Virus record (IMG/VR): IMGVR_UViG_3300017528_000255
Coordinates: 1-53,469 of that record
Strand: one strand, 5' to 3'
Source of the DNA: a virus
DNA length: 53,469 bases
The translations under genes and the position numbers were made by a program. Positions 1-53,469 of this stretch are shown here, piece after piece. Numbering within the stretch: the stretch's first letter is position 1; every line of letters starts with the position of its first letter. The notes beneath the pieces are model-generated. The model did not search any database. It saw only the letters and a list, made by a program, of their open reading frames with translations, and had not been told where the DNA came from.

Positions 1-141
1 ACTACGCACCGAAGCGCATTCCGTACTGAGCTGTCGTACGTACCGAGCCGCAATACCAAGCTAGCCGATCCGCAATCCGTACTGAGCCGCGGTTCGTACT
101 GCATCCCAATCCGTACTGCATCCCAATCCGTACTGAGCCGC
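1..141. repeat. Terminal direct repeat, left copy (circular overlap)
   Basis: Bases 1-141 are identical to 53329-53469. Exactly 141 bases is a usual maximum k-mer of short-read assemblers, so I read this as the overlap of a circular contig rather than a true terminal repeat. The unit-length genome would be 53,328 bp. Confidence 0.9.
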
Positions 142-162
142 GGTTCGTACTGAGCCGCGGTT
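22..162. repeat. 17-bp tandem repeat array beginning CGTACTG
   Basis: Five consecutive 17-bp units run from 78 to 162, all starting CGTACTG. Units at 78-94, 129-145 and 146-162 are CGTACTGAGCCGCGGTT (type A); units at 95-111 and 112-128 are CGTACTGCATCCCAATC (type B), giving the order A-B-B-A-A. Two degenerate units in 17-bp register precede them at 22-38 and 39-55. No spacer-repeat structure is present, so this is not CRISPR. Binding sites for a repressor, replication initiator or partition protein are possible. No ParA/ParB gene was seen. Confidence 0.85.
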
Positions 163-352
163 CCGAATGGTCGGCCACCCGGTACGTACCGCAGCCCAGT
201 ACCGACTGCGGCTCAGTAAATACTGGGGTGGGCCTATACGACAGCCGCGCATCGTTTCGCTACATAGTGTCGTTTTGACCCTAAGGGTGGCGACAATTGA
301 CTACATGCAAAAATCTGCGATTGCTTCATTAAATGGCCACGTCGCCGGATGC

Positions 353-423
353 CACCTGTGGCGCGGTTTCGCAGTCTGGGTGCCCCGGGATGGCGGCCTG
401 GCCCCAAAACCGCGCCACAGGTG
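353..423. repeat. Perfect 17-bp inverted repeat with 37-base spacer
   Basis: Arm CACCTGTGGCGCGGTTT at 353-369 is the exact reverse complement of 407-423. The spacer is itself GC-rich and partly self-complementary. No T-tract follows either arm, so a simple terminator is unlikely. A cruciform, origin-like structure or structured leader RNA fits better. Confidence 0.75.
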
Positions 424-700
424 TGCTCTGGCGCTTTCTGGAGCCCGCCGAGATTGCCGCGAGGTCTGGACTCATCTGCGGTTATGCGATGTCAGCGTGA
501 GATCTCCGATAGGCGTTTTCGAGTCAGGAAAATGCGCTTAGTTCATTCTTGCAGCGCATTTCTTTTCTCACTCTCTATCCCCGTCCCTCAGGGTCCGGGA
601 GATAGAGGTGATCTATCGGACCCAAGCGTGTTCTCGTGTGAACTCCCAAAATGCCGAGTATACGCGGCTCCTGTTTTTAGCTAGCCAGTCACGACTGATC

Positions 701-726
701 AGTAACTTTCCGATTTCGGGGTTACT
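701..726. promoter_or_regulatory. Operator-like dyad upstream of the XRE gene
   Basis: AGTAAC at 701-706 and GTTACT at 721-726 form a perfect inverted repeat with a 14-base spacer, about 40 bases before the start codon at 765. The site is well placed for autoregulation by the adjacent helix-turn-helix protein. This role is inferred. Confidence 0.4.
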
Positions 727-764
727 AATAAACAAGCAGTCCTTACCGATACGGGGTGACACCT

Positions 765-1331
765 ATGAGTACTCGCCAAAAAAGCGACTTTGGTATAATG
801 GCCCGCGACCTGCGGGTCAAGAAAGGGCTGCGACAACGCCAGGTTGCGCAACTAATCGGGATTGCGCCGTCGACCTACGCCAATCTCGAGTCGTCGCCGA
901 ACCGAGTTATTCGGGAGGATCGGGCCGAACTTCTGGCCAAGGTCCATGGCCTATGCGAAGCGGAGCGAATGGCCCTGATGGATGCCTGGCGCCGGGCGCC
1001 ATTGAGCGAGTACGCCTTGCGTCAACGCGATCGGTGGGCCGCCCGCAACAAGCTCCGCAGCAAGGCGCGCAACTATGACCGGATGCAGCTGGCCCTCGTC
1101 GAGCTCCTCGGGCTGTTCATCGGGTTCGTGCCCAAGCCGGGGTCGTATTGCAACTGCGCGTTTGGCGGCGGCACCGCCGAGGACCCGACGAGGTCATGCG
1201 AGCTGTGCAGCGCGCTCGAGGCGCTCGGCTTCCTCGGTGGGTTCAGCGACAAGGACGAGCTCGTGATGAGGCTCTCGAAAATGCAAGACGAGCTCGAGGC
1301 GAAGCGGTTCAAGGCCCCGCCCCAGAACTGA
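765..1331 (+). CDS. XRE-family helix-turn-helix regulator with cysteine-rich C-terminus
   Basis: A 188-residue protein. Residues about 9-60 read as a Cro/cI-type helix-turn-helix: a GLRQRQVAQLIGI helix pair followed by APSTYANLES. The C-terminal half carries C129, C131, C145 and C148, a possible metal site not usual in simple repressors. The ATG at 765 is chosen over an in-frame GTG at 756 because GGGGTGA lies six bases before it. Standing first after the control region, it probably regulates the lysis-lysogeny or early switch. It lacks a LexA/cI-type S24 peptidase domain, so RecA-triggered self-cleavage is not expected. Confidence 0.8.
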   Translation: MSTRQKSDFGIMARDLRVKKGLRQRQVAQLIGIAPSTYANLESSPNRVIREDRAELLAKVHGLCEAERMALMDAWRRAPLSEYALRQRDRWAARNKLRSKARNYDRMQLALVELLGLFIGFVPKPGSYCNCAFGGGTAEDPTRSCELCSALEALGFLGGFSDKDELVMRLSKMQDELEAKRFKAPPQN

Positions 1332-1338
1332 GGAGCCC

Positions 1339-1761
1339 ATGCAGATCAATCATGCAGACCACGTCATCCGCTATCATGTCAGTCTCGACGACGAAGAGGC
1401 CACCAAGCTCCGCGAGGCCGGCATTCTGGAGCCGGGGCGCGATGACGGGCATCATCCGGTCATGAGCGGCAAGGAGGTGCTCCAGGCCGCCCGCGCCCTC
1501 GAGCGCGACGACGATCGGCTGTCGGCGGTGGTCTCGCAGCTCGTCGCTGCGAGCAACGAGCCCCTGCAGGACTCAAGCACGAGCTGGGCACTATGGGCGC
1601 TCGAATCGCAATGCGACCTCGCCGACCTGGAGGAGCTCGCCGCGACATGGAGCGCGCGGGCCGTCGAGGCCGAGACTCGACTTCGGGAGCTGCACGTGCA
1701 CATCACCGAGGCGATCATCGACGGGAGCCTGGCCGTCGAGTGGTTCCAGAAAATCCAATGA
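1339..1761 (+). CDS. Hypothetical early protein
   Basis: A 140-residue acidic, mostly helical protein with GAGGAG ending four bases before the ATG and only seven bases after the regulator stop, so it is in the same operon. The middle (about residues 50-125) is rich in Glu, Ala and Leu and may form helical bundles. I recognise no family. Confidence 0.6.
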   Translation: MQINHADHVIRYHVSLDDEEATKLREAGILEPGRDDGHHPVMSGKEVLQAARALERDDDRLSAVVSQLVAASNEPLQDSSTSWALWALESQCDLADLEELAATWSARAVEAETRLRELHVHITEAIIDGSLAVEWFQKIQ

Positions 1762-1774
1762 CGGGCGCCGCGCG

Positions 1775-1891
1775 ATGAGAAGCTCCACCGGCCGCGCCGC
1801 GTTCGACCTGCAGGAGCGCTATCACACCCGCGCCGAGGCGATCGCCGGCCACACCCGCACCGTCGACTGGCTGCTCGGCCTGCTCAATTGA
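1775..1891 (+). CDS. Small hypothetical protein (38 residues)
   Basis: ATG at 1775 and TGA at 1889-1891 give a 38-residue basic peptide beginning MRSSTGRAAFDLQERYH and ending in a Leu-rich tail. It follows the preceding gene by 13 bases on the same strand. No strong ribosome-binding site is seen, so the call rests on position and codon use only. Confidence 0.4.
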   Translation: MRSSTGRAAFDLQERYHTRAEAIAGHTRTVDWLLGLLN

Positions 1892-2010
1892 GCAGGTGAT
1901 ATCAGCAAATTGCCGTGTTCGGTTCACTGCCCGGTATACAATCCAGCCGTCCGGCGTCCGGACGGTTCACCGATAGCTGCAAATAACGTTGCATATCCGG
2001 AAACCTGCTT
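1892..2010 (+). promoter_or_regulatory. Intergenic region with possible promoter and hairpin
   Basis: The stretch is locally AT-richer than its neighbours. TTGCCG at about 1910 and TATACAAT at about 1935 could form a weak promoter with a long 19-base spacer. CCGTCC (1947-1952) and GGACGG (1960-1965) form a 6-bp hairpin without a T-tract. It separates the regulator operon from the next gene set. Confidence 0.3.
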
Positions 2011-2295
2011 GTGCACTATTTGCCCGCGGCGTATTCCGTGGTGGTGGGTGACATAAGCGATAGCCGACTCGCCACCATTTCGAGCAAGGGCGCGGTCAGT
2101 CTCCATATGACTGCCGCGGAGGCCGTGGCACTAGTCGAGGAGGTTGTTCGCCGCCGGATGGTTCACGAGGCACTACTCGCCGAGGTGCCGACGATCGAGC
2201 AATTCCTCTATGATCGTCGACATCACGACTCCAATCCGCGGCTGTGCACCAGTATCAGTAATATACTGAATGCGATCCGGGTCGCCGGTGGATAG
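2011..2295 (+). CDS. Hypothetical protein (94 residues)
   Basis: GTG start at 2011, after the intergenic region. The C-terminal two thirds look helical. No known domain recognised. It overlaps the next gene. Confidence 0.5.
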   Translation: MHYLPAAYSVVVGDISDSRLATISSKGAVSLHMTAAEAVALVEEVVRRRMVHEALLAEVPTIEQFLYDRRHHDSNPRLCTSISNILNAIRVAGG

Positions 2296-2773
2296 ACCGG
2301 TACTGATCGCCTTTGACGTGCTGGGCTGTCCCGCGCCCAAGGGCAGCGGCCGGGCGATGCTGCTTGGCGGGAAGGCCCGGTTCATCGCCTCGGGCTCCAG
2401 CGCGAACCAGCGCAAGCTCAAGTCATGGGACATCGCGGTCCGGGAGGCCGCGGTGCTCGCGGTCGGCCAGGTCGCGGCGCCGCCGTTCCTCGCGACTCCG
2501 CTGCGCGTGACGATGATCTGGCGGATGGTCCGCCCCACAGGGCACTACCACCTGAAGGGTCCGCGGGCCGGACAGCTCCGGGCGCGCGCCCCGCGCTGGC
2601 CGACCAGCAAGCCCGACGGCAGCAAGCTACTGCGGTCGACTGAAGACACGCTGACCGGGATCGTGTGGGACGACGATTCACGGATCGTCGAGTGGTTTCT
2701 ACGCAAATGCTACGGGCGACCCGGGGAAGAGGGGGCACGCATCGTCGTCGAAGGATTATCCAACGAGCTGTAG
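2270..2773 (+). CDS. rusA: RusA-type Holliday junction resolvase
   Basis: RusA enzymes are metal-dependent dimeric nucleases that cut Holliday junctions and branched DNA before packaging. This 167-residue protein has the expected N-terminal strand (VLIAFDVLGCPAPKGSGR) and the diagnostic KPDGSKLLRSTEDTLTGIVW segment followed by DDDSRIVEWFLRKCYG and a final IVVE strand. The acidic residues in TEDTL and WDDDS match the metal-binding aspartates of the family. The start may be ATG at 2270 or GTG at 2288; the latter gives a shorter overlap (8 bases) with the preceding gene. Confidence 0.85.
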   Translation: MRSGSPVDRPVLIAFDVLGCPAPKGSGRAMLLGGKARFIASGSSANQRKLKSWDIAVREAAVLAVGQVAAPPFLATPLRVTMIWRMVRPTGHYHLKGPRAGQLRARAPRWPTSKPDGSKLLRSTEDTLTGIVWDDDSRIVEWFLRKCYGRPGEEGARIVVEGLSNEL

Positions 2774-2786
2774 CGGAAAGGCTGTC

Positions 2787-3101
2787 GTGACTCACAGGAG
2801 AAACCCCATCGGGTCAAAACGGCGATGGCGCGAGGGCCACGCGCACCGCGTCGAGGATCGGGCAGCCGAATCCCGCGAGCATTGTCTGCAGACTGGGATC
2901 GGTCACAAGCTCGACGTGCGGCTGCGTGCGTACGATATTGGGACCGACGAGCTCGCCGAGGCGCTCGGGGTCGGTCGCTCGGCGGTGATGGCGTGGGTCG
3001 CGGGTCGCCAGATGCCCTCGCTGAAACGGCTGGTGACGATCGCGCTCGCGCTGAAATGCTCGCTGGTCGATCTGCTGCCCGACGAGGCTCACCTTCCGTG
3101 A
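2787..3101 (+). CDS. Small XRE-type helix-turn-helix DNA-binding protein
   Basis: A 104-residue protein from a GTG at 2787 preceded by GGAAAGG. Residues about 49-98 show TDELAEALGVGRSAVMAWV then PSLKRLVTIALAL and SLVDLLP, the five-helix pattern of an XRE domain. The N-terminal 40 residues are Arg/His-rich. It may be the Cro-like partner of the first regulator. Its stop overlaps the next start (GTGA). Confidence 0.75.
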   Translation: MTHRRNPIGSKRRWREGHAHRVEDRAAESREHCLQTGIGHKLDVRLRAYDIGTDELAEALGVGRSAVMAWVAGRQMPSLKRLVTIALALKCSLVDLLPDEAHLP

Positions 3102-3298
3102 AGGCGGTCAAGCTGCACGTGCTTGGTGTCGACGAGAGAGGGTATCCGTCGCGCCGAACCTTCATTATCCGGGAGGATCCAGACGGTGACGTCGACATCG
3201 TCGAGGACACCCGCCCGCGGTGCGACGCGGATCGGACAGTTCCCCTTGGTGAGGATTACGTGCTGGAGGTCGAATCTGTCGATGATCGAGCCTACTAG
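3098..3298 (+). CDS. Small acidic hypothetical protein (66 residues)
   Basis: GTG at 3098 overlaps the preceding stop. The protein is acidic and strand-rich, with a DPDGDVDIVEDT stretch in the middle. No family recognised. Translational coupling on both sides supports it as a real gene. Confidence 0.5.
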   Translation: MKAVKLHVLGVDERGYPSRRTFIIREDPDGDVDIVEDTRPRCDADRTVPLGEDYVLEVESVDDRAY

Positions 3299-3497
3299 AT
3301 CCCGACGCTGCATCGCCTGTAACCCCAAGCACCCGGCGTGGTCGTTCGTGACGCTGTGCGCCCCTCATGCGCTCGCGCTCGCGGAGCTGGAGAGCCGCGC
3401 GAGCGTCCGCATGACGGCGCGGGCCACCCGCCACCGGCGCGACCGCGAGCTCGCCGAGCTGGGTTATCGCGATCTCGGCGGCGAGGGTGGGCCATGA
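3282..3497 (+). CDS. Small zinc-ribbon-like protein (71 residues)
   Basis: ATG at 3282 inside the end of the preceding gene. The N-terminus has CIAC followed, about 13 residues later, by CAPH, giving a possible Cys-Cys-Cys-His metal site. The rest is a basic helix. It overlaps the following cysteine-rich gene by four bases (ATGA). Confidence 0.5.
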   Translation: MIEPTRSRRCIACNPKHPAWSFVTLCAPHALALAELESRASVRMTARATRHRRDRELAELGYRDLGGEGGP

Positions 3498-3994
3498 GGA
3501 CCAACGCCGAGCTCCTGCGCACCCTCCGCGCCGAGGCCCGCGCCGATGGCCGGTGCTCGACCTGTCGTGCCCGCGTCGCCCGCCCGGGTCGCATGACCTG
3601 CCAGGACTGCGTAGATCGCAGCAACGCGTGCAAACGCGCCAACAAAGGCAGGCTCTGTCTTCGGTGCTGCGGGGAGCTCCAAGGTGAGCGCCAAGGGATG
3701 TCGTACTGCACCCCGTGCTCCGACGTGCTGAACGAAAAAAGCAGGGCGAGGGCTAAGCACAAGCTCGCCGCGGGCGTGTGCAGCTACAGCGGATGCCATC
3801 GACCACTCGCACCCGGTCACACGGCGTGTCTGCAGTGCCTCGACGATCGGCGCGATCGCGTCATGGCGCTCTCGCGCCAGCGCGGGCGCAAGCCGAAACG
3901 CTGCCCGATCTGCGGCCCCGACAGTCCCGGCGGCCACGACCGACGTACCCATGACCGCTACGTCGCGCGCGCGGCGGCGTGGACCAAACCATGA
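3494..3994 (+). CDS. Multi-zinc-ribbon protein (seven metal-binding knuckles)
   Basis: A 166-residue basic protein. Paired cysteines occur at 21/24 and 36/39, 55/58 and 72/75, 96/101 and 112/115, with a last CPIC at 136/139. That makes three successive ribbon-like units of about 19-21 residues plus a half unit. The arrangement suggests three zinc sites and nucleic-acid binding, but no named family is recognised. Early genes of this type could act as anti-repressors or host-takeover proteins. That is inference. Confidence 0.65.
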   Translation: MRTNAELLRTLRAEARADGRCSTCRARVARPGRMTCQDCVDRSNACKRANKGRLCLRCCGELQGERQGMSYCTPCSDVLNEKSRARAKHKLAAGVCSYSGCHRPLAPGHTACLQCLDDRRDRVMALSRQRGRKPKRCPICGPDSPGGHDRRTHDRYVARAAAWTKP

Positions 3995-4095
3995 ACACCG
4001 GAAGGAGCGCGGAAAGGAGCGAGTCCGAGTCCTGCCGGCGTGCAGGGCATTTCAGATCCGAAAACGAAGCGAACCATGAACACGGAGATCAGCAG

Positions 4096-4992
4096 ATGAC
4101 CAAAGGAAAGATACCGTCGAAGAAGTCGTATTACAAACGTGAGAAATTTGACTCGATCCTTGAACGAGAATGGATCGAGGCGTTCGACCGGTGCGGTATT
4201 CCGAACCGCAAAGCAGACTTCCTGCCAACGCCGCGCGAAGGATGGGAGCGGGGCGATCCGGGCTACCAGGCCGACCGGGAGGTGATCATCCCGATCGACG
4301 GGCGCGATACGCGGACCCTTGTGGAGATCCGCGCGGTCGATGGCTACAACGATCTCCCCTATGAGCTCGAGGACCGCGACAGCAAGATACTGCAGGCGCT
4401 CGACTGCAATCAGTTCACCGGCGCGATCGCGATCGTGGGCAAGCGGCACCACACCACGCCAAAGCCGGGGCTGGTCGTGCTCGGCGCGCTGTTCCCGGTG
4501 TTCCAGGGAGTGATCGGCGAGCTCCGCGACTGGGAGGCGAGCGCCGCGGTGGCGAACATGCGCCACGAGATCCAGCAACGGGACAAGCTCGAGGGCGATC
4601 GAATCCGATTGGGTAGGCTCCAGCCGCCGGTGGTCATGGCGAAGCAAATGGAGCTCATGCCCACGCACCGCGCGATGCGGCTCCCGCTACCGCGGCCGAC
4701 GCCGCTACCGCGGCCGGAGCTCGAGCAGGCGGTCATCGAGAGCGAAATGATGACCTTGGCCGACGCCACGCTGCGCGAAGCTCACTACCTGAAGGCTTTC
4801 AATACGGCGCTTGAGTGGTCCGAGATCTCCCCCGCCAGATATTCAGGCGAGGCAATGGCGGCACTCGAGGGCGCGCGCAGAAATCTCGAGATCGCAACCC
4901 ACGACCGCGAGCACGCGGGATCGGTGTTCCGTCGCTCGAAAAAAGTCGTCGCCGCCGGTCTCAGCGTGTACAGCGACATGCATTTGCGGTGA
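4096..4992 (+). CDS. Hypothetical protein, possible PD-(D/E)XK-like N-terminal domain
   Basis: A 298-residue protein; ATG at 4096 is chosen because GGAGA lies seven bases before it, although the frame is open from 3979. The N-terminal half (residues about 15-120) has an acidic helix (ILEREWIEAFDR) followed by a TLVEIRAVDGYND strand, which faintly resembles small phage nucleases, but the catalytic Glu-x-Lys is Glu-x-Arg here. The centre is Pro-rich (PRPTPLPRPE), the C-terminus helical. The stop overlaps the next GTG. Confidence 0.5.
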   Translation: MTKGKIPSKKSYYKREKFDSILEREWIEAFDRCGIPNRKADFLPTPREGWERGDPGYQADREVIIPIDGRDTRTLVEIRAVDGYNDLPYELEDRDSKILQALDCNQFTGAIAIVGKRHHTTPKPGLVVLGALFPVFQGVIGELRDWEASAAVANMRHEIQQRDKLEGDRIRLGRLQPPVVMAKQMELMPTHRAMRLPLPRPTPLPRPELEQAVIESEMMTLADATLREAHYLKAFNTALEWSEISPARYSGEAMAALEGARRNLEIATHDREHAGSVFRRSKKVVAAGLSVYSDMHLR

Positions 4993-5432
4993 TCTCCGTC
5001 GAGATTACCTGTCCGCGCTGCGCGGGCGCGGGGCACATTCACCCGCCTCCCGCTGATCTGTCGTGGCTGCGCTGCCCGGTCTGCGATGGCATCGGCCGCG
5101 TGTGGGCGCCGGGCGCGCCAAGCTACGGATGCGCGCTGAGGCTCGGCAAATGCAATCGCGGCGACGTGGTCACGCTCGGCAACGGCGATCGCGGGCGCGT
5201 GCTCCGACACGCTAAGGCGGGCACACCCACGACTTGGCTCGGGCTGATCGACGCCTTCGACGATCGCGAGAGCTGGACCCCGACAGCGTATCCCTCGTGC
5301 GTCGGTGTCGCGCTAGTTAGTGTGTTACGTCCGGGCGGGGACACTAACGATCACGCTTCCGACAGATCACGAGATCGGAATGACCCGATGCAACGCGAAA
5401 ACGCTATATTCGGCGCACCGCAGAAAGGGTGA
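4989..5432 (+). CDS. DnaJ-type zinc-ribbon protein
   Basis: GTG at 4989 overlaps the previous stop (GTGA). The N-terminus has CPRCAGAGHI and, 16 residues on, CPVCDGIGRV: two CxxCxGxG motifs typical of the DnaJ central zinc domain and of small phage single-ribbon proteins. A strand-rich middle resembles a small barrel (GDVVTLGNGDRGRVL). The C-terminal 35 residues look disordered. It has no J domain, so it is not a chaperone in itself. Confidence 0.6.
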   Translation: MISVEITCPRCAGAGHIHPPPADLSWLRCPVCDGIGRVWAPGAPSYGCALRLGKCNRGDVVTLGNGDRGRVLRHAKAGTPTTWLGLIDAFDDRESWTPTAYPSCVGVALVSVLRPGGDTNDHASDRSRDRNDPMQRENAIFGAPQKG

Positions 5433-5436
5433 CACC

Positions 5437-5898
5437 ATGGCAAAAGACAGGAAGATCTCCCCAGGTTCGGCCGAACGGGTAAGGAAGATCGCCGAGCACC
5501 AGGACACAATCAGGATCGATCTGCTGCCGAGCGAGGTCGGCGAGGAACGCGAGGCAGTCTGCGAGCTGCTGACTCGGCAAGAGAACCTTGTAGCCGCGCT
5601 CAAGGCCACCAAAGCCGAATACAAGGTCAAGATCGACGCGGTGAAGGCGAAGATCAGTGCGTCACTCGCCGCAGCGGCGACCGAAACCCGCGATCTCAAC
5701 GTCACCGTCGAGGAATGGCTCACTCGCGGCAACGAAATCGTGAGCATCCGGGCCGACACGGGCGAAATGCTCGGCACGCGCACCGCCACGGTCTCTGAGC
5801 TCCAAGAATCGCTGTTTCCGCCGCCTGTGAAGCCGGCCGTCGCGAAAGCCGAGGGCTTCCCGTCGTCGGATGAGGCATTCGGCAATGACGCCTCCTGA
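5437..5898 (+). CDS. Hypothetical coiled-coil protein
   Basis: A 153-residue protein preceded by GAAAGGGTGA. Residues about 37-90 form a long amphipathic helix, probably a coiled coil, followed by a small strand-rich module (VSIRADTGEMLGTRTATVSE) that recalls C-terminal parts of phage-encoded accessory proteins. Function unknown. Confidence 0.6.
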   Translation: MAKDRKISPGSAERVRKIAEHQDTIRIDLLPSEVGEEREAVCELLTRQENLVAALKATKAEYKVKIDAVKAKISASLAAAATETRDLNVTVEEWLTRGNEIVSIRADTGEMLGTRTATVSELQESLFPPPVKPAVAKAEGFPSSDEAFGNDAS

Positions 5899-6199
5899 TT
5901 CCGGGCAGCTGAGCCCGTCGACAGCGACCTGTGGCGCGTGCCATCGCATGATCCACTGGGTTCAGCTGGCCAGCGGCGACCGCGTCGCGACCGAGCCCGA
6001 GATCATCAACGTCGTGGTGACCCGAGGACGACTCCACCCGGGCGCGCTGCGGGACACGATGCCGCGCCAGGCGCGCAGGCTCCACGCCGAGCGCTGCGAG
6101 GACTACCAGAACCAGGCCCGCCGTGCCGAGACCACCGCGGAGCTCAAGCGCTACAACGCGCGCCAGGCCAAGCGCGGGCGCGGTGGCGTCGGCTTGTGA
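5885..6199 (+). CDS. Small CxxC protein (104 residues)
   Basis: ATG at 5885 overlaps the end of the previous gene. CGACH near residue 16 and a later ERCEDY suggest a metal-binding fold; the final 30 residues are strongly basic. It may bind nucleic acid. The next gene starts inside its stop (GTGA at 6196). Confidence 0.5.
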   Translation: MTPPDSGQLSPSTATCGACHRMIHWVQLASGDRVATEPEIINVVVTRGRLHPGALRDTMPRQARRLHAERCEDYQNQARRAETTAELKRYNARQAKRGRGGVGL

Positions 6200-6441
6200 G
6201 CGCGGTGACCGAGGCGATCGCTCGCGCTGACGCGATCATGGCGCCCGCCTTGGAGCTCTACGCCGAGCGCAACAAGCTGGCCGCCCTCTACTACCGATTG
6301 CCGCTCCGCGACCTCGTGCGGCTCAACCAGCTTATCGCTCAGCTCTCCGAGGAGGATCTTCGCCGAGTCGTCGCCTTCGCCGAGGGGCTCGTCGCATGGG
6401 GGGCGGATGCCTCGCAAGAGACGACCCAAGCCGGCGGGTAG
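6196..6441 (+). CDS. Small helical hypothetical protein (81 residues)
   Basis: GTG at 6196 overlaps the previous stop. The protein is nearly all helical, with Leu-rich heptads between residues 20 and 65. It lies immediately before the packaging genes and overlaps the next gene by 35 bases. No family recognised. Confidence 0.5.
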   Translation: MSAVTEAIARADAIMAPALELYAERNKLAALYYRLPLRDLVRLNQLIAQLSEEDLRRVVAFAEGLVAWGADASQETTQAGG

Positions 6442-6916
6442 GCCCAAGGTCCCGCCCGCCTTCGCCGCAGAGTACGAGGCAGGGTCTCGCGCCGCGCCAC
6501 CGGCCAACGAGTGGGGCTATGAGGTCACGCCGGCCACGTTGCCGCCGCTTCCGCCGGTCATGGCGGCAACCTCCGAGCAGGCATCGCCGCCGCCGGAGTC
6601 GCTGGTCGCGAACGGCCCGCCGCCCGCCGACGCGCGGGGCGCGCAAGCCTGGGGCTTCCGGGCGCTCATGCTCCAGGCGCACGACGCGATGGTCGACGGC
6701 ACGATCTCGAGCGCCGCGCGCCGCAAGGAGGTGCGCGTCATCCTCGCGGCGGCAGCCAAGCTCTACCCCGACGCCGCGCGGGCCGAGGTCGCCAACACCA
6801 TCGACGAGGATCGTCGCGAGCTCGTCGAGCGCAAGCGCGCCAACGCGCGCGCGAAGCTCGAGGCGAGGCCACCGGCCGGCAACGCCAAGGTGATCCCGAT
6901 CCGCCGCGATGGGTAG
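6407..6916 (+). CDS. Putative small terminase subunit
   Basis: A 169-residue protein directly upstream of, and overlapping, the large terminase, the usual place of the DNA-recognition subunit. The N-terminus is basic and Pro-rich (PRKRRPKPAGRPKVPP), the middle disordered, and residues about 80-150 helical. A canonical helix-turn-helix is not obvious, so assignment rests mainly on position. It could instead be a Mu gp27-like protein preceding the terminase. Confidence 0.5.
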   Translation: MPRKRRPKPAGRPKVPPAFAAEYEAGSRAAPPANEWGYEVTPATLPPLPPVMAATSEQASPPPESLVANGPPPADARGAQAWGFRALMLQAHDAMVDGTISSAARRKEVRVILAAAAKLYPDAARAEVANTIDEDRRELVERKRANARAKLEARPPAGNAKVIPIRRDG

Positions 6917-8654
6917 ACACCGCGCCCAAGAGGCGTCGGATCACGAGCGGCGGCGCCACGAGCGCGACCCGGGCGGCGGCGCCGTCGTCGATATGCGGCT
7001 CGACTTCGAGCACGGCGCCGATCTCCTGCTCTCGGTCGGCGGCAGCTGGGATCGCCGCCTGCGCGACTATGACGGCGAGGCCGAGACCGGGGTTGTGGTG
7101 CGGGTCCATCCCGGCCAGCGCCGCGCCGTCGAGTGGTTCGCGACCTGGCTTGCGGTCCACGCCGGCCGCCGCGACGACCCGCCCGATCCCAACACCGCCG
7201 CCGATGACGAGCTCGACGTCGATCCCGCGTCCGTGTTCTCCGCGCTGTTCGCCGGTGGTCGGCGTGGTGGCAAGACATGGATCGCGGCGGCGCTCTGCGC
7301 GGCCTACGCGGTCCAGTTTCCGGAGGCGATCGTGTGGGTCGTGAGCCCGACGCGCGGGCGCGACGACACCAAGGCCGACGAGGTGCGGCGCTACATGACG
7401 GCGCTGCTCGCGCCCGAGTGGATCGCGCGCCAGACGGTCGCGACCGGATGGGAGCTGATCAACGGCTCGGTGATCGCGCTCAAGAGCGCGTATGTCGGCG
7501 CCGACCCCGACGCGATCAAGGAGGGCGAGGCTCACCTGATCTGGCTCAACGAGGGCCAGAAGATGGCGCCTCGCGTCTACACCGTCGGGCGCGCCGCGAT
7601 TTCCGACCGATCAGGGCTGGTGTTGGTCTGCGCGAACCCGCCGGTGGAGGCCAAGGATCAGCAATGGGTCGCGGACTTCGCCGCCGAGGCGCGCGCGGGT
7701 CGACGCGCCAGCGTCTATATCGATTTCAATCCGCTCGATAACCCGCATATCAATCGCAAAGCGCTGCTCTCGATGCGCGCCGAGGTCGATGAGCGAACCT
7801 TCGCCGTCGAGGTGCTCGGCCAGTTCATGGGACCGCCCGACGCGGTCGCCTACAACTGGTTGCGCATGGAAAACGAGCGCACCATGCCCGGCCCCGACAG
7901 CGAGCTCCGCGACGTCACCGCGGAATTCCTGTCGTATGCCGAGGAGGGCGACGACATCGCAAACCTGATCGGGCTCGACGTGCAACGGATCCCCTACATC
8001 GGCGGCCCGGTGTATCGGTTCTACTGCAAGCACGGCGAAACCCCGACCCGGGAGAACGTGCTGGCGTGGATCGTCGACGAGGTTGTACTCGATGGCGGCG
8101 ATGAGCTCGACTGGTGCGCGCAGCTGCGCGATCACAACTACGACCCCGCGACGACGCTGATCGTCTGCGACGCGACCGCCGAATATCAGCATTCACGCCG
8201 CAGAAACGCCGACAGCCCGCCGCCCGAGTGGAAGGGGCGCGGCTCGTTCGACCTCATCCGCGGCGCCGGCTTCCGGCGAATCGTGCCGCCGAGCCGGATG
8301 TTTCGTCGGAAGAATCCGGAGATTGTAGATCGGATTCGCGCCTTCACGTCGATGATCGCGAATGGCCTGGGGCATCGCCGGCTGTTCGCGGACCGCGATC
8401 GAGCGCCCAAAACCTGCAAAGCAATCAGAGATTGGCGCAACACCAACGGAAAGCCGAGTCGTATACAGGATGTGGCGCACCTCGGTGATGGTGTTTCCTA
8501 TCCGCTGATTCGGCTCTTTCCAAGAATCTTGCGATCGGGCAATACGCAAACCATGGACCCGATCGTGGAGCGTGTGGACAAGCCGAGTGTTCCGAGTGCG
8601 CTCGTCGCACCGCCATCCGCGAATCGTCGAGGGCAACGCGGCCGAGGTCTCTAG
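6909..8654 (+). CDS. terL: Terminase large subunit
   Basis: The motor that translocates DNA into the prohead and cuts it. The 581-residue protein has a Walker A motif at residues about 116-123 (GGRRGGKT), a hydrophobic Walker B strand ending in Glu at 209-216 (HLIWLNEG), and the coupling motif near VCANPP. The C-terminal half has the expected acidic residues of an RNase H-like nuclease (GLDVQRIP and LIVCDATAEY). The ATG at 6909 overlaps the small subunit stop. The Mu gp28-like position before a Mu-type portal fits headful-type packaging. Confidence 0.9.
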   Translation: MGRHRAQEASDHERRRHERDPGGGAVVDMRLDFEHGADLLLSVGGSWDRRLRDYDGEAETGVVVRVHPGQRRAVEWFATWLAVHAGRRDDPPDPNTAADDELDVDPASVFSALFAGGRRGGKTWIAAALCAAYAVQFPEAIVWVVSPTRGRDDTKADEVRRYMTALLAPEWIARQTVATGWELINGSVIALKSAYVGADPDAIKEGEAHLIWLNEGQKMAPRVYTVGRAAISDRSGLVLVCANPPVEAKDQQWVADFAAEARAGRRASVYIDFNPLDNPHINRKALLSMRAEVDERTFAVEVLGQFMGPPDAVAYNWLRMENERTMPGPDSELRDVTAEFLSYAEEGDDIANLIGLDVQRIPYIGGPVYRFYCKHGETPTRENVLAWIVDEVVLDGGDELDWCAQLRDHNYDPATTLIVCDATAEYQHSRRRNADSPPPEWKGRGSFDLIRGAGFRRIVPPSRMFRRKNPEIVDRIRAFTSMIANGLGHRRLFADRDRAPKTCKAIRDWRNTNGKPSRIQDVAHLGDGVSYPLIRLFPRILRSGNTQTMDPIVERVDKPSVPSALVAPPSANRRGQRGRGL

Positions 8655-9967
8655 TGTCTTTGGCACTCGCGGCCCGGCCTCTCTTGAAGGTCGAGCCGAT
8701 AGCCCCCAGTGGCAAAACGGGGGAGGCCACGCGGCGCTCTGTCGTCGTCGGTAATCCGCGCGGGATCGAGACCTATAACTCGCACCCCGGGACCGGCCTC
8801 ACCGCGGAGATGCTGATCTCGTACTTCCGTAGTGCGGAAGCGGGTATCCCGGTCAAGCAGTTTGACCTGTTCGACGACCTGATCGAGGTCGACGGCGACC
8901 TCCGCGGCCTGTTCAACGATCGCAACGAGGACGTATCCGGCTGCGACTGGGTCGTGATGGCCGGGCGCCCCGACAAGCCGAGCGAGATCGCGGCGGCGGC
9001 GCTCGACGAGCGACTCCAGAATCAGATCCAGTTCCGCGAGTTCATTTCGCACCAGCTGACCTCCGTCCCCAACGGGTTCGCCTGCACGAACATGGTGTGG
9101 GACTACACCGACGGACTCGTCGCCCCGGTGCAGTTCATCAACCCGGCAAACCGCCGGTTCGCGGCGCCGCACCAACACCGAGCAGACGAGATCTGGCTCG
9201 TCGACGGCCGGCAATCGTCGTTCGATCTGATCGAGCTTGTGCGCGGCCTGTGGGCGGTGTCGAGGTATCGCTTCAGGAACCCCTACGCCGCGGGCCTCAT
9301 GCGCACCTGCGCGTGGTGGGCGATGTTCAAGCGCTGGGCTGTCCGCGATTGGCAGGTGTTCGCCGAGATGTTCGGGCTTCCCCTCGCGATCGCCTACTAC
9401 GAGGAGGGCGCCGGTCCGGCGTCGCGGCAAGCCGTCGAGGACGCGGCCAAGTCGATCGGCCAGGACGGCTACGCGGTGCTGTCGTCGCTGACCGACCTGG
9501 TGATCAAGGAGACCGCGCGCGGCGGTGATTCGTCGACGGTCTACCCGCTGATCAAGCGGATGTGTGACGACGTGATGGCCAAGCTCGTCACGGGCGGCAC
9601 CCTGAACACTGACGTGGCCGGCGTCGGCTCGTACAACGCCGCGAGCGTGCACGAGTCGCGCGGCTACAAGATGAAGCGCCACGACGCGAAGCGCTTTGAA
9701 GAGATGTTCGTGCGCGACGTCGGGCAGATCTTCGTCGAGTGGAACGGCTTCGATCGCGCGGCGCCGCCGCGGATCAAACTGAAGATCACCCGCGACGAGC
9801 TGCAGCGCGCGCAGGCCCTCGAGATCCTCGGGATGGCGATCGAGCTCGACGAGGATCAGCTCCGCGAGGAGTTCTCGCTGCGCCAGCCGCAGCCCGGCAA
9901 GGGCGTGATGTTCACGCCGACGCCGCCGCCAGATCCGAACCACGCGCGGCAGGAGAAGAAGCCATGA
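8654..9967 (+). CDS. Mu gp29-like portal protein (DUF935 family)
   Basis: The portal forms the dodecameric ring at one capsid vertex. The 437-residue protein shows the family signature: an early TAEMLISYFRSAEAG, then DGDLRGLFNDRNEDVSGCDW, and a central RNPYAAGLMRTCAWWAMFKRW with WQVFAEMFGLP. GTG at 8654 overlaps the terminase stop. The C-terminal end is Pro-rich and ends in an ATGA overlap with the protease-scaffold gene. The family normally runs about 450-530 residues, so length is near normal. Confidence 0.9.
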   Translation: MSLALAARPLLKVEPIAPSGKTGEATRRSVVVGNPRGIETYNSHPGTGLTAEMLISYFRSAEAGIPVKQFDLFDDLIEVDGDLRGLFNDRNEDVSGCDWVVMAGRPDKPSEIAAAALDERLQNQIQFREFISHQLTSVPNGFACTNMVWDYTDGLVAPVQFINPANRRFAAPHQHRADEIWLVDGRQSSFDLIELVRGLWAVSRYRFRNPYAAGLMRTCAWWAMFKRWAVRDWQVFAEMFGLPLAIAYYEEGAGPASRQAVEDAAKSIGQDGYAVLSSLTDLVIKETARGGDSSTVYPLIKRMCDDVMAKLVTGGTLNTDVAGVGSYNAASVHESRGYKMKRHDAKRFEEMFVRDVGQIFVEWNGFDRAAPPRIKLKITRDELQRAQALEILGMAIELDEDQLREEFSLRQPQPGKGVMFTPTPPPDPNHARQEKKP

Positions 9968-11256
9968 CCGATCTCAATGATCCCGACGCCGATCGGCCGA
10001 TCGGGTGTCGCTCGCCCGCCGAGCGCTGCGAGCTGCTCGGTGACATCGGGGTTCAGTGGGACGGGGCGCTTACCGAGCTCAAGGGCAGCGAGCTCAAGGG
10101 CAGCGAGCCCACGAACGAAGCCAAGGCCCACCGACGCGAGCTGATCACCGCGGTCCGCGGCGGCCAGCACATGGAGCTGACGGTGAAGGCGCGCGTGTAC
10201 CGCCAGAAAAAGGGGCAGCCGAACCGGCGTTATCTGCGGTTTTCGGCCGAGGCGCTCGCCGGCATCGCGCCGACGTTCATCGGTATGCCGTTCCTGGTCG
10301 ACCACAACACCAGCGAGCAGAGCGCGTGCAAAGGCACTATTCTAGCGTGCGAGCTAGTCACTGATTCCCGAGGAATGTCAGCGCTCGACATGACGTTCTC
10401 GGCCGTGAAGCCCGATGCGGTAATCAGTATTCTCGACGGCACACTGAGCCAGTTCTCGATCGGTTGGTTTCCGACCGGCGCAGTGAATTGCAGTGTGCAC
10501 AAAACTGACGTGCGCGGACCTAGGGGCTGTTCTTGCTGGCCTGGCGAGACAGTAGAGGTTGACGGAAAAGCGCAAATCGTAGAATACGAATTTCAATCCG
10601 CAGAAGGCAAAGAGCTTTCCGGAGTCAACGTCCCGGCAGTCAAGGGAACTCGAATCGACGACGTACGCGCGGCCCTGGCCGCCGAGCTGGATCTACCCCC
10701 GACGAGAATCAAGGAGCGCGCGATGGCTTTTCCCCGACTGGCTGCCGTACTGGGCCTCACCTCGCTGACCGAGCTCGACGAGGATCGAGCGGTCACCCTC
10801 GCCGAGGCGCTGCGCAATCGCGCGCTCGCGGCCGAGCAGGAGGCCGGCGGCCTACGCGCCGAGCTGGCCGACGCCAAAACCGCACTGACCGCGGTCACCG
10901 CGAGCGCGAACAAGTCGCGCGTCGATACCCTCATCGCGGCGGCCTACGCCTCGGGCCGCCTGAAGTGGGGCCGCGACGAAGCCGGCGCCGCGATCCCAAG
11001 CAAGCGCGAGACGCGACTTCGCGCGATCGCGGTGCGCGATGGCGTCGATGCCCTCGCCGCCGAGATCGCCGAGCTCGATATCCTGGTGCCCGTCGGCGAG
11101 CGCCAGGTGACCGGTGCGCTCCGCGAACCCGAGCGCACCGAAACCGGTGTGTACGCGCCCGAGGACAATCCCTATCTCGCGATCGCCGCCCGAGAGATGG
11201 GCATTCCCATCGAGCAGCTCAAGGCCAACGCCCGCGAGCACGGAAACGGAACCTGA
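9964..11256 (+). CDS. Prohead protease-scaffold protein (Mu gpI/Z-like, putative)
   Basis: A 430-residue protein placed where Mu-like phages encode the capsid maturation protease and scaffold. The N-terminal half (residues about 50-210) is a mixed domain with a GMPFLVDHNTSEQ segment, which offers a His in a protease-like position, and a DGTLSQFSIGWFP strand typical of prohead proteases. Residues about 250-400 form a helical, Ala/Glu-rich scaffold-like region. Near residue 38 a pentapeptide ELKGS is duplicated in tandem by a perfect 15-bp repeat (10075-10089, 10090-10104). ATG at 9964 overlaps the portal stop. Confidence 0.7.
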   Translation: MTDLNDPDADRPIGCRSPAERCELLGDIGVQWDGALTELKGSELKGSEPTNEAKAHRRELITAVRGGQHMELTVKARVYRQKKGQPNRRYLRFSAEALAGIAPTFIGMPFLVDHNTSEQSACKGTILACELVTDSRGMSALDMTFSAVKPDAVISILDGTLSQFSIGWFPTGAVNCSVHKTDVRGPRGCSCWPGETVEVDGKAQIVEYEFQSAEGKELSGVNVPAVKGTRIDDVRAALAAELDLPPTRIKERAMAFPRLAAVLGLTSLTELDEDRAVTLAEALRNRALAAEQEAGGLRAELADAKTALTAVTASANKSRVDTLIAAAYASGRLKWGRDEAGAAIPSKRETRLRAIAVRDGVDALAAEIAELDILVPVGERQVTGALREPERTETGVYAPEDNPYLAIAAREMGIPIEQLKANAREHGNGT

Positions 11257-11259
11257 TCC

Positions 11260-11679
11260 ATGACCGCCGCAACCACGGACCGGAACACGTACCGGCAATA
11301 CATCCAGCGCCAGATCGCGATTCCGCTCACCGCCGCCACGGACATCCCCGCGGGCGTGATCGTGATGGCGCTCGCCGCGACGGGGACCGCGCTCAACGGC
11401 GCCGACACAGCCGCGGGCGTCGTCATGGGAATCTCGACCCAGTCGGTCAGCTACGCGGCCGGCGATCGCACCTGCATCGTCGAGCGTGGCGCGTACTGGC
11501 TCGCCAACGACGGGACGATCACCGCCGCGAACGTCGGCATGCCCTGTGAGGTCAAAGACAACCAGACCGTATCGCTGGTGACCACCACGAATCACATCGT
11601 GGCTGGCTACATCGAGGCGGTCGACACGACGCTCGGCGTCTGCGTCGCGATGCTCGGCGGAAAGGTCGGTGCAGCATGA
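11260..11679 (+). CDS. Capsid decoration-like protein (DUF2190-type)
   Basis: A 139-residue strand-rich protein between the protease-scaffold and the major capsid gene. The pattern ITAATDIPAGVIV, then GADTAAGVVMGIS and GDRTCIVERGAYWL matches small head-stabilising proteins that bind the capsid lattice. It overlaps the capsid gene start by four bases. Confidence 0.7.
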   Translation: MTAATTDRNTYRQYIQRQIAIPLTAATDIPAGVIVMALAATGTALNGADTAAGVVMGISTQSVSYAAGDRTCIVERGAYWLANDGTITAANVGMPCEVKDNQTVSLVTTTNHIVAGYIEAVDTTLGVCVAMLGGKVGAA

Positions 11680-12683
11680 TCCGACGTACCTCCACTGATC
11701 CACGCCGCAAGTACGATCCGGCGCTGTCCGGGCCGCGCCAGGGCGGCAGCTCGCCCGACGCGCAGAAGATCGAGGCGGCCTATGTCGGCTTTCGCACCGA
11801 TCTGCACGACCGCCTGAAGCGGGTCGACACGATCGCGCGCACGCTGGCGACCGTCGTTCAAACCGACAACCTGCTCGACCGGCAGCTCTGGCTCGACTCG
11901 GTGCCCAAGATGCGCCTGTGGGTCGGCGACAAGACGATCAGCATGCTGCGCGGCGAAAGCATGCCTGTCGTGACGAGGCCCCACGAAGCCTCAATCATGA
12001 TCCCCAAGGGGGACATCCTCAATGACCGATATGGCATGTACAAGGGCCGTATCAGCGACATGGCCGACGCCTACAACTGGGCGCTCGACGAGTGCGTGAT
12101 CGGCATGCTGTGCGCGGGCCTGCAGGGCGTCGCGCTCGGCTCGACCTACGACGGGCAGAACCTGATCGACACCGATCACACGGCGACCTCGAGCGGCGGC
12201 ACGCAGCAGACCAACAAGGTCACCGGCGCATTCTCGGCCGCGGTCTACGCGTCGGCCTGGAACAAGTTCCTGGGGCTCGTCGACGAGAACGGGACGCCGC
12301 TCAACCTGACCGGGAAGCGGATGCGCTTGCTTCACGGGCCAGCGAACCGCGACGCGGTGCGCCTCGTGCTCGCGCAACAGATCGGCGTCGCCGGATCGCA
12401 GAACCTGGATTTCGCGACCGCTGATCCGGTCGTGACCCCATGGATCTCGGCCGGCGTCCGGACCGTGTTCGGCACGCAGATCACGCTGACCGGGCTCGAG
12501 TGGTTTCTGCTCCCCGAGCAGTCGACTGCGGTCATCGTCCACGAAAAACGAGCAGTGGAGTTCCTCTCGGTCGAAGAGGGCGAATTCGCATTCCGGACAG
12601 GGAAATACCTGTACGGCATCGAGGCTGAATTCGGCGCCGCATACGGCCTCTGGCAAGAGGTCGTGGGCGGGCCGGGATCGTAA
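11676..12683 (+). CDS. Major capsid protein (Mu gpT-like)
   Basis: The HK97-fold subunit that builds the head. The 335-residue protein shows gpT-type landmarks: LPTLGT-like N-arm replaced here by RVDTIARTLATVV, then IPKGDILNDRYGMYK, a GQNLIDTDHTATSSGG loop, a central LHGPANRDAVRLVL helix, and the C-terminal WFLLPEQSTAVIVHEKR and FGAAYGLWQEV segments. Length is close to that of Mu gpT (about 305). Highly expressed capsid genes typically follow the decoration gene, as here. Confidence 0.9.
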   Translation: MIRRTSTDPRRKYDPALSGPRQGGSSPDAQKIEAAYVGFRTDLHDRLKRVDTIARTLATVVQTDNLLDRQLWLDSVPKMRLWVGDKTISMLRGESMPVVTRPHEASIMIPKGDILNDRYGMYKGRISDMADAYNWALDECVIGMLCAGLQGVALGSTYDGQNLIDTDHTATSSGGTQQTNKVTGAFSAAVYASAWNKFLGLVDENGTPLNLTGKRMRLLHGPANRDAVRLVLAQQIGVAGSQNLDFATADPVVTPWISAGVRTVFGTQITLTGLEWFLLPEQSTAVIVHEKRAVEFLSVEEGEFAFRTGKYLYGIEAEFGAAYGLWQEVVGGPGS

Positions 12684-12695
12684 CGGGAGATCGCA

Positions 12696-13241
12696 ATGAC
12701 CGAACAGCAGCCCATGCAGCCCGAGGATCGGGCCGAGCTCCACCGCAAGATACTGGCCGCGAACGAGATCCGGTCGCGCGAGCAGCTCGCCGAGGCCAAT
12801 CGCGGTCGCGGCGTCGCCGCGCCGCGGGCCGGCGACAAGCTCTTTGTCTCGACGACCCGGGACATCCCGCGGCGCAACCGCGCCGGCCTGCGGTTCTCGC
12901 GCACGTCGAAAACCGAGGTGACGGTGACCGACCTCGGCCCGGCCGAGCTCGCCGCCGAGCAGCTCGTGGGCAAGTCGGTGGTGAGCGTCCACGGCGCCGA
13001 GGAGATCCTCGCCGATACCTCGCTCCTGGTGCACACCACGGGCGGCGCGATCGCCGAGGATCTCGCGAGCGCGACCGCGCGCGCGGAGCAGCTCGAGAGC
13101 GACAACGCGCAGCTCCGCGCCGAGCTCGCCGCTGCGCGCCGGCAGGCCCCGCCCGATCCGGGCGATGGCTCGTCGAGCCGGCTCAAGGCGGCGGCGAAGG
13201 CGCGCGACTCGGGCGACTTCGGTCACGGCAACACCAAGTAG
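12696..13241 (+). CDS. Mu gp35-like head-completion protein (FluMu N-type)
   Basis: A 181-residue protein following the capsid gene. The centre RRNRAGLRFSRTSKTEVTV with a following short helix (GPAELAAEQLVGKSVVSVHG) matches the small FluMu-N domain of gp35. A coiled-coil region (about 130-150) and a disordered basic tail follow. Gene order supports the call. Confidence 0.7.
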   Translation: MTEQQPMQPEDRAELHRKILAANEIRSREQLAEANRGRGVAAPRAGDKLFVSTTRDIPRRNRAGLRFSRTSKTEVTVTDLGPAELAAEQLVGKSVVSVHGAEEILADTSLLVHTTGGAIAEDLASATARAEQLESDNAQLRAELAAARRQAPPDPGDGSSSRLKAAAKARDSGDFGHGNTK

Positions 13242-13243
13242 CC

Positions 13244-13684
13244 ATGGCCTACGCGACGCACGCCCAAGTCGAGATCGCAGTCGGAGGCCCCGAGCGCCTG
13301 CGGCAGCTCGCCGATCTCGACAACTCGAACACCGAGAATACGGGCGTTGTCAGCGAGGCGATCGCGGTCGCCGACTCGACGATCGACAGCTACCTCGGCA
13401 AGCGCTACGCGACGCCGCTGTCGGTCGTGCCGGCCGTGGTCGCGCACCTGTCGGCGTACTGGGCCGCGCGTGTGCTGCGGCGCAATCGCTACAACGGGCA
13501 GCCGCTCGCCGACGACAACGAGCAGGAATACGTCGATCGGAAATGGCTCGAGGGCGTCTCGCGCGGCGAGATCTCGCTCGGCATCGATCCAGGCCCGGCC
13601 AAGGCGTCGATGGTGATCGACCGGGCCTCGCCGCGCGACGCCGCGCTGACCGTGTCGCGCGACCGCACGCGGGGGTTTTGGTGA
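13244..13684 (+). CDS. Mu gp36-like connector protein (DUF1320)
   Basis: A 146-residue helical protein of the head-tail connector. The start MAYATHAQVEIAVGG, the middle VADSTIDSYLGKRYATPL, and the RNRYNGQPLADDNE loop are typical of gp36. It sits between gp35-like and gpG-like genes, as in Mu. Confidence 0.85.
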   Translation: MAYATHAQVEIAVGGPERLRQLADLDNSNTENTGVVSEAIAVADSTIDSYLGKRYATPLSVVPAVVAHLSAYWAARVLRRNRYNGQPLADDNEQEYVDRKWLEGVSRGEISLGIDPGPAKASMVIDRASPRDAALTVSRDRTRGFW

Positions 13685-14211
13685 AGGGCGTCGACGTCAA
13701 GCTCGAGGTGATCGCGCACGGCGCGATGGCCGCGTTTCGGCGGATGAGCGAGCTCGACAAGGCGAAGGTGTTTCGAGGGCTCAAGCTCCCGACGCGGATC
13801 GACCAGCGCCAGCACCACCAGGCCGAGCGCGCACCAAGCGCCCGCTGGCCCGCGCTCGCGCCGAGCACGATCGAGCGGAACAAGTACGCGCGGGCCACCA
13901 AGGGCCGCAAGCGGGCCATCGGCAAGGGCCGCGGGCAGCGCTGGCGCAAGTCGCTCGGAAGGATCTCGGCGGTGATGGGGCGCAAGCTGCTGCGGCGCTT
14001 GCCGGGTGCGATCCTGGCGAGCGTCACATCGCGCTCGCTGATCTGGCGATCGCGCGTGGGGTGGGCGAGCGTGCACCAGTTCGGCGGGCGGGCCGGGAAC
14101 GGAGCGCGGATCCCGCAGCGTCAGTTTCTCTGGATCTCGCCCTGGCTCGAACGCACCGCGCGCGAGCACTTCGAAAAGGCGCTCGTCGCCACGTTCACGC
14201 GGGGCCTGTAG
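13681..14211 (+). CDS. Virion morphogenesis protein (Mu gpG-like)
   Basis: GTG at 13681 overlaps the gp36-like stop. The 176-residue basic protein ends with WRSRVGWASVHQFGGRAGNG and IPQRQFLWISPW, the signature of the tail-completion family (PF05069) that seals heads before tail joining. It is rich in Arg/Lys between residues 60 and 120. Confidence 0.85.
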   Translation: MKGVDVKLEVIAHGAMAAFRRMSELDKAKVFRGLKLPTRIDQRQHHQAERAPSARWPALAPSTIERNKYARATKGRKRAIGKGRGQRWRKSLGRISAVMGRKLLRRLPGAILASVTSRSLIWRSRVGWASVHQFGGRAGNGARIPQRQFLWISPWLERTAREHFEKALVATFTRGL

Positions 14212-14888
14212 TGGCCCATGCCTTCGACACCCGTGCGCCCAAGCCCGCACGGACGCTGATCCAGCAAGGCGCGGTTGCGCTGCTCGCCGGGCTCAAGCGG
14301 CCCACGGGCTACCTGGTCGACGTGATCGCGTTCGGCGCCGTCGTTCGCACCCCGCGCGACGAGGACGGGATCGCGATGCTGGTCGATGCGATCGCCGGGC
14401 GCGCGCCATCGATCGCCATCGCCACCGGTGATCGCGCGTCGGAGCCGCAAGGTATCGGCGGCTTCGGGGTGAAGTCGCAGATCGAACTCCTCGTCTACTT
14501 CGCGAGCTCGCACGCCCGCAATCAGCAGCTCGGCCGACAAGAGATCGACGTGACGGGCACCGCGAGCGATCAGGCGGACCCGGGACTCCACGTGATGCTG
14601 GAGCACGCATCCGAGCTGCTGATCGGCCAGCGCTGCGGCGGGCACACGTCGATCAAGGGGATTCGTCCCGATCACGAGGGCGAGCTCGTGACGACGCCGG
14701 CCGTCACGATCTGGCTACAGACCTACCAGATCACGCTGTCGCAGAACGTCAACGAGTGGCGGAACGCGACGCAGCTCCTCGAGTCGATCGGGTTCGGGCT
14801 CACCGTCCACGGCGCCGACCCGTGGCCGCTGCCTCCGAGCGACGCCGACACGATCAACGTCGAAGTCTCCACGCACCAAGGAACGTGA
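14211..14888 (+). CDS. Mu gp37-like tail terminator protein (putative)
   Basis: GTG at 14211 directly follows the gpG-like stop. The 225-residue protein lies in the slot of Mu gp37 (DUF1834), between gpG and the gp38/sheath genes. Features: a central ELLVYFASSHARNQQLGR strand-helix and a TTPAVTIWLQTYQITLSQ strand near residue 165, consistent with a tail-terminator fold. Confidence 0.65.
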   Translation: MAHAFDTRAPKPARTLIQQGAVALLAGLKRPTGYLVDVIAFGAVVRTPRDEDGIAMLVDAIAGRAPSIAIATGDRASEPQGIGGFGVKSQIELLVYFASSHARNQQLGRQEIDVTGTASDQADPGLHVMLEHASELLIGQRCGGHTSIKGIRPDHEGELVTTPAVTIWLQTYQITLSQNVNEWRNATQLLESIGFGLTVHGADPWPLPPSDADTINVEVSTHQGT

Positions 14889-14892
14889 ATCG

Positions 14893-15177
14893 ATGCCAGA
14901 CCCTACGCATATCACGGTGTCGGCGCCGTCCGGCCGCCGGACACCGATCCACACCAGCGACGGGGCCGAGCCCGGCGGGGGGCAGCTGTACGCGGAGCCC
15001 GGCTGGGTCTGCCGCGTGCGGTACTCGCAGACGGTTCGCCGCGCGCTCGATCGCAACGATCTATTCGCCTGCACCATGGACGGCGCGCCGGTCACCGTGA
15101 CTCTCGCGGCGGCGCCCACCGATCTCCCCGGCGGCAAGGTGGCAATCGCCCCTGACGTCAGAAAGGCGACGCCGTGA
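14893..15177 (+). CDS. Small Mu gp38-like protein (putative)
   Basis: A 94-residue strand-rich protein immediately upstream of the sheath gene, the position of Mu gp38 (DUF2635). The core RTPIHTSDG...GWVCRVRYSQTVRRALDRND fits that pattern loosely. It overlaps the sheath start by four bases. Confidence 0.55.
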   Translation: MPDPTHITVSAPSGRRTPIHTSDGAEPGGGQLYAEPGWVCRVRYSQTVRRALDRNDLFACTMDGAPVTVTLAAAPTDLPGGKVAIAPDVRKATP

Positions 15178-16646
15178 TCGTCACCAATATCCCGACGAAC
15201 CTGTATCGCGCCGCGACGTTCCACACGTTCACGATGCAGCGCGCGGCCGGCGCGCTGGTCTCGGTGCCACTGCGGATCGCGCTCATCGGCGCGAAGTCGT
15301 CGACGGGGACCGCGACCGCGAATACCGTCTACGAGGCCACGGACGCCGCCTCGACGGATGCGCTGTTCGGCATCGGCTCCGAGCTCGCGCTCATGTGCCG
15401 CAAGGCGTACGAGTGCGCGACTCTGTTTCAGCGCGGACCGCGCGTGTACGCCGTGCCGGTCGCCGAGTCCACGGGCGTCGCCCACGCCTCGGCCTACGCG
15501 GTCACGGGCTCGGCGGCGACGGCAGACGGCAACGTGATCATTCGCGTCGCCGGGCGGACCTTCACGATCGGCGTTCGGTTGGGCGATTCCGGAAACACCG
15601 TCGCCACCGCGATCGTGAACGCGCTCAAGGTGAACCTACAGAACCTCCCGGTGGTCCCGACGGTGGGATCGAACATCGTAACGCTGACCCACAACACCAA
15701 GGGGATCAACGGGACGGACGTGAAGATCACGATCGATCAACAGGTGGCCGGCCTGACGATCGGCGCCACGACCGGTGTCACGGGCACGGGCGCGACGGAC
15801 CATCAGCCCGCGCTCGATGCGCTGGCGCCGCTGCGCTACGACGGGATCGCGCTCGCGAACCACGCCGCCGCGGACATCACCGAGATCGTCACGGACATCT
15901 CGACTCGCTGGGCACCGGCCTCCAAGACGTGGGGCTACTACTTCGTCGGGGAGCCGGGCACCATCGGAACCGCAACCTCCCTTGCCGGGGCGGCGAATCA
16001 CCAGGCGGTGAATGTCTCGAGCTTCGAGGGCTGCCTCTCGACGGCGGGCGAGATCGCGACCGCGAGCGCCATGCTGGTGTTCTCGCGCGAGCGGCCGAAT
16101 GCCAACTACGACGGGGCGAAGGTGCCACTCTACCCGCCGCCGGCCGCGACGATCTACACCACGTCAGAGGTCGAGACCGCGATTGCTGCGGGCCTGACCC
16201 CGTACGGCGCCGTCCTCGACTCGACGGGGGCCATCACGCAGAACCTCGCGAAGTGCGAGCGCATGGTGACGACCCGTACCACGAGCGGGAGCCCGGCGCA
16301 GCCCGACGATCGGAACCGCGATATCGCGGTGTCGCGCACCGGCGTCGCCCTGGCAATCCAGATCGACATCGCCGCGGGCGAGCGGTTCGGCGGCGACGCC
16401 AACCCCGATGGCACGCTACAGACCGAGGACACCGACGGGCAGATCGGCGACATGGCCGCCGCGATCCTGCGCACGGCCGCCGGAGTCAATTGGCTGGTCA
16501 AGAGCAAGATCGAGAGTGACATCGGCCTGCTCCTGATCGAGCACGATGCGCTCGCCTTGGGCCGCAACAACGTGGCGCTCTACTACCACGTTGTGGTCGG
16601 CCTCCATCAAATCGCCTGGCAACACAACGTGCAGATCGGGGGATGA
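15174..16646 (+). CDS. Contractile tail sheath protein
   Basis: A 490-residue sheath subunit (Mu gpL-like). It begins with the short N-terminal linker strand region and IALIGAKSSTGTATANT, carries a variable insertion (residues about 105-210), and ends with the conserved C-terminal elements LAIQIDIAAGERFGG, a helix with GDMAAAILRTAAGVNWLVKSK, and a final strand pair. The sheath proves this phage has a myovirus-type tail. GTG at 15174. Confidence 0.9.
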   Translation: MIVTNIPTNLYRAATFHTFTMQRAAGALVSVPLRIALIGAKSSTGTATANTVYEATDAASTDALFGIGSELALMCRKAYECATLFQRGPRVYAVPVAESTGVAHASAYAVTGSAATADGNVIIRVAGRTFTIGVRLGDSGNTVATAIVNALKVNLQNLPVVPTVGSNIVTLTHNTKGINGTDVKITIDQQVAGLTIGATTGVTGTGATDHQPALDALAPLRYDGIALANHAAADITEIVTDISTRWAPASKTWGYYFVGEPGTIGTATSLAGAANHQAVNVSSFEGCLSTAGEIATASAMLVFSRERPNANYDGAKVPLYPPPAATIYTTSEVETAIAAGLTPYGAVLDSTGAITQNLAKCERMVTTRTTSGSPAQPDDRNRDIAVSRTGVALAIQIDIAAGERFGGDANPDGTLQTEDTDGQIGDMAAAILRTAAGVNWLVKSKIESDIGLLLIEHDALALGRNNVALYYHVVVGLHQIAWQHNVQIGG

Positions 16647-16647
16647 G

Positions 16648-17049
16648 ATGGCGGATTTCGTTTCACAGGGCAAGATCTTCGTCGACATCAGCGGCCCCGC
16701 CGCGGTGTCGCGCCAGCTGATGACAGCGAAGTCGCTCGACATCAAAGACGGTCGCTCCACGGAGGTCGTGCTCGCGATCGGCGTGTCGGGCGGTGCGGGC
16801 TTCCGAAACAAAGAGGGTGGGTTCGAACTCGACCTGACCGTGACTCGCACCGTGGGCAAGGCGCCGGAGGTCGACTGGTACATGGTCAAGCGCTCGCGCT
16901 CGAACGTGACGCTCACGACCCAAGACGAGGACAACGGCCGCCGCCAGTCGTATACGGCGAGGGTCTCGAAGATCGATACCAAGATCGACGAGAGCGGTGT
17001 GCACGAGGACACGATCACGCTCGTCGCCACGCAGGCCAACGACCGATGA
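16648..17049 (+). CDS. Tail tube protein (Mu gpM-like)
   Basis: A 133-residue strand-rich protein right after the sheath gene. Features VVLAIGVSGGAGFRNKEGGF and ELDLTVTRTVGKAPEVDWY match the gp40-like tube subunit, which stacks as hexamers inside the sheath. ATG at 16648 is preceded by GGGGGA. Confidence 0.85.
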   Translation: MADFVSQGKIFVDISGPAAVSRQLMTAKSLDIKDGRSTEVVLAIGVSGGAGFRNKEGGFELDLTVTRTVGKAPEVDWYMVKRSRSNVTLTTQDEDNGRRQSYTARVSKIDTKIDESGVHEDTITLVATQANDR

Positions 17050-17630
17050 CGCTGCTCGGCACCAAGCTGGCGACCGCGCAGCCCGCAGCCGTGGTGCCGG
17101 GCACGTTGCTCGCCCTTGTACGCGCGGGCGCGCCGCGGGGCGAGCAAGTCATGCTCCCGGTCCTGGGGCGCGCCTGGATCGAGCTGGCGGGCCACGACGC
17201 GGTCAACGAGATCGAGGGCGCGACGTTCGCGGAGATGGCGAGGCTCAAGCTGGCCCCCACCGTCCTCAGCTCGTGGAGCTACGAGGCCGAGCGCACCGCG
17301 CGCACGCTCGCGTGGGCGGTTCGCGACCCGAGCTCGACATCAACGCGGTTCGGCTCGCTCGAAGAATGGCTCACCCTCGACTCGGATCTGATCAACGCGT
17401 GCGGGATCGTCTACTCCGATGTACGCGAGCGCCTCGATCCCATGGGGCTGCCGACGCTGACCGACGACGATGTCACCGAGATCCGGCTCGCGATCGAAAA
17501 AAAAAATCCGATGGCATTGCGACTGCACGGTGTCGCGAAGCTGTCGCTCTATCTTGTTACTACGGCCGCCCCGCCTGCGAGCTCACCGATACCGCCGTCC
17601 TCGCCTGGGGAATCCTCGCCGGAGCCCTGA
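17046..17630 (+). CDS. Tail assembly chaperone, unshifted product
   Basis: A 194-residue protein overlapping the tube gene stop (ATGA) and lying between tube and tape-measure genes, the standard place of the tail chaperone (Mu gp41, lambda G). The first ~150 residues are helical. Ten adenines at 17497-17506 interrupt the frame near codon 152. Translation without slippage ends at 17630 after a low-complexity, Pro/Ser-rich tail. It binds the tape measure during tail assembly and is absent from the virion in relatives. Confidence 0.8.
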   Translation: MTLLGTKLATAQPAAVVPGTLLALVRAGAPRGEQVMLPVLGRAWIELAGHDAVNEIEGATFAEMARLKLAPTVLSSWSYEAERTARTLAWAVRDPSSTSTRFGSLEEWLTLDSDLINACGIVYSDVRERLDPMGLPTLTDDDVTEIRLAIEKKNPMALRLHGVAKLSLYLVTTAAPPASSPIPPSSPGESSPEP

Positions 17631-17722
17631 AGACCGTGGAGGAGAGCCGCGCTACCGCAGCTCCTACGGCCCTCCCACCGGGGGTTACGCGGTTCGTGAA
17701 CACGGCCTTTAGGAGCGTATGA
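17046..17722 (+). CDS. Tail assembly chaperone, -1 frameshift product
   Basis: A -1 shift on A10 (17497-17506) moves translation into a frame that stays open to 17722, giving about 225 residues. The shifted tail (KKSDGIATARCREAVALSC then AVLAWGILAGALKTVEES) looks like folded protein and its stop overlaps the tape-measure ATG at 17719, whereas the unshifted stop leaves a 90-base gap. That coupling strongly supports the longer form. This is the G/GT-type arrangement of lambda and gp41/gp42 of Mu relatives. Confidence 0.8.
17497..17506 (+). promoter_or_regulatory. Programmed -1 ribosomal frameshift site (A10)
   Basis: Ten consecutive A residues, exceptional in this GC-rich genome. In the zero frame they read Glu-Lys-Lys-Asn. 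An A-AAA-AAA heptamer allows tandem slippage. Because homopolymers also provoke sequencing error, the length deserves confirmation from reads. Confidence 0.75.
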
Positions 17723-19608
17723 GTAACCCGAAGGTCACAGTCGAGATCACCGCGAGCACCGCCCGCCTGCCGGCGGCGCTGCGTGCCGCGGGGAAGATGT
17801 TCCAAGGCTTCACCCAGGCGACCACCGGGTTGATGAAGCCACTCAGCGATCGAGAGAAGGCGGATCCCGATCGCCGCTCGATGGCAAGGGGGGCATTCAT
17901 CGGCGGCGTGGCCGCCAACCTCGCCACGCGCGGGATCGACGCCATCGCCGGGCAGGCAAGGGCCGTGTTCGACTACGAGGAGCAGCTCACCAGGTTCGGG
18001 ATCGCCGCGCGCAAGTCACCGACAGAGATGCGAGAGATCGGCAATGCCGCGCGCAAGACCTCCAGCGAGATCGGTATCTCGGCGGGTGAGGTGCTCGCGG
18101 CCGGTCGCGCCTATATCGATCTCGCCGGTGCACAGAACTTCTCGATCGAGAAGATGAACATATTAGCTCGCGCGGCGCAGGCCAGCGGATCGGCAACCAA
18201 GGATCTCGCCGGGATGGCGTACCAGCTCACCGTGAGCATGAAGGTCCCCGACAATCAGCTGGAGAACACGATCGGCGGCCTCATCAATCAGGCCAAGGAC
18301 GGCGCGATCGAGGCGTCGCAGATGGCTACCGAGTTCGCGGCCATCCTGCCCCTGTTTGCGCGGTTCGGCGTGAAGGGCCGAGAGGGCACCATTCAGGCGG
18401 GCGCGATGTTCCAGATCATGCGGGACGGTTCGAACAGCGCCGCCGAGGCCGGAACGATGCTGCAGCGGGTGCTCGCGAGTATCCAAACCAACGCGCCAAA
18501 ATTCGAGGCGGCGGGCATTCAGGTCTACGAGAAGGAGCGCGACAAGCTCGGGCGCAAGGTGCTACTCCCCGTCGAGCTCGTCTACAAGAACATCATGCAG
18601 TCCGACCTGATGAAGGACAACGCGAAGCTCAAGAAAGCTTTCGGTCGCACCGAGGGCTGGCGCGGAATCCTCCTCCTCGACGAGGCGATGCGAAAGACCG
18701 GCATGTCGGCCGAGGAGCTGCTTACCCGATACGATGCGCTACTCGAGGCCGGGCGAGCGAACGGCGTGGTGGCCGACGACATGGCCACCATCACTCAGTC
18801 GGCATTCGGCAGAATGGACGTTGCCGTCGAGAAGATGAAAAACGCGCTTGCGGAGGCGTTCACTCCAGAACGGATCGATGGCTTTGTCACGGCGATAGAG
18901 AAGCTCAGCGAAACGATCGAGCCGGTAGTGGCCAGCGTCAACGCCATCGGCTGGGTTCTCGGCAAGTTTCAGACGGTCGGAAAGGCGCTCCGCTACGATT
19001 TTTCGGATAACCCCACAAGCGATCCCTGGCATACGCCAGCGTTGAAAAAGCTTCAGGACGCACGCAAGGAAGACGCAGAGGGCGAAGAGTCCACGAATCC
19101 ATTGCGGCCCCACGGACTGAGGCGCGGAACCGACAAGCTCACGCCCGGCGAGCAGGCCGCCGGAGAGCGGGACGAGCAATCGTCGGCGGGCTACCGCGGT
19201 ACCGTCTACGCGATCACGAAGGCCGCAGGAGGAGATGACAAAGCTCCGACGGTCGAGTCAGTTCGTATTGCGATAGAGGCATCGCGCGCCGACGAGAATA
19301 CACCGCTGGGTCTAGGTCGGGCCACGGCCGGAAAGCGCTACACGAGGACTTCCGGCGCGAGTAAGTCAATGATCGAGGCCGCGGAACTACAGATCTCGAC
19401 TGACTGGGTAGCGAAAGCGATGGGGCCACAGGTCAAGGCGATAACAAAGAGTATCTCCGAGGCGTTCAATAACGCGATCTCCTCCGCGCTGGTACCGGGG
19501 TACTGGGAGGGGCAGAGAACCGCGCGCCAGGCGGTGAAGCTCCAGGGAGAGCTACACCCCGACGTGGTTGTCACCGTACAAGCACCGAACCCGAGGCGCA
19601 GCCCGTGA
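17719..19608 (+). CDS. Tail tape measure protein (TP901-type)
   Basis: A 629-residue protein; tape measures set tail length. After a helical start it shows the TP901 core: FDYEEQLTRFGIAARKSP, EIGISAGEVLAAGRAYIDLA, then DLAGMAYQLTVSMKVPDNQ and a QMATEFAAILPLFARFGVKG segment. Residues 430-560 are hydrophilic. The size suggests a fairly short tail (by the usual rule of about 1.5 A per residue, under 100 nm). Start ATG overlaps the stop of the shifted chaperone. Confidence 0.9.
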   Translation: MSNPKVTVEITASTARLPAALRAAGKMFQGFTQATTGLMKPLSDREKADPDRRSMARGAFIGGVAANLATRGIDAIAGQARAVFDYEEQLTRFGIAARKSPTEMREIGNAARKTSSEIGISAGEVLAAGRAYIDLAGAQNFSIEKMNILARAAQASGSATKDLAGMAYQLTVSMKVPDNQLENTIGGLINQAKDGAIEASQMATEFAAILPLFARFGVKGREGTIQAGAMFQIMRDGSNSAAEAGTMLQRVLASIQTNAPKFEAAGIQVYEKERDKLGRKVLLPVELVYKNIMQSDLMKDNAKLKKAFGRTEGWRGILLLDEAMRKTGMSAEELLTRYDALLEAGRANGVVADDMATITQSAFGRMDVAVEKMKNALAEAFTPERIDGFVTAIEKLSETIEPVVASVNAIGWVLGKFQTVGKALRYDFSDNPTSDPWHTPALKKLQDARKEDAEGEESTNPLRPHGLRRGTDKLTPGEQAAGERDEQSSAGYRGTVYAITKAAGGDDKAPTVESVRIAIEASRADENTPLGLGRATAGKRYTRTSGASKSMIEAAELQISTDWVAKAMGPQVKAITKSISEAFNNAISSALVPGYWEGQRTARQAVKLQGELHPDVVVTVQAPNPRRSP

Positions 19609-20837
19609 CCGACGAGTCACCGCTGTTCGCGGCGTACTGGGGCACGATTCGCCTGTTCGCGTCCTCGTTCCACACCGACAACTCGCGCACACAGGTGGTG
19701 CACGACCTGGCGAGCGGCGACGTCCATCCCGTACAGGATCGCGGGCTCCGAGCTCGGCGGGTCCGCGTGTCGCTCTTGTTCGATGACTTCTCGCAGGTCA
19801 TGGGTGCGGCCGAGCCCGCCGACGTGTTCCGCCGGTTCAAGGCCGCCGTCGACCTGGGGCAGCCCGCGATGTTCACGCACCCCGTGGATGGCACGTACCT
19901 CGCCAGCGTCGGAGAATTCACCTACGAGATCGACGAGCACGGCAACATCACCAACGCGGTCGCCGAGTTCATCGCCGAGCAGGTGATCGAGCCGCTGTCG
20001 CCGGCCGCCATCGCCCGCGGGATCTCGGGCGAGAGCACGGCGGTAGCTGCGGCCAACCACGCCGACGAGGCGATCATCAAGGCGGGGATCTGGCGAGGAT
20101 CGACCGAGCTCGAGACGTTTCCCGGGGTGCCGCCGGCCGCGCGCGATCGGGCGCAGGCACTCGCCGCCTACAGCGCCGCCGCCAGCTATGGCGCGAACGT
20201 GTCGTTTGATGCGTCGTTCGGCGCCTCGGCGTCGTTCTCCGCGTCGGCGTCGTTCAGCGCCTCGGCCAGCGCGAGCGCGGCAGCGGCGGCCACAGCGACC
20301 GCGATAGCCACCAGCACGGCAACGGCCACGAGCACGGCCGCGCTGTCGGCCAGCACGAGCGCCGCCATCTCGGCCGAGATCGCGCGGGGCATCTTCGGGG
20401 GCCTGACGGTCGACGCGACCGCCGCGGTCGCGAGCTGGTCGGAGGTCGACAGCTACAGCGCCACGCTCGAGGCGGGGTCCGCGCGCCGTATCACCAACGA
20501 CCTCGCCCGGATCTCGGACAACATCGACGTGGCGATCGAGGTCGGCCGCCTCGAGTACGACCTGCAGCAGTGGCCCGCGCTGCGCTCGCTCATCCAGCTC
20601 GGCGAGGCCGTGCGCCAGGCGGCGATCGCGGCGATGTCGGAAGTTCCGGCGGTGTTCGTCATGCGGGTCACCACGACCACCGCGCTCTTGCCGCTCGCGG
20701 CGCGGATCTACGGCGGCGCCGAGGCGCAGAACCGAGCACGCCAGATCGCGATGCTCAACGACATCGGAACGCCCGGCTGGCTCGAGGTCGGGGACTACCT
20801 CATGCCTGCCAAGCCGGTGCAGCGGTCGCCGTTCTAA
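19605..20837 (+). CDS. Mu gpN-like baseplate/DNA-circulation family protein
   Basis: A 410-residue protein with the N-terminal DNA_circ_N-type domain (residues about 10-125), showing TNRTQVVHDL-like SRTQVVHDLASGDVHPVQD and FTYEIDEHGNITNAVAEF. A striking Ala/Ser-rich stretch (residues about 185-255) has alternating AS/SA/TA dipeptides. It may be a helical linker. Gene order after the tape measure matches Mu gpN (gp43). GTG start at 19605 overlaps the tape-measure stop. Confidence 0.8.
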   Translation: MTDESPLFAAYWGTIRLFASSFHTDNSRTQVVHDLASGDVHPVQDRGLRARRVRVSLLFDDFSQVMGAAEPADVFRRFKAAVDLGQPAMFTHPVDGTYLASVGEFTYEIDEHGNITNAVAEFIAEQVIEPLSPAAIARGISGESTAVAAANHADEAIIKAGIWRGSTELETFPGVPPAARDRAQALAAYSAAASYGANVSFDASFGASASFSASASFSASASASAAAAATATAIATSTATATSTAALSASTSAAISAEIARGIFGGLTVDATAAVASWSEVDSYSATLEAGSARRITNDLARISDNIDVAIEVGRLEYDLQQWPALRSLIQLGEAVRQAAIAAMSEVPAVFVMRVTTTTALLPLAARIYGGAEAQNRARQIAMLNDIGTPGWLEVGDYLMPAKPVQRSPF

Positions 20838-20838
20838 G

Positions 20839-22029
20839 ATGGGGTTCTCGCACCAGCTCGACGTGGAAGTAGAGGAGCACGACTCCGTCGCGGGTGCGCT
20901 TGGCCCGCGCGCGGGTGAGCGCGTCGACGGCTGGAGCGGGTATCACGTCGACTCGAGTATGATCACGGCGGCGGACGGGTTCGAGCTCCGTCGCCCGTTC
21001 GATGCGCGCAGCTGGAACCTGCTACGCCGCGGGGCGAGCATCACGATCCGGATCGACGGCACGGCGATCATGCGGGGCTTCATCGATCGCCGGGTGAAGA
21101 ACAGCAAGGCGGGCACGATGACGATCTCGGGCCGTGACCGGGTCGGCCGCCTGGTCGACGAGTCAGCGCCGCGGATCAACTACAGCGCGATGAAAATCCT
21201 CCCAGCGCTGCAAGAGCTGGTGTCGCCCTGGTTCGACAAGGTCACGCTCTCCGACGTCCGCAACCGCACGCTGCGCGTGGGCAAGGGCAAGCGGCTCGCA
21301 CGCAGCCAGGCGCCCGCCGAGCCTACGATCCAGATCGCGATCCGGGTCCCGCGGCGCGGTGTGGTCCACCCCGGGCAAACGCGCTGGCAGATCATGCACG
21401 AGATCGCCTCGCGGGGCAGCGCGCTCGTGTACAGCTCGGCCGACGGTACCGAGATCTTTTTCGGAAAACCGAACTACGCGCAACAACCGCTGTACCTGTT
21501 TCGGCGCGCCGCGCCGCACTCCCCGAACTCGTCGACCGTCGACGACATGACGATCACCGAGGACGACGGCGATCGGTATTCGCTGATCGTGTGCGGTGGC
21601 GTCGGCGGACAGAGCGATACCAACTACGGCAAGAACGTGATCGATAATCGCGGCGTCGCGTTCGACAACCCCGCGAACCGGCGCGACGGTGTCGGCCGTG
21701 ACTTTCTGTATCCCAAGCGCATGTACATGCCCGAGCGCGATTTCGAATCGTACGGCGACGCCTCGCAGGTGGCGCACAACGAGATGGCCCGGCGCGACTA
21801 CAAGCGCCACCTGATCAGCGTCGAGGCCCCGCTGCACGGCCAGCGCTACGGCTCGGACGAATACACGCTGTTTGCGCCCACCACGATCGCGCACGTCATC
21901 GACGAGGAACAGCAGCCCATCCTCGACGGGGAATACCTGATCGTCTCGTGCGCGTACAGCGGACAGCACGACCAGGGCGAGACCACGACGATGCACCTTG
22001 TGCCGAGCGGAACGGAGATCCTGTTATGA
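20839..22029 (+). CDS. Mu gpP-like baseplate hub protein
   Basis: A 396-residue protein of the gpD/gp27-like hub family that anchors the spike. The N-terminus has a strand-rich domain with RGASITIRIDGTAIMRGFIDR, and the middle shows WQIMHEIASRGSALVYSSADG with IFFGKPNY. The C-terminus ends with QHDQGETTTMHLVPSG, typical of gpP/gp44. It overlaps the gp45-like gene by four bases. Confidence 0.85.
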   Translation: MGFSHQLDVEVEEHDSVAGALGPRAGERVDGWSGYHVDSSMITAADGFELRRPFDARSWNLLRRGASITIRIDGTAIMRGFIDRRVKNSKAGTMTISGRDRVGRLVDESAPRINYSAMKILPALQELVSPWFDKVTLSDVRNRTLRVGKGKRLARSQAPAEPTIQIAIRVPRRGVVHPGQTRWQIMHEIASRGSALVYSSADGTEIFFGKPNYAQQPLYLFRRAAPHSPNSSTVDDMTITEDDGDRYSLIVCGGVGGQSDTNYGKNVIDNRGVAFDNPANRRDGVGRDFLYPKRMYMPERDFESYGDASQVAHNEMARRDYKRHLISVEAPLHGQRYGSDEYTLFAPTTIAHVIDEEQQPILDGEYLIVSCAYSGQHDQGETTTMHLVPSGTEILL

Positions 22030-22628
22030 GCGCGACCGACAACACGATCCGGCAGTGGCGCGAAGAGACCTCGGCGCCGCGGCGCGCGAGCCTCGGCGCG
22101 ATTCGGCGCATGGCGGTGACGCTCACCAGCGGCGTGTTCTGGCAGGTGCTCGGCCACCTCTTGCTCGACGGAGTCACGAAGGAAACCCTCGATGCCGAGG
22201 TGTTCTCCGGGGTCGGGTTCTACTCGCGGCCCAAGGCGGGGCACCAGGTCGATGCGCTCGTGGTGTTCCCGGGCGGCAGCTCGAACCCGGTGATCATCGC
22301 AACGCGAGACGAGGACGCGCGAAAAGCGATTGCGAAACTCGCTGACGACGAAACGGCGGCATTTAACAGCTCCACTATTATTGTGATCAAGAAAGATCGA
22401 ACAGTGGAGATTCGACAAGCGGGCGGCACGGCGGTGGCGCTTGCGACAAAGGCCGACGTCCAGGCCGTCGTCGACATAGTAAACCATCACGTGCACCTCT
22501 ATTTACCGGGGCCAGGCGCCTCGACGCCGACGAGCACCATTCAAGTGATGTCCACGGCCGTGCCTCCGGCGCCGGTGGCCGCAGCCGCGCCGAGCCCCGT
22601 CGGAACCGAGGTGTTGAAAGCACAGTGA
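22026..22628 (+). CDS. Mu gp45-like baseplate spike protein
   Basis: A 200-residue protein. Mu gp45 forms the trimeric membrane-piercing spike. An N-terminal OB-like region (VFSGVGFYSRPKAGHQVDAL and NPVIIATRDED) is followed by a repetitive strand segment (STIIVIKKDRTVEIRQAGG) and a tail with a possible metal-binding VNHHVHLYLPGPG. The HxH resembles the iron-binding tip of P2 gpV/Mu gp45 spikes. Start at 22026 is taken from the ATGA overlap. Confidence 0.85.
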   Translation: MSATDNTIRQWREETSAPRRASLGAIRRMAVTLTSGVFWQVLGHLLLDGVTKETLDAEVFSGVGFYSRPKAGHQVDALVVFPGGSSNPVIIATRDEDARKAIAKLADDETAAFNSSTIIVIKKDRTVEIRQAGGTAVALATKADVQAVVDIVNHHVHLYLPGPGASTPTSTIQVMSTAVPPAPVAAAAPSPVGTEVLKAQ

Positions 22629-22659
22629 CATGGCCGACGCGATCGACTAATACGCATTT

Positions 22660-23001
22660 GTGGCCGCACCCACACTCGCCCTGGTCGCTGGTATCGCCCG
22701 TACGTGGTGGCGCGAGGGCAGGCCGCACAGGATCGACGTGCTGCGTGCTCGGGTCGCGGCGCTCTGGACCGATCCCCGCACCTCGGTGCGGATCTCGATC
22801 GTCAACGTGCCGCCGTGGACGCTGACCGTAGAGCTTGAGACCCGCAACGCGAGCGGCGTCGTCATCAACACGGTCACCCGGTCGGCGACCAAGGCCGATC
22901 TCGATAACACGATCGTCGAGGACTTCGACGATATCGTCGACGACACCAGCAGCTCGGCCATCGAGCGGGCCGCGATGCCGCCGCCGGGACAGGTGCCCTG
23001 A
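22660..23001 (+). CDS. Hypothetical baseplate-region protein (113 residues)
   Basis: GTG at 22660, immediately after an in-frame stop, and a GATG-type overlap with the next gene. A strand-rich centre (TSVRISIVNVPPWTLTVEL) is flanked by helices. It is one of three genes inserted between the gp45-like and gp46-like baseplate genes. No family recognised. Confidence 0.55.
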   Translation: MAAPTLALVAGIARTWWREGRPHRIDVLRARVAALWTDPRTSVRISIVNVPPWTLTVELETRNASGVVINTVTRSATKADLDNTIVEDFDDIVDDTSSSAIERAAMPPPGQVP

Positions 23002-26000
23002 TGGCGACGGTCAACAAGACAGTTTCATGGGCGTTCGCGACGAGGATTACCACGCTGGCGACGAACACCACACTTGCGACCGCGACGCGGCATGACTGGG
23101 CCGCGATCACGATCGACATGCCCGAGCTGACCAGAACGATCCGCTCGGCGCGGTTTCGCGTCACCTGCCGCGATGTGGCGTCGAGCGCTTTCGTGTTTCT
23201 GGGCTGGCGAATGGGGGTCAAGCTCGGCGCCGTAGCCTTTGACGATGTCGATTATGCCACGTTGAATATAAGCTTTACGGGGCACGAGACGCTGATCGTC
23301 GAGCGAGATGTCACGGCGTACTTCATCACGAACTTCGGCGGCGGCGCGTCACAGACCTGTCAGGTGGGCGTCGCGTTCTCACAGGTGGTGGCGAGCACGG
23401 TCAATAACCTGACCGCGGAGTTACAGATCACCTACGATTACGACAACACCGCAGCGACTCATGTCAAGACGGTGGAGATCCCGATCCAGGGCCACTACGC
23501 GGCGCTTTCGACCTCCGATACCGAGATCGGCTGTACCGGTGGCGTTTCCGATGCGCCTGTCAATCAGATCCCGAACCTGTCTACGTTCTGCCCCGAGGCC
23601 GGAAAAACGTTCAAGCAAGTCTACCTGCGCGTGACCGCGCACGATTTCTCCAACGGGTCTACCGATACACAGCTGTCACTGAAGCTGGATAGCGGCGGCA
23701 CCTATGACGTGCGCGCGCTGAACAAGCAGGCGATCGGCCCTGGTGCCCAGTATCGAGACATCGTCGATCTGACGGCGGCCCCGTATTCGATCACGACGAA
23801 TGCCGTGCACGCGTTGATCGCGAAGTCCAATATCGCAACGACCACGTTTCAGAACCTGTCCGCCGTCCTCGTGGTGACCTACACGTTCACGGTGGCGAGC
23901 ACGACCCGGGAACTGCACTCTTGCCGTGCGGTGGTCGGCAATGACCGTGCCGCGCTGGGCATAACTTTCGGGAGCCTTGCGGCTGATACGAATCAATATG
24001 CTGTTCAGCTTGAAGTCCAAGAGCCTGGAACGATCACGCTGCTGCAATCTGGTGTGGTCGTATTTGATCAAAATCAGCTTGCGCTGAATGCGCTTGTGAA
24101 CGCAAACGGGCAGGGCGCGCGGGCTATCACCATCGCCGGGTTCCCTTCATTTGGTGTCTTCACCTGCCCTGGAACCCGTGTCTATACCCGACGGTGCGAT
24201 CACGACTCGTCGACCTGGGCGCTTGCTCGGGGCACCAATCGGCTTGCGCTCAACGTCAGAGCGAGCGTGACGTCTGCGCCAGGATTGGATTTTTCCGGCT
24301 TCGCGATCATCAATTATACAGCAGATATCCCAGCGCGCGGGATTGGCGGCGGGAATCGATCCTGCGCCTACAGTCTGGTATCGCATACGACGCCGACCGA
24401 TTTCGTCTCTTACGTCACAGCAGCAGAACGGATCCCTAGCTTTCCATCCAGCCCGTGGATGGTGTCGAGTGCGTGGTGCGACCTGGGGATACGTACTTAT
24501 GGTGTATTCGCGGCTATGTATTCACTGCAATCCGAGCGTCAAACCGGGGAGGATATCGGCGACGGATGGTATCAGGACGAATTCCCTGTTAGTGGAGGGA
24601 ATCTTGGCGGCGCGTTCGCGAACTGGAGCCGCCGCGAGACGATGAGGCCGATCGCGCCATGGATCAAGCGATCGAGCTATGGGCGCACTGCAATGGATGT
24701 GACGGTGTCGCGGCGATGGCGCCTCTGTATTGCGACTGGCACATCTTCGAGCTGGACGGCCGCGCAGTGGCTTACGCTGCATGACATCTCATTCACCGTT
24801 GCAGGTACCGTGACCGTCGGTGGAGCGACGGTTGCCGACGGCGGCACGGTCAAGATCTACGCCGACAACGGTGTCGACACCGAATACATCACGAGCGCAA
24901 CCATCGCAGGCGGCGCCGGTGCGTTTACGCTGCAGGTCACCGACAACACGCGCACCTACTTCGGGACCTACAGCGTCGGCGGCAACCAGGGTTGGAGCGG
25001 GCCTGGAACGCCGGGCTCGAGCACGTTCAACATCAACATTTCAACTACAACTTCGTTCACCACGTCCGATCGGACGCTGCTCACGGGGCTGTCCACGAAC
25101 TACACGCCGACTCGAGCCGGATACCTCGACTACCTCGACGCGGCCACCAGCAGTCGTGCGGCGGCTGCCACTGCGCTGTCTACGGTGCAGTGGACAAACG
25201 CGCGCGCGGTGCTACAGGATTATCTTGACGTCGCGAGCAGCACGCGGGCGCCTGCGAGCACTGCGCTGTCTACGGTGCAGTGGACAAACGCGCGCGCGGT
25301 GCTACAGGATTATCTTGACGTCGCGAGCAGCACGCGGGCATCCGCAGCGGCGCTCGCGACGGTGCAGGCCGACACGGATGATCTCCAGGCCCGGCTCCCG
25401 GCGGCGCTCGACGGCTCGGGCAACATCAAGGCGGCGGTGCAGTCGTTGGTCGCCAACGCGATCACCGCCGCCGTGGTCGCAACCAACGCCATCGATGCCG
25501 ATGCGCTCGCGGCCGATGCCGTCACCGAGCTGCAGGTCGGGCTCGCGAGCGCCGCCGCGCAGGCGCTGATCCAGGCCGACACCACGACGCTCACCGGGCG
25601 CCTGACCGGGACGCGGGCTACGGCGCTCGACAACCTCGACGCCACGACCAGCTCGCGCGCGACCGCTGCCGCGGTGACCGCGGCGCAGGCGGACCTGACG
25701 ACGCTGACCGCGCGGCTCACCTCGATCCGCGCGGGCCTGCTCGACAACCTCGACGCGGCCATGAGCTCGCGGCTCAGCGCCTCGGCGGGCGCACTGCTCG
25801 CGACCGCTGCCGCCGTCGCCGGCCTGCCTACTGCGACGCAGATCCGCGATGCGCTGCTCGCCTACGCGCTCCGCAGCGGGCGCACCGTCAAGGGCCACCT
25901 GCGTCGCGTCGACGCGCTCCTGTTCGGCAAGGCGACCGGCCTCGTCGGCGCGCTCGCCACGCTGTATCAGCCCGGCGGCTCGACGGCCGAGTTCACCGCG

Positions 26001-26060
26001 ACCCAAGACACGGTCGCCGGCACCCGCGCCGAGGTCGACACCACCACGAGCGAAACATGA
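23001..26060 (+). CDS. Large putative tail fibre / receptor-binding adhesin
   Basis: A 1,019-residue protein of three parts. Residues about 1-560 are strand-rich with repeated modules, each with a QLITYDY or LVVTYTFT strand and paired LHSCRAVVG/ETLIVERD elements. Residues about 595-690 look like a carboxypeptidase-regulatory or Ig-like repeat (VTVGGATVADGGTVKIY). Residues about 690-960 are an Ala/Thr/Asp-rich helical stalk built of heptad-like repeats (YLDYLDAATSSRAAAATAL) and including a near-exact 30-residue duplication. Such layout suits a trimeric fibre. Its specific sugar or protein receptor cannot be inferred. Confidence 0.65.
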   Translation: MATVNKTVSWAFATRITTLATNTTLATATRHDWAAITIDMPELTRTIRSARFRVTCRDVASSAFVFLGWRMGVKLGAVAFDDVDYATLNISFTGHETLIVERDVTAYFITNFGGGASQTCQVGVAFSQVVASTVNNLTAELQITYDYDNTAATHVKTVEIPIQGHYAALSTSDTEIGCTGGVSDAPVNQIPNLSTFCPEAGKTFKQVYLRVTAHDFSNGSTDTQLSLKLDSGGTYDVRALNKQAIGPGAQYRDIVDLTAAPYSITTNAVHALIAKSNIATTTFQNLSAVLVVTYTFTVASTTRELHSCRAVVGNDRAALGITFGSLAADTNQYAVQLEVQEPGTITLLQSGVVVFDQNQLALNALVNANGQGARAITIAGFPSFGVFTCPGTRVYTRRCDHDSSTWALARGTNRLALNVRASVTSAPGLDFSGFAIINYTADIPARGIGGGNRSCAYSLVSHTTPTDFVSYVTAAERIPSFPSSPWMVSSAWCDLGIRTYGVFAAMYSLQSERQTGEDIGDGWYQDEFPVSGGNLGGAFANWSRRETMRPIAPWIKRSSYGRTAMDVTVSRRWRLCIATGTSSSWTAAQWLTLHDISFTVAGTVTVGGATVADGGTVKIYADNGVDTEYITSATIAGGAGAFTLQVTDNTRTYFGTYSVGGNQGWSGPGTPGSSTFNINISTTTSFTTSDRTLLTGLSTNYTPTRAGYLDYLDAATSSRAAAATALSTVQWTNARAVLQDYLDVASSTRAPASTALSTVQWTNARAVLQDYLDVASSTRASAAALATVQADTDDLQARLPAALDGSGNIKAAVQSLVANAITAAVVATNAIDADALAADAVTELQVGLASAAAQALIQADTTTLTGRLTGTRATALDNLDATTSSRATAAAVTAAQADLTTLTARLTSIRAGLLDNLDAAMSSRLSASAGALLATAAAVAGLPTATQIRDALLAYALRSGRTVKGHLRRVDALLFGKATGLVGALATLYQPGGSTAEFTATQDTVAGTRAEVDTTTSET
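25169..25339 (+). repeat. Tandem 90-bp period duplication in the adhesin gene
   Basis: Bases 25169-25249 and 25259-25339 are identical over 81 bp with a 90-bp period, so the stalk gains exactly 30 residues per unit. The neighbouring units are more diverged, which indicates a recent in-frame duplication. Confidence 0.9.
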
Positions 26061-26491
26061 GCCCGGTCACCGCACCGAGCGGCTACCTCGGCGGCTACCT
26101 GGGGATGAACACCACGACGATCCCCGACGGCAACCCGCCGATCATCACCATCGTGTCGCCCGCCCCCGGGGTGTCGCCAGGCGATCCAGGCGGATTCCCC
26201 CTCGATTGGGCGGCTGCCCGGATGACGCCGGTCGTCGTCCGGATCACGGACATCGATCCCGGGCGTCACTACGAGTGCGTCGTCGCGCGCTACGCGGGCC
26301 GCCCGGATGAGCTGGTGGTCTATCGGCGAGGCGCGTTCCGCGGCCTGTTCACTGGGTCGGGGCAGGCCACGATCACCAACGGGATCGAGCTGACGATCCT
26401 CCCGGTGGGCGGCTGGTTCAGCTCGGATGTGCTGGACGACCTGGTGCTGGAGCTCGACGCGGTCGACTCGGCGGGAAACCTCAATGCCTAG
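26057..26491 (+). CDS. Hypothetical baseplate/fibre-associated protein (144 residues)
   Basis: ATG at 26057 overlaps the adhesin stop. The protein reads as Ig-like: PPIITIVSPAPGVSPGD at the start, then TPVVVRITDIDPGRHYECVV and a C-terminal DLVLELDAVDSAGN. It may be a fibre attachment or decoration module. It overlaps the gp46-like gene by eight bases. Confidence 0.55.
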   Translation: MSPVTAPSGYLGGYLGMNTTTIPDGNPPIITIVSPAPGVSPGDPGGFPLDWAAARMTPVVVRITDIDPGRHYECVVARYAGRPDELVVYRRGAFRGLFTGSGQATITNGIELTILPVGGWFSSDVLDDLVLELDAVDSAGNLNA

Positions 26492-26981
26492 CTACAGCTT
26501 TCGGATCCCTGGCCCGCCCGGCATTCCGCCGATCGTCGCGCCCCCGGTTGGCGTAGGCGGCGCAACGATGCGCTCGGGGTTCGGCGCGGTGCTCGACCTG
26601 CTCATCAACCCGGTAACGCTCGACTACTACCGCACCGACGACGGTGCGTGGGTCGAGACCGCGGACTCACGCACCGCCATGCTCATCCAGCTTGAGAGCG
26701 AGTACGCCGCCAGCCCGTGGAACCCCGGCGATGGCACGCGGATAAAGGCGATGCTCCGCGAGGGCGAGCCAGTCTCGCTCGACATCCTGCAGGCCGAGAC
26801 GCTGCGCGCGGGCAAGGTCCTACAGGCCGAGGGCATCCTCTCCGACCTGACCGCCGAGGTGCGCGACAGCCTCGGCAACCCCCTCGTCGACGAGACCGGC
26901 CGATCGCTGGTCCGCCTGCATTGGCGCGACCTGATCGCCGGGTCCCCGGTGGATCTCGTCGTGCGCCTCACGGGAGCCTGA
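26484..26981 (+). CDS. Mu gp46-like baseplate wedge protein
   Basis: A 165-residue protein. The core LDYYRTDDGAWVETADSRTA and the following LIQLESEYAASPWNPGDGT match the gp46 family closely. An added Pro-rich N-terminal tail (PGPPGIPPIVAPPVG) is present. It is followed without gap by the gp47-like gene. Confidence 0.85.
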   Translation: MPSYSFRIPGPPGIPPIVAPPVGVGGATMRSGFGAVLDLLINPVTLDYYRTDDGAWVETADSRTAMLIQLESEYAASPWNPGDGTRIKAMLREGEPVSLDILQAETLRAGKVLQAEGILSDLTAEVRDSLGNPLVDETGRSLVRLHWRDLIAGSPVDLVVRLTGA

Positions 26982-28504
26982 TGCCCCTCAAGATTCCCAC
27001 GTACGAGGAAACGCGATCGTTCCTGATGGCCTTCGGGCGCGCGCTGTTCCCGTTCGCCAACTACGGATCGCCGCACAGCTGGCACGGGCGCAAGGCGGGC
27101 TTTCTGGCCGCCGCGGTGACCGAGCTGCACGCTCACGTCGACTCAGCACAGCGCGACGTGCACCCGCTCACCGCGGGCGACGGCAAGCCGGTGAGCGACT
27201 GGGGCGACGCGGTCGGCGTGATCCGCAAGGCCGCGACGCCCGCGCGTAAGTCGCGGGCCGGGCGGGTCTCGGGTAGCGCCGCGTCGACGGTCGTGCCGCT
27301 GGCGATGCTACGCCACGAGGCGAGCGGCCTCACGTTCGCTGTGAACCAGGCGGTCACGATCGCCGGTGTCGCTGGTGTTGATCCCGATGGCTTCGTCGAC
27401 GCCGACATCGTCGCGATCGACGTCGGTGCGCAGACCCGGCTCGACGCGGGCGAAACCCTCAAGTTCGTAGACACGCCAGTTGGGATCCAGACCAGCGTGG
27501 TGTTGCAGCTCGCGCTCGATGAGGGCGGTTACGACACCGAGCAATTCGGGTCCTACCGCAATCGCATGCTGGCCACGTTTTCCCAGGCGCCGAGCGGTGG
27601 CAATCAATACGACTTCTGCAAGTGGGCACTCGAGAGTCTCGCAGCGGTGGCCTACGCGTACGCCTACCCACACCGGGCGGGGCGCGGGACGATCGACGTT
27701 GTCGCGTTCTACGAGGCGAGCGGCACCTCGCGCAGCTTGTCGGCCGACGATCGCGCCGCGGTCGCCGCGTACATCAGGACCAAGGCGCCGTTTCAGATCG
27801 CGGGCGCGGGCGGCGGCCTTCGCGTCCTCGAGACGATCGCCGACCCGCAGCGCGTCGAGCTCGTGCTCTCGGCCGATGGCCTGGCGGTGAACGCGTTCGA
27901 CTGGGTCGACAGCCCGCCGCTCGTCGTCGGCGGCTGGACCAGCGGCACCCGCGAGCTCGCGGTTACCACCGCGTTGCCGACGTCGCTGCGCGCGGGCCAT
28001 CGGCTGATCCTGTCGGGCGTCACCGATCCGACGTCGCAGGATGGGCGCGAGTACAAGATCGAATCGATCACGCAGACGTTCTCGCCGGGCAAGGTCGTCC
28101 TCGAGAAGGCACCGGTGAACGCGCCGGTGGTGGGCGACCTGGTCTACTCGGGCGGGCCGCTGGTGACGCCGGTCCGCAACGCGATCGTCGCCCACCTCGA
28201 CGGGCAGACGGTGTACGCGGGCCGTGGCCGCCGGCCGCTCCCGGCCTCCGCGGTGGCCTCCGCGATCGGGCTCGATGTCCTGGCCGAGGGCATCGGCTCG
28301 GCGAACCCGGGCGGGTTCTATGGCGCGTGGACAGGCGCGATCCTGCGCGCGTCGCTGTCGGTGATCGCGATGAGCAAGGGCGGCGTCCGCAACGTGGTGG
28401 TGACCACGCCCGTCGCCGACTACGAGGCTGCCGACGACGCATTCCCCCTCGACGGGCAGATCCACTATGTGACCCCGGGCGTGGTCCTGGTGCGGAGCGC
28501 GTGA
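26981..28504 (+). CDS. Mu gp47-like baseplate J protein
   Basis: A 507-residue wedge protein. It has the early TYEETRSFLMAFGRALFP region, the VTIAGVAGVDPDGFVDADIV strand block, and the central EQFGSYRNRMLATFSQAPSGGNQYD motif found in baseplate J proteins. Residues about 310-430 contain an extra strand-rich insert. The family is usually 350-380 residues long in Mu relatives, so the protein is enlarged. ATG at 26981 overlaps the previous stop. Confidence 0.85.
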   Translation: MPLKIPTYEETRSFLMAFGRALFPFANYGSPHSWHGRKAGFLAAAVTELHAHVDSAQRDVHPLTAGDGKPVSDWGDAVGVIRKAATPARKSRAGRVSGSAASTVVPLAMLRHEASGLTFAVNQAVTIAGVAGVDPDGFVDADIVAIDVGAQTRLDAGETLKFVDTPVGIQTSVVLQLALDEGGYDTEQFGSYRNRMLATFSQAPSGGNQYDFCKWALESLAAVAYAYAYPHRAGRGTIDVVAFYEASGTSRSLSADDRAAVAAYIRTKAPFQIAGAGGGLRVLETIADPQRVELVLSADGLAVNAFDWVDSPPLVVGGWTSGTRELAVTTALPTSLRAGHRLILSGVTDPTSQDGREYKIESITQTFSPGKVVLEKAPVNAPVVGDLVYSGGPLVTPVRNAIVAHLDGQTVYAGRGRRPLPASAVASAIGLDVLAEGIGSANPGGFYGAWTGAILRASLSVIAMSKGGVRNVVVTTPVADYEAADDAFPLDGQIHYVTPGVVLVRSA

Positions 28505-30417
28505 TGACTGCTGACCAGGTAATCTCGTTCTCGCCACCGGGCACCATCGGGCTCCCCGCGGAGGACGCCGTCGTGCTGCTCCGGTTCGACGAGCTCGATC
28601 CCCTGCAGCCCATCCGGGACGCGACGGGCACGCTCGGAGATCTCGTGCCGGGCACGTGGACGCATTGGGACGCGGGGCTTGGCCACGACGTCATCACGGC
28701 GATGACCATGCCGGAGGTCGTCGACGCGGCGACGGGGCGCGGGCGGCGGTTCTCGGGCATCGACGCCTACAGCGTGTCGGGCACGGGGCTCATCGGATAC
28801 GACCGCGTGAGCGGGTCATCGCTGCTCACGCGGGATGTGACGATTCAGGCCATCTGCACCTGCGATCTCGCGTCGCAGGCGATGGCCTCGGGCACCGGGA
28901 CGATCATCCGGCGCGGCGGCGCCTACGCGCTGTCGCTCTACGTGGTCAACGCGCCCGCCCGCCTGGTCGCACTCCGCGCGAGCGGGGCGCCGTTCGCGTT
29001 GCCCGACGGGTTCACGCTGCTCACGATGACCAGGCGGTGGGTCTCGCCCGCGCTGGTGGTGAGTAACTACTACTGCGGCGATCGCCTGGTCGATACGCTG
29101 TCGACAACGCCCTTCATCGGTGGCGCGACGATCGATCCGACGTTCGTGGGCTACGGCCAGGCCGCGGGATTCGACCCCTTCATCGGCACGATCGACGAGC
29201 TGCTCGTGCTCGACCGCGAGATCACGCGCGAGGAGGTCGAGGCCACCTGGCTCCGGATCACGAAGTATCAGCCGCTCGGCTACCAGCTGTTCAAGGAGCT
29301 CCACGATCCCGGCTTCCCCATGTCGACCGATCCGAGCTCCGACGTCCAGCTCGAGGCGCGCATGTGGGGACACGGGATGGGCTACGCCGCCGCGATGGCC
29401 GAGGACATGCGCGCCAACATGCTTCCGCCCCGGGCGTATGGCGCGGTGCTCGCGGCCTGGGAGCAGGCGGTCGCGGTCACGCCGCAGCCCAACCAAGACG
29501 TGGTGACCCGCCGAGCTCGCGTGCTCGCCCGCCTGCGCCAGCGCCGAGGCTCGTCGATCGACGGGCTCAAGGATGTACTCGCGAGCGTCGTCGGAACCGA
29601 CGTCGACAACCTCGAGTTTCTCGCGTTCGACCAGACGATCCGCGAGGACTTCGCGCTCGGGATCCGACCCGAGCGCTGGGATGTCCAGCCCTCCGGCGTG
29701 ACCGCGGTGTCGGGCGCGGCGTCGTTCCAGCCCGGCGCCGGCACGTTCACGATGACCGGCACGACACGGTCATGGATCACGATGACCACCGCGGTCGGCG
29801 GTGACGGTCGCGAGGCGCACCTGATCGCGAAGCTCGCCCTGACGACGCCGATCGCGGGCGTGGAGGCGGGGGTGTATTTCGGCGACTGGCCCCATGGCAA
29901 CTACCTACTACTCGGGATCGGTGATGTCGCGGGCGTGTTCAAGATCGTAACGGAGTCGTTCGTCGGCAACGTGTCACAGGGCCTCGTGGTTCAGGCGACG
30001 CTTGGCAGTAACCCCGCCGCGCTGTGGCTGCACCTCTACCAGCTCCCGGCGTCGGGCTCCTGGCTTGCGGCCTGGTCGACGACGAGCGCGATCGCGGGCT
30101 TCGCGACATCGACGACGATCACCCATCCCACGCTGCAGAACCTCGGCGGCTGCTACCTGCGCTCGACCGGAGCGATCGCCGCGCCTCGCGCTGACTTCGA
30201 CGATGTCACGCTTCGCGCGCCCTACGGCGATCGTTCGCTCGCGGCCTACGTCTACCGAGACCCGGGGCTCCCGGGGACCCTCGATGTGGACGGCGCTCAG
30301 TCGGCGATCGTCGCGATCAAGCACGCGTTCATCGACGGCGCAATCATCACCAGCAAGAGCGTCGTCTGCGACGACCCGGGCAGTCTTTGCGATCACGGCC
30401 CAATGGGGGGATTTTGA
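28504..30417 (+). CDS. Mu gp48-like tail protein fused to lectin-like domains
   Basis: A 637-residue protein. A central segment (residues about 275-375: YGAVLAAWEQAVAVTPQPN then RRARVLARLRQRRGSSIDG) matches the short tail protein gp48/DUF2313, usually about 200 residues. Before it lies a LamG/concanavalin-like domain (about 15-260: LLRFDELDP, GRRFSGIDAYSV, PFIGTIDELLVLDREITREE) and after it another glucanase-like domain (about 395-600). The fusion would place two sugar-binding modules on the baseplate. ATG at 28504 overlaps the gp47-like stop. Confidence 0.8.
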   Translation: MTADQVISFSPPGTIGLPAEDAVVLLRFDELDPLQPIRDATGTLGDLVPGTWTHWDAGLGHDVITAMTMPEVVDAATGRGRRFSGIDAYSVSGTGLIGYDRVSGSSLLTRDVTIQAICTCDLASQAMASGTGTIIRRGGAYALSLYVVNAPARLVALRASGAPFALPDGFTLLTMTRRWVSPALVVSNYYCGDRLVDTLSTTPFIGGATIDPTFVGYGQAAGFDPFIGTIDELLVLDREITREEVEATWLRITKYQPLGYQLFKELHDPGFPMSTDPSSDVQLEARMWGHGMGYAAAMAEDMRANMLPPRAYGAVLAAWEQAVAVTPQPNQDVVTRRARVLARLRQRRGSSIDGLKDVLASVVGTDVDNLEFLAFDQTIREDFALGIRPERWDVQPSGVTAVSGAASFQPGAGTFTMTGTTRSWITMTTAVGGDGREAHLIAKLALTTPIAGVEAGVYFGDWPHGNYLLLGIGDVAGVFKIVTESFVGNVSQGLVVQATLGSNPAALWLHLYQLPASGSWLAAWSTTSAIAGFATSTTITHPTLQNLGGCYLRSTGAIAAPRADFDDVTLRAPYGDRSLAAYVYRDPGLPGTLDVDGAQSAIVAIKHAFIDGAIITSKSVVCDDPGSLCDHGPMGGF

Positions 30418-30998
30418 GAACAATCATCATAGCAATTCTACTGGCCGCGTGTGCGGCGCAACCTACGCCGGAGGATGGCGCCATGGGGCTACCGATCTCA
30501 CGCGATGAAACGCATACCTCTGCATCGAAGGTCTCGAGCTCACTCCTCGACAAGCTGCAGGACGGCATCATCGGTCATAAGCGCCCGCAGTGGACCCGGG
30601 GCTGGCTCCCCGCGATCCTCTGTAACCTGGGCACGTTCGCGGAGTTCGACTCGGACGGGAACGTCCCGCCGATCTACCGACAATCAACGGGGAGCGGGGT
30701 GATTCATTTCGGGGTGCCGTTCGAGGACGGCGACCGGATCACGGGGTTCGGGTTTGCGATCTACGGCGACGGCGTCGTGGACTCGACGCTCGATCTGTTC
30801 TACTCCGCATCGCAGGGTGCGGCGTATACGAGTCTCGGGCACTGGTCAGTGACCAATCACCCGGCGGCGTGGACCATGAACGCGCTCGTGGTGGCGCCTC
30901 AGATCCTCGTGGCCGGCGCTACCCTGACCGTGAAGTTCAGTCCGAGCGCGGCGAACCTCCGCTTTGGCATGGTGACCGCCACCTTTGATCGCCTGTGA
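30414..30998 (+). CDS. Phage-encoded lipoprotein with C-terminal strand-rich domain
   Basis: A 194-residue protein. TTG at 30414 overlaps the previous stop and gives a signal peptide LRTIIIAILLAACAAQ with a clear lipobox (LAAC), so the mature protein should be lipid-anchored. The remainder (about residues 50-190) is strand-rich with GVIHFGVPFEDGDRITGFGF and may be an adhesin- or lectin-like fold. Options are superinfection exclusion, lysogenic conversion of the host surface, or a tail part. An ATG farther in (30483) would remove the signal. Confidence 0.6.
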   Translation: MRTIIIAILLAACAAQPTPEDGAMGLPISRDETHTSASKVSSSLLDKLQDGIIGHKRPQWTRGWLPAILCNLGTFAEFDSDGNVPPIYRQSTGSGVIHFGVPFEDGDRITGFGFAIYGDGVVDSTLDLFYSASQGAAYTSLGHWSVTNHPAAWTMNALVVAPQILVAGATLTVKFSPSAANLRFGMVTATFDRL

Positions 30999-31546
30999 CC
31001 GACGAGGATCCCAAGGACCGCCGCCGACCCACGCCATACGCGGGTGTGCCGACGAGGGTCGTCGAGGCCTGGGAGGGCCGGCGGTTCGACACGCCTCCCG
31101 CGGGGGTCCCGATCGCGGCGGGCGACACCCTGCACAAGATCGATCGGCGCGTGAAGCTCACCGCGCAGGCGATGCAAAACACGTTCGACTCCGTCGGCGA
31201 GCTGCGGCGGGAGATGGACGTGAAGGTCGACCGGATCGACGTGAAGGTCGATGCGCTCGCCTCTGACCTCGCCGACGTGCGCGAGTCGACCGGGCGCCAC
31301 GAGGGCAAGCTCGACGTGATGATGGCAGGCCTCGCCGACGATCGCGAGGAGCGCCACCAGCGCACCACGATGACCGTGACCGCGTTCACCGCGGGCGTGG
31401 AGATCGACAAGACCCGCGCGCTCTCGGCGATCGAGGAGCAGGCGCTACGCAATGCGCACCGTCGACAGATCGTGTTTCGCGTTTTGGCTGGCGTCGGTGC
31501 GGTGTGGGCGCTGCTGTCCACGATCGCGCTCGCGCGGTGCATGTGA
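30995..31546 (+). CDS. Coiled-coil protein with C-terminal membrane segment
   Basis: A 183-residue protein from GTG at 30995 (overlaps previous stop). After a Pro/Arg-rich start, residues about 45-130 form heptad-rich helices (LRREMDVKVDRIDVKVDAL). A single hydrophobic segment lies at about 162-180 (VLAGVGAVWALLSTIALA), directly at the C-terminus. This layout resembles Mu-like and P2-like membrane proteins of lysis regions, but the spanin pattern (N-terminal anchor) is reversed, so assignment as spanin is not made. Confidence 0.6.
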   Translation: MTDEDPKDRRRPTPYAGVPTRVVEAWEGRRFDTPPAGVPIAAGDTLHKIDRRVKLTAQAMQNTFDSVGELRREMDVKVDRIDVKVDALASDLADVRESTGRHEGKLDVMMAGLADDREERHQRTTMTVTAFTAGVEIDKTRALSAIEEQALRNAHRRQIVFRVLAGVGAVWALLSTIALARCM

Positions 31547-31560
31547 CGAAAGAGAACCTC

Positions 31561-31947
31561 ATGAAGAATTCATTCGGCGTCGCGCTCGCCTCCCTTGCCC
31601 TCGCTCTCTGCGGCGTGTCGTGCGCCCCGGTCAAGCATGCCGGCCAGGTCGTGGTCGATTGCATCACCGCTGACCAGGTCGAGATCAAGTCGCTGATCCT
31701 GTCGTTCCTGCCGATGTTCGTCGGGGGAGCCCCCGACTGGACCGCAATCGAGGGGCAGGCGATCGCAGCGGGCGAAGCCGTCGGCGGCTGCGCGCTCGCT
31801 GAGCTCGTGCAGGAGTACCTCGCCCCGCCGCCAGGTCGGGCCGCGCCCGCGCCTGCCGTGGGCCAGCTGGCGCGCACCGCGCTCGAGGACTTCCGGGTCC
31901 ATCATGCCGGCGGCGCGGTGTTCCGCTCGCGCATGGGCGACCTGTGA
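31561..31947 (+). CDS. Small lipoprotein in the lysis cassette
   Basis: A 128-residue protein, ATG at 31561 preceded by AAAGAGA. The signal peptide MKNSFGVALASLALALCGVSC ends in a lipobox-like GVSC with lipidation at C21. Residues 25-90 are helical, with two more Cys near 35 and 80. It could be the outer-membrane component of a spanin pair with a neighbouring membrane protein, or a superinfection-exclusion lipoprotein. Confidence 0.65.
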   Translation: MKNSFGVALASLALALCGVSCAPVKHAGQVVVDCITADQVEIKSLILSFLPMFVGGAPDWTAIEGQAIAAGEAVGGCALAELVQEYLAPPPGRAAPAPAVGQLARTALEDFRVHHAGGAVFRSRMGDL

Positions 31948-32735
31948 CGCGGGCGCGCTGTCTGGGCCGCGTGCAGTCGCATCCGGACACCCGCACGCTC
32001 AAATTCGCGACCTACTTTGGTCGGAGCGTGCTCGCCGCGACCGGCCGCAACGCACCGCCCGCCCGCGACTGGACGCACCCGACACACGCGCCCGCGTGGC
32101 GCAGCTGGCGCAATGACGTGATCGGCGATTGCACGTGCGCGGCGATCGCCCACCTATTCCAGGCGCAGAGCGCGAACACCGGGCGACTCCTCGACCTTGA
32201 CGACGCCGACGTGGTCGGGCTGTACGAGCGGGTCGGGCACTACAATCCTGCGCGCCCGGAGACCGACCAGGGCGCGCAGATGATCGACGTGCTCCGCGCG
32301 ATGCGCGAGGTCGGCATGGGCGGCCAGCGGATCAGCGCGTTCGCCGCGCTCGACCCGATGAACCGCTGGCACATCGACGCCGCGCTCAACCTGTTCGGCG
32401 GCATCTACGTCGGGGTCGATCTGCCGATCGCGGCGCAGACTCAAACCGTGTGGGACGTGGCGCCGGTCGGGCGCCACGACCGAGGCTACGACCCGGGCAG
32501 CTGGGGGCCGCACGCCATGGCGATGCTCGCGTACGACCGATCGAGCGTCGCGTTCATCACCTGGGGCCAGGTCAAGATCGCGACCCACGAATGGTTCAAG
32601 ACCTACTGTAGCGAGGCGTGGGCGTTGATTGATCCGCTGTGGGTCGACGATGGTCTGACCCCGAGCGGGTTCGATCTCGCGCGGCTGCGGAGCGATCTCG
32701 TCGACATTCACCGCGGCGCCAAGGGGGCAGCATGA
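31944..32735 (+). CDS. Papain-fold cysteine peptidase-like protein
   Basis: A 263-residue protein, GTG at 31944 overlapping the lipoprotein stop. The arrangement NDVIGDCTCAAIAH (C63 or C65 at the start of a helix), WGPHAMAMLAY (H190) and AFITWGQV (W207) is that of papain-like enzymes: Cys, His, then an aromatic next to the third residue. It has no signal peptide or cell-wall-binding repeats. It may cut peptidoglycan peptides or a host protein. A catalytically dead C1-like fold is an alternative. Confidence 0.55.
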   Translation: MTRARCLGRVQSHPDTRTLKFATYFGRSVLAATGRNAPPARDWTHPTHAPAWRSWRNDVIGDCTCAAIAHLFQAQSANTGRLLDLDDADVVGLYERVGHYNPARPETDQGAQMIDVLRAMREVGMGGQRISAFAALDPMNRWHIDAALNLFGGIYVGVDLPIAAQTQTVWDVAPVGRHDRGYDPGSWGPHAMAMLAYDRSSVAFITWGQVKIATHEWFKTYCSEAWALIDPLWVDDGLTPSGFDLARLRSDLVDIHRGAKGAA

Positions 32736-33166
32736 CCGACGACGACACCACCACCACGCCGACCGAGCGACCCGTCCGCTCGGTCCCGACCGACAGGCTC
32801 CCGATGGGGCTGCTACCGCCGCGCCCGATGACGGAGGCCGAGGCGGCCGAGCGTCGTCGTCTCATCGACCAGGTCGCCGCTACCGGGGGCATGCAGCCGA
32901 TCGTGAGCGCGGTCATGACCCCGGTAGCGGGCTGGAAAACGACCGAGTTCTGGCTCAAGCTCGCCGCGATCCTCCTCACGACGCTGCTTGCCTCGGGCGC
33001 GATCACCAACGATCGCGTGCTCGCGGTGGCGGGCATGGCTGCCGCGATGCTCGGCGCGCTTGGCTACACGGTGAGCCGAACGCAGGTGAAGGTCGCGACC
33101 GCGCGGGCCTCGGCGATCTCGGCGGCGTCGGTCACGACGGCATCCATCACCACGGCGGCAGCGTGA
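32732..33166 (+). CDS. Putative holin
   Basis: A 144-residue protein with a charged N-terminus and two predicted membrane segments (about residues 74-90 and 96-114) separated by a short turn with TNDR, then a hydrophilic Ala/Ser/Thr tail. It overlaps the endolysin gene by four bases. Two-segment proteins next to an endolysin are commonly class II holins. No sequence family was recognised. Confidence 0.65.
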   Translation: MTDDDTTTTPTERPVRSVPTDRLPMGLLPPRPMTEAEAAERRRLIDQVAATGGMQPIVSAVMTPVAGWKTTEFWLKLAAILLTTLLASGAITNDRVLAVAGMAAAMLGALGYTVSRTQVKVATARASAISAASVTTASITTAAA

Positions 33167-33720
33167 TCCTCCCGCGCCCGTTCGCGGCCGAGAAGGCGGT
33201 GGAGATCGCGCTCGCGTCGGTGGGTCACGGCGAGTACTGGCTCGGCACGGGCGACTACAACACGCCGCTCGACGGGCGCAGCGACTGTGCCGGGTTCGCG
33301 ATCTGCAAATGCTACGGGCTGCGTCGTCACAGGCCCGGGTTCAACAAAGGCAAATGGGCGAGCGTCGAGGATGACATCAACTGCAACTCAGCGATCGAGG
33401 ACGCGAACCGCCGCAAGGATCTGTTTGTGCTGGCGGCGCCGCGCCCCCAGCCCGGCGATCTCCTGGCCTACCCGACATTCTTTTTGACCGGTCACCCCAA
33501 GCCCTGGATCGGGCACATCGCGATCGTGGTGGCCGTCGACCGCATGGCCGCGTGGGACGCCGCGAAGCCCGACTGGTCACTCCTCGACGTGGTGCAGTGC
33601 TGCGGACCCGACGGCCGCAAGCCGGGGATCGTGCGGTCGACCGCGCAACACTGGCGAGAGCACGATCGCCAGTGGCCCAAGCCCGAGCACCGGAGCTCAC
33701 TGCTCCGGGCCGTGTCGTAG
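33163..33720 (+). CDS. NlpC/P60-like endolysin
   Basis: A 185-residue protein, GTG at 33163. It has the cysteine-peptidase layout: GRSDCAGFAICK with C42 starting a helix, a PGDLLAYP strand near residue 97, and WIGHIAIVVAVD with H118. These are the catalytic Cys and His of the NlpC/P60 or CHAP group that cleave peptidoglycan stems. No signal peptide is present, so release through a holin is expected. The stop at 33720 is followed within 300 bases by a terminator. Confidence 0.7.
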   Translation: MILPRPFAAEKAVEIALASVGHGEYWLGTGDYNTPLDGRSDCAGFAICKCYGLRRHRPGFNKGKWASVEDDINCNSAIEDANRRKDLFVLAAPRPQPGDLLAYPTFFLTGHPKPWIGHIAIVVAVDRMAAWDAAKPDWSLLDVVQCCGPDGRKPGIVRSTAQHWREHDRQWPKPEHRSSLLRAVS

Positions 33721-33870
33721 CCTCGCGGCATGCAGGCGGCGCAGCGTCCGGAGCGGGAGCGCATGCAGGCGCAGCGCGGCCCGGACCTTGTCGATGGCAT
33801 CGAGATCGGCCCCACGTAGAATTTCAAACACCAGCTGATCGCGGGCGATGAGCGCCTTGTCGGTGGGCAT
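33697..33870 (-). CDS. Possible small leftward protein (57 residues)
   Basis: ATG at 33870 on the minus strand gives a 57-residue helical, Leu/Arg-rich peptide. No ribosome-binding site is visible and its end overlaps the endolysin gene by 24 bases in the opposite direction. A frame opened only by GC-rich composition is equally likely. Confidence 0.25.
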   Translation of the reverse strand: MPTDKALIARDQLVFEILRGADLDAIDKVRAALRLHALPLRTLRRLHAARLRHGPEQ

Positions 33871-34012
33871 GCTGACCGGACGCCGCCCGCGCCGAAATCG
33901 AACAGCTGGCCTAGTGCCGCGACCGGCGGCATTGCGGCGCGGCCCGAGCGATCGTAGTGTGCATGCGGGCTCCTTCATCCGGGCGCCCGGAACCGCTCCC
34001 AGGATTGAACAC

Positions 34013-34034
34013 CCGCCGGGGGCGGTTCTTTTTT
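34013..34034 (+). terminator. Rho-independent terminator after the lysis cassette
   Basis: CCGCC (34013-34017), loop GGG, GGCGG (34021-34025), followed by TTCTTTTTT. It should end late rightward transcription before attP. Confidence 0.75.
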
Positions 34035-34087
34035 CGGGCCGTATGTTTTCGGCGGGCGCCCGACATACAAGGCCGGTAGCGTTGGGC

Positions 34088-34255
34088 ATGTCCTACGTCC
34101 TACCGCCCCCACACCTGATCGCCGCCACCTTCGCGCTTGGCAAGGCAGGCGACGAGCGCCGCCGCAAGCTGATGGCCTGCGACGCCGAGCTCAAGCGCCG
34201 CGACTGGCTCAACACCGATCCAGGGCGTGGACCGGTGCGGGGCTATGGGCGCTGA
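34088..34255 (+). CDS. Small basic hypothetical protein (55 residues)
   Basis: ATG at 34088, ending TGA at 34253-34255. The protein has a helix with FALGKAGDERRRKLMACDAEL and a basic C-terminus. It lies between the terminator and attP, where moron genes often sit. No strong ribosome-binding site. Confidence 0.4.
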   Translation: MSYVLPPPHLIAATFALGKAGDERRRKLMACDAELKRRDWLNTDPGRGPVRGYGR

Positions 34256-34268
34256 GGGCGGGATACGA

Positions 34269-34330
34269 TTTCGCCGGCAGCTAGACCCCTATAGCTCCCG
34301 GTGTACGACGATCGGGAAACTTTTGCCGGC
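34269..34330. promoter_or_regulatory. Possible integrase arm-type sites
   Basis: TTTCGCCGGC at 34269-34278 and TTTTGCCGGC at 34321-34330 are direct repeats (9 of 10) 52 bases apart, just outside the tRNA-like core of attP. Their position suits arm-binding sites. The role is inferred. Confidence 0.35.
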
Positions 34331-34357
34331 GTAAGATATTGAGATAACTGCATACGC

Positions 34358-34412
34358 CTGGCTTGAGGTGTTGGTCCCGCAAGGGGTGGGGGTTCGAATC
34401 CCCCTTCGCGCA
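34358..34412 (+). other. attP: attP core: 3' half of a tRNA-Leu(GAG)
   Basis: The segment reproduces a class II tRNA from the anticodon arm to the discriminator base: stem CTGGC, loop TTGAGGT (anticodon GAG at 34365-34367), stem GTTGG, a variable arm with CCCGCAAGGG, a perfect T-arm GGGGG-TTCGAAT-CCCCC (34388-34404), acceptor strand TTCGCGC and A. No 5' half is present, so it is not a gene. It would restore a host tRNA-Leu after insertion. The adjacent tyrosine integrase supports the reading. Confidence 0.85.
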
Positions 34413-34443
34413 CAACTAGTTAGACGGATCGACCGAGGCAAAA

Positions 34444-34490
34444 TGCCCTAGTGGGAAACGATTTTTCGCCAATCGTTTCCCACTAGGGCA
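34444..34490 (-). terminator. Perfect 20-bp hairpin after the integrase
   Basis: Arms 34444-34463 and 34471-34490 are exact reverse complements with a 7-base loop. The hairpin lies two bases past the integrase stop on the minus strand and is followed there by a short ATTTTG tract. It probably ends leftward transcription and shields attP from it. Such long perfect dyads can also be recombination sites. Confidence 0.6.
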
Positions 34491-34492
34491 CC

Positions 34493-35563
34493 TCACTTTT
34501 CGGCCCCGAGAAGCTCCGCAACGCGCCGGGTCCGGGTCTGCCGCTCGGCTCCGGGCGCCAGGTAGGAGCGCCGGGTCACGGCCACCTTGCCGTGGCCGAG
34601 GGCTTCGGCTACGTGCTCCACGCTGATCGAGCGCTCCGAGATCGTTGCCTGCGTACCGCGGAGCCCCTGCGTGGTCACCTCGGGCACCTTTGCCGCCTTG
34701 GCGATCCGCTTGACGTTGCGGAGGATCCAGTGCCGATCGCAGGGCTTGCCGCGCTCGTTCATCCCGAACAGTGGCTCAAGCGCGAACCGCTTCGCGCACA
34801 TCGCGAGCAAGGGCGCGCGGAACACCTCGGGGATCTCGAGCTGGCGCTCGGCGTTCTTGTTCTTGCCGCGCTCGATCCACAGCACGCGCCCGCCGTCGTC
34901 CACGTCGCGCACCACGCGATCGGTGATCTCGCTTGCTCGGCACCCCATCACGATCGCCATCGCGGCGGCCAGCCCGCCCTTGGTCCCTTCGGCCAGCGCG
35001 GCATCGGTGAACGTGCGCGACTCGTTGATCCGGAGCTGCGCCTTGCCGTGGGCCTTCTGGCCCTCGAGCTCGATCTCGGCGAAGGGATCGCTGGCGAGCC
35101 ATCCCTGCTTGACGCACCAAACGCAGAACGCGCGGACCACGCACAGCTCCCCGAAGACGGTATCGAAGGGCCGGGGCGTGCCGTCGCGCTTGTTCCGTCG
35201 CTTGGCGATCAGCTCACCGGCTGTCTTGGGCGTGAGGGAACGCAGGAGCTGATCGCGCTTGTGGTGGCGCAGCACCGCCTGTAGCCGGTAGCGATCGGTG
35301 GTTACTCCTCGTGCCTTTTTCCCAATCGCCCGCCGGTGCTCGAGGTAGGCGTCGACGGTGGCCGCGATCGTGCGGTTCTCGTGGAGCGCGCGGAGGTATT
35401 TGACGTACGCGAGGGCGGCAGCCTCGCTTGAAAACCCCTGAGGTCCGCCATCGCTTTCGCTCGCATACGTTCGTCGACCGTCAGGGGTGATGACGTAGAC
35501 GCGCCATCGGGCGCGGTGCGCGAAGGGTCCGTAGATTTTGATGCTTCCGTCTCTGGTTGCCAT
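34493..35563 (-). CDS. int: Tyrosine-family site-specific integrase
   Basis: A 356-residue recombinase that inserts the phage at attP. Residues 1-45 form a strand-rich arm-binding domain, about 65-165 the core-binding helices, and the catalytic domain carries R209 (MGCRASEI), K234/K236 (RGKNKN), R302 (QGLRGTQAT), H324 (LGH) and nucleophile Y334 (YLAPG). The usual His of the HxLR box is Gln at 299, a tolerated but less common change. Start: ATG at 35563 with AGGAG seven bases before. Confidence 0.9.
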   Translation of the reverse strand: MATRDGSIKIYGPFAHRARWRVYVITPDGRRTYASESDGGPQGFSSEAAALAYVKYLRALHENRTIAATVDAYLEHRRAIGKKARGVTTDRYRLQAVLRHHKRDQLLRSLTPKTAGELIAKRRNKRDGTPRPFDTVFGELCVVRAFCVWCVKQGWLASDPFAEIELEGQKAHGKAQLRINESRTFTDAALAEGTKGGLAAAMAIVMGCRASEITDRVVRDVDDGGRVLWIERGKNKNAERQLEIPEVFRAPLLAMCAKRFALEPLFGMNERGKPCDRHWILRNVKRIAKAAKVPEVTTQGLRGTQATISERSISVEHVAEALGHGKVAVTRRSYLAPGAERQTRTRRVAELLGAEK

Positions 35564-35688
35564 GGGTGCTCCTGCCCCGGGTCCGCCGGGGTCTGCGAGT
35601 ATGGCTCGCCGGAGTCTCTAGCGTCCAGCACCGCTACGACCGCCTCGGCTATGGCGCGGATATCGGCCGGGTGCAGCCGATTGCTCAC
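35302..35688 (-). CDS. Putative small protein overlapping the integrase 5' end
   Basis: GTG at 35688 overlaps the preceding stop (GTGA). The first ~25 residues (RLHPADIRAIAEAVVAVLDA) look like genuine helix. The frame then runs 262 bases into the integrase gene and becomes Ser/Thr/Pro-rich. A real gene may end its folded part here and read through only because the frame is open. It could act as a regulator of the integrase. An overlap this long is unusual. Confidence 0.4.
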   Translation of the reverse strand: MSNRLHPADIRAIAEAVVAVLDARDSGEPYSQTPADPGQEHPWQPETEASKSTDPSRTAPDGASTSSPLTVDERMRAKAMADLRGFQARLPPSRTSNTSARSTRTARSRPPSTPTSSTGGRLGKRHEE

Positions 35689-35984
35689 GGCCGCCCCATC
35701 GTCTGCAGGAGATCTTGCTCGTCGAGCCGCGCGACCAGCTCGGCGAGCGCGCGCGCGAGCCAGCGCACGTGCTCCGCGGTGAGCTCGATCGAGGCGATAG
35801 TGTCTACGTGGCGCGCGTCGGCGTTGCCGAGCTGCTCGGGCAGGACGGTCTCGTCGGACAGCACCGCGTTGGTACCCCACGCGGGATCGTGCTCGAGGCG
35901 GAACCGCGCCCCGGGCGACGAGCGACTATCGATCTCGCAGATCCGGACGAACCGCCGTCGCTTCTGTGGTCCCTCTGTCGTCAT
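35685..35984 (-). CDS. Small hypothetical protein (99 residues)
   Basis: ATG at 35984 overlaps the helicase stop, and its own stop overlaps the next start, so it sits in the leftward operon. The protein has a basic N-terminus (PQKRRRFVRICEI), a strand-rich middle and a C-terminal helix (AEHVRWLARALAELVARLD). No family recognised. Confidence 0.55.
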   Translation of the reverse strand: MTTEGPQKRRRFVRICEIDSRSSPGARFRLEHDPAWGTNAVLSDETVLPEQLGNADARHVDTIASIELTAEHVRWLARALAELVARLDEQDLLQTMGRP

Positions 35985-37297
35985 ACGATCCTCCCGGTGA
36001 TCAGCCGCCAACGATCATCCCCACACGATTCGATGAGCCCCTGCTTCACGAGCTCCCGCAGCGCGCCGGTGATGAGCGCCGCCCGCCCCGCGCCCATCAC
36101 AAGTCGCATCTGGTCACGTGCCATCCCGATCTGCCCGTGACGCGTGATCGCCGCGGTCAGCGCGACCCGCCGAGCCGCGTCGGCATCGCCCGCCTTGGCC
36201 AGGTTCAGATCGCGTGCGGCCTCGGGTGCGGTGGGCGCGGGCGCGGTGCGATGCTTGTCGGCCTTGGCCTTGATCACGGTCGCCTTGATCTCGCCCGGCG
36301 TCGCGGGCAGGTAGCCGAGCTCAGTCCACACGCCGCCGGGCTTCGAGAACTGGAACCCCTGGCGGCCCTCCATGCCCGTGTTGCTCTTGGTCACCAGGAC
36401 ATGCGCATCCAGCACGGGCACGTCGTCGGCCTTGAACACCACGAGGTTCAACATCACCCGGCACGCGTTCTCGACCTCGGCCGAGTGTGCCGCCATCCCG
36501 ATCGCGTCGGTCGCCGCGTCGAGGTCGAGCCGACCGGTGAGGATCACGCTGTTCGCCCGCGAGCCTTGCGACAGCATCATCACGTAACACTCGTGCTCGA
36601 CCGCGAGCGCACGCAGGTGCTCGGCGGCCTGCACCGTGGCGAGCTGCATGTCGCGCGCGAGCGATGCCATCTTGCCCAAGTAGTCGATCACGACGAGCGG
36701 CGCGACCCGGTAGATCCGTTTCGCCAAAGCGATCGCATCGGCCAGGGCGCGGAGCTGCTGGTCGATGTCGACGTAGCGGTCGACGAACCGCCACAGGTCA
36801 TCGACCGCGGCGAGCGAGTGCGCGATCCGCTCGCGCGACCACTGCTCGCGGACCACGATCGAGTGCACGCCATGCATGTTGGCGACGAGCCGCGTTGCGA
36901 TCTGGGTCTCGTCGAGCTCGAGGGCGCACCACAGCACGGGGATCGAGTCGCCCATCACCGAGCGGCAGACCTGGAGCGCGAACGACGTCTTACCCCCGCC
37001 GGACGCGCCGACGACACCGACGCAATCGCCCGCGTGCATCCGAGCCCGCTTCGCGAGCTCGGGCCAGCCCGCAGGCCAGGGCAGCGCGGGTGCGGTGCGC
37101 TTGCGGATGAGCTCGTCGAGCACACCGAGCGGCGAGGGGAACTTGTGCCGGGTCTCGAGCTTGGCATTGCGTGCCCTGACCTCGGCCTCCCACGCCTCGG
37201 CCACGCGGCGATTCGCGCGCATGTTGGGGAAGGGGATGATCGCGGCGGTCACGGGCGCTTGCGTGGCCCCGAACTCGTCGCCGCCCTCGATGATCAC
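35981..37297 (-). CDS. DnaB/RecA-fold replicative helicase-like ATPase
   Basis: A 438-residue ATPase. Walker A is GASGGGKT (residues about 97-104), Walker B is PLVVIDYLGKM (200-210), and a SQGSRAN sensor-like loop follows, all typical of RecA-like DnaB C-terminal domains and RepA-type helicases. The N-terminal ~75 residues lack a clear DnaB N-domain. A C-terminal tail (residues 350-438) ends in a winged-helix-like RELVKQGLIESCGDDRWRL. Start is GTG at 37297, 34 bases after the primase stop. It probably unwinds the fork with the neighbouring primase. Confidence 0.8.
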   Translation of the reverse strand: MIIEGGDEFGATQAPVTAAIIPFPNMRANRRVAEAWEAEVRARNAKLETRHKFPSPLGVLDELIRKRTAPALPWPAGWPELAKRARMHAGDCVGVVGASGGGKTSFALQVCRSVMGDSIPVLWCALELDETQIATRLVANMHGVHSIVVREQWSRERIAHSLAAVDDLWRFVDRYVDIDQQLRALADAIALAKRIYRVAPLVVIDYLGKMASLARDMQLATVQAAEHLRALAVEHECYVMMLSQGSRANSVILTGRLDLDAATDAIGMAAHSAEVENACRVMLNLVVFKADDVPVLDAHVLVTKSNTGMEGRQGFQFSKPGGVWTELGYLPATPGEIKATVIKAKADKHRTAPAPTAPEAARDLNLAKAGDADAARRVALTAAITRHGQIGMARDQMRLVMGAGRAALITGALRELVKQGLIESCGDDRWRLITGRIV

Positions 37298-37331
37298 GAC
37301 CGCGCACCGTGCCCTGTTCTCCCGTGCCCCA

Positions 37332-38576
37332 TCACGTGCCGATCTCCGACTCCCATCGGATCATCGGATCCGCGTCGACCTTGGCGCACACCAGGTCGTT
37401 CAGATCCTTGATGCCCTCGCCGAGCGTGACCGCGGCCTGCCCGTCGTACGGCGGCCCACAGAACAGCCAGCCCACGCGCTTGGGGCCAAGGATCCGGATC
37501 GCGGCCTTCGCCGCCGCGGTGGGATCCTCGTTGATGCTCGCGTCGGCGGCGCCCGCGACCACGCGGCCATCGCGCAGCGTGCGCGGCGGATCGTTCTGCT
37601 CGACGATCAGGATCCGTGTGTGGCTGTCGCGCCGGTCAAGCAGGCGCGCGGCGTGCGCGGTCACCAGCGCGAGCGAGCCGGCCTCGACCGCGCCGAGGAC
37701 GTGCGCCTCGGGGAACCTGTGGAGCGCGGTCAAGTAGTCCATGAGGCCCTCGACGATGACCACGAGCTGCTCGTCGTCGAGCACGTGCGGGCGCCCGTAG
37801 CAGCCCACGAGCTGGCGCGGCCGACCCTGCTCGGCGGGGCCGCACGTGATGCCCCCGAGCAGGCCCACGATCTTGGGCTGGCCGGGCCGGGGCTCGTAGC
37901 GCCGGACCCGCAGGTCGACCAGCGCCCCGCCCTCGACGGCCCGCACGGGCACCACCAGGCCCGGGGCCGTGAACAGGTACGCGAGCGATTTCAGCTCGGG
38001 GTGCTTCGCGATCTCCTCCATCGTCGCGCGCATCGGGGTCTCGCGGATCTCCTCGCGCTTCTGCACGTCCTTCGACAGCCCCCTCGACTCGAGATAGAGC
38101 TCGGCGACCGTGCGCCAGCCGCCATCGCTGCGTTGCCGCGCCCCGTCGGCGTGGGCCAGCAGCCGATCCCACACCCACGCGGCCCGGCGCTTGGCGAGCG
38201 CGATCCGATCGGCCAAGGGCGCGACCGGGGGCGCGGGCGCGCGCGGCTTGGGTTCGAGCTTGACCTGCGCGCCGAACGAGTCGGAGTCGTCGACCCCCGC
38301 GATCCGCGCGGCGATCTCGAGCACCCTTGGGAAGTCGGCGCGGACGTCGAGGCCCTCACTCGCGGCGACGAGCGCGAGCAGGTCGCCGCCCTTGTCGCAA
38401 GCCCAGCAATGCCACATGCCATCGCGCGCGAGCGCGAACGCATCCGAGCTGTGATCGGCCGTGCCGCACCGCATGCTCCGCATCCAGCGGCCTCGCCACG
38501 TCCCGGTGATGCCGAGATGGCGCGCGACATCCTCGGCCGTGAGCTGGCCGATCACAGCGTCTTTGTCGATCGTCAT
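37332..38576 (-). CDS. DnaG-type primase (CHC2 finger plus TOPRIM)
   Basis: A 414-residue protein. The N-terminal zinc finger has C37, H42, C57 and C60 (RCGTADH ... WHCWAC), followed by a linker. The TOPRIM catalytic core shows VVIVEGLMDYLTA with Glu at about 275 and a later DLNDL. It makes RNA primers at the replication fork. Placed just upstream of the helicase on the minus strand, it completes a phage-encoded priming system. ATG at 38576 overlaps the preceding gene. Confidence 0.85.
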   Translation of the reverse strand: MTIDKDAVIGQLTAEDVARHLGITGTWRGRWMRSMRCGTADHSSDAFALARDGMWHCWACDKGGDLLALVAASEGLDVRADFPRVLEIAARIAGVDDSDSFGAQVKLEPKPRAPAPPVAPLADRIALAKRRAAWVWDRLLAHADGARQRSDGGWRTVAELYLESRGLSKDVQKREEIRETPMRATMEEIAKHPELKSLAYLFTAPGLVVPVRAVEGGALVDLRVRRYEPRPGQPKIVGLLGGITCGPAEQGRPRQLVGCYGRPHVLDDEQLVVIVEGLMDYLTALHRFPEAHVLGAVEAGSLALVTAHAARLLDRRDSHTRILIVEQNDPPRTLRDGRVVAGAADASINEDPTAAAKAAIRILGPKRVGWLFCGPPYDGQAAVTLGEGIKDLNDLVCAKVDADPMIRWESEIGT

Positions 38577-38836
38577 GCGCCCTCGACGTAGATCCAGTTA
38601 CAGGCCAGGCGACGCAAAAACTCGGTCTGTACGCGGCGCAGATATGCCTGACCGCGCGACAGCTCGTAGACCGAAAAGCCGATGTGCTGCCGACTGCCTC
38701 GGACCCCGCGCCGCGCGTCGGTGTAGTGGCGATGCAGCTCCGACGGGGCCGGCGCCATCTCCCAGAGCTCCGTGATCCACTCGAGCTCGACCCGCGGCTC
38801 CCGGGGCCTGCGTCGGCGACAGCGGTGCCGGCTCAT
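38573..38836 (-). CDS. Small basic hypothetical protein (87 residues)
   Basis: ATG at 38836 overlaps the previous stop, and its stop overlaps the primase ATG. It is Arg-rich at the start (RHRCRRRRPREPR) and Tyr/Arg-rich at the end, consistent with DNA or RNA binding. No family recognised. Confidence 0.5.
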   Translation of the reverse strand: MSRHRCRRRRPREPRVELEWITELWEMAPAPSELHRHYTDARRGVRGSRQHIGFSVYELSRGQAYLRRVQTEFLRRLACNWIYVEGA

Positions 38837-39114
38837 GGCGCCTCGGCGGACGAGCCGAGCACATCCTCGACAAGAGAAGCGATCGCCTTCAAGTCCTTGG
38901 TCGAGACCGCCACCATCGGGCCGCTGGTCGCCGACGCCCGCGCGCCGTTGGTGGCGACCGCGAGCTCCATCGTGGTGAATTTGGTCGCGCACTGGTCGTG
39001 CACGCACTGGCGCCGACGCCGCAGACCGCCCGGGGTCATCCGGGTCTCGAGCACCTGCGTCGCGCCCTCGCAGGTCGGACAGCGATAGCCACTCGCAAGG
39101 CCGGGTCCCGTCAT
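38833..39114 (-). CDS. NrdR-like zinc-ribbon protein lacking the ATP-cone
   Basis: A 93-residue protein whose first half matches the NrdR ribbon: YRCPTCEG, then TRMTPGGLRRRRQCVHDQCATKFTTME (four Cys and the RRRR basic patch that contacts DNA). NrdR of bacteria is about 150 residues with an ATP-cone sensing dATP; here only a 35-residue tail follows. It may bind NrdR boxes in the host or phage DNA, or act as an Ogr-like activator. Confidence 0.7.
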   Translation of the reverse strand: MTGPGLASGYRCPTCEGATQVLETRMTPGGLRRRRQCVHDQCATKFTTMELAVATNGARASATSGPMVAVSTKDLKAIASLVEDVLGSSAEAP

Positions 39115-39347
39115 CGCACCACCTCGAACTGTCGAGTTTGATTGCGAAACACATACCCCTTCGCCTCGAGTGACACGAGCGCCCCGTAGACCGGGCTCGG
39201 AGTGCGACCACAGTAGGAGGCCAGTTCATGGATCATTGGGGGTCGTCCCATGTGGGTAGTCCAGATCGACAGCGCGGTGAGATAGTGCTGCTCCATCGGT
39301 GTAAGCGCTGGCCGCGCGGGGCGGGGCACCGGTGGGATGATCGGCAT
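39111..39347 (-). CDS. LexA-like winged-helix DNA-binding protein
   Basis: A 78-residue protein beginning at ATG 39347 (an upstream TTG at 39377 is less likely). It matches the N-terminal half of LexA: LTPMEQHYLTALSIWTTHMG, PPMIHELASYCGR, PVYGALVSLEAKGYVFR. It lacks the S24 peptidase domain, so it is not self-cleaving. As first gene of the leftward operon, beside the divergent recombination genes, it may regulate both. Confidence 0.7.
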   Translation of the reverse strand: MPIIPPVPRPARPALTPMEQHYLTALSIWTTHMGRPPMIHELASYCGRTPSPVYGALVSLEAKGYVFRNQTRQFEVVR

Positions 39348-39588
39348 CGCGGATCTGTCGTACCGGAAACCCAGCAACGGATCGAGGCGGACCGAGCCTG
39401 GTCGCGGCCGGATCGATCACCGTGCAGTGCTACGTCCGGCCGCTCTCAGGCAATTTTCGATGGATAGTTCACCGGGGAGTGGTGTATCCGGCTCGATTGG
39501 CCCCTCCGGCTGCGTTACTGCGTTTCTGGAATAGCGATACAGATTGACCACTCGTTTTCGTGGCCAATCACCGTCAGGAAGAGAAACT
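39348..39588. promoter_or_regulatory. Divergent promoter region
   Basis: About 240 bases separate the leftward replication operon from the rightward recombination operon. GATTGGCC (39495-39502) and GGCCAATC (39562-39569) are a perfect 8-bp inverted repeat flanking the segment where a rightward promoter for 39589 is expected. Looping or operator use is likely. No convincing -10/-35 pair was fixed. Confidence 0.5.
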
Positions 39589-40797
39589 ATGACGACAACG
39601 CAACAGCCCCCGGGCACCGAGGTAGCGCTGACACGTAGGCAGGAGCAGGCGATCGCCGCCCGCGACGCGATGGAGGGCGGCAGCCGGCCGCGCGCGATCG
39701 TGCCTCAGACGTTTATGGAGGTGCAGGCGCTGTGCGCCGCACTGGCCTACTCCACGCTGATCCCCGAGAAGCTCAAAGATCGGAGCGCCGACATCCTGGT
39801 CACCGTGCTGTCTGGGATCGAGGTCGGCCTGCCCCCGATGGCGAGCCTGCGGCTCTACGACGTCATCGACGGCGTGCCTCGGCTGCGCGCCGATGGGCTG
39901 GCGGCCACCGTGGCGAATCACCCGCTCTGCGATTATCTCGAGTTTCAGGAATCCACCGACACGCGCTCGACGTGGCGGACCCGGCGGCACGGACGCTCCG
40001 AGCAAACGATCACCTGGACGATCGAACGCGCTCGGCGGGCGGGGCTCCTCGATCGGAAAGACAAGTACGGCAACGTCGGCGGCAACTGGGTGAAGTACCC
40101 CGAAGCGATGCTCAACGCGCGGTGCAAGGCCGAGCTGTGCAAGCTGGTCTATCCCGAGGTCTGCGCCGGCATGGTGACGGTGGAGGAGGCGTACGACGGC
40201 GCGATCGATGTCGAGTCCCGCGATGTGGCGTTCGCCGCGCCACCGCCGCCGCCCGCGCTGGTGGCCGCGCCTGCACCACCTGCGGCAACGCCCGCACCAC
40301 GCGGCCCGGGTCGCCCGCGCAATGCCGACCGGGTGATCGATGCAGCGTCGGTGCCGGCACCGACACCACCGCCGCCCGCGGCCAAGCTCGAGGCGGCCAC
40401 CGTCGAGGCCCGCGCGCGCGACGTCGAGCGGACGGCACCCGCGCCGGTCCCTACGCCCGCACCAGCGCCCGCACCAGCGCCCGCGCCCGCGGCAACTGGT
40501 GCACCGATCGCGTCGGGATCCTCGCCGGCCTTGCCTACGGCGAGCTCGAGTTCTGCCCCGCCCCCCGAGGACAACAGCGGGTTTGGCGCGGAGGAAGATC
40601 CGCCTGACATCGCGCCGCCCGCGCGGACCCTCGCGGGGTTCATGGCGTGGCTCGCCAGCTGCGGGTCACAGGAGGCGCTGCGCGCGACCAAGGATGCTTG
40701 GGTTGCGTGGAGCAAGGCAACCTACGCGGCGAACTCCGAGGAAGCGAAGACAATGAGCAGCGCGTTTGCCCGTCGCAACTCCGAGGTGCCCGCGTGA
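39589..40797 (+). CDS. RecT-like single-strand annealing protein
   Basis: A 402-residue protein, ATG at 39589 after AGGAAGAGA. Residues about 35-205 resemble phage RecT-type recombinases: PQTFMEVQALCAALAYSTLIP, LSGIEVGLPPMASLRLYDVIDG, PRLRADGLAATVANHP, and NWVKYPEAMLNARCKAELCK. A long Pro/Ala-rich linker (about 215-335, with PAPAPAP repeats) follows, then a helical end. It would anneal strands made by the nuclease encoded downstream. Confidence 0.7.
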   Translation: MTTTQQPPGTEVALTRRQEQAIAARDAMEGGSRPRAIVPQTFMEVQALCAALAYSTLIPEKLKDRSADILVTVLSGIEVGLPPMASLRLYDVIDGVPRLRADGLAATVANHPLCDYLEFQESTDTRSTWRTRRHGRSEQTITWTIERARRAGLLDRKDKYGNVGGNWVKYPEAMLNARCKAELCKLVYPEVCAGMVTVEEAYDGAIDVESRDVAFAAPPPPPALVAAPAPPAATPAPRGPGRPRNADRVIDAASVPAPTPPPPAAKLEAATVEARARDVERTAPAPVPTPAPAPAPAPAPAATGAPIASGSSPALPTASSSSAPPPEDNSGFGAEEDPPDIAPPARTLAGFMAWLASCGSQEALRATKDAWVAWSKATYAANSEEAKTMSSAFARRNSEVPA

Positions 40798-41096
40798 CGT
40801 CGCGAGCCTCGGGGGCATCACTCGCGGGCGCACTCGCCGACGTGAGCAACGAGCGCTACCGGCAAGAGCGGCTCAAGTATGACGGCCGATTCACGTACAC
40901 CTGCGCCGACTCGGAGATGACCGATCCCGAGCGCCTCGCGGTGCTCGTCGAGGAAGTCGGCGAGGCCGGGCACGAGGTCAACGAGGGGATCGGCGATCAC
41001 GCCAAGCTCGATCGCGCCAAGCTGCGCAAGGAGCTGGTGCAGGTCGCCGCGGTGGCGGTCGCGTGGATCGAGGAGCTCGACGGGAGACCCACGTGA
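40794..41096 (+). CDS. MazG-like protein (nucleotide pyrophosphohydrolase fold)
   Basis: A 100-residue protein from a GTG overlapping the previous stop. The pair ERLAVLVEEVGEAGHEVN and LRKELVQVAAVAVAWIEEL places the acidic residues as in the metal-binding EExxE/ExxD of all-alpha NTP pyrophosphohydrolases. Such phage enzymes hydrolyse (d)NTPs or ppGpp and often lie near replication genes. Length suits a minimal domain. Confidence 0.6.
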   Translation: MTSRASGASLAGALADVSNERYRQERLKYDGRFTYTCADSEMTDPERLAVLVEEVGEAGHEVNEGIGDHAKLDRAKLRKELVQVAAVAVAWIEELDGRPT

Positions 41097-41422
41097 CCCC
41101 GCGTGGGATGGCCGCCGCCGTGGTCGACGCGACGGTCGACTCTTGCCTCGATGCCCGACCTGGGATGGTGTTCGTCATCGTGGTCAACGAGCGCCCGGTG
41201 CTGGAGATCGATGGCGTGGCGGGGCTGCTCGAGATCGACGCGTGCGTGCGGTGCTGTCAGGCCGTGACCGAGCGCGGCGGGATGATGATCGTCGAGTTTG
41301 CGCATCGCCTGCGCGCCGCGATCGGGGAGATCGGTCGGGCGATGGCCAGCGAGGGCGGCATGTCGGTGGTGGATCGGGATGACCTGGCGCTGCACGTCGC
41401 CGGCCCGAGGCCCAAGGCATGA
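41093..41422 (+). CDS. Small hypothetical protein in the recombination operon (109 residues)
   Basis: GTG at 41093 overlaps the MazG-like stop, and its stop overlaps the nuclease ATG, so it is translated in the operon. The middle has GMVFVIVVNERPVLEIDGV and a CVRCC cluster. No family recognised. Confidence 0.5.
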   Translation: MTPRGMAAAVVDATVDSCLDARPGMVFVIVVNERPVLEIDGVAGLLEIDACVRCCQAVTERGGMMIVEFAHRLRAAIGEIGRAMASEGGMSVVDRDDLALHVAGPRPKA

Positions 41423-42672
41423 GGGCGCCGATCACCGGGTCGAAGATTCACCGGATCTGGAAGTGCCCGGCGAGCGCCGTGCTGCCCCAGATCGACAGCG
41501 AGGACTCGAGTCCCGCGGCCCGGCGGGGCCAGGAGATCCACGCCTATCTCGAGCGCGTGCACCTGGTGGGTCCCGAGGTCGCGCTCGGCGAGTGCAGCGA
41601 TCCGACGCTCACCCCGCTGCTCCGGGCGCTCGATCTCGACCTGTTGCCGGTCGGCCTGGCGACCGAGGTCGCGTATGCCTGGAACTGGCAGACCCGGACC
41701 GCGCGCGAGCTCGGCCGAAACCTCGGCCGTGCGTACACCACCGCGACCACGCCGCCCGATCCGATCACGGAGATCGCGATCACGGTTGACGTCGTCGGGG
41801 CCAAGCCGAGCCAGAACATCGGCTACGTCGGCGACTACAAGACGGGCCACGGCAAGCTCCCCGCGCCCGACCGATTCGGTCAGCTGCTCCTGGGGGCGTT
41901 GTGCGCGCGGGCGGTGTACGGGCTCGACGAGTGCGTAGTCGAGCTCCTGCACATCCACAGCGACGGCGACCACCACGCCAATCGCCGCACCGTCGACAGC
42001 TGGGATCTCGACGCGTTCGCCGAGGAGCTATATGGCGCGATGACCCTCGTGTCCCACTGGGAAGCCGAGTACACGGCGGGCCGCGGGGTCGACGCGCACG
42101 AGGGCTCGCATTGCGGGTACTGCCCCGCCTACAACCAATGCCCGGCGAAGACCGCGCTGATCCGCCAGCTCCCGGGCGAGCTCGCCGCGCTCGGGGTGGG
42201 GGCGGCGACGGAGATCGGTGGCCCCCTGGTGATCGGGCCGGGCGCGATCAACGTGCGCAACGCGGCCGACGTGTGGATGCTGCTTGAGCGGCTGTCCGAC
42301 GTGATCGATCGGGCCAAGGCCGAGATCTGCGGCATGGCCGCGTTCGAGGCGATCCCTCTGCCCGATGGCCGGGTGATCGGGCGGCTACAGACCGAGCGGC
42401 GTGCGATCGATGGCCGCGTGGGCGCCGAGGTGCTCGAGGAGCGCTATGGGCGGGCGACGCGGGACAAGTACGTCGAGCTCAAGCTGTCGCTGTCCGCGGT
42501 CCAGCAGGCCGTGGTGGCCAATCTCAAGCCGGGCGAGAAATGCCAGACCCGCAAGGGCGATGGCGTGATGGATCGCGTGCTCGCCGAGATCGAGCGGCGC
42601 GGCGGAATCGGGATCAACTCGACCGACTCGGTGAAGCCGCACGTCCCGAAGAAGCGGCTCAAGAGCGCGTAG
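41419..42672 (+). CDS. DUF2800/RecB-family exonuclease with Cas4-like Fe-S motif
   Basis: A 417-residue protein of the PD-(D/E)XK superfamily. The N-terminal GSKIHRIWKCPASAVLPQ with RRGQEIHAYLE gives motif I. The active site reads IGYVGDYKTGHGK with an upstream Asp in ITVDVVG. A later HCGYCPAYNQCP is the C-terminal cysteine cluster of a Fe-S-stabilised (Cas4/AddB-like) nuclease. It probably processes ends for the annealing protein encoded three genes upstream. Length is typical for DUF2800. Confidence 0.85.
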   Translation: MRAPITGSKIHRIWKCPASAVLPQIDSEDSSPAARRGQEIHAYLERVHLVGPEVALGECSDPTLTPLLRALDLDLLPVGLATEVAYAWNWQTRTARELGRNLGRAYTTATTPPDPITEIAITVDVVGAKPSQNIGYVGDYKTGHGKLPAPDRFGQLLLGALCARAVYGLDECVVELLHIHSDGDHHANRRTVDSWDLDAFAEELYGAMTLVSHWEAEYTAGRGVDAHEGSHCGYCPAYNQCPAKTALIRQLPGELAALGVGAATEIGGPLVIGPGAINVRNAADVWMLLERLSDVIDRAKAEICGMAAFEAIPLPDGRVIGRLQTERRAIDGRVGAEVLEERYGRATRDKYVELKLSLSAVQQAVVANLKPGEKCQTRKGDGVMDRVLAEIERRGGIGINSTDSVKPHVPKKRLKSA

Positions 42673-42673
42673 G

Positions 42674-42928
42674 TCAGTCCGGCTTACCGCCCGCGCGCCG
42701 GGCGTTAGCGACGATCTCCGCGGTCGCGTGCTCCAACAGGAGCGCGACCGCGGCCGGCGCGATCCCGAGCTCGACGGCGGTCAAAATCAGCTCCTCCGCG
42801 GTCATGGGCAGCTGCACCGTCGGCTCGCCGCCGCGTGGAATGTACCCATAACGGCGGAGCTGCGCGGTCTCGTCGACGTTGAACGCGACGAGATAGCGCA
42901 CGATGTACTCACCGCCGAGGATTTTCAT
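42674..42928 (-). CDS. Small hypothetical protein (84 residues)
   Basis: Last gene of the leftward operon, ending one base after the opposing nuclease stop. ATG at 42928 overlaps the upstream stop. A short strand part (YIVRYLVAFNVDETAQL) precedes a helical C-terminus (TAEELILTAVELGIAPAAV). No terminator is evident between the converging operons. Confidence 0.5.
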   Translation of the reverse strand: MKILGGEYIVRYLVAFNVDETAQLRRYGYIPRGGEPTVQLPMTAEELILTAVELGIAPAAVALLLEHATAEIVANARRAGGKPD

Positions 42929-43179
42929 CACCGCACCTCCGGGTCCGGTCGGGGATCGAGCGTTATGGCAACTGGCGTGCCCGTCGCCAGCTCGCGCCAG
43001 GCCCCGGCGTCATCGAAGAACACCACGATTCGCTCGTAGGGGACGGGCCATCCGGGCACCAGGATCGCGCGCCCCAGGACAAGGCACAGCCCGCGCCCGG
43101 CTGCATGCGCCACCGCCGCGGGTACGTTCGGCGCGCCCGCGACGGAGACCACCACGCGAGCGCCGACGGGGAAGTTCAT
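42928..43179 (-). CDS. FPEGAR-family small protein, copy 1 (83 residues)
   Basis: ATG at 43179, preceded by GGAGG, begins MNFPVGARVVVSV. The C-terminal part reads FDDAGAWRELATGTPVAITLD. Together with the two upstream neighbours it is one of at least four similar proteins in a row (shared MNFPxGAR start, GAWxE core, TGxPVxITL end). Expected fold is a small all-strand barrel. It is not recognisable as a named family. Confidence 0.65.
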   Translation of the reverse strand: MNFPVGARVVVSVAGAPNVPAAVAHAAGRGLCLVLGRAILVPGWPVPYERIVVFFDDAGAWRELATGTPVAITLDPRPDPEVR

Positions 43180-43415
43180 CGGGCCTCCGGTTCAAGACTG
43201 ATGTCAACTGGACGGCCGGTCCATAGCTCATACCAGGCCCCACTACGTCCACGAAGGAAGATCAGCACCAGATCGTGACCATCGAGCGGCAGGACATCGA
43301 GCGCATCGACCAGCACCGCCATCACCGTGTCATCGGGCGAGGCGCGAAGCACCTTGGCAGGAACAGCGGCCAAGCCGACGGAGACCCGCGCCCGAGCGCC
43401 CTCGGGGAAGTTCAC
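43176..43415 (-). CDS. FPEGAR-family small protein, copy 2 (79 residues)
   Basis: GTG at 43415 with GGAGG upstream; start reads (V)NFPEGARARVSVGL, end reads SGAWYELWTGRPVDISLEP. It overlaps copy 1 by four bases. Strand-rich with a short helix in the middle. A close paralogue of copies 1 and 3. Confidence 0.65.
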   Translation of the reverse strand: MNFPEGARARVSVGLAAVPAKVLRASPDDTVMAVLVDALDVLPLDGHDLVLIFLRGRSGAWYELWTGRPVDISLEPEAR

Positions 43416-43666
43416 AGGGCCTCCGCAGCGTCAAGCGTGATGTTGACGGCCGTCCCGGTGACGAATTCGCGATACGCACCATTGCGATCGACAAACACCG
43501 CGATGACCCACGGGGAAATCCCCTGCATCCCGGGCAGCGGTAGCGGCGCGGCAAACTGAAACCCGCAGGCCGGCTGCCCGATCACCCTGCACCACACCAC
43601 GAGCGCGGGCAGGCTCGTTCCGTCAGGCAGGGTGACCAGCACCCGGGCGCCCTCGGGGAAGTTCAC
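43412..43666 (-). CDS. FPEGAR-family small protein, copy 3 (84 residues)
   Basis: GTG at 43666; the conserved start (V)NFPEGARVLVTLPDGTSLP and end NGAYREFVTGTAVNITLD match copies 1 and 2. A CGFQF in the middle replaces the varied loop of the others. The start was chosen by alignment with its paralogues, trimming 12 residues of open frame. Confidence 0.65.
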   Translation of the reverse strand: MNFPEGARVLVTLPDGTSLPALVVWCRVIGQPACGFQFAAPLPLPGMQGISPWVIAVFVDRNGAYREFVTGTAVNITLDAAEAL

Positions 43667-43845
43667 GGCGTGCCCCCGCCGGCACGTCGCGCGGCGTCCC
43701 ATTCGTCGAGCTCCTCGATCAAGGCCGCAAGGTGACTCTCGAGCGCGGCGCGTTCGGTGGCCGACAGGCCGGGACGCGAGAGCTCTTGTTGGTAGCGAAC
43801 GATCCAGCGCGCGGTAATCCGGCGCTGCGCCTCGCTCTCGATCAT
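43663..43845 (-). CDS. Small helical protein (60 residues)
   Basis: ATG at 43845 overlaps the previous stop. The protein is fully helical with RAALESHLAALIEELDEW, and ends in a Gly-rich tail. It has no similarity to its FPEGAR neighbours. No family recognised. Confidence 0.5.
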   Translation of the reverse strand: MIESEAQRRITARWIVRYQQELSRPGLSATERAALESHLAALIEELDEWDAARRAGGGTP

Positions 43846-44060
43846 CGCCTGGCCGCGCTCACCCCGCCGCCGAGGTGCTCGAGGTGGTTCACGTGCTCGG
43901 TGATCGCGAACGTGACGTCACGCCGCGCGGCCATCTGACCCTTGGCCGTGCCGCGCGCGATCACCTTGCCCGCCCCGGGTCCGGCTGTCACGACCCACGT
44001 GACCGTTCCGTCGGTGTTGCGGGCGATAAGCCATGACGTATTGCCCTTTTCGATGATCAT
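43842..44060 (-). CDS. Small hypothetical protein (72 residues)
   Basis: ATG at 44060 overlaps the upstream stop. Strand-rich start (NTSWLIARNTDGTVTWVVT), then GKVIARGTAKGQMAARRD and a His/Glu-rich end. The double strand hairpin recalls small beta-rich phage proteins. No family recognised. Confidence 0.5.
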   Translation of the reverse strand: MIIEKGNTSWLIARNTDGTVTWVVTAGPGAGKVIARGTAKGQMAARRDVTFAITEHVNHLEHLGGGVSAARR

Positions 44061-44428
44061 GATTTGACCCCTGCAAGTTTGTTGAACAGCTCGACGCGAC
44101 GCTCAAGCTCGAAACCCGCCTGGCGCAGCGTCGCGGCGCCTGCGTAGTCGGTGCAGTCGCACACGCCGAAGCGATGCCCCATGATGCCGAGCATCATGCA
44201 CTCGCGATGCACCACGAGCATCGAGCCCGCCAAAAACTCCCCGAGATCGCCGGCAACGATCGACTCTGCGCACCATGCGCACGGGGCGCCGATCGGCGTC
44301 GGTCGGAAGGTCGCCCGATCGGCGCGCGGGATCCCGGTCCAGTCGCCAAAGATGGGATTGGTGTAGGACAGCTCGAGGAGGTACTCGAGTTCCTCGGTCT
44401 CGATACACTCGCCCTTGTCGGCGGTCAC
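44057..44428 (-). CDS. Cysteine-rich small protein (123 residues)
   Basis: GTG at 44428 overlaps the upstream stop. Residues about 54-105 show CAWCAES, then HRECMM and GVCDC: two CxxC-like pairs with His, a candidate treble-clef or ribbon fold. N-terminal region is acidic. Function unknown. Confidence 0.5.
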   Translation of the reverse strand: MTADKGECIETEELEYLLELSYTNPIFGDWTGIPRADRATFRPTPIGAPCAWCAESIVAGDLGEFLAGSMLVVHRECMMLGIMGHRFGVCDCTDYAGAATLRQAGFELERRVELFNKLAGVKS

Positions 44429-44901
44429 CGGAACCTCAGCGCGACGGGAGCGCCCGTCAGGATCTCGATCCACGTTCCATCATCGTTCTGGTAGATCGGC
44501 AACATGCCCACCGCGGCGGTCGCCGGGAGCTCGACGGTGGCATCGAACGCCAGCGCCAGCGATCGGCCGTTGTCGCTGCGCAGCGCGATCACCGCCGGGA
44601 TCTCCCGGCCACCGACCGTGAGCAGCACGCGAAACCCCTTGCCCGGATTCTTGCGCCGCTCGTCGACGAAGTGACAGAGCTCAGTCGCGACCAGGATCCG
44701 GCGCTCGGGCGCAACCCAGCCCGCGAAGGTCAGGCGATCGGCCGGGTCAAGGGTGTGGCGGGCGAGGTGATCGAGCACCCCGAGGATCAGGTGGAGGCGC
44801 TCGCACAGAGGCGCGGGATTGTCGACGTCCCACGGCAGGCCCTCCAGGGCGGTCAGCAGCGCGTCTTGACCATGCGCGGACAGTCGCAGCGGGTCGAGCA
44901 T
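44425..44901 (-). CDS. FPEGAR-like protein with N-terminal extension, copy 4 (158 residues)
   Basis: ATG at 44901 overlaps the upstream stop. The last ~75 residues (GFRVLLTVGGREIPAVI ... DDGTWIEILTGAPVALRF) follow the same pattern as copies 1-3, although the FPEGAR start is replaced by PGKGFR. The first ~80 residues form a separate helical domain (LHLILGVLDHLARHTLD). It may be the ancestral full-length member. Confidence 0.6.
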   Translation of the reverse strand: MLDPLRLSAHGQDALLTALEGLPWDVDNPAPLCERLHLILGVLDHLARHTLDPADRLTFAGWVAPERRILVATELCHFVDERRKNPGKGFRVLLTVGGREIPAVIALRSDNGRSLALAFDATVELPATAAVGMLPIYQNDDGTWIEILTGAPVALRFR

Positions 44902-45833
44902 CACAGCACCGAATCCTTGTCCGCGGCCAGCGCCTTGCGGCCCTCGTCGGTGATCTCGAATACGCCCGGCTCGACGGTGCGCGCGTGCTTGTGGGCGACG
45001 CGCACCAGGAGGCGACGGCGGGCGGCGTCGCGCGAGATCTTCATCGCGCTCGCGAGGCTCTCGACGCCAAGCCGCCCGCCGTCGGCGACCGCGAGCGCGG
45101 CCAGCGCGTCACGACCCGCGAGCCAGGAGCGGAGAAAGGCGGTCTCCATGAGCGTCTCGGGGGCCGTGCGCGGGGCCGCCCCGTTCTGCTTGTGGCCGTT
45201 CTGCTCGCTTCGGGGCGAAGGCTTGCGGCGGATCACGGCAGGCGGCGCGGATGGCGCCACGACCGGCGCCGGGGGCGCGGGTTCGTAGTCCTCGACGACG
45301 GGCGAATCCTTGTCGGCGGCTAGCGCCCTGCGGCCAGCAGGTGTGATCTCGAACAGGGCGGTAGCTTGGTCGATGAGGCGCAAGTGGCCATGCTGTCTAC
45401 GGACCTTGCACCTCCACATCGCGGCGCTGCGAGCGAGCTTGAGGCGGGCCGCGATCCGTTCCAGCGCGAGCCGCCCGCCAGGGCTGCCGACGAGCAGCGC
45501 CAGCACCTCCTTCCCCGTGTTCCAGCTTTTGAATCCCTCTTGAGAGTTCGGCGTCGCCCGCTTGCGCGGCGGCCTCTGCCGGCCGAGCTCCGGGTCCTTG
45601 AATGGCCTCCCCTTCTTCTTGGGCGACGCGGGCGACGCGGGCGACGCGGGCGACGCCGTCGCTGGGGCAGGCGGCCCCGCGTCGCCACAGGCGGTCAAAA
45701 GGGCCTGATAGGCAGTGCCCAGCGTGGGCAATGCAGGGAAGGTATCGCGCAGCTCAGCAATTTCCTGAGTTAGCTCTCGCAGCCTCGGGCGCACCCCCGC
45801 GAGTGCGTACTGCCGCAATTTGTCTCTGTCCAT
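44901..45833 (-). CDS. Protein with duplicated winged-helix-like domains
   Basis: A 310-residue protein starting at ATG 45833, preceded by GGGAGG. Two similar ~75-residue domains occupy about residues 100-175 and 230-308; both contain GGRLxxExxAxxxKxxRxAA-type helices and end with FEITxxGRRALAADKDS or FEITDEGRKALAADKDS. A coiled-coil start and an Ala/Pro-rich linker with repeated SPASPA dipeptides complete it. Duplicated DNA-binding domains fit a regulator of the downstream operon. An upstream GTG at 45893 is possible but lacks a binding site. Confidence 0.65.
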   Translation of the reverse strand: MDRDKLRQYALAGVRPRLRELTQEIAELRDTFPALPTLGTAYQALLTACGDAGPPAPATASPASPASPASPKKKGRPFKDPELGRQRPPRKRATPNSQEGFKSWNTGKEVLALLVGSPGGRLALERIAARLKLARSAAMWRCKVRRQHGHLRLIDQATALFEITPAGRRALAADKDSPVVEDYEPAPPAPVVAPSAPPAVIRRKPSPRSEQNGHKQNGAAPRTAPETLMETAFLRSWLAGRDALAALAVADGGRLGVESLASAMKISRDAARRRLLVRVAHKHARTVEPGVFEITDEGRKALAADKDSVL

Positions 45834-46102
45834 CCGGGCCTCCCGCTCGTCGACGAATACGCGGCGAGCTACCCAGAGAGCTAACCCCAACACGCTAGGA
45901 AAATCAAATTGCCAGCTCAGAGAAAAACCGCCGTACGTGCCGCGCTGTGCAGCAGTACGGCAATTTTTCTGTGAGCTGGCCAGCGCCTATCGAGACGCTA
46001 GAGCACAGAGGGCAATAGGTGGGCGCCGCCACGCCCCCGCCCGGGTCGGAACGTGTCGGCCCGAGAGCTTTACAGGCCCTGGTTCGCCCGGGCCGGACGC
46101 TA
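45834..46102. promoter_or_regulatory. Intergenic region between two leftward operons
   Basis: About 270 bases without a gene. It contains the large dyad at 45911-45980 described separately. A promoter for the gene at 45833 probably lies between 45840 and 45910, but I could not assign boxes with confidence. Confidence 0.45.
45911..45980 (-). terminator. Nested dyad / likely terminator of the right-arm operon
   Basis: Outer arms 45911-45927 and 45964-45980 pair in 16 of 17 positions; inner arms GCCGTAC (45930-45936) and GTACGGC (45955-45961) pair perfectly. On the minus strand GTACGGCGG is followed by TTTTTCTC, and on the plus strand GTACGGCAA by TTTTTCT, so both strands read like a terminator. 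The inner arms carry the same GTAC core as the repeat region at 1-162. Confidence 0.6.
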
Positions 46103-46429
46103 TCACACGTGATAGAGCAGCTGTAGACCGTACACGCCGCTCTCGGTCTCGCAGACCACGAACGACACGCGCGCGCCGCTCGATAGCGTCAGAACCGGAT
46201 CGCACACGGTGTGACCACGCCCGTCGGGAAACGGGTGCAGATCGAGCCCGACGATCGTGTGACCGACGAGGAGCGCCGCGAGCTCGACGGGGCGGGTCAC
46301 CACGCCGCCGCGCTGACACCAGCACTCGCACTCGGGCACGAGGCACGGGCGAACGCGCCGGAACCCGTGGCCGCGGGCGCAGCGCGCGCACAAGAGCGGC
46401 GATTCACCCTCGGGCGGTGAGCGGTTCAT
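46103..46429 (-). CDS. Zinc-ribbon-like small protein (108 residues)
   Basis: ATG at 46429 overlaps the upstream stop. The first 45 residues hold CARC then PCLVPECECWCQRG, a dense cysteine cluster typical of metal ribbons. The second half is strand-rich (VVGLDLHPFPDGRGHTV) and may be a small barrel. No named family. Confidence 0.5.
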   Translation of the reverse strand: MNRSPPEGESPLLCARCARGHGFRRVRPCLVPECECWCQRGGVVTRPVELAALLVGHTIVGLDLHPFPDGRGHTVCDPVLTLSSGARVSFVVCETESGVYGLQLLYHV

Positions 46430-46620
46430 GGCTTGGCCTTTCCGCGTGCGGTGTCGATCAGGTCGGCCAAGTGGTGCAACTGATCCCACGGAATCGATAG
46501 CGACCCGGCAATCCGATCGTGATGGTTGTGGAGATGGATCGTGGCGAACATGCGCAGCGAGTCGACCTCGACCGTCACATTGCCCGATCTATTGCGCTGT
46601 ACTGGCCTCATCGCCTTCAC
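46426..46620 (-). CDS. Small hypothetical protein (64 residues)
   Basis: Start GTG at 46620 (another GTG three bases earlier, ATG at 46611). The protein reads strand-rich NVTVEVDSLRMFATIHLHN then IPWDQLHHLADLIDTARG. No family recognised. Stop overlaps the next ATG. Confidence 0.5.
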   Translation of the reverse strand: MKAMRPVQRNRSGNVTVEVDSLRMFATIHLHNHHDRIAGSLSIPWDQLHHLADLIDTARGKAKP

Positions 46621-46625
46621 CACGG

Positions 46626-46979
46626 CTAGATCTCCACCGGGGGCAGGGACGAGATACACGCGTCTTGACACTTGTCCGCGCCGACGAGTGCCGCCACGCG
46701 CTTGATTGCGCCCACCACGTACTCGCCCGCCTCGAGCACGACGCCCGCGCGGCGGTTGCGCTCGCCTTCCCATTGCGTGTCGTGGCCGCCGTAGACGATG
46801 GTGCGCCCGTCAGCATGCTGGCGGACCTTGAGCCACCACACGCGGGTCGCGTCGCTGTAATTGCGCTCCGCGTACCAGGTCGATTGTGCGATGACGGGCC
46901 AATCTGCGTCGCGGATCCGGACCGGCGCCGCGTCGGTGAGGGTGATGGTTCGTGATTTGGATTCTTCTGTGGTTGCCAT
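46626..46979 (-). CDS. Small hypothetical protein (117 residues)
   Basis: ATG at 46979 after a conserved leader (CAGGATACGACA type). The centre DWPVIAQSTWYAERNYSD with VWWLKVRQHADGRTIVYG resembles small phage proteins of DUF-type with aromatic patches. C-terminus is strand/helix with two Cys. Function unknown. Confidence 0.5.
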   Translation of the reverse strand: MATTEESKSRTITLTDAAPVRIRDADWPVIAQSTWYAERNYSDATRVWWLKVRQHADGRTIVYGGHDTQWEGERNRRAGVVLEAGEYVVGAIKRVAALVGADKCQDACISSLPPVEI

Positions 46980-47011
46980 TGTCGTATCCTGTCCTGTCTG
47001 TGGTTGTTGCG
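46980..47011 (-). promoter_or_regulatory. Leader module, gene 46626-46979
   Basis: On the minus strand CAGGACAGGATACGAC precedes the ATG; AGGA-type binding site with the C/A-rich upstream common to this arm. Confidence 0.6.
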
Positions 47012-47020
47012 TCGGTCAGT

Positions 47021-47037
47021 GCACCGGGGACCGGTGC
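47021..47037 (-). other. Hairpin GCACCGG-GGA-CCGGTGC
   Basis: Perfect 7-bp stem with a three-base loop between two genes. A shorter copy with the same ACCGGGGACCGGT core is at 50941-50953. Both lie after a stop codon and before a leader module. Confidence 0.6.
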
Positions 47038-47062
47038 AGCCGATGGGCGCAACGCCCGGGGG

Positions 47063-47374
47063 TCATCCGTACTTGACGCCTTCGAAGCATGCGAGCTGTA
47101 CCAGCACGTCGGCGGTGGTCGCGTCGCCGTCGCCGGCCATCAAGTCGGCGAAGTGTTTGGGCGCCTTGTGGGCCATCTGCGACAGCGCTCGGGGCCAGTC
47201 GTCGGCCCCGATGCTGTGGCAGGTGCCCGTTTCGCTTTCGACGAAGCCGACGCACAGCGGGTGCACGGGATCTCGCTTGACCCGGTGGCACCAGTTGCGC
47301 ATCACGCCGCTCTCGATCGCGTCGGCGATGGTGTCGGCGATGAGCTGGTTCGAGACCGCGATGGTGACGATCAC
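47063..47374 (-). CDS. Small hypothetical protein (103 residues)
   Basis: ATG at 47374 overlaps the upstream stop. Helical start (SNQLIADTIADAIESG), then a central Cys/His-containing part (HPLCVGFVES and GTCHSIG). Unknown. Confidence 0.5.
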   Translation of the reverse strand: MIVTIAVSNQLIADTIADAIESGVMRNWCHRVKRDPVHPLCVGFVESETGTCHSIGADDWPRALSQMAHKAPKHFADLMAGDGDATTADVLVQLACFEGVKYG

Positions 47375-47730
47375 GGGGTCGCCTTCCTGCTCTGCATTAG
47401 GCCGCGCACCTTGCGGTCATGCTCGTTCAGCGCGGCCATGCACACGAGCGCCTCGACTTCGGTGCATGTCGCGATCGTATGCCAGTGATCGGCGATGGCC
47501 GGGTGTAGCCGTTCCACGTGCCACGAGTCGAGCACTTGCCGGAGTCGGTAGCGCGGCGGCTCGGGCATTCGGTAGCGCGTGTATTCCGGCGCGGGTTCGA
47601 TGGTGCGCTCGATGGTACCCTCGCGACACATCCCGACGAGGACGCGCGTGAACTGGTGCTTCACGACGGCCGGCGACCCGTAGGAGGCAAGCGTCGAGTT
47701 AACGAGGTCGCGCAACTGGCCGTTGGTCAT
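47371..47730 (-). CDS. Small hypothetical protein (119 residues)
   Basis: ATG at 47730 with GGAGATCG upstream inside the previous gene's end. The N-terminus GQLRDLVNSTLASYGSPAVV has a helix-turn-helix look, followed by basic and aromatic segments. It may bind DNA, but no family is certain. Confidence 0.5.
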   Translation of the reverse strand: MTNGQLRDLVNSTLASYGSPAVVKHQFTRVLVGMCREGTIERTIEPAPEYTRYRMPEPPRYRLRQVLDSWHVERLHPAIADHWHTIATCTEVEALVCMAALNEHDRKVRGLMQSRKATP

Positions 47731-47732
47731 GG

Positions 47733-47930
47733 CTACACGATCTCCTGATCGTCGCCGGTGATGACGGCCTCGACGACGCCCGCGGCGTTGCTCGCGCCGA
47801 TGAGGTAGCCGCGACCGACGATAGAGAATGCGTAGTCGATGCCGTACTCCCGAAACAGCGCGTTGCGTAGGGACTCGATAGCCTCAGCAACGGGGCGTGT
47901 GGTGGGGTGTCCGGGGCGTGCGGTGGTCAT
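47733..47930 (-). CDS. Small hypothetical protein (65 residues)
   Basis: ATG at 47930 immediately after a 44-base leader identical to that of the gene at 48295-48525. Helix (VAEAIESLRNALFREYGID) followed by strands (AFSIVGRGYLIGASN). Unknown. Confidence 0.55.
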   Translation of the reverse strand: MTTARPGHPTTRPVAEAIESLRNALFREYGIDYAFSIVGRGYLIGASNAAGVVEAVITGDDQEIV

Positions 47931-47974
47931 GGTCTGTATCCTGTCCTGTGGTGTGAGTAGGTTGAAAGATGGGA
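47922..47974 (-). repeat. 53-bp direct repeat, copy 1 (leader and start codon)
   Basis: Identical to 48517-48569. The repeat covers the start codon, the AGGACAGGATACAGACC binding-site region and the C/A-rich leader. Duplicated control modules allow copy-paste of genes between them. Confidence 0.9.
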
Positions 47975-47989
47975 GATGGTGACGGGCAG

Positions 47990-48298
47990 CTAGGAGCATT
48001 CGCAATCGTCGCCCGCTTCATCGACGCCATCGGTGCATTCGTCGCCCCGGTCGTCCTCGCAGACCTCGGGCACGTGCACCTTGCGGACGGGCGGGGCCTT
48101 GACCCGCGGTGGCGCGACCACGACCGGGGCGTCCGGGTCAGCGTGGCCGATCTCGCCGAATTCCTCCCACCACGGGGCGGGGCCGTCGTGCTCGCCCAAG
48201 AACGCATCGTCCGAGGGGTCGTCCTCGATGAGCGCGAGCGTGGGGCTGTGCAGCGACAGCACGAGCGACAGCACGCGGGCCGCGAGCGAGGCGATCAC
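47990..48298 (-). CDS. Small acidic protein with hydrophobic start (102 residues)
   Basis: GTG at 48298 overlaps the upstream stop. The first 25 residues are hydrophobic (ASLAARVLSLVLSLHSP), followed by strongly acidic segments and a Cys-containing end (GDDCECS). A membrane anchor or signal-like start is possible. Unknown. Confidence 0.5.
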   Translation of the reverse strand: MIASLAARVLSLVLSLHSPTLALIEDDPSDDAFLGEHDGPAPWWEEFGEIGHADPDAPVVVAPPRVKAPPVRKVHVPEVCEDDRGDECTDGVDEAGDDCECS

Positions 48299-48525
48299 GA
48301 GCGCACCTGGGTGAGCATGTAGTACTGTCCGCCCTGGCCTGTGATTGTCTCGGTGGGGCTGCGTACGCGCTTGTACTTGTCGCCCTCGCAGTGCGCCGCA
48401 CGGCCAAAGCCGCCGTAGGCTACTTCGGTGTGTTGCCCCTGGTTCCGGGCGGGGACGTCGAAGCGGACGCCCTCGGGAACCTGCGATGCGGGGATTCGGA
48501 TGTACTCGTACTTGGTGGTGGTCAT
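48295..48525 (-). CDS. Small hypothetical protein (76 residues)
   Basis: ATG at 48525, the second gene with the 53-bp leader. Strand-rich protein ending QGGQYYMLTQVRS. Unknown function. Confidence 0.55.
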   Translation of the reverse strand: MTTTKYEYIRIPASQVPEGVRFDVPARNQGQHTEVAYGGFGRAAHCEGDKYKRVRSPTETITGQGGQYYMLTQVRS

Positions 48526-48569
48526 GGTCTGTATCCTGTCCTGTGGTGTGAGTAGGTTGAAAGATGGGA
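48517..48569 (-). repeat. 53-bp direct repeat, copy 2 (leader and start codon)
   Basis: Identical to 47922-47974, 595 bases away. The two genes it precedes share no obvious coding similarity beyond MTT at the start, so only the control module was duplicated or kept identical. Confidence 0.9.
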
Positions 48570-48625
48570 TTCGGTCCTTGCAACGGGCGACGGCGTCGCA
48601 CGCTCCAAGGGCCAAAGCCCGGCGT

Positions 48626-49003
48626 CTAGTCGCCGAGGGTCGCGAACTCGTGGCGCGAACCGTGGAGCTTCGTGCCGCAGCAGTCGCACGGGCGCGTCGA
48701 GAAATCGTGAATCCCGCGGCCGGTCTCGCTGTCGTTGTCGGGCACGAGGTGCGCACCGAGCCGCTCGAGTCCCGCGGTGATCTCGGCCTCGCGTCGGTCG
48801 GCCTCGGACCGTGGCCCGTGGCGATCGTCGGCCTCGGAGCGACAGTACGGGCACACGTGGGGCGCGCGGCCGGTACCCTCACGAGTGCAGGTCAGACAGC
48901 GCCAGTTGCTGCCGTAGTGGTAGTCAAGGCCGGTGAAGTCGCCGTTGACAGCGGCGATCAGGCAGTCCTCGCAGAGCAGGATACCGTCGCGGATGACCTT
49001 CAC
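48626..49003 (-). CDS. Multi-CxxC zinc-ribbon protein (125 residues)
   Basis: GTG at 49003 overlaps the upstream stop. Cysteine pairs CEDC, CLTC, CPYC and CDCC are spaced along the protein, two ribbons at least. No named family. Similar cysteine-rich small proteins occur at 3494-3994 and 46103-46429. Confidence 0.55.
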   Translation of the reverse strand: MKVIRDGILLCEDCLIAAVNGDFTGLDYHYGSNWRCLTCTREGTGRAPHVCPYCRSEADDRHGPRSEADRREAEITAGLERLGAHLVPDNDSETGRGIHDFSTRPCDCCGTKLHGSRHEFATLGD

Positions 49004-49431
49004 GATTGCACCTCGTAGCCACCGGTCGACTCGTTCCACGCGACGAACCGCGACAGCGCCGCGGTGTAGCGCTCGGCGATGACCGCGCGGCAACCGTTCC
49101 GGTCGGGACCTTGCACGGCGACGGCGATCCCGCACCACGCGGGGCGCGCGGTGATCTTGTGGCGGGTCACGCTCGCGCCATCGTCGGTGTAGTGGTGGAA
49201 TTCACACAGCAGCATAATCCGGGCCTCGGTGACTGACACGGTCTGCGCGGCGGCCAGTCCGTCACCCGTGGGCAAGAGCTCGCGGAGTTGGACGATGCGC
49301 CGGGTCCAGCCCGCGACCCCGGTAGCGTCGCGTGCGGCGACGGAGGTGCGGCGCGCCGCGGTGCACGCGGCAAGCTTTGCAGCGAGCGACGTTGCGCGCT
49401 GGGCGTCGCTGAGTTCGAGAGTGATAGTCAT
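49000..49431 (-). CDS. Small hypothetical protein (143 residues)
   Basis: ATG at 49431 after an AGGATACACCA leader. Helical first half (DAQRATSLAAKLAACTAARR) and strand-rich second half with VTRHKITARPAWCG. Unknown. Confidence 0.55.
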   Translation of the reverse strand: MTITLELSDAQRATSLAAKLAACTAARRTSVAARDATGVAGWTRRIVQLRELLPTGDGLAAAQTVSVTEARIMLLCEFHHYTDDGASVTRHKITARPAWCGIAVAVQGPDRNGCRAVIAERYTAALSRFVAWNESTGGYEVQS

Positions 49432-49456
49432 TGGTGTATCCTGGTGTGAGTGGTTA
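49432..49456 (-). promoter_or_regulatory. Leader module, gene 49000-49431
   Basis: Minus-strand CCACTCACACCAGGATACACCA before the ATG, written here in parts: a C/A-rich run, then AGGATACACCA. Same pattern as 52737-52765. Confidence 0.6.
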
Positions 49457-49517
49457 TTGGCCGGTGATGTACGCGTAGAGCTCTGCGGCCGTGGGGTTCT
49501 CGAGGGCGACGCCGGGG

Positions 49518-50102
49518 TTACTTGACTCCGAGGCGAAGCATCAACTCGGCCACAGGGTCACCATCGGCGACACCGCGCAAGATGCCTGACCGCATGTCGC
49601 CGGCCATATACTCCGCTGCGGTAGAGCCAACCTTGTTGACCGGCCGCTCCATGCGGGCCGCGAGCGCCGCTGCATCGCGCTTGTAGGTGTGGGCAGCGGC
49701 GCGAGCCTGCTTGAGCATACGCGTTGAGCCATTCCCCTCCCACGATTCAAGCGGCGCCTTGCAACCGTGCTCGTAGCAGGCAATCGCCGTCATGGTGTTG
49801 CGCAGCGTGTTGCGAGGGTCGCCTGAGATTTCGTGCCCGACACCCTCGGTGTCCAACTCGAAACCCGACGAGCGCCACGCTGACTCCTGCTCTTTGGCCG
49901 GGATGGCGTCGAGATCGACAAGCGCAAGCTCGACGACGTAGGTCGGGCGGCCTTCGTTGTCGCGACCGCATGCGTCGTCCATGTTGGTGAGCTCAATCAC
50001 CTGGTACTGACGACCGGTGGTGCGGCGGTACCATTTGCCGCCGTAGTCTTGCGGGTTGACATCGCCGCTGTACTGCCAATGAGTGTCGTTCTTCGTAGCC
50101 AT
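49518..50102 (-). CDS. Hypothetical protein (194 residues)
   Basis: ATG at 50102, two bases after the upstream stop. The N-terminus WYRRTTGRQYQVIELTNM with YVVELALVDLDAIP looks like a strand-rich domain; the rest is helical. A +1-frame extension of 29 codons lies past its stop. Unknown. Confidence 0.55.
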   Translation of the reverse strand: MATKNDTHWQYSGDVNPQDYGGKWYRRTTGRQYQVIELTNMDDACGRDNEGRPTYVVELALVDLDAIPAKEQESAWRSSGFELDTEGVGHEISGDPRNTLRNTMTAIACYEHGCKAPLESWEGNGSTRMLKQARAAAHTYKRDAAALAARMERPVNKVGSTAAEYMAGDMRSGILRGVADGDPVAELMLRLGVK

Positions 50103-50104
50103 GG

Positions 50105-50662
50105 TTACGCCACCCGTCCCATCGACTCGGCCTTGATCACGATGCGGTCGTGCACACTGGCCTCCGGATCCTCGTCGTAGACCTCGCCCGCATCGTCACC
50201 GCCGTAGGCGACAGCCGCGTCGCGGTCCCACGTGAGCACGTCGATGCTGACGTTCGCACGGCCCGACATCGCGATGGCGACCGCGAAGCCTGCCGCCGCG
50301 TCGGGCGTCTTGAAAATGCGCTCCCTGCCGCTGCAATCGTCGACGGCATACTCGAGGTTCGGCACGGGGTACGAGGTCGGGGGCTCGACTTGGACGAACG
50401 CAAAGCCGAGCTCGTCCGGCAGTGAGCCGCAGACCAGGTGATTGCGCTCGTCCCACCCCAATTTCGCCATGAGCGCGAGCGCCGCTGCGGCGTGGTTCTC
50501 GCGGATGTCGAGCGCGTCGTCCCAGTCGACGGTGACGGTCATGGCGACGCAGGTGGCGATTACGGATTGAGAGCCGGCATCGTCGGTGACCCGGGCACGG
50601 GTGGTGATGGCCTGGCGTGAGGTGAGGCCGGTAAGCTGTGCGAGAGTCTGAGACTTAGTCAT
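50105..50662 (-). CDS. Hypothetical protein (185 residues)
   Basis: ATG at 50662. A helix-turn-like start (TLAQLTGLTSRQAITTRARV) leads to a strand-rich middle with TVTVDWDDALDIRENHAA and FAFVQVEPPTSYPVP. Larger than its neighbours. No family recognised. Confidence 0.55.
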   Translation of the reverse strand: MTKSQTLAQLTGLTSRQAITTRARVTDDAGSQSVIATCVAMTVTVDWDDALDIRENHAAAALALMAKLGWDERNHLVCGSLPDELGFAFVQVEPPTSYPVPNLEYAVDDCSGRERIFKTPDAAAGFAVAIAMSGRANVSIDVLTWDRDAAVAYGGDDAGEVYDEDPEASVHDRIVIKAESMGRVA

Positions 50663-50684
50663 GTGCGTTGTCCTGTGGTTGTGG
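50663..50684 (-). promoter_or_regulatory. Leader module, gene 50105-50662
   Basis: Minus-strand ACCACAGGACAACGCAC precedes the ATG, a weaker variant of the AGGACAGGATAC leader. Confidence 0.45.
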
Positions 50685-50891
50685 TTAGTAGGTGAGTGGG
50701 TTGTACTTGCCGCCGACGACGTACGGCCCCCACATGGTCAGGCCGCCGCTCGTGATCTCCACCGAGGTGTCGAGGTCAGCGAAGCGGTACACGCTGAGCG
50801 CGTGGGCGCGGGCCTCCTCGTACGTGGAGTGAGCCTTGTGGTTGACGCGGCTCGAGCCGGTGTTGCTGACGACGTGGAATAGGTAGCGCAT
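50685..50891 (-). CDS. Small hypothetical protein (68 residues)
   Basis: ATG at 50891 with leader AAGGATACAGACC. Start MRYLFHVVSNTGSSRV is strand-rich, then a helix with EEARAHALSVYRFADL. Unknown, possibly a small alpha/beta fold. Confidence 0.55.
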   Translation of the reverse strand: MRYLFHVVSNTGSSRVNHKAHSTYEEARAHALSVYRFADLDTSVEITSGGLTMWGPYVVGGKYNPLTY

Positions 50892-50953
50892 GGTCTGTAT
50901 CCTTGGTGATGGGGTTTGAGACGTGGTGTCCGGCGAACCGACCGGGGACCGGT
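50892..50953 (-). promoter_or_regulatory. Leader module and hairpin, gene 50685-50891
   Basis: Minus-strand CATCACCAAGGATACAGACC before the ATG, with the ACCGGGGACCGGT hairpin (50941-50953) just upstream. Confidence 0.55.
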
Positions 50954-50981
50954 AAGCTCGACGGGCACAAAGGCCCTGTGA

Positions 50982-51230
50982 CTAGACGACGTTGTCGAGG
51001 AAGCTCTGCAGCTTGTCGGCGAAGGCGGCCGAGGCGCACGGGAACGCCGAGTGGCCGCCTTCCTGGTCGGCTGCGACGTCGTCGGCCCATTGCGACATCT
51101 CGTGCTCGGCAAGGCTGGCGACGCCCGTGTCGCGGTCGACGGCCTGCCAGAGCACGTCCGGCCACGAGTAGCGGCCACGGAGGATTTCGAGCGCGGAGAT
51201 TTCAGAGCGGGTGAGCGTGATGGTGTACAT
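50982..51230 (-). CDS. Small hypothetical protein (82 residues)
   Basis: ATG at 51230 with leader CAGGACAGACC. Start MYTITLTRSEISALEILRGR and a Trp-rich centre (YSWPDVLWQAVDRD). Unknown. Confidence 0.5.
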   Translation of the reverse strand: MYTITLTRSEISALEILRGRYSWPDVLWQAVDRDTGVASLAEHEMSQWADDVAADQEGGHSAFPCASAAFADKLQSFLDNVV

Positions 51231-51262
51231 GGTCTGTCCTGTGGGTGATGGGGTTGACGCGG
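51231..51262 (-). promoter_or_regulatory. Leader module, gene 50982-51230
   Basis: Minus-strand CAACCCCATCACCC then ACAGGACAGACC before the ATG. It shares CAACCCCATCACC with the leader at 50892. Confidence 0.5.
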
Positions 51263-51305
51263 TCGGAAGATTCGAAGCGGTGACGGGGTAGCGTAACATG
51301 CGGGC

Positions 51306-51467
51306 CTAGTAGCCGAGCGCTTCACGGGCGGCCCGGAGCGTCGTGATGGCGTGGTGGGTGCCGTCGTGGCTGGTGAACCGCACCCGACCGTCGACGATGA
51401 CGGGCTCGGCCAGGAGGCCGTGCGAGGCGACGAAGCGTTGCAGCTGCACCAGGTTGTAGTGCGTCAC
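51306..51467 (-). CDS. Small hypothetical protein (53 residues)
   Basis: GTG at 51467 overlaps the upstream stop (GTGA). A helix (NLVQLQRFVASHGL) is followed by strands (EPVIVDGRVRFTSHDG). Unknown; the coupling supports translation. Confidence 0.45.
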   Translation of the reverse strand: MTHYNLVQLQRFVASHGLLAEPVIVDGRVRFTSHDGTHHAITTLRAAREALGY

Positions 51468-51793
51468 GAGCCCTCGACCGTGAACCGGAACCAGAAGCAC
51501 GGCTGTTCGTCGTCGGCGTTCGAGGCGAGCGACCCGTCCGTGAGCTCGTTGCCGTGCGCGTCGACCGGCCAGAACCGGGCGGTGTCGTCGAGCTCGTCCA
51601 GGGCGAGCGCGGTGAGCTCCGCGGCGGTGACACCCTCGGGCATGTCGTCATCGTCGAGCGCTTCCTCGGCGGCTTCCGCTGCGATCTCCGCGGCGGTCTG
51701 CCCCGTGCCGGGGATACCGACCAGGATGCCGGTCAGGTCGGAGAGGTAGTCAGAGAAGCAGTGGTCGACGTAGGTGCAGGTGACCGTGGTCAT
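51464..51793 (-). CDS. Small acidic protein (109 residues)
   Basis: ATG at 51793 overlaps the upstream stop (TAATG). The middle is highly acidic (EAAEEALDDDDMPEGV and ALALDELDD), giving a strongly negative protein that could mimic DNA. The C-terminus has aromatic FWFRFTVE. Small acidic phage proteins of this type are often anti-defence or anti-restriction factors. That role is inference. Confidence 0.5.
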   Translation of the reverse strand: MTTVTCTYVDHCFSDYLSDLTGILVGIPGTGQTAAEIAAEAAEEALDDDDMPEGVTAAELTALALDELDDTARFWPVDAHGNELTDGSLASNADDEQPCFWFRFTVEGS

Positions 51794-51987
51794 TACGACA
51801 CCAACGAGCGGGTGAAGGGGTTGGAGGCCATCTCCGAGGCGAGCTCGGCCTTGTCGGCCTCGTACTGGACGGCGTAGTCCGCGAGGCGGTGCTCCGAGGA
51901 GCCGCGAGCGAAGCGGGGTGATGCGACCGAGGTGGACGCGTTGAGCTGTGCGGTGACGAGGACGAGGTAGTTGCTGGTGGTGTTCAT
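51793..51987 (-). CDS. Small hypothetical protein (64 residues)
   Basis: ATG at 51987 after a leader with CAGGATATCCG. Strand start (NYLVLVTAQLNAST), then a helix with SEHRLADYAVQYEADKAEL. Unknown. Confidence 0.5.
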   Translation of the reverse strand: MNTTSNYLVLVTAQLNASTSVASPRFARGSSEHRLADYAVQYEADKAELASEMASNPFTRSLVS

Positions 51988-52020
51988 CGGATATCCTGTA
52001 CAGGTGTTGATGGGTTGAGT
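51988..52020 (-). promoter_or_regulatory. Leader module, gene 51793-51987
   Basis: Minus-strand ACTCAACCCATCAACACC, then TGTACAGGATATCCG before the ATG: AGGAT binding site and the C/A-rich upstream. Confidence 0.55.
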
Positions 52021-52094
52021 GACTGATGTCTGGTAGAGCACCGAGCGAGGGCTCGGGGCTCTACCGGGTACCAGTCGAGTACCGTCGTTGAGTG

Positions 52095-52736
52095 CTAGTT
52101 CCAGGCTTCGGTCATGTGGCGCTTGACCGTGGGGCAGCTGTCGATACCGGGGATCCAGGTGAACAGGTCGGCCAGCGGGGCGCCGTAGCGGCGACCGAGG
52201 CGGCCAGCGGTGCGGGCTGCTTGCCCGGCCTCGGCTAGGCTGCCGATGCGCTCGGCGCTGACCGCGAGGCGGCCGGCCTTCACTGCCTTGGCGTATGCCT
52301 TCGGGCCGTCGGCCATCTCGGCGCGGCGGGCCGCTTGCGCTTGGCGCTCGTACTCGGCGCGGGCTGCGCGGTCAGCGTCGCGGCGGTCGCGCTCGGCCTG
52401 CTCGGCCTGCAGCACCCGGCGCTCGGTGACACACCAGAGGTTCCACTTGAGGTTCTCGAGGGCGGTGCGCCACTCAGCGCACCAAGTGTAGTGCGCCTCC
52501 GACTTGAGCTCCGAGGGGCTGCGGCGCGACCGGAAGCTCTCGTATTGCGACTCTGCAGCGGGCGCTGCCTTCGGGGCCTGCTTGGCCTTGGGCGCTGACT
52601 TGGCCTTGGGAGCCGGCTCAGTGACGGGCTTGGCGCCCTTGGTGGCTGCCTCGGCTGCCTTCTGTGCGTTGCGCCATGCGGTGTACTCGGCCTGATTGGT
52701 GGGGGGCGTCTGCTTGCGGGTGCTGGTGTTGCTCAT
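52095..52736 (-). CDS. Lysine/alanine/proline-rich protein, first gene of the right-arm operon
   Basis: A 213-residue protein from ATG 52736. The N-terminal ~65 residues are low complexity with repeated APKAK/PKAKQ/PKAAP units, reminiscent of histone H1-like tails. A helical, Arg/Glu-rich region (about 95-150: ERRVLQAEQAERDRRDADR) and a basic C-terminus follow. It could be a nucleoid- or DNA-binding protein expressed first after infection. Role inferred; no family assigned. Confidence 0.55.
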   Translation of the reverse strand: MSNTSTRKQTPPTNQAEYTAWRNAQKAAEAATKGAKPVTEPAPKAKSAPKAKQAPKAAPAAESQYESFRSRRSPSELKSEAHYTWCAEWRTALENLKWNLWCVTERRVLQAEQAERDRRDADRAARAEYERQAQAARRAEMADGPKAYAKAVKAGRLAVSAERIGSLAEAGQAARTAGRLGRRYGAPLADLFTWIPGIDSCPTVKRHMTEAWN

Positions 52737-52765
52737 CGGTGTATCCTGGTGTGAGAGGTGGTGGA
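52737..52765 (-). promoter_or_regulatory. Leader module, gene 52095-52736
   Basis: Minus-strand CCACCTCTCACACCAGG then ATACACCG before the ATG, the same C/A-rich leader pattern. Confidence 0.55.
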
Positions 52766-52825
52766 GTAGGTAGTCGGTAGTGGGCGTCACTGGGGTGATG
52801 CGCACTGCCAACCTGCTACGGTGAG

Positions 52826-52844
52826 GCGCCCCACTGCGGGGCGC
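52826..52844. other. Hairpin GCGCCCC-actgc-GGGGCGC
   Basis: Perfect 7-bp stem with a five-base loop, about 90 bases before the first gene of the leftward operon. No T-tract follows. It could lie in the 5' leader of that operon or block transcription from the control region. Confidence 0.6.
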
Positions 52845-53134
52845 GCTGTGTAGTGGTGTGGTGGGGGGCTCTCTCCCCGGCGAGCGTGTCCCGTACTGGT
52901 CCAGGCGGATGGCCTGTAACGGTCGGGGTGCTGTGCAGGGAGTCGGCTATTCAGTTGTCAGGGTGCGCCGTACTGGACCGGGGTTCTACTCCGCCGCTTC
53001 CCGCCGCCGCCGGTTCTCGTTCGTCGCAAAAACAAGATTCGTCCGATTGGCAATTCCGTCAGGTGCCGATCGGGTACCACCCTCGGGGATCTCCAGTTTC
53101 GCGGCCTTTTTTCGATTTTTTGCAGATCTGATCA
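52845..53134. promoter_or_regulatory. Right part of the non-coding control region
   Basis: About 290 bases without a supported gene. CCGTACTGG occurs at about 52889 and 52967. Near 53085-53125 there are two T-runs in GGCCTTTTTTCGATTTTTTG. The leftward operon promoter should be here, but no clear boxes were fixed. Confidence 0.45.
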
Positions 53135-53328
53135 AGTACAGTACTGCGCGCCTGTACTGCCCAGCTGCTCCTGTACTGGGCTGCGCACCTGTACTCCTCT
53201 ACTGGGGTACTGTACCAGGCTGTACCCATGTACCTGTTCACACCTGTACTCCTGGAGCCCTGTACTCCAGTACTGTCACCTGTACTCCAGTACTCCAGTA
53301 CTCCAGTACTGTACTCCCGGAGTTCTGT
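53135..53328. repeat. GTACT repeat cluster
   Basis: At least 14 GTACT motifs lie in about 195 bases, mostly in CCTGTACTCC or CAGTACTCC contexts. Three perfect 8-bp tandem units TACTCCAG run 53283-53306, and AGTAC-A-GTACT (53135-53145) is a perfect dyad. On the circle it runs directly into the 17-bp array at 22-162. Confidence 0.85.
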
Positions 53329-53469
53329 ACTACGCACCGAAGCGCATTCCGTACTGAGCTGTCGTACGTACCGAGCCGCAATACCAAGCTAGCCGATCCG
53401 CAATCCGTACTGAGCCGCGGTTCGTACTGCATCCCAATCCGTACTGCATCCCAATCCGTACTGAGCCGC
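53329..53469. repeat. Terminal direct repeat, right copy (circular overlap)
   Basis: Exact copy of bases 1-141. Joining the ends places the repeat cluster at 53135-53328 directly before the 17-bp repeats at 22-162, making one continuous non-coding region. Confidence 0.9.

Follow-up and report, generated by a model that had tools for sequence, protein, structure and literature searches.

A dense array of direct GTACT sites in the divergent control region of a contractile-tailed phage, tentatively read as a lineage-specific operator

Described repeat arrays and the present locus

In phages of the Mu type, the repressor acts on multiple operator sites located between divergent promoters. The locus described here, a dense array of GTACT sites, resembles this arrangement in having several close sites in a control region between divergent transcription units, whereas it has another core sequence and another number of sites than Mu, and no DDE transposase was recognised in the phage. 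Iteron origins of the plasmid Rep and phage P1 type are also similar to it in their direct repeats, a period that is partly 17 bp and an adjoining T-rich stretch. However, no initiator gene was recognised alongside the array, the GC skew does not indicate it, and the replication genes are common to relatives that lack the array. In cluster A mycobacteriophages such as L5 and Bxb1, stoperators of 13 bp, mostly placed away from promoters and numbering up to about 30 per genome in one orientation, are bound by the phage repressor and differ between related phages (PMC6550527). Our array shares with these stoperators and operators the many copies of a short asymmetric site in one orientation, repressor binding being a prediction here, but its sites are gathered in a single intergenic region, with no excess of copies elsewhere over expectation. 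A further likeness is to the parS arrays of extrachromosomal mycobacteriophages, since those of RedRock consist of direct repeats of an 8-bp unit (PMC7157519); there, however, parS belongs to a parABS cassette, whereas the present phage has an integrase, no ParA was found in it and the periods are mixed (8, 16 and 17 bp). Nothing relevant on GTACT repeats in phages emerged from a literature search.

Composition and surroundings of the array

The window, that is the whole stretch of DNA analysed, comprises 53,469 bases and represents an entire virus record, known only from environmental DNA. Its last 141 bases are identical to its first 141 (53329-53469 being a copy of 1-141), and in three related records the ends repeat over 127, 127 and 123 bp. 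Because we take repeats of such lengths to be assembler k-mer overlaps, all four records were treated as circular maps and not as molecules with biological terminal repeats, which gives a window circle of 53,328 bp. The gene calls, together with profile scans, identified it as a contractile-tailed phage with a rightward block of genes (terminase, portal, major head protein, sheath, tape measure and baseplate). Its replication and recombination module comprises a DnaB-like helicase, a primase, an exonuclease and a RecT-like protein with a weak match, and small orphan genes make up a leftward block that extends up to 52736. The phage is probably temperate. A search of prokaryote genomes found no relative. 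Within a 1019-aa gene of the tail region, 90 bp are duplicated exactly in tandem at 25169-25339 (1.9 copies, 100%).

The clustering of GTACT is real and extreme. Both strands of the linear record contain 85 copies, compared with 27.6 ± 6.2 in shuffled sequences, and a stretch of 356 bp across the circle junction (53135-53328 joined to 1-162) holds 20 GTACT on the plus strand, 6 AGTAC and 26 GTAC. The earlier note had reported more than 20 GTACT motifs in about 360 non-coding bases, where fewer than one would be expected by chance. This count is correct if both strands are taken together (26), 0.22 GTACT per strand would be expected from the density elsewhere in the genome, and the gene calls leave the stretch non-coding, the gap reaching from the start of a leftward gene at 52736 to an XRE gene at 765. 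Dinucleotide shuffling of the array gave 1.8 ± 1.3 copies, with a maximum of 8 in 5000 shuffles, all other 356-bp windows had at most 4, and in a genome-wide scan for repeated 6-mers the array was the top repeat cluster (z about 26). As a whole it spans about 52893 to about 219, its density falling off. Dispersed copies in the leftward block were considered as extra sites and rejected, because their number (17 observed vs 16.3 ± 1.8 after synonymous shuffling) is the one expected from codon usage. GTAC is low in the rightward-block coding genes of the window (59 vs 88 expected); avoidance of GTAC in structural genes was rejected as a signature of the motif, GGCC, CCGG, CTAG and TTAA being low likewise.

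The repeats fall into an 8-bp family, GTACTCCA, which forms a perfect short tandem run of 3.6 copies at 53282-53310, and an adjoining 17-bp family, CGTACTGAGCCGCGGTT, at 78-163. Both had been described in the earlier note and were found again, as were its two outlying copies (cf. Table 1). Furthermore, a 36-bp unit is present twice in the array at 86% identity, and the right half contains additional GTAC copies (at 23, 36, 40, 182, 186 and 199) and imperfect dyads (8-45/180-217 and 119-161/188-230), GTAC dyads forming the tail of the array to about 219. All 22 aligned GTACT sites (52893 to 147) are on the plus strand in direct orientation, and AGTAC in the array mostly overlaps GTACT as the palindrome AGTACT. 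Conservation among the aligned sites is confined to GTACT, a C at -2 and G/C at +5 (C-N-GTACT-[G/C]). In the 17-bp units, CGTACTG is invariant in five distinct unit types that differ at 1 to 9 of the other ten positions, and the run of invariant columns has a P value of 0.006 in this small test. An invariant core with divergent spacers apparently points to constrained sites more than to decaying duplicates.

Table 1 Features of the array, its surroundings and the candidate proteins (window coordinates)
Feature	Position	Strand	Remark
First gene of leftward orphan block, 213 aa	52095..52736	-	No family match; left border of region
Two outlying 23-bp copies with CCGTACTGG (52893, 52970)	52883..52982	+	Between array and leftward gene block
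Left array half, 8/16-bp-periodic	53135..53328	+	Runs across circle junction into base 1
Right array half	1..220	+	17-bp units at 79, 96, 113, 130, 147
Inverted repeat, 42-nt arms, 74% complementary	343..433		Between array and XRE1
Hairpin 5' of XRE1	555..640		Different-sequence hairpin at similar place in each relative
XRE1, HTH_3 regulator, Cys-rich C-terminal half	765..1331	+	Kept in 3/3 relatives; right border of region
XRE2, CI-like HTH_3 protein, 104 aa	2787..3101	+	In window phage only; putative reader of the array
Tyrosine integrase	34493..35563	-	In window phage only among four phages

The array sits in a divergent intergenic region, with the leftward block on one side and XRE1 on the other. 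A T-rich stretch at 53085-53140 has 55% AT as compared with 33% AT for the genome, and the area around XRE1 is AT-rich in all four phages. Looking for sigma-70-like promoters in the region gave none, which counts against an operator there, although the promoters of the host may differ. The inverted repeat between the array and XRE1 has an RNA fold z of -4.7, and the relatives are without a counterpart of such length. In each of the four phages a hairpin with pyrimidine and purine arms, different in sequence every time, lies about 140-200 nt upstream of the XRE1 start (555-640 in the window, 3821-3858 in L018, 3802-3847 in L017 and 3799-3842 in L016). Elsewhere in the window, a long inverted repeat at 45911-45980, flanked by T-rich and A-rich sequence, is likely a two-way terminator, and its inner arms do contain GTAC, as had been stated.

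Relatives without the array and candidate binding proteins

Searches by terminase and by alignment identified three full-length, circular relatives (G001, G003 and G004) and one fragment; a nucleotide search of a phage collection gave no match, and portal-based and XRE1-only searches gave no confirmed relative. The structural genes and those for the helicase, the primase, RecT and the exonuclease follow the gene order of the window in all three relatives, with protein identities of roughly 35-65%, and XRE1 occupies the same divergent locus in each. The GTACT array is absent from all three, which suggests that it arose or was acquired recently. Neither a tyrosine integrase nor a serine recombinase was found in these relatives, the leftward block (42674-52736) has no match in them, and each has one HTH_3 gene as against two in the window phage. 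Of the four syntenic phages, the window phage is thus alone in having the array, a second HTH_3 protein and an integrase. The earlier note had regarded relatives that lack the array while keeping all else as evidence against its reading. Only the first half of that description applies, for the integrase, the second XRE gene and the leftward block are missing along with the array. A different repeated word at the corresponding locus was also looked for in the relatives and given up, G004 showing nothing and G001 a weak signal, while the CG runs of G003 (z about 11) are ambiguous, being palindromic and low-complexity.

Some other features of these genomes were recorded. GATC is far above the synonymous-shuffle expectation in the rightward-block coding genes of the window (415 vs 272), G001, G003 and G004, and TTAA and CTAG tend to be low in the coding genes of the same four. 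In the leftward genes of L017 and L016, near-identical sequence, e.g. CATGGTGCGTGTCTCCT in L016, was seen by eye before several start codons within one phage.

If the array is read by a protein of the phage, XRE1 and the helicase and primase are poor candidates, because all are kept in relatives without the array. The HTH recognition region of XRE1 is similar in the three array-less relatives, and XRE1 is unlikely to be the reader of the GTACT motif. In its C-terminal half, a CxC...CExC cysteine pattern is kept in the aligned relatives. XRE2 is a better candidate and the most plausible predicted binder, its lineage specificity matching that of the array. This pairing gives a lead but no proof, given that one phage is compared with three and that the leftward block is equally unique to it; among the orphan proteins, the predicted structure of that encoded at 44901-45833 (pLDDT 44.5) was too poor for use.

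GTACT arrays also exist in other viral contigs. Scans with 8-bp and 17-bp patterns retrieved 46 stretches in total (32 in one scan and 14 in the other), in mixed contexts with no shared regulator apparent; the scans covered the GTACT core alone, and these arrays therefore cannot show GTACT to be special. In L052 (reverse-strand coordinates), an array of 8-bp spacing at 4792-4852 lies just upstream of a ParA-like gene at 4916-5788. The 17-bp arrays of L058 (10073-10222, plus strand) and L064 (4352-4441, reverse-strand coordinates) are near related terminase-like genes, and the two contigs differ in GC content. Four contigs of an unrelated lineage (L022, L034, L042 and L044) have long noncoding stretches of GTACTCAGG/GTACTGTGG words, and L042 and L044 carry methyltransferase-like genes.

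Possible roles of the array

We tentatively favour, with a probability of roughly 0.4, a reading in which the array serves as a multi-site operator, specific to this lineage, within the main control region, most plausibly for XRE2 as the immunity repressor. The mechanism that we infer would be as follows: (i) a phage-encoded DNA-binding protein, most plausibly XRE2, would recognise C-N-GTACT-[G/C]; (ii) it would bind the many direct copies cooperatively, at spacings of 8/16 bp and 17 bp; and (iii) the bound array would repress or otherwise control divergent promoters, namely those presumed for the leftward block (first gene at 52736) and for the rightward XRE1/late block (from 765). Many copies of one asymmetric site, all in one orientation, are what an operator array of this kind should contain, but the genome-wide dispersal typical of stoperators is missing here, the outside copies matching the synonymous-shuffle expectation. 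Several points speak against the operator reading or its assignment to XRE2. Any orphan gene of the leftward block could encode the binder, the sites are mostly direct repeats, unlike the dyads that CI/XRE dimers usually bind, and XRE2 is encoded 3 kb from the array with no array copy at its own start. The earlier note had proposed many sites for one protein; this agrees with the direct orientation of the sites, their invariant core with divergent spacers and their location between divergent blocks, whereas the same evidence does not single out the protein or decide between operator, origin and centromere.

A less likely but still plausible alternative is that the array is mostly the product of neutral expansion, in which slippage and unequal exchange would have generated a minisatellite-like cluster of recent origin and little, if any, function. 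The three relatives with an array-free locus would be in keeping with such an origin, as would the perfect short tandem runs, the repeated 36-bp unit and the pure 8-bp GTACT tandems that other viral contigs carry in no obvious context. However, the spacing is irregular, the 17-bp period is common to two unrelated spacer types, and divergence is seen in the spacers but not in the core, whereas decay should affect both equally.

Replication-origin iterons, where an initiator would bind the direct repeats and open the AT-rich stretch for the DnaB-like helicase and the primase of the phage, are likewise a less probable but plausible alternative. The 17-bp direct repeats are non-coding and adjoin the T-rich stretch, as expected of iterons, the phage encodes its own helicase and primase, and the RNA of 1-240 folds with unusual stability (z -4.6). 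Against this, the relatives without the array retain the whole replication module, helicase and primase included, and profile scans gave no initiator or Rep match and no DnaA box was found. The minimum of the cumulative GC skew lies about 14 kb to the left of the locus in the window phage, where the cumulative skew instead peaks near the locus, and it is off the locus in all relatives too. The GC-skew check suggested in the earlier note, which had named an initiator as one possible reader, hence does not place a conventional origin at the array.

A packaging (pac) site or another DNA-processing site, read by the small terminase, is very unlikely: GTACT arrays of 17-bp spacing adjoin terminase genes in L058 and L064, but the large terminase gene of the window phage is 6.7 kb away and is kept (59-64%) in relatives without the array. 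Least probable of all is a centromere-like parABS partition site, as in extrachromosomal cluster A prophages, which the 8-bp direct-repeat form of RedRock parS (PMC7157519) and the array directly 5' of the ParA-like gene in the unrelated contig L052 bring to mind, but which is disfavoured, although the earlier note had listed it, by a ParA ATPase profile (PF13614) silent in all four phages and positive in control genomes, an RHH_1 profile without a hit in the window phage, the lack of ParA and RHH matches in protein-by-protein Pfam scans, and the presence of the tyrosine integrase. These Pfam scans of single proteins showed no ParB match.

The operator reading may be carried further, to a version that we regard as improbable: the more than 20 direct GTACT sites, densely clustered, would form an immunity locus at which the repressor nucleates and spreads over the control region, gained together with the integrase by an otherwise integrase-less lineage, so that lysogeny would have been acquired as a module that brought its own address on the DNA. 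If the array is an operator, the four phages of the same backbone, one of which has the array, a second repressor and an integrase, would provide a test of the gain and loss of a lysogeny control region, and the locus would yield a GTACT-reading protein whose sites are legible from sequence.
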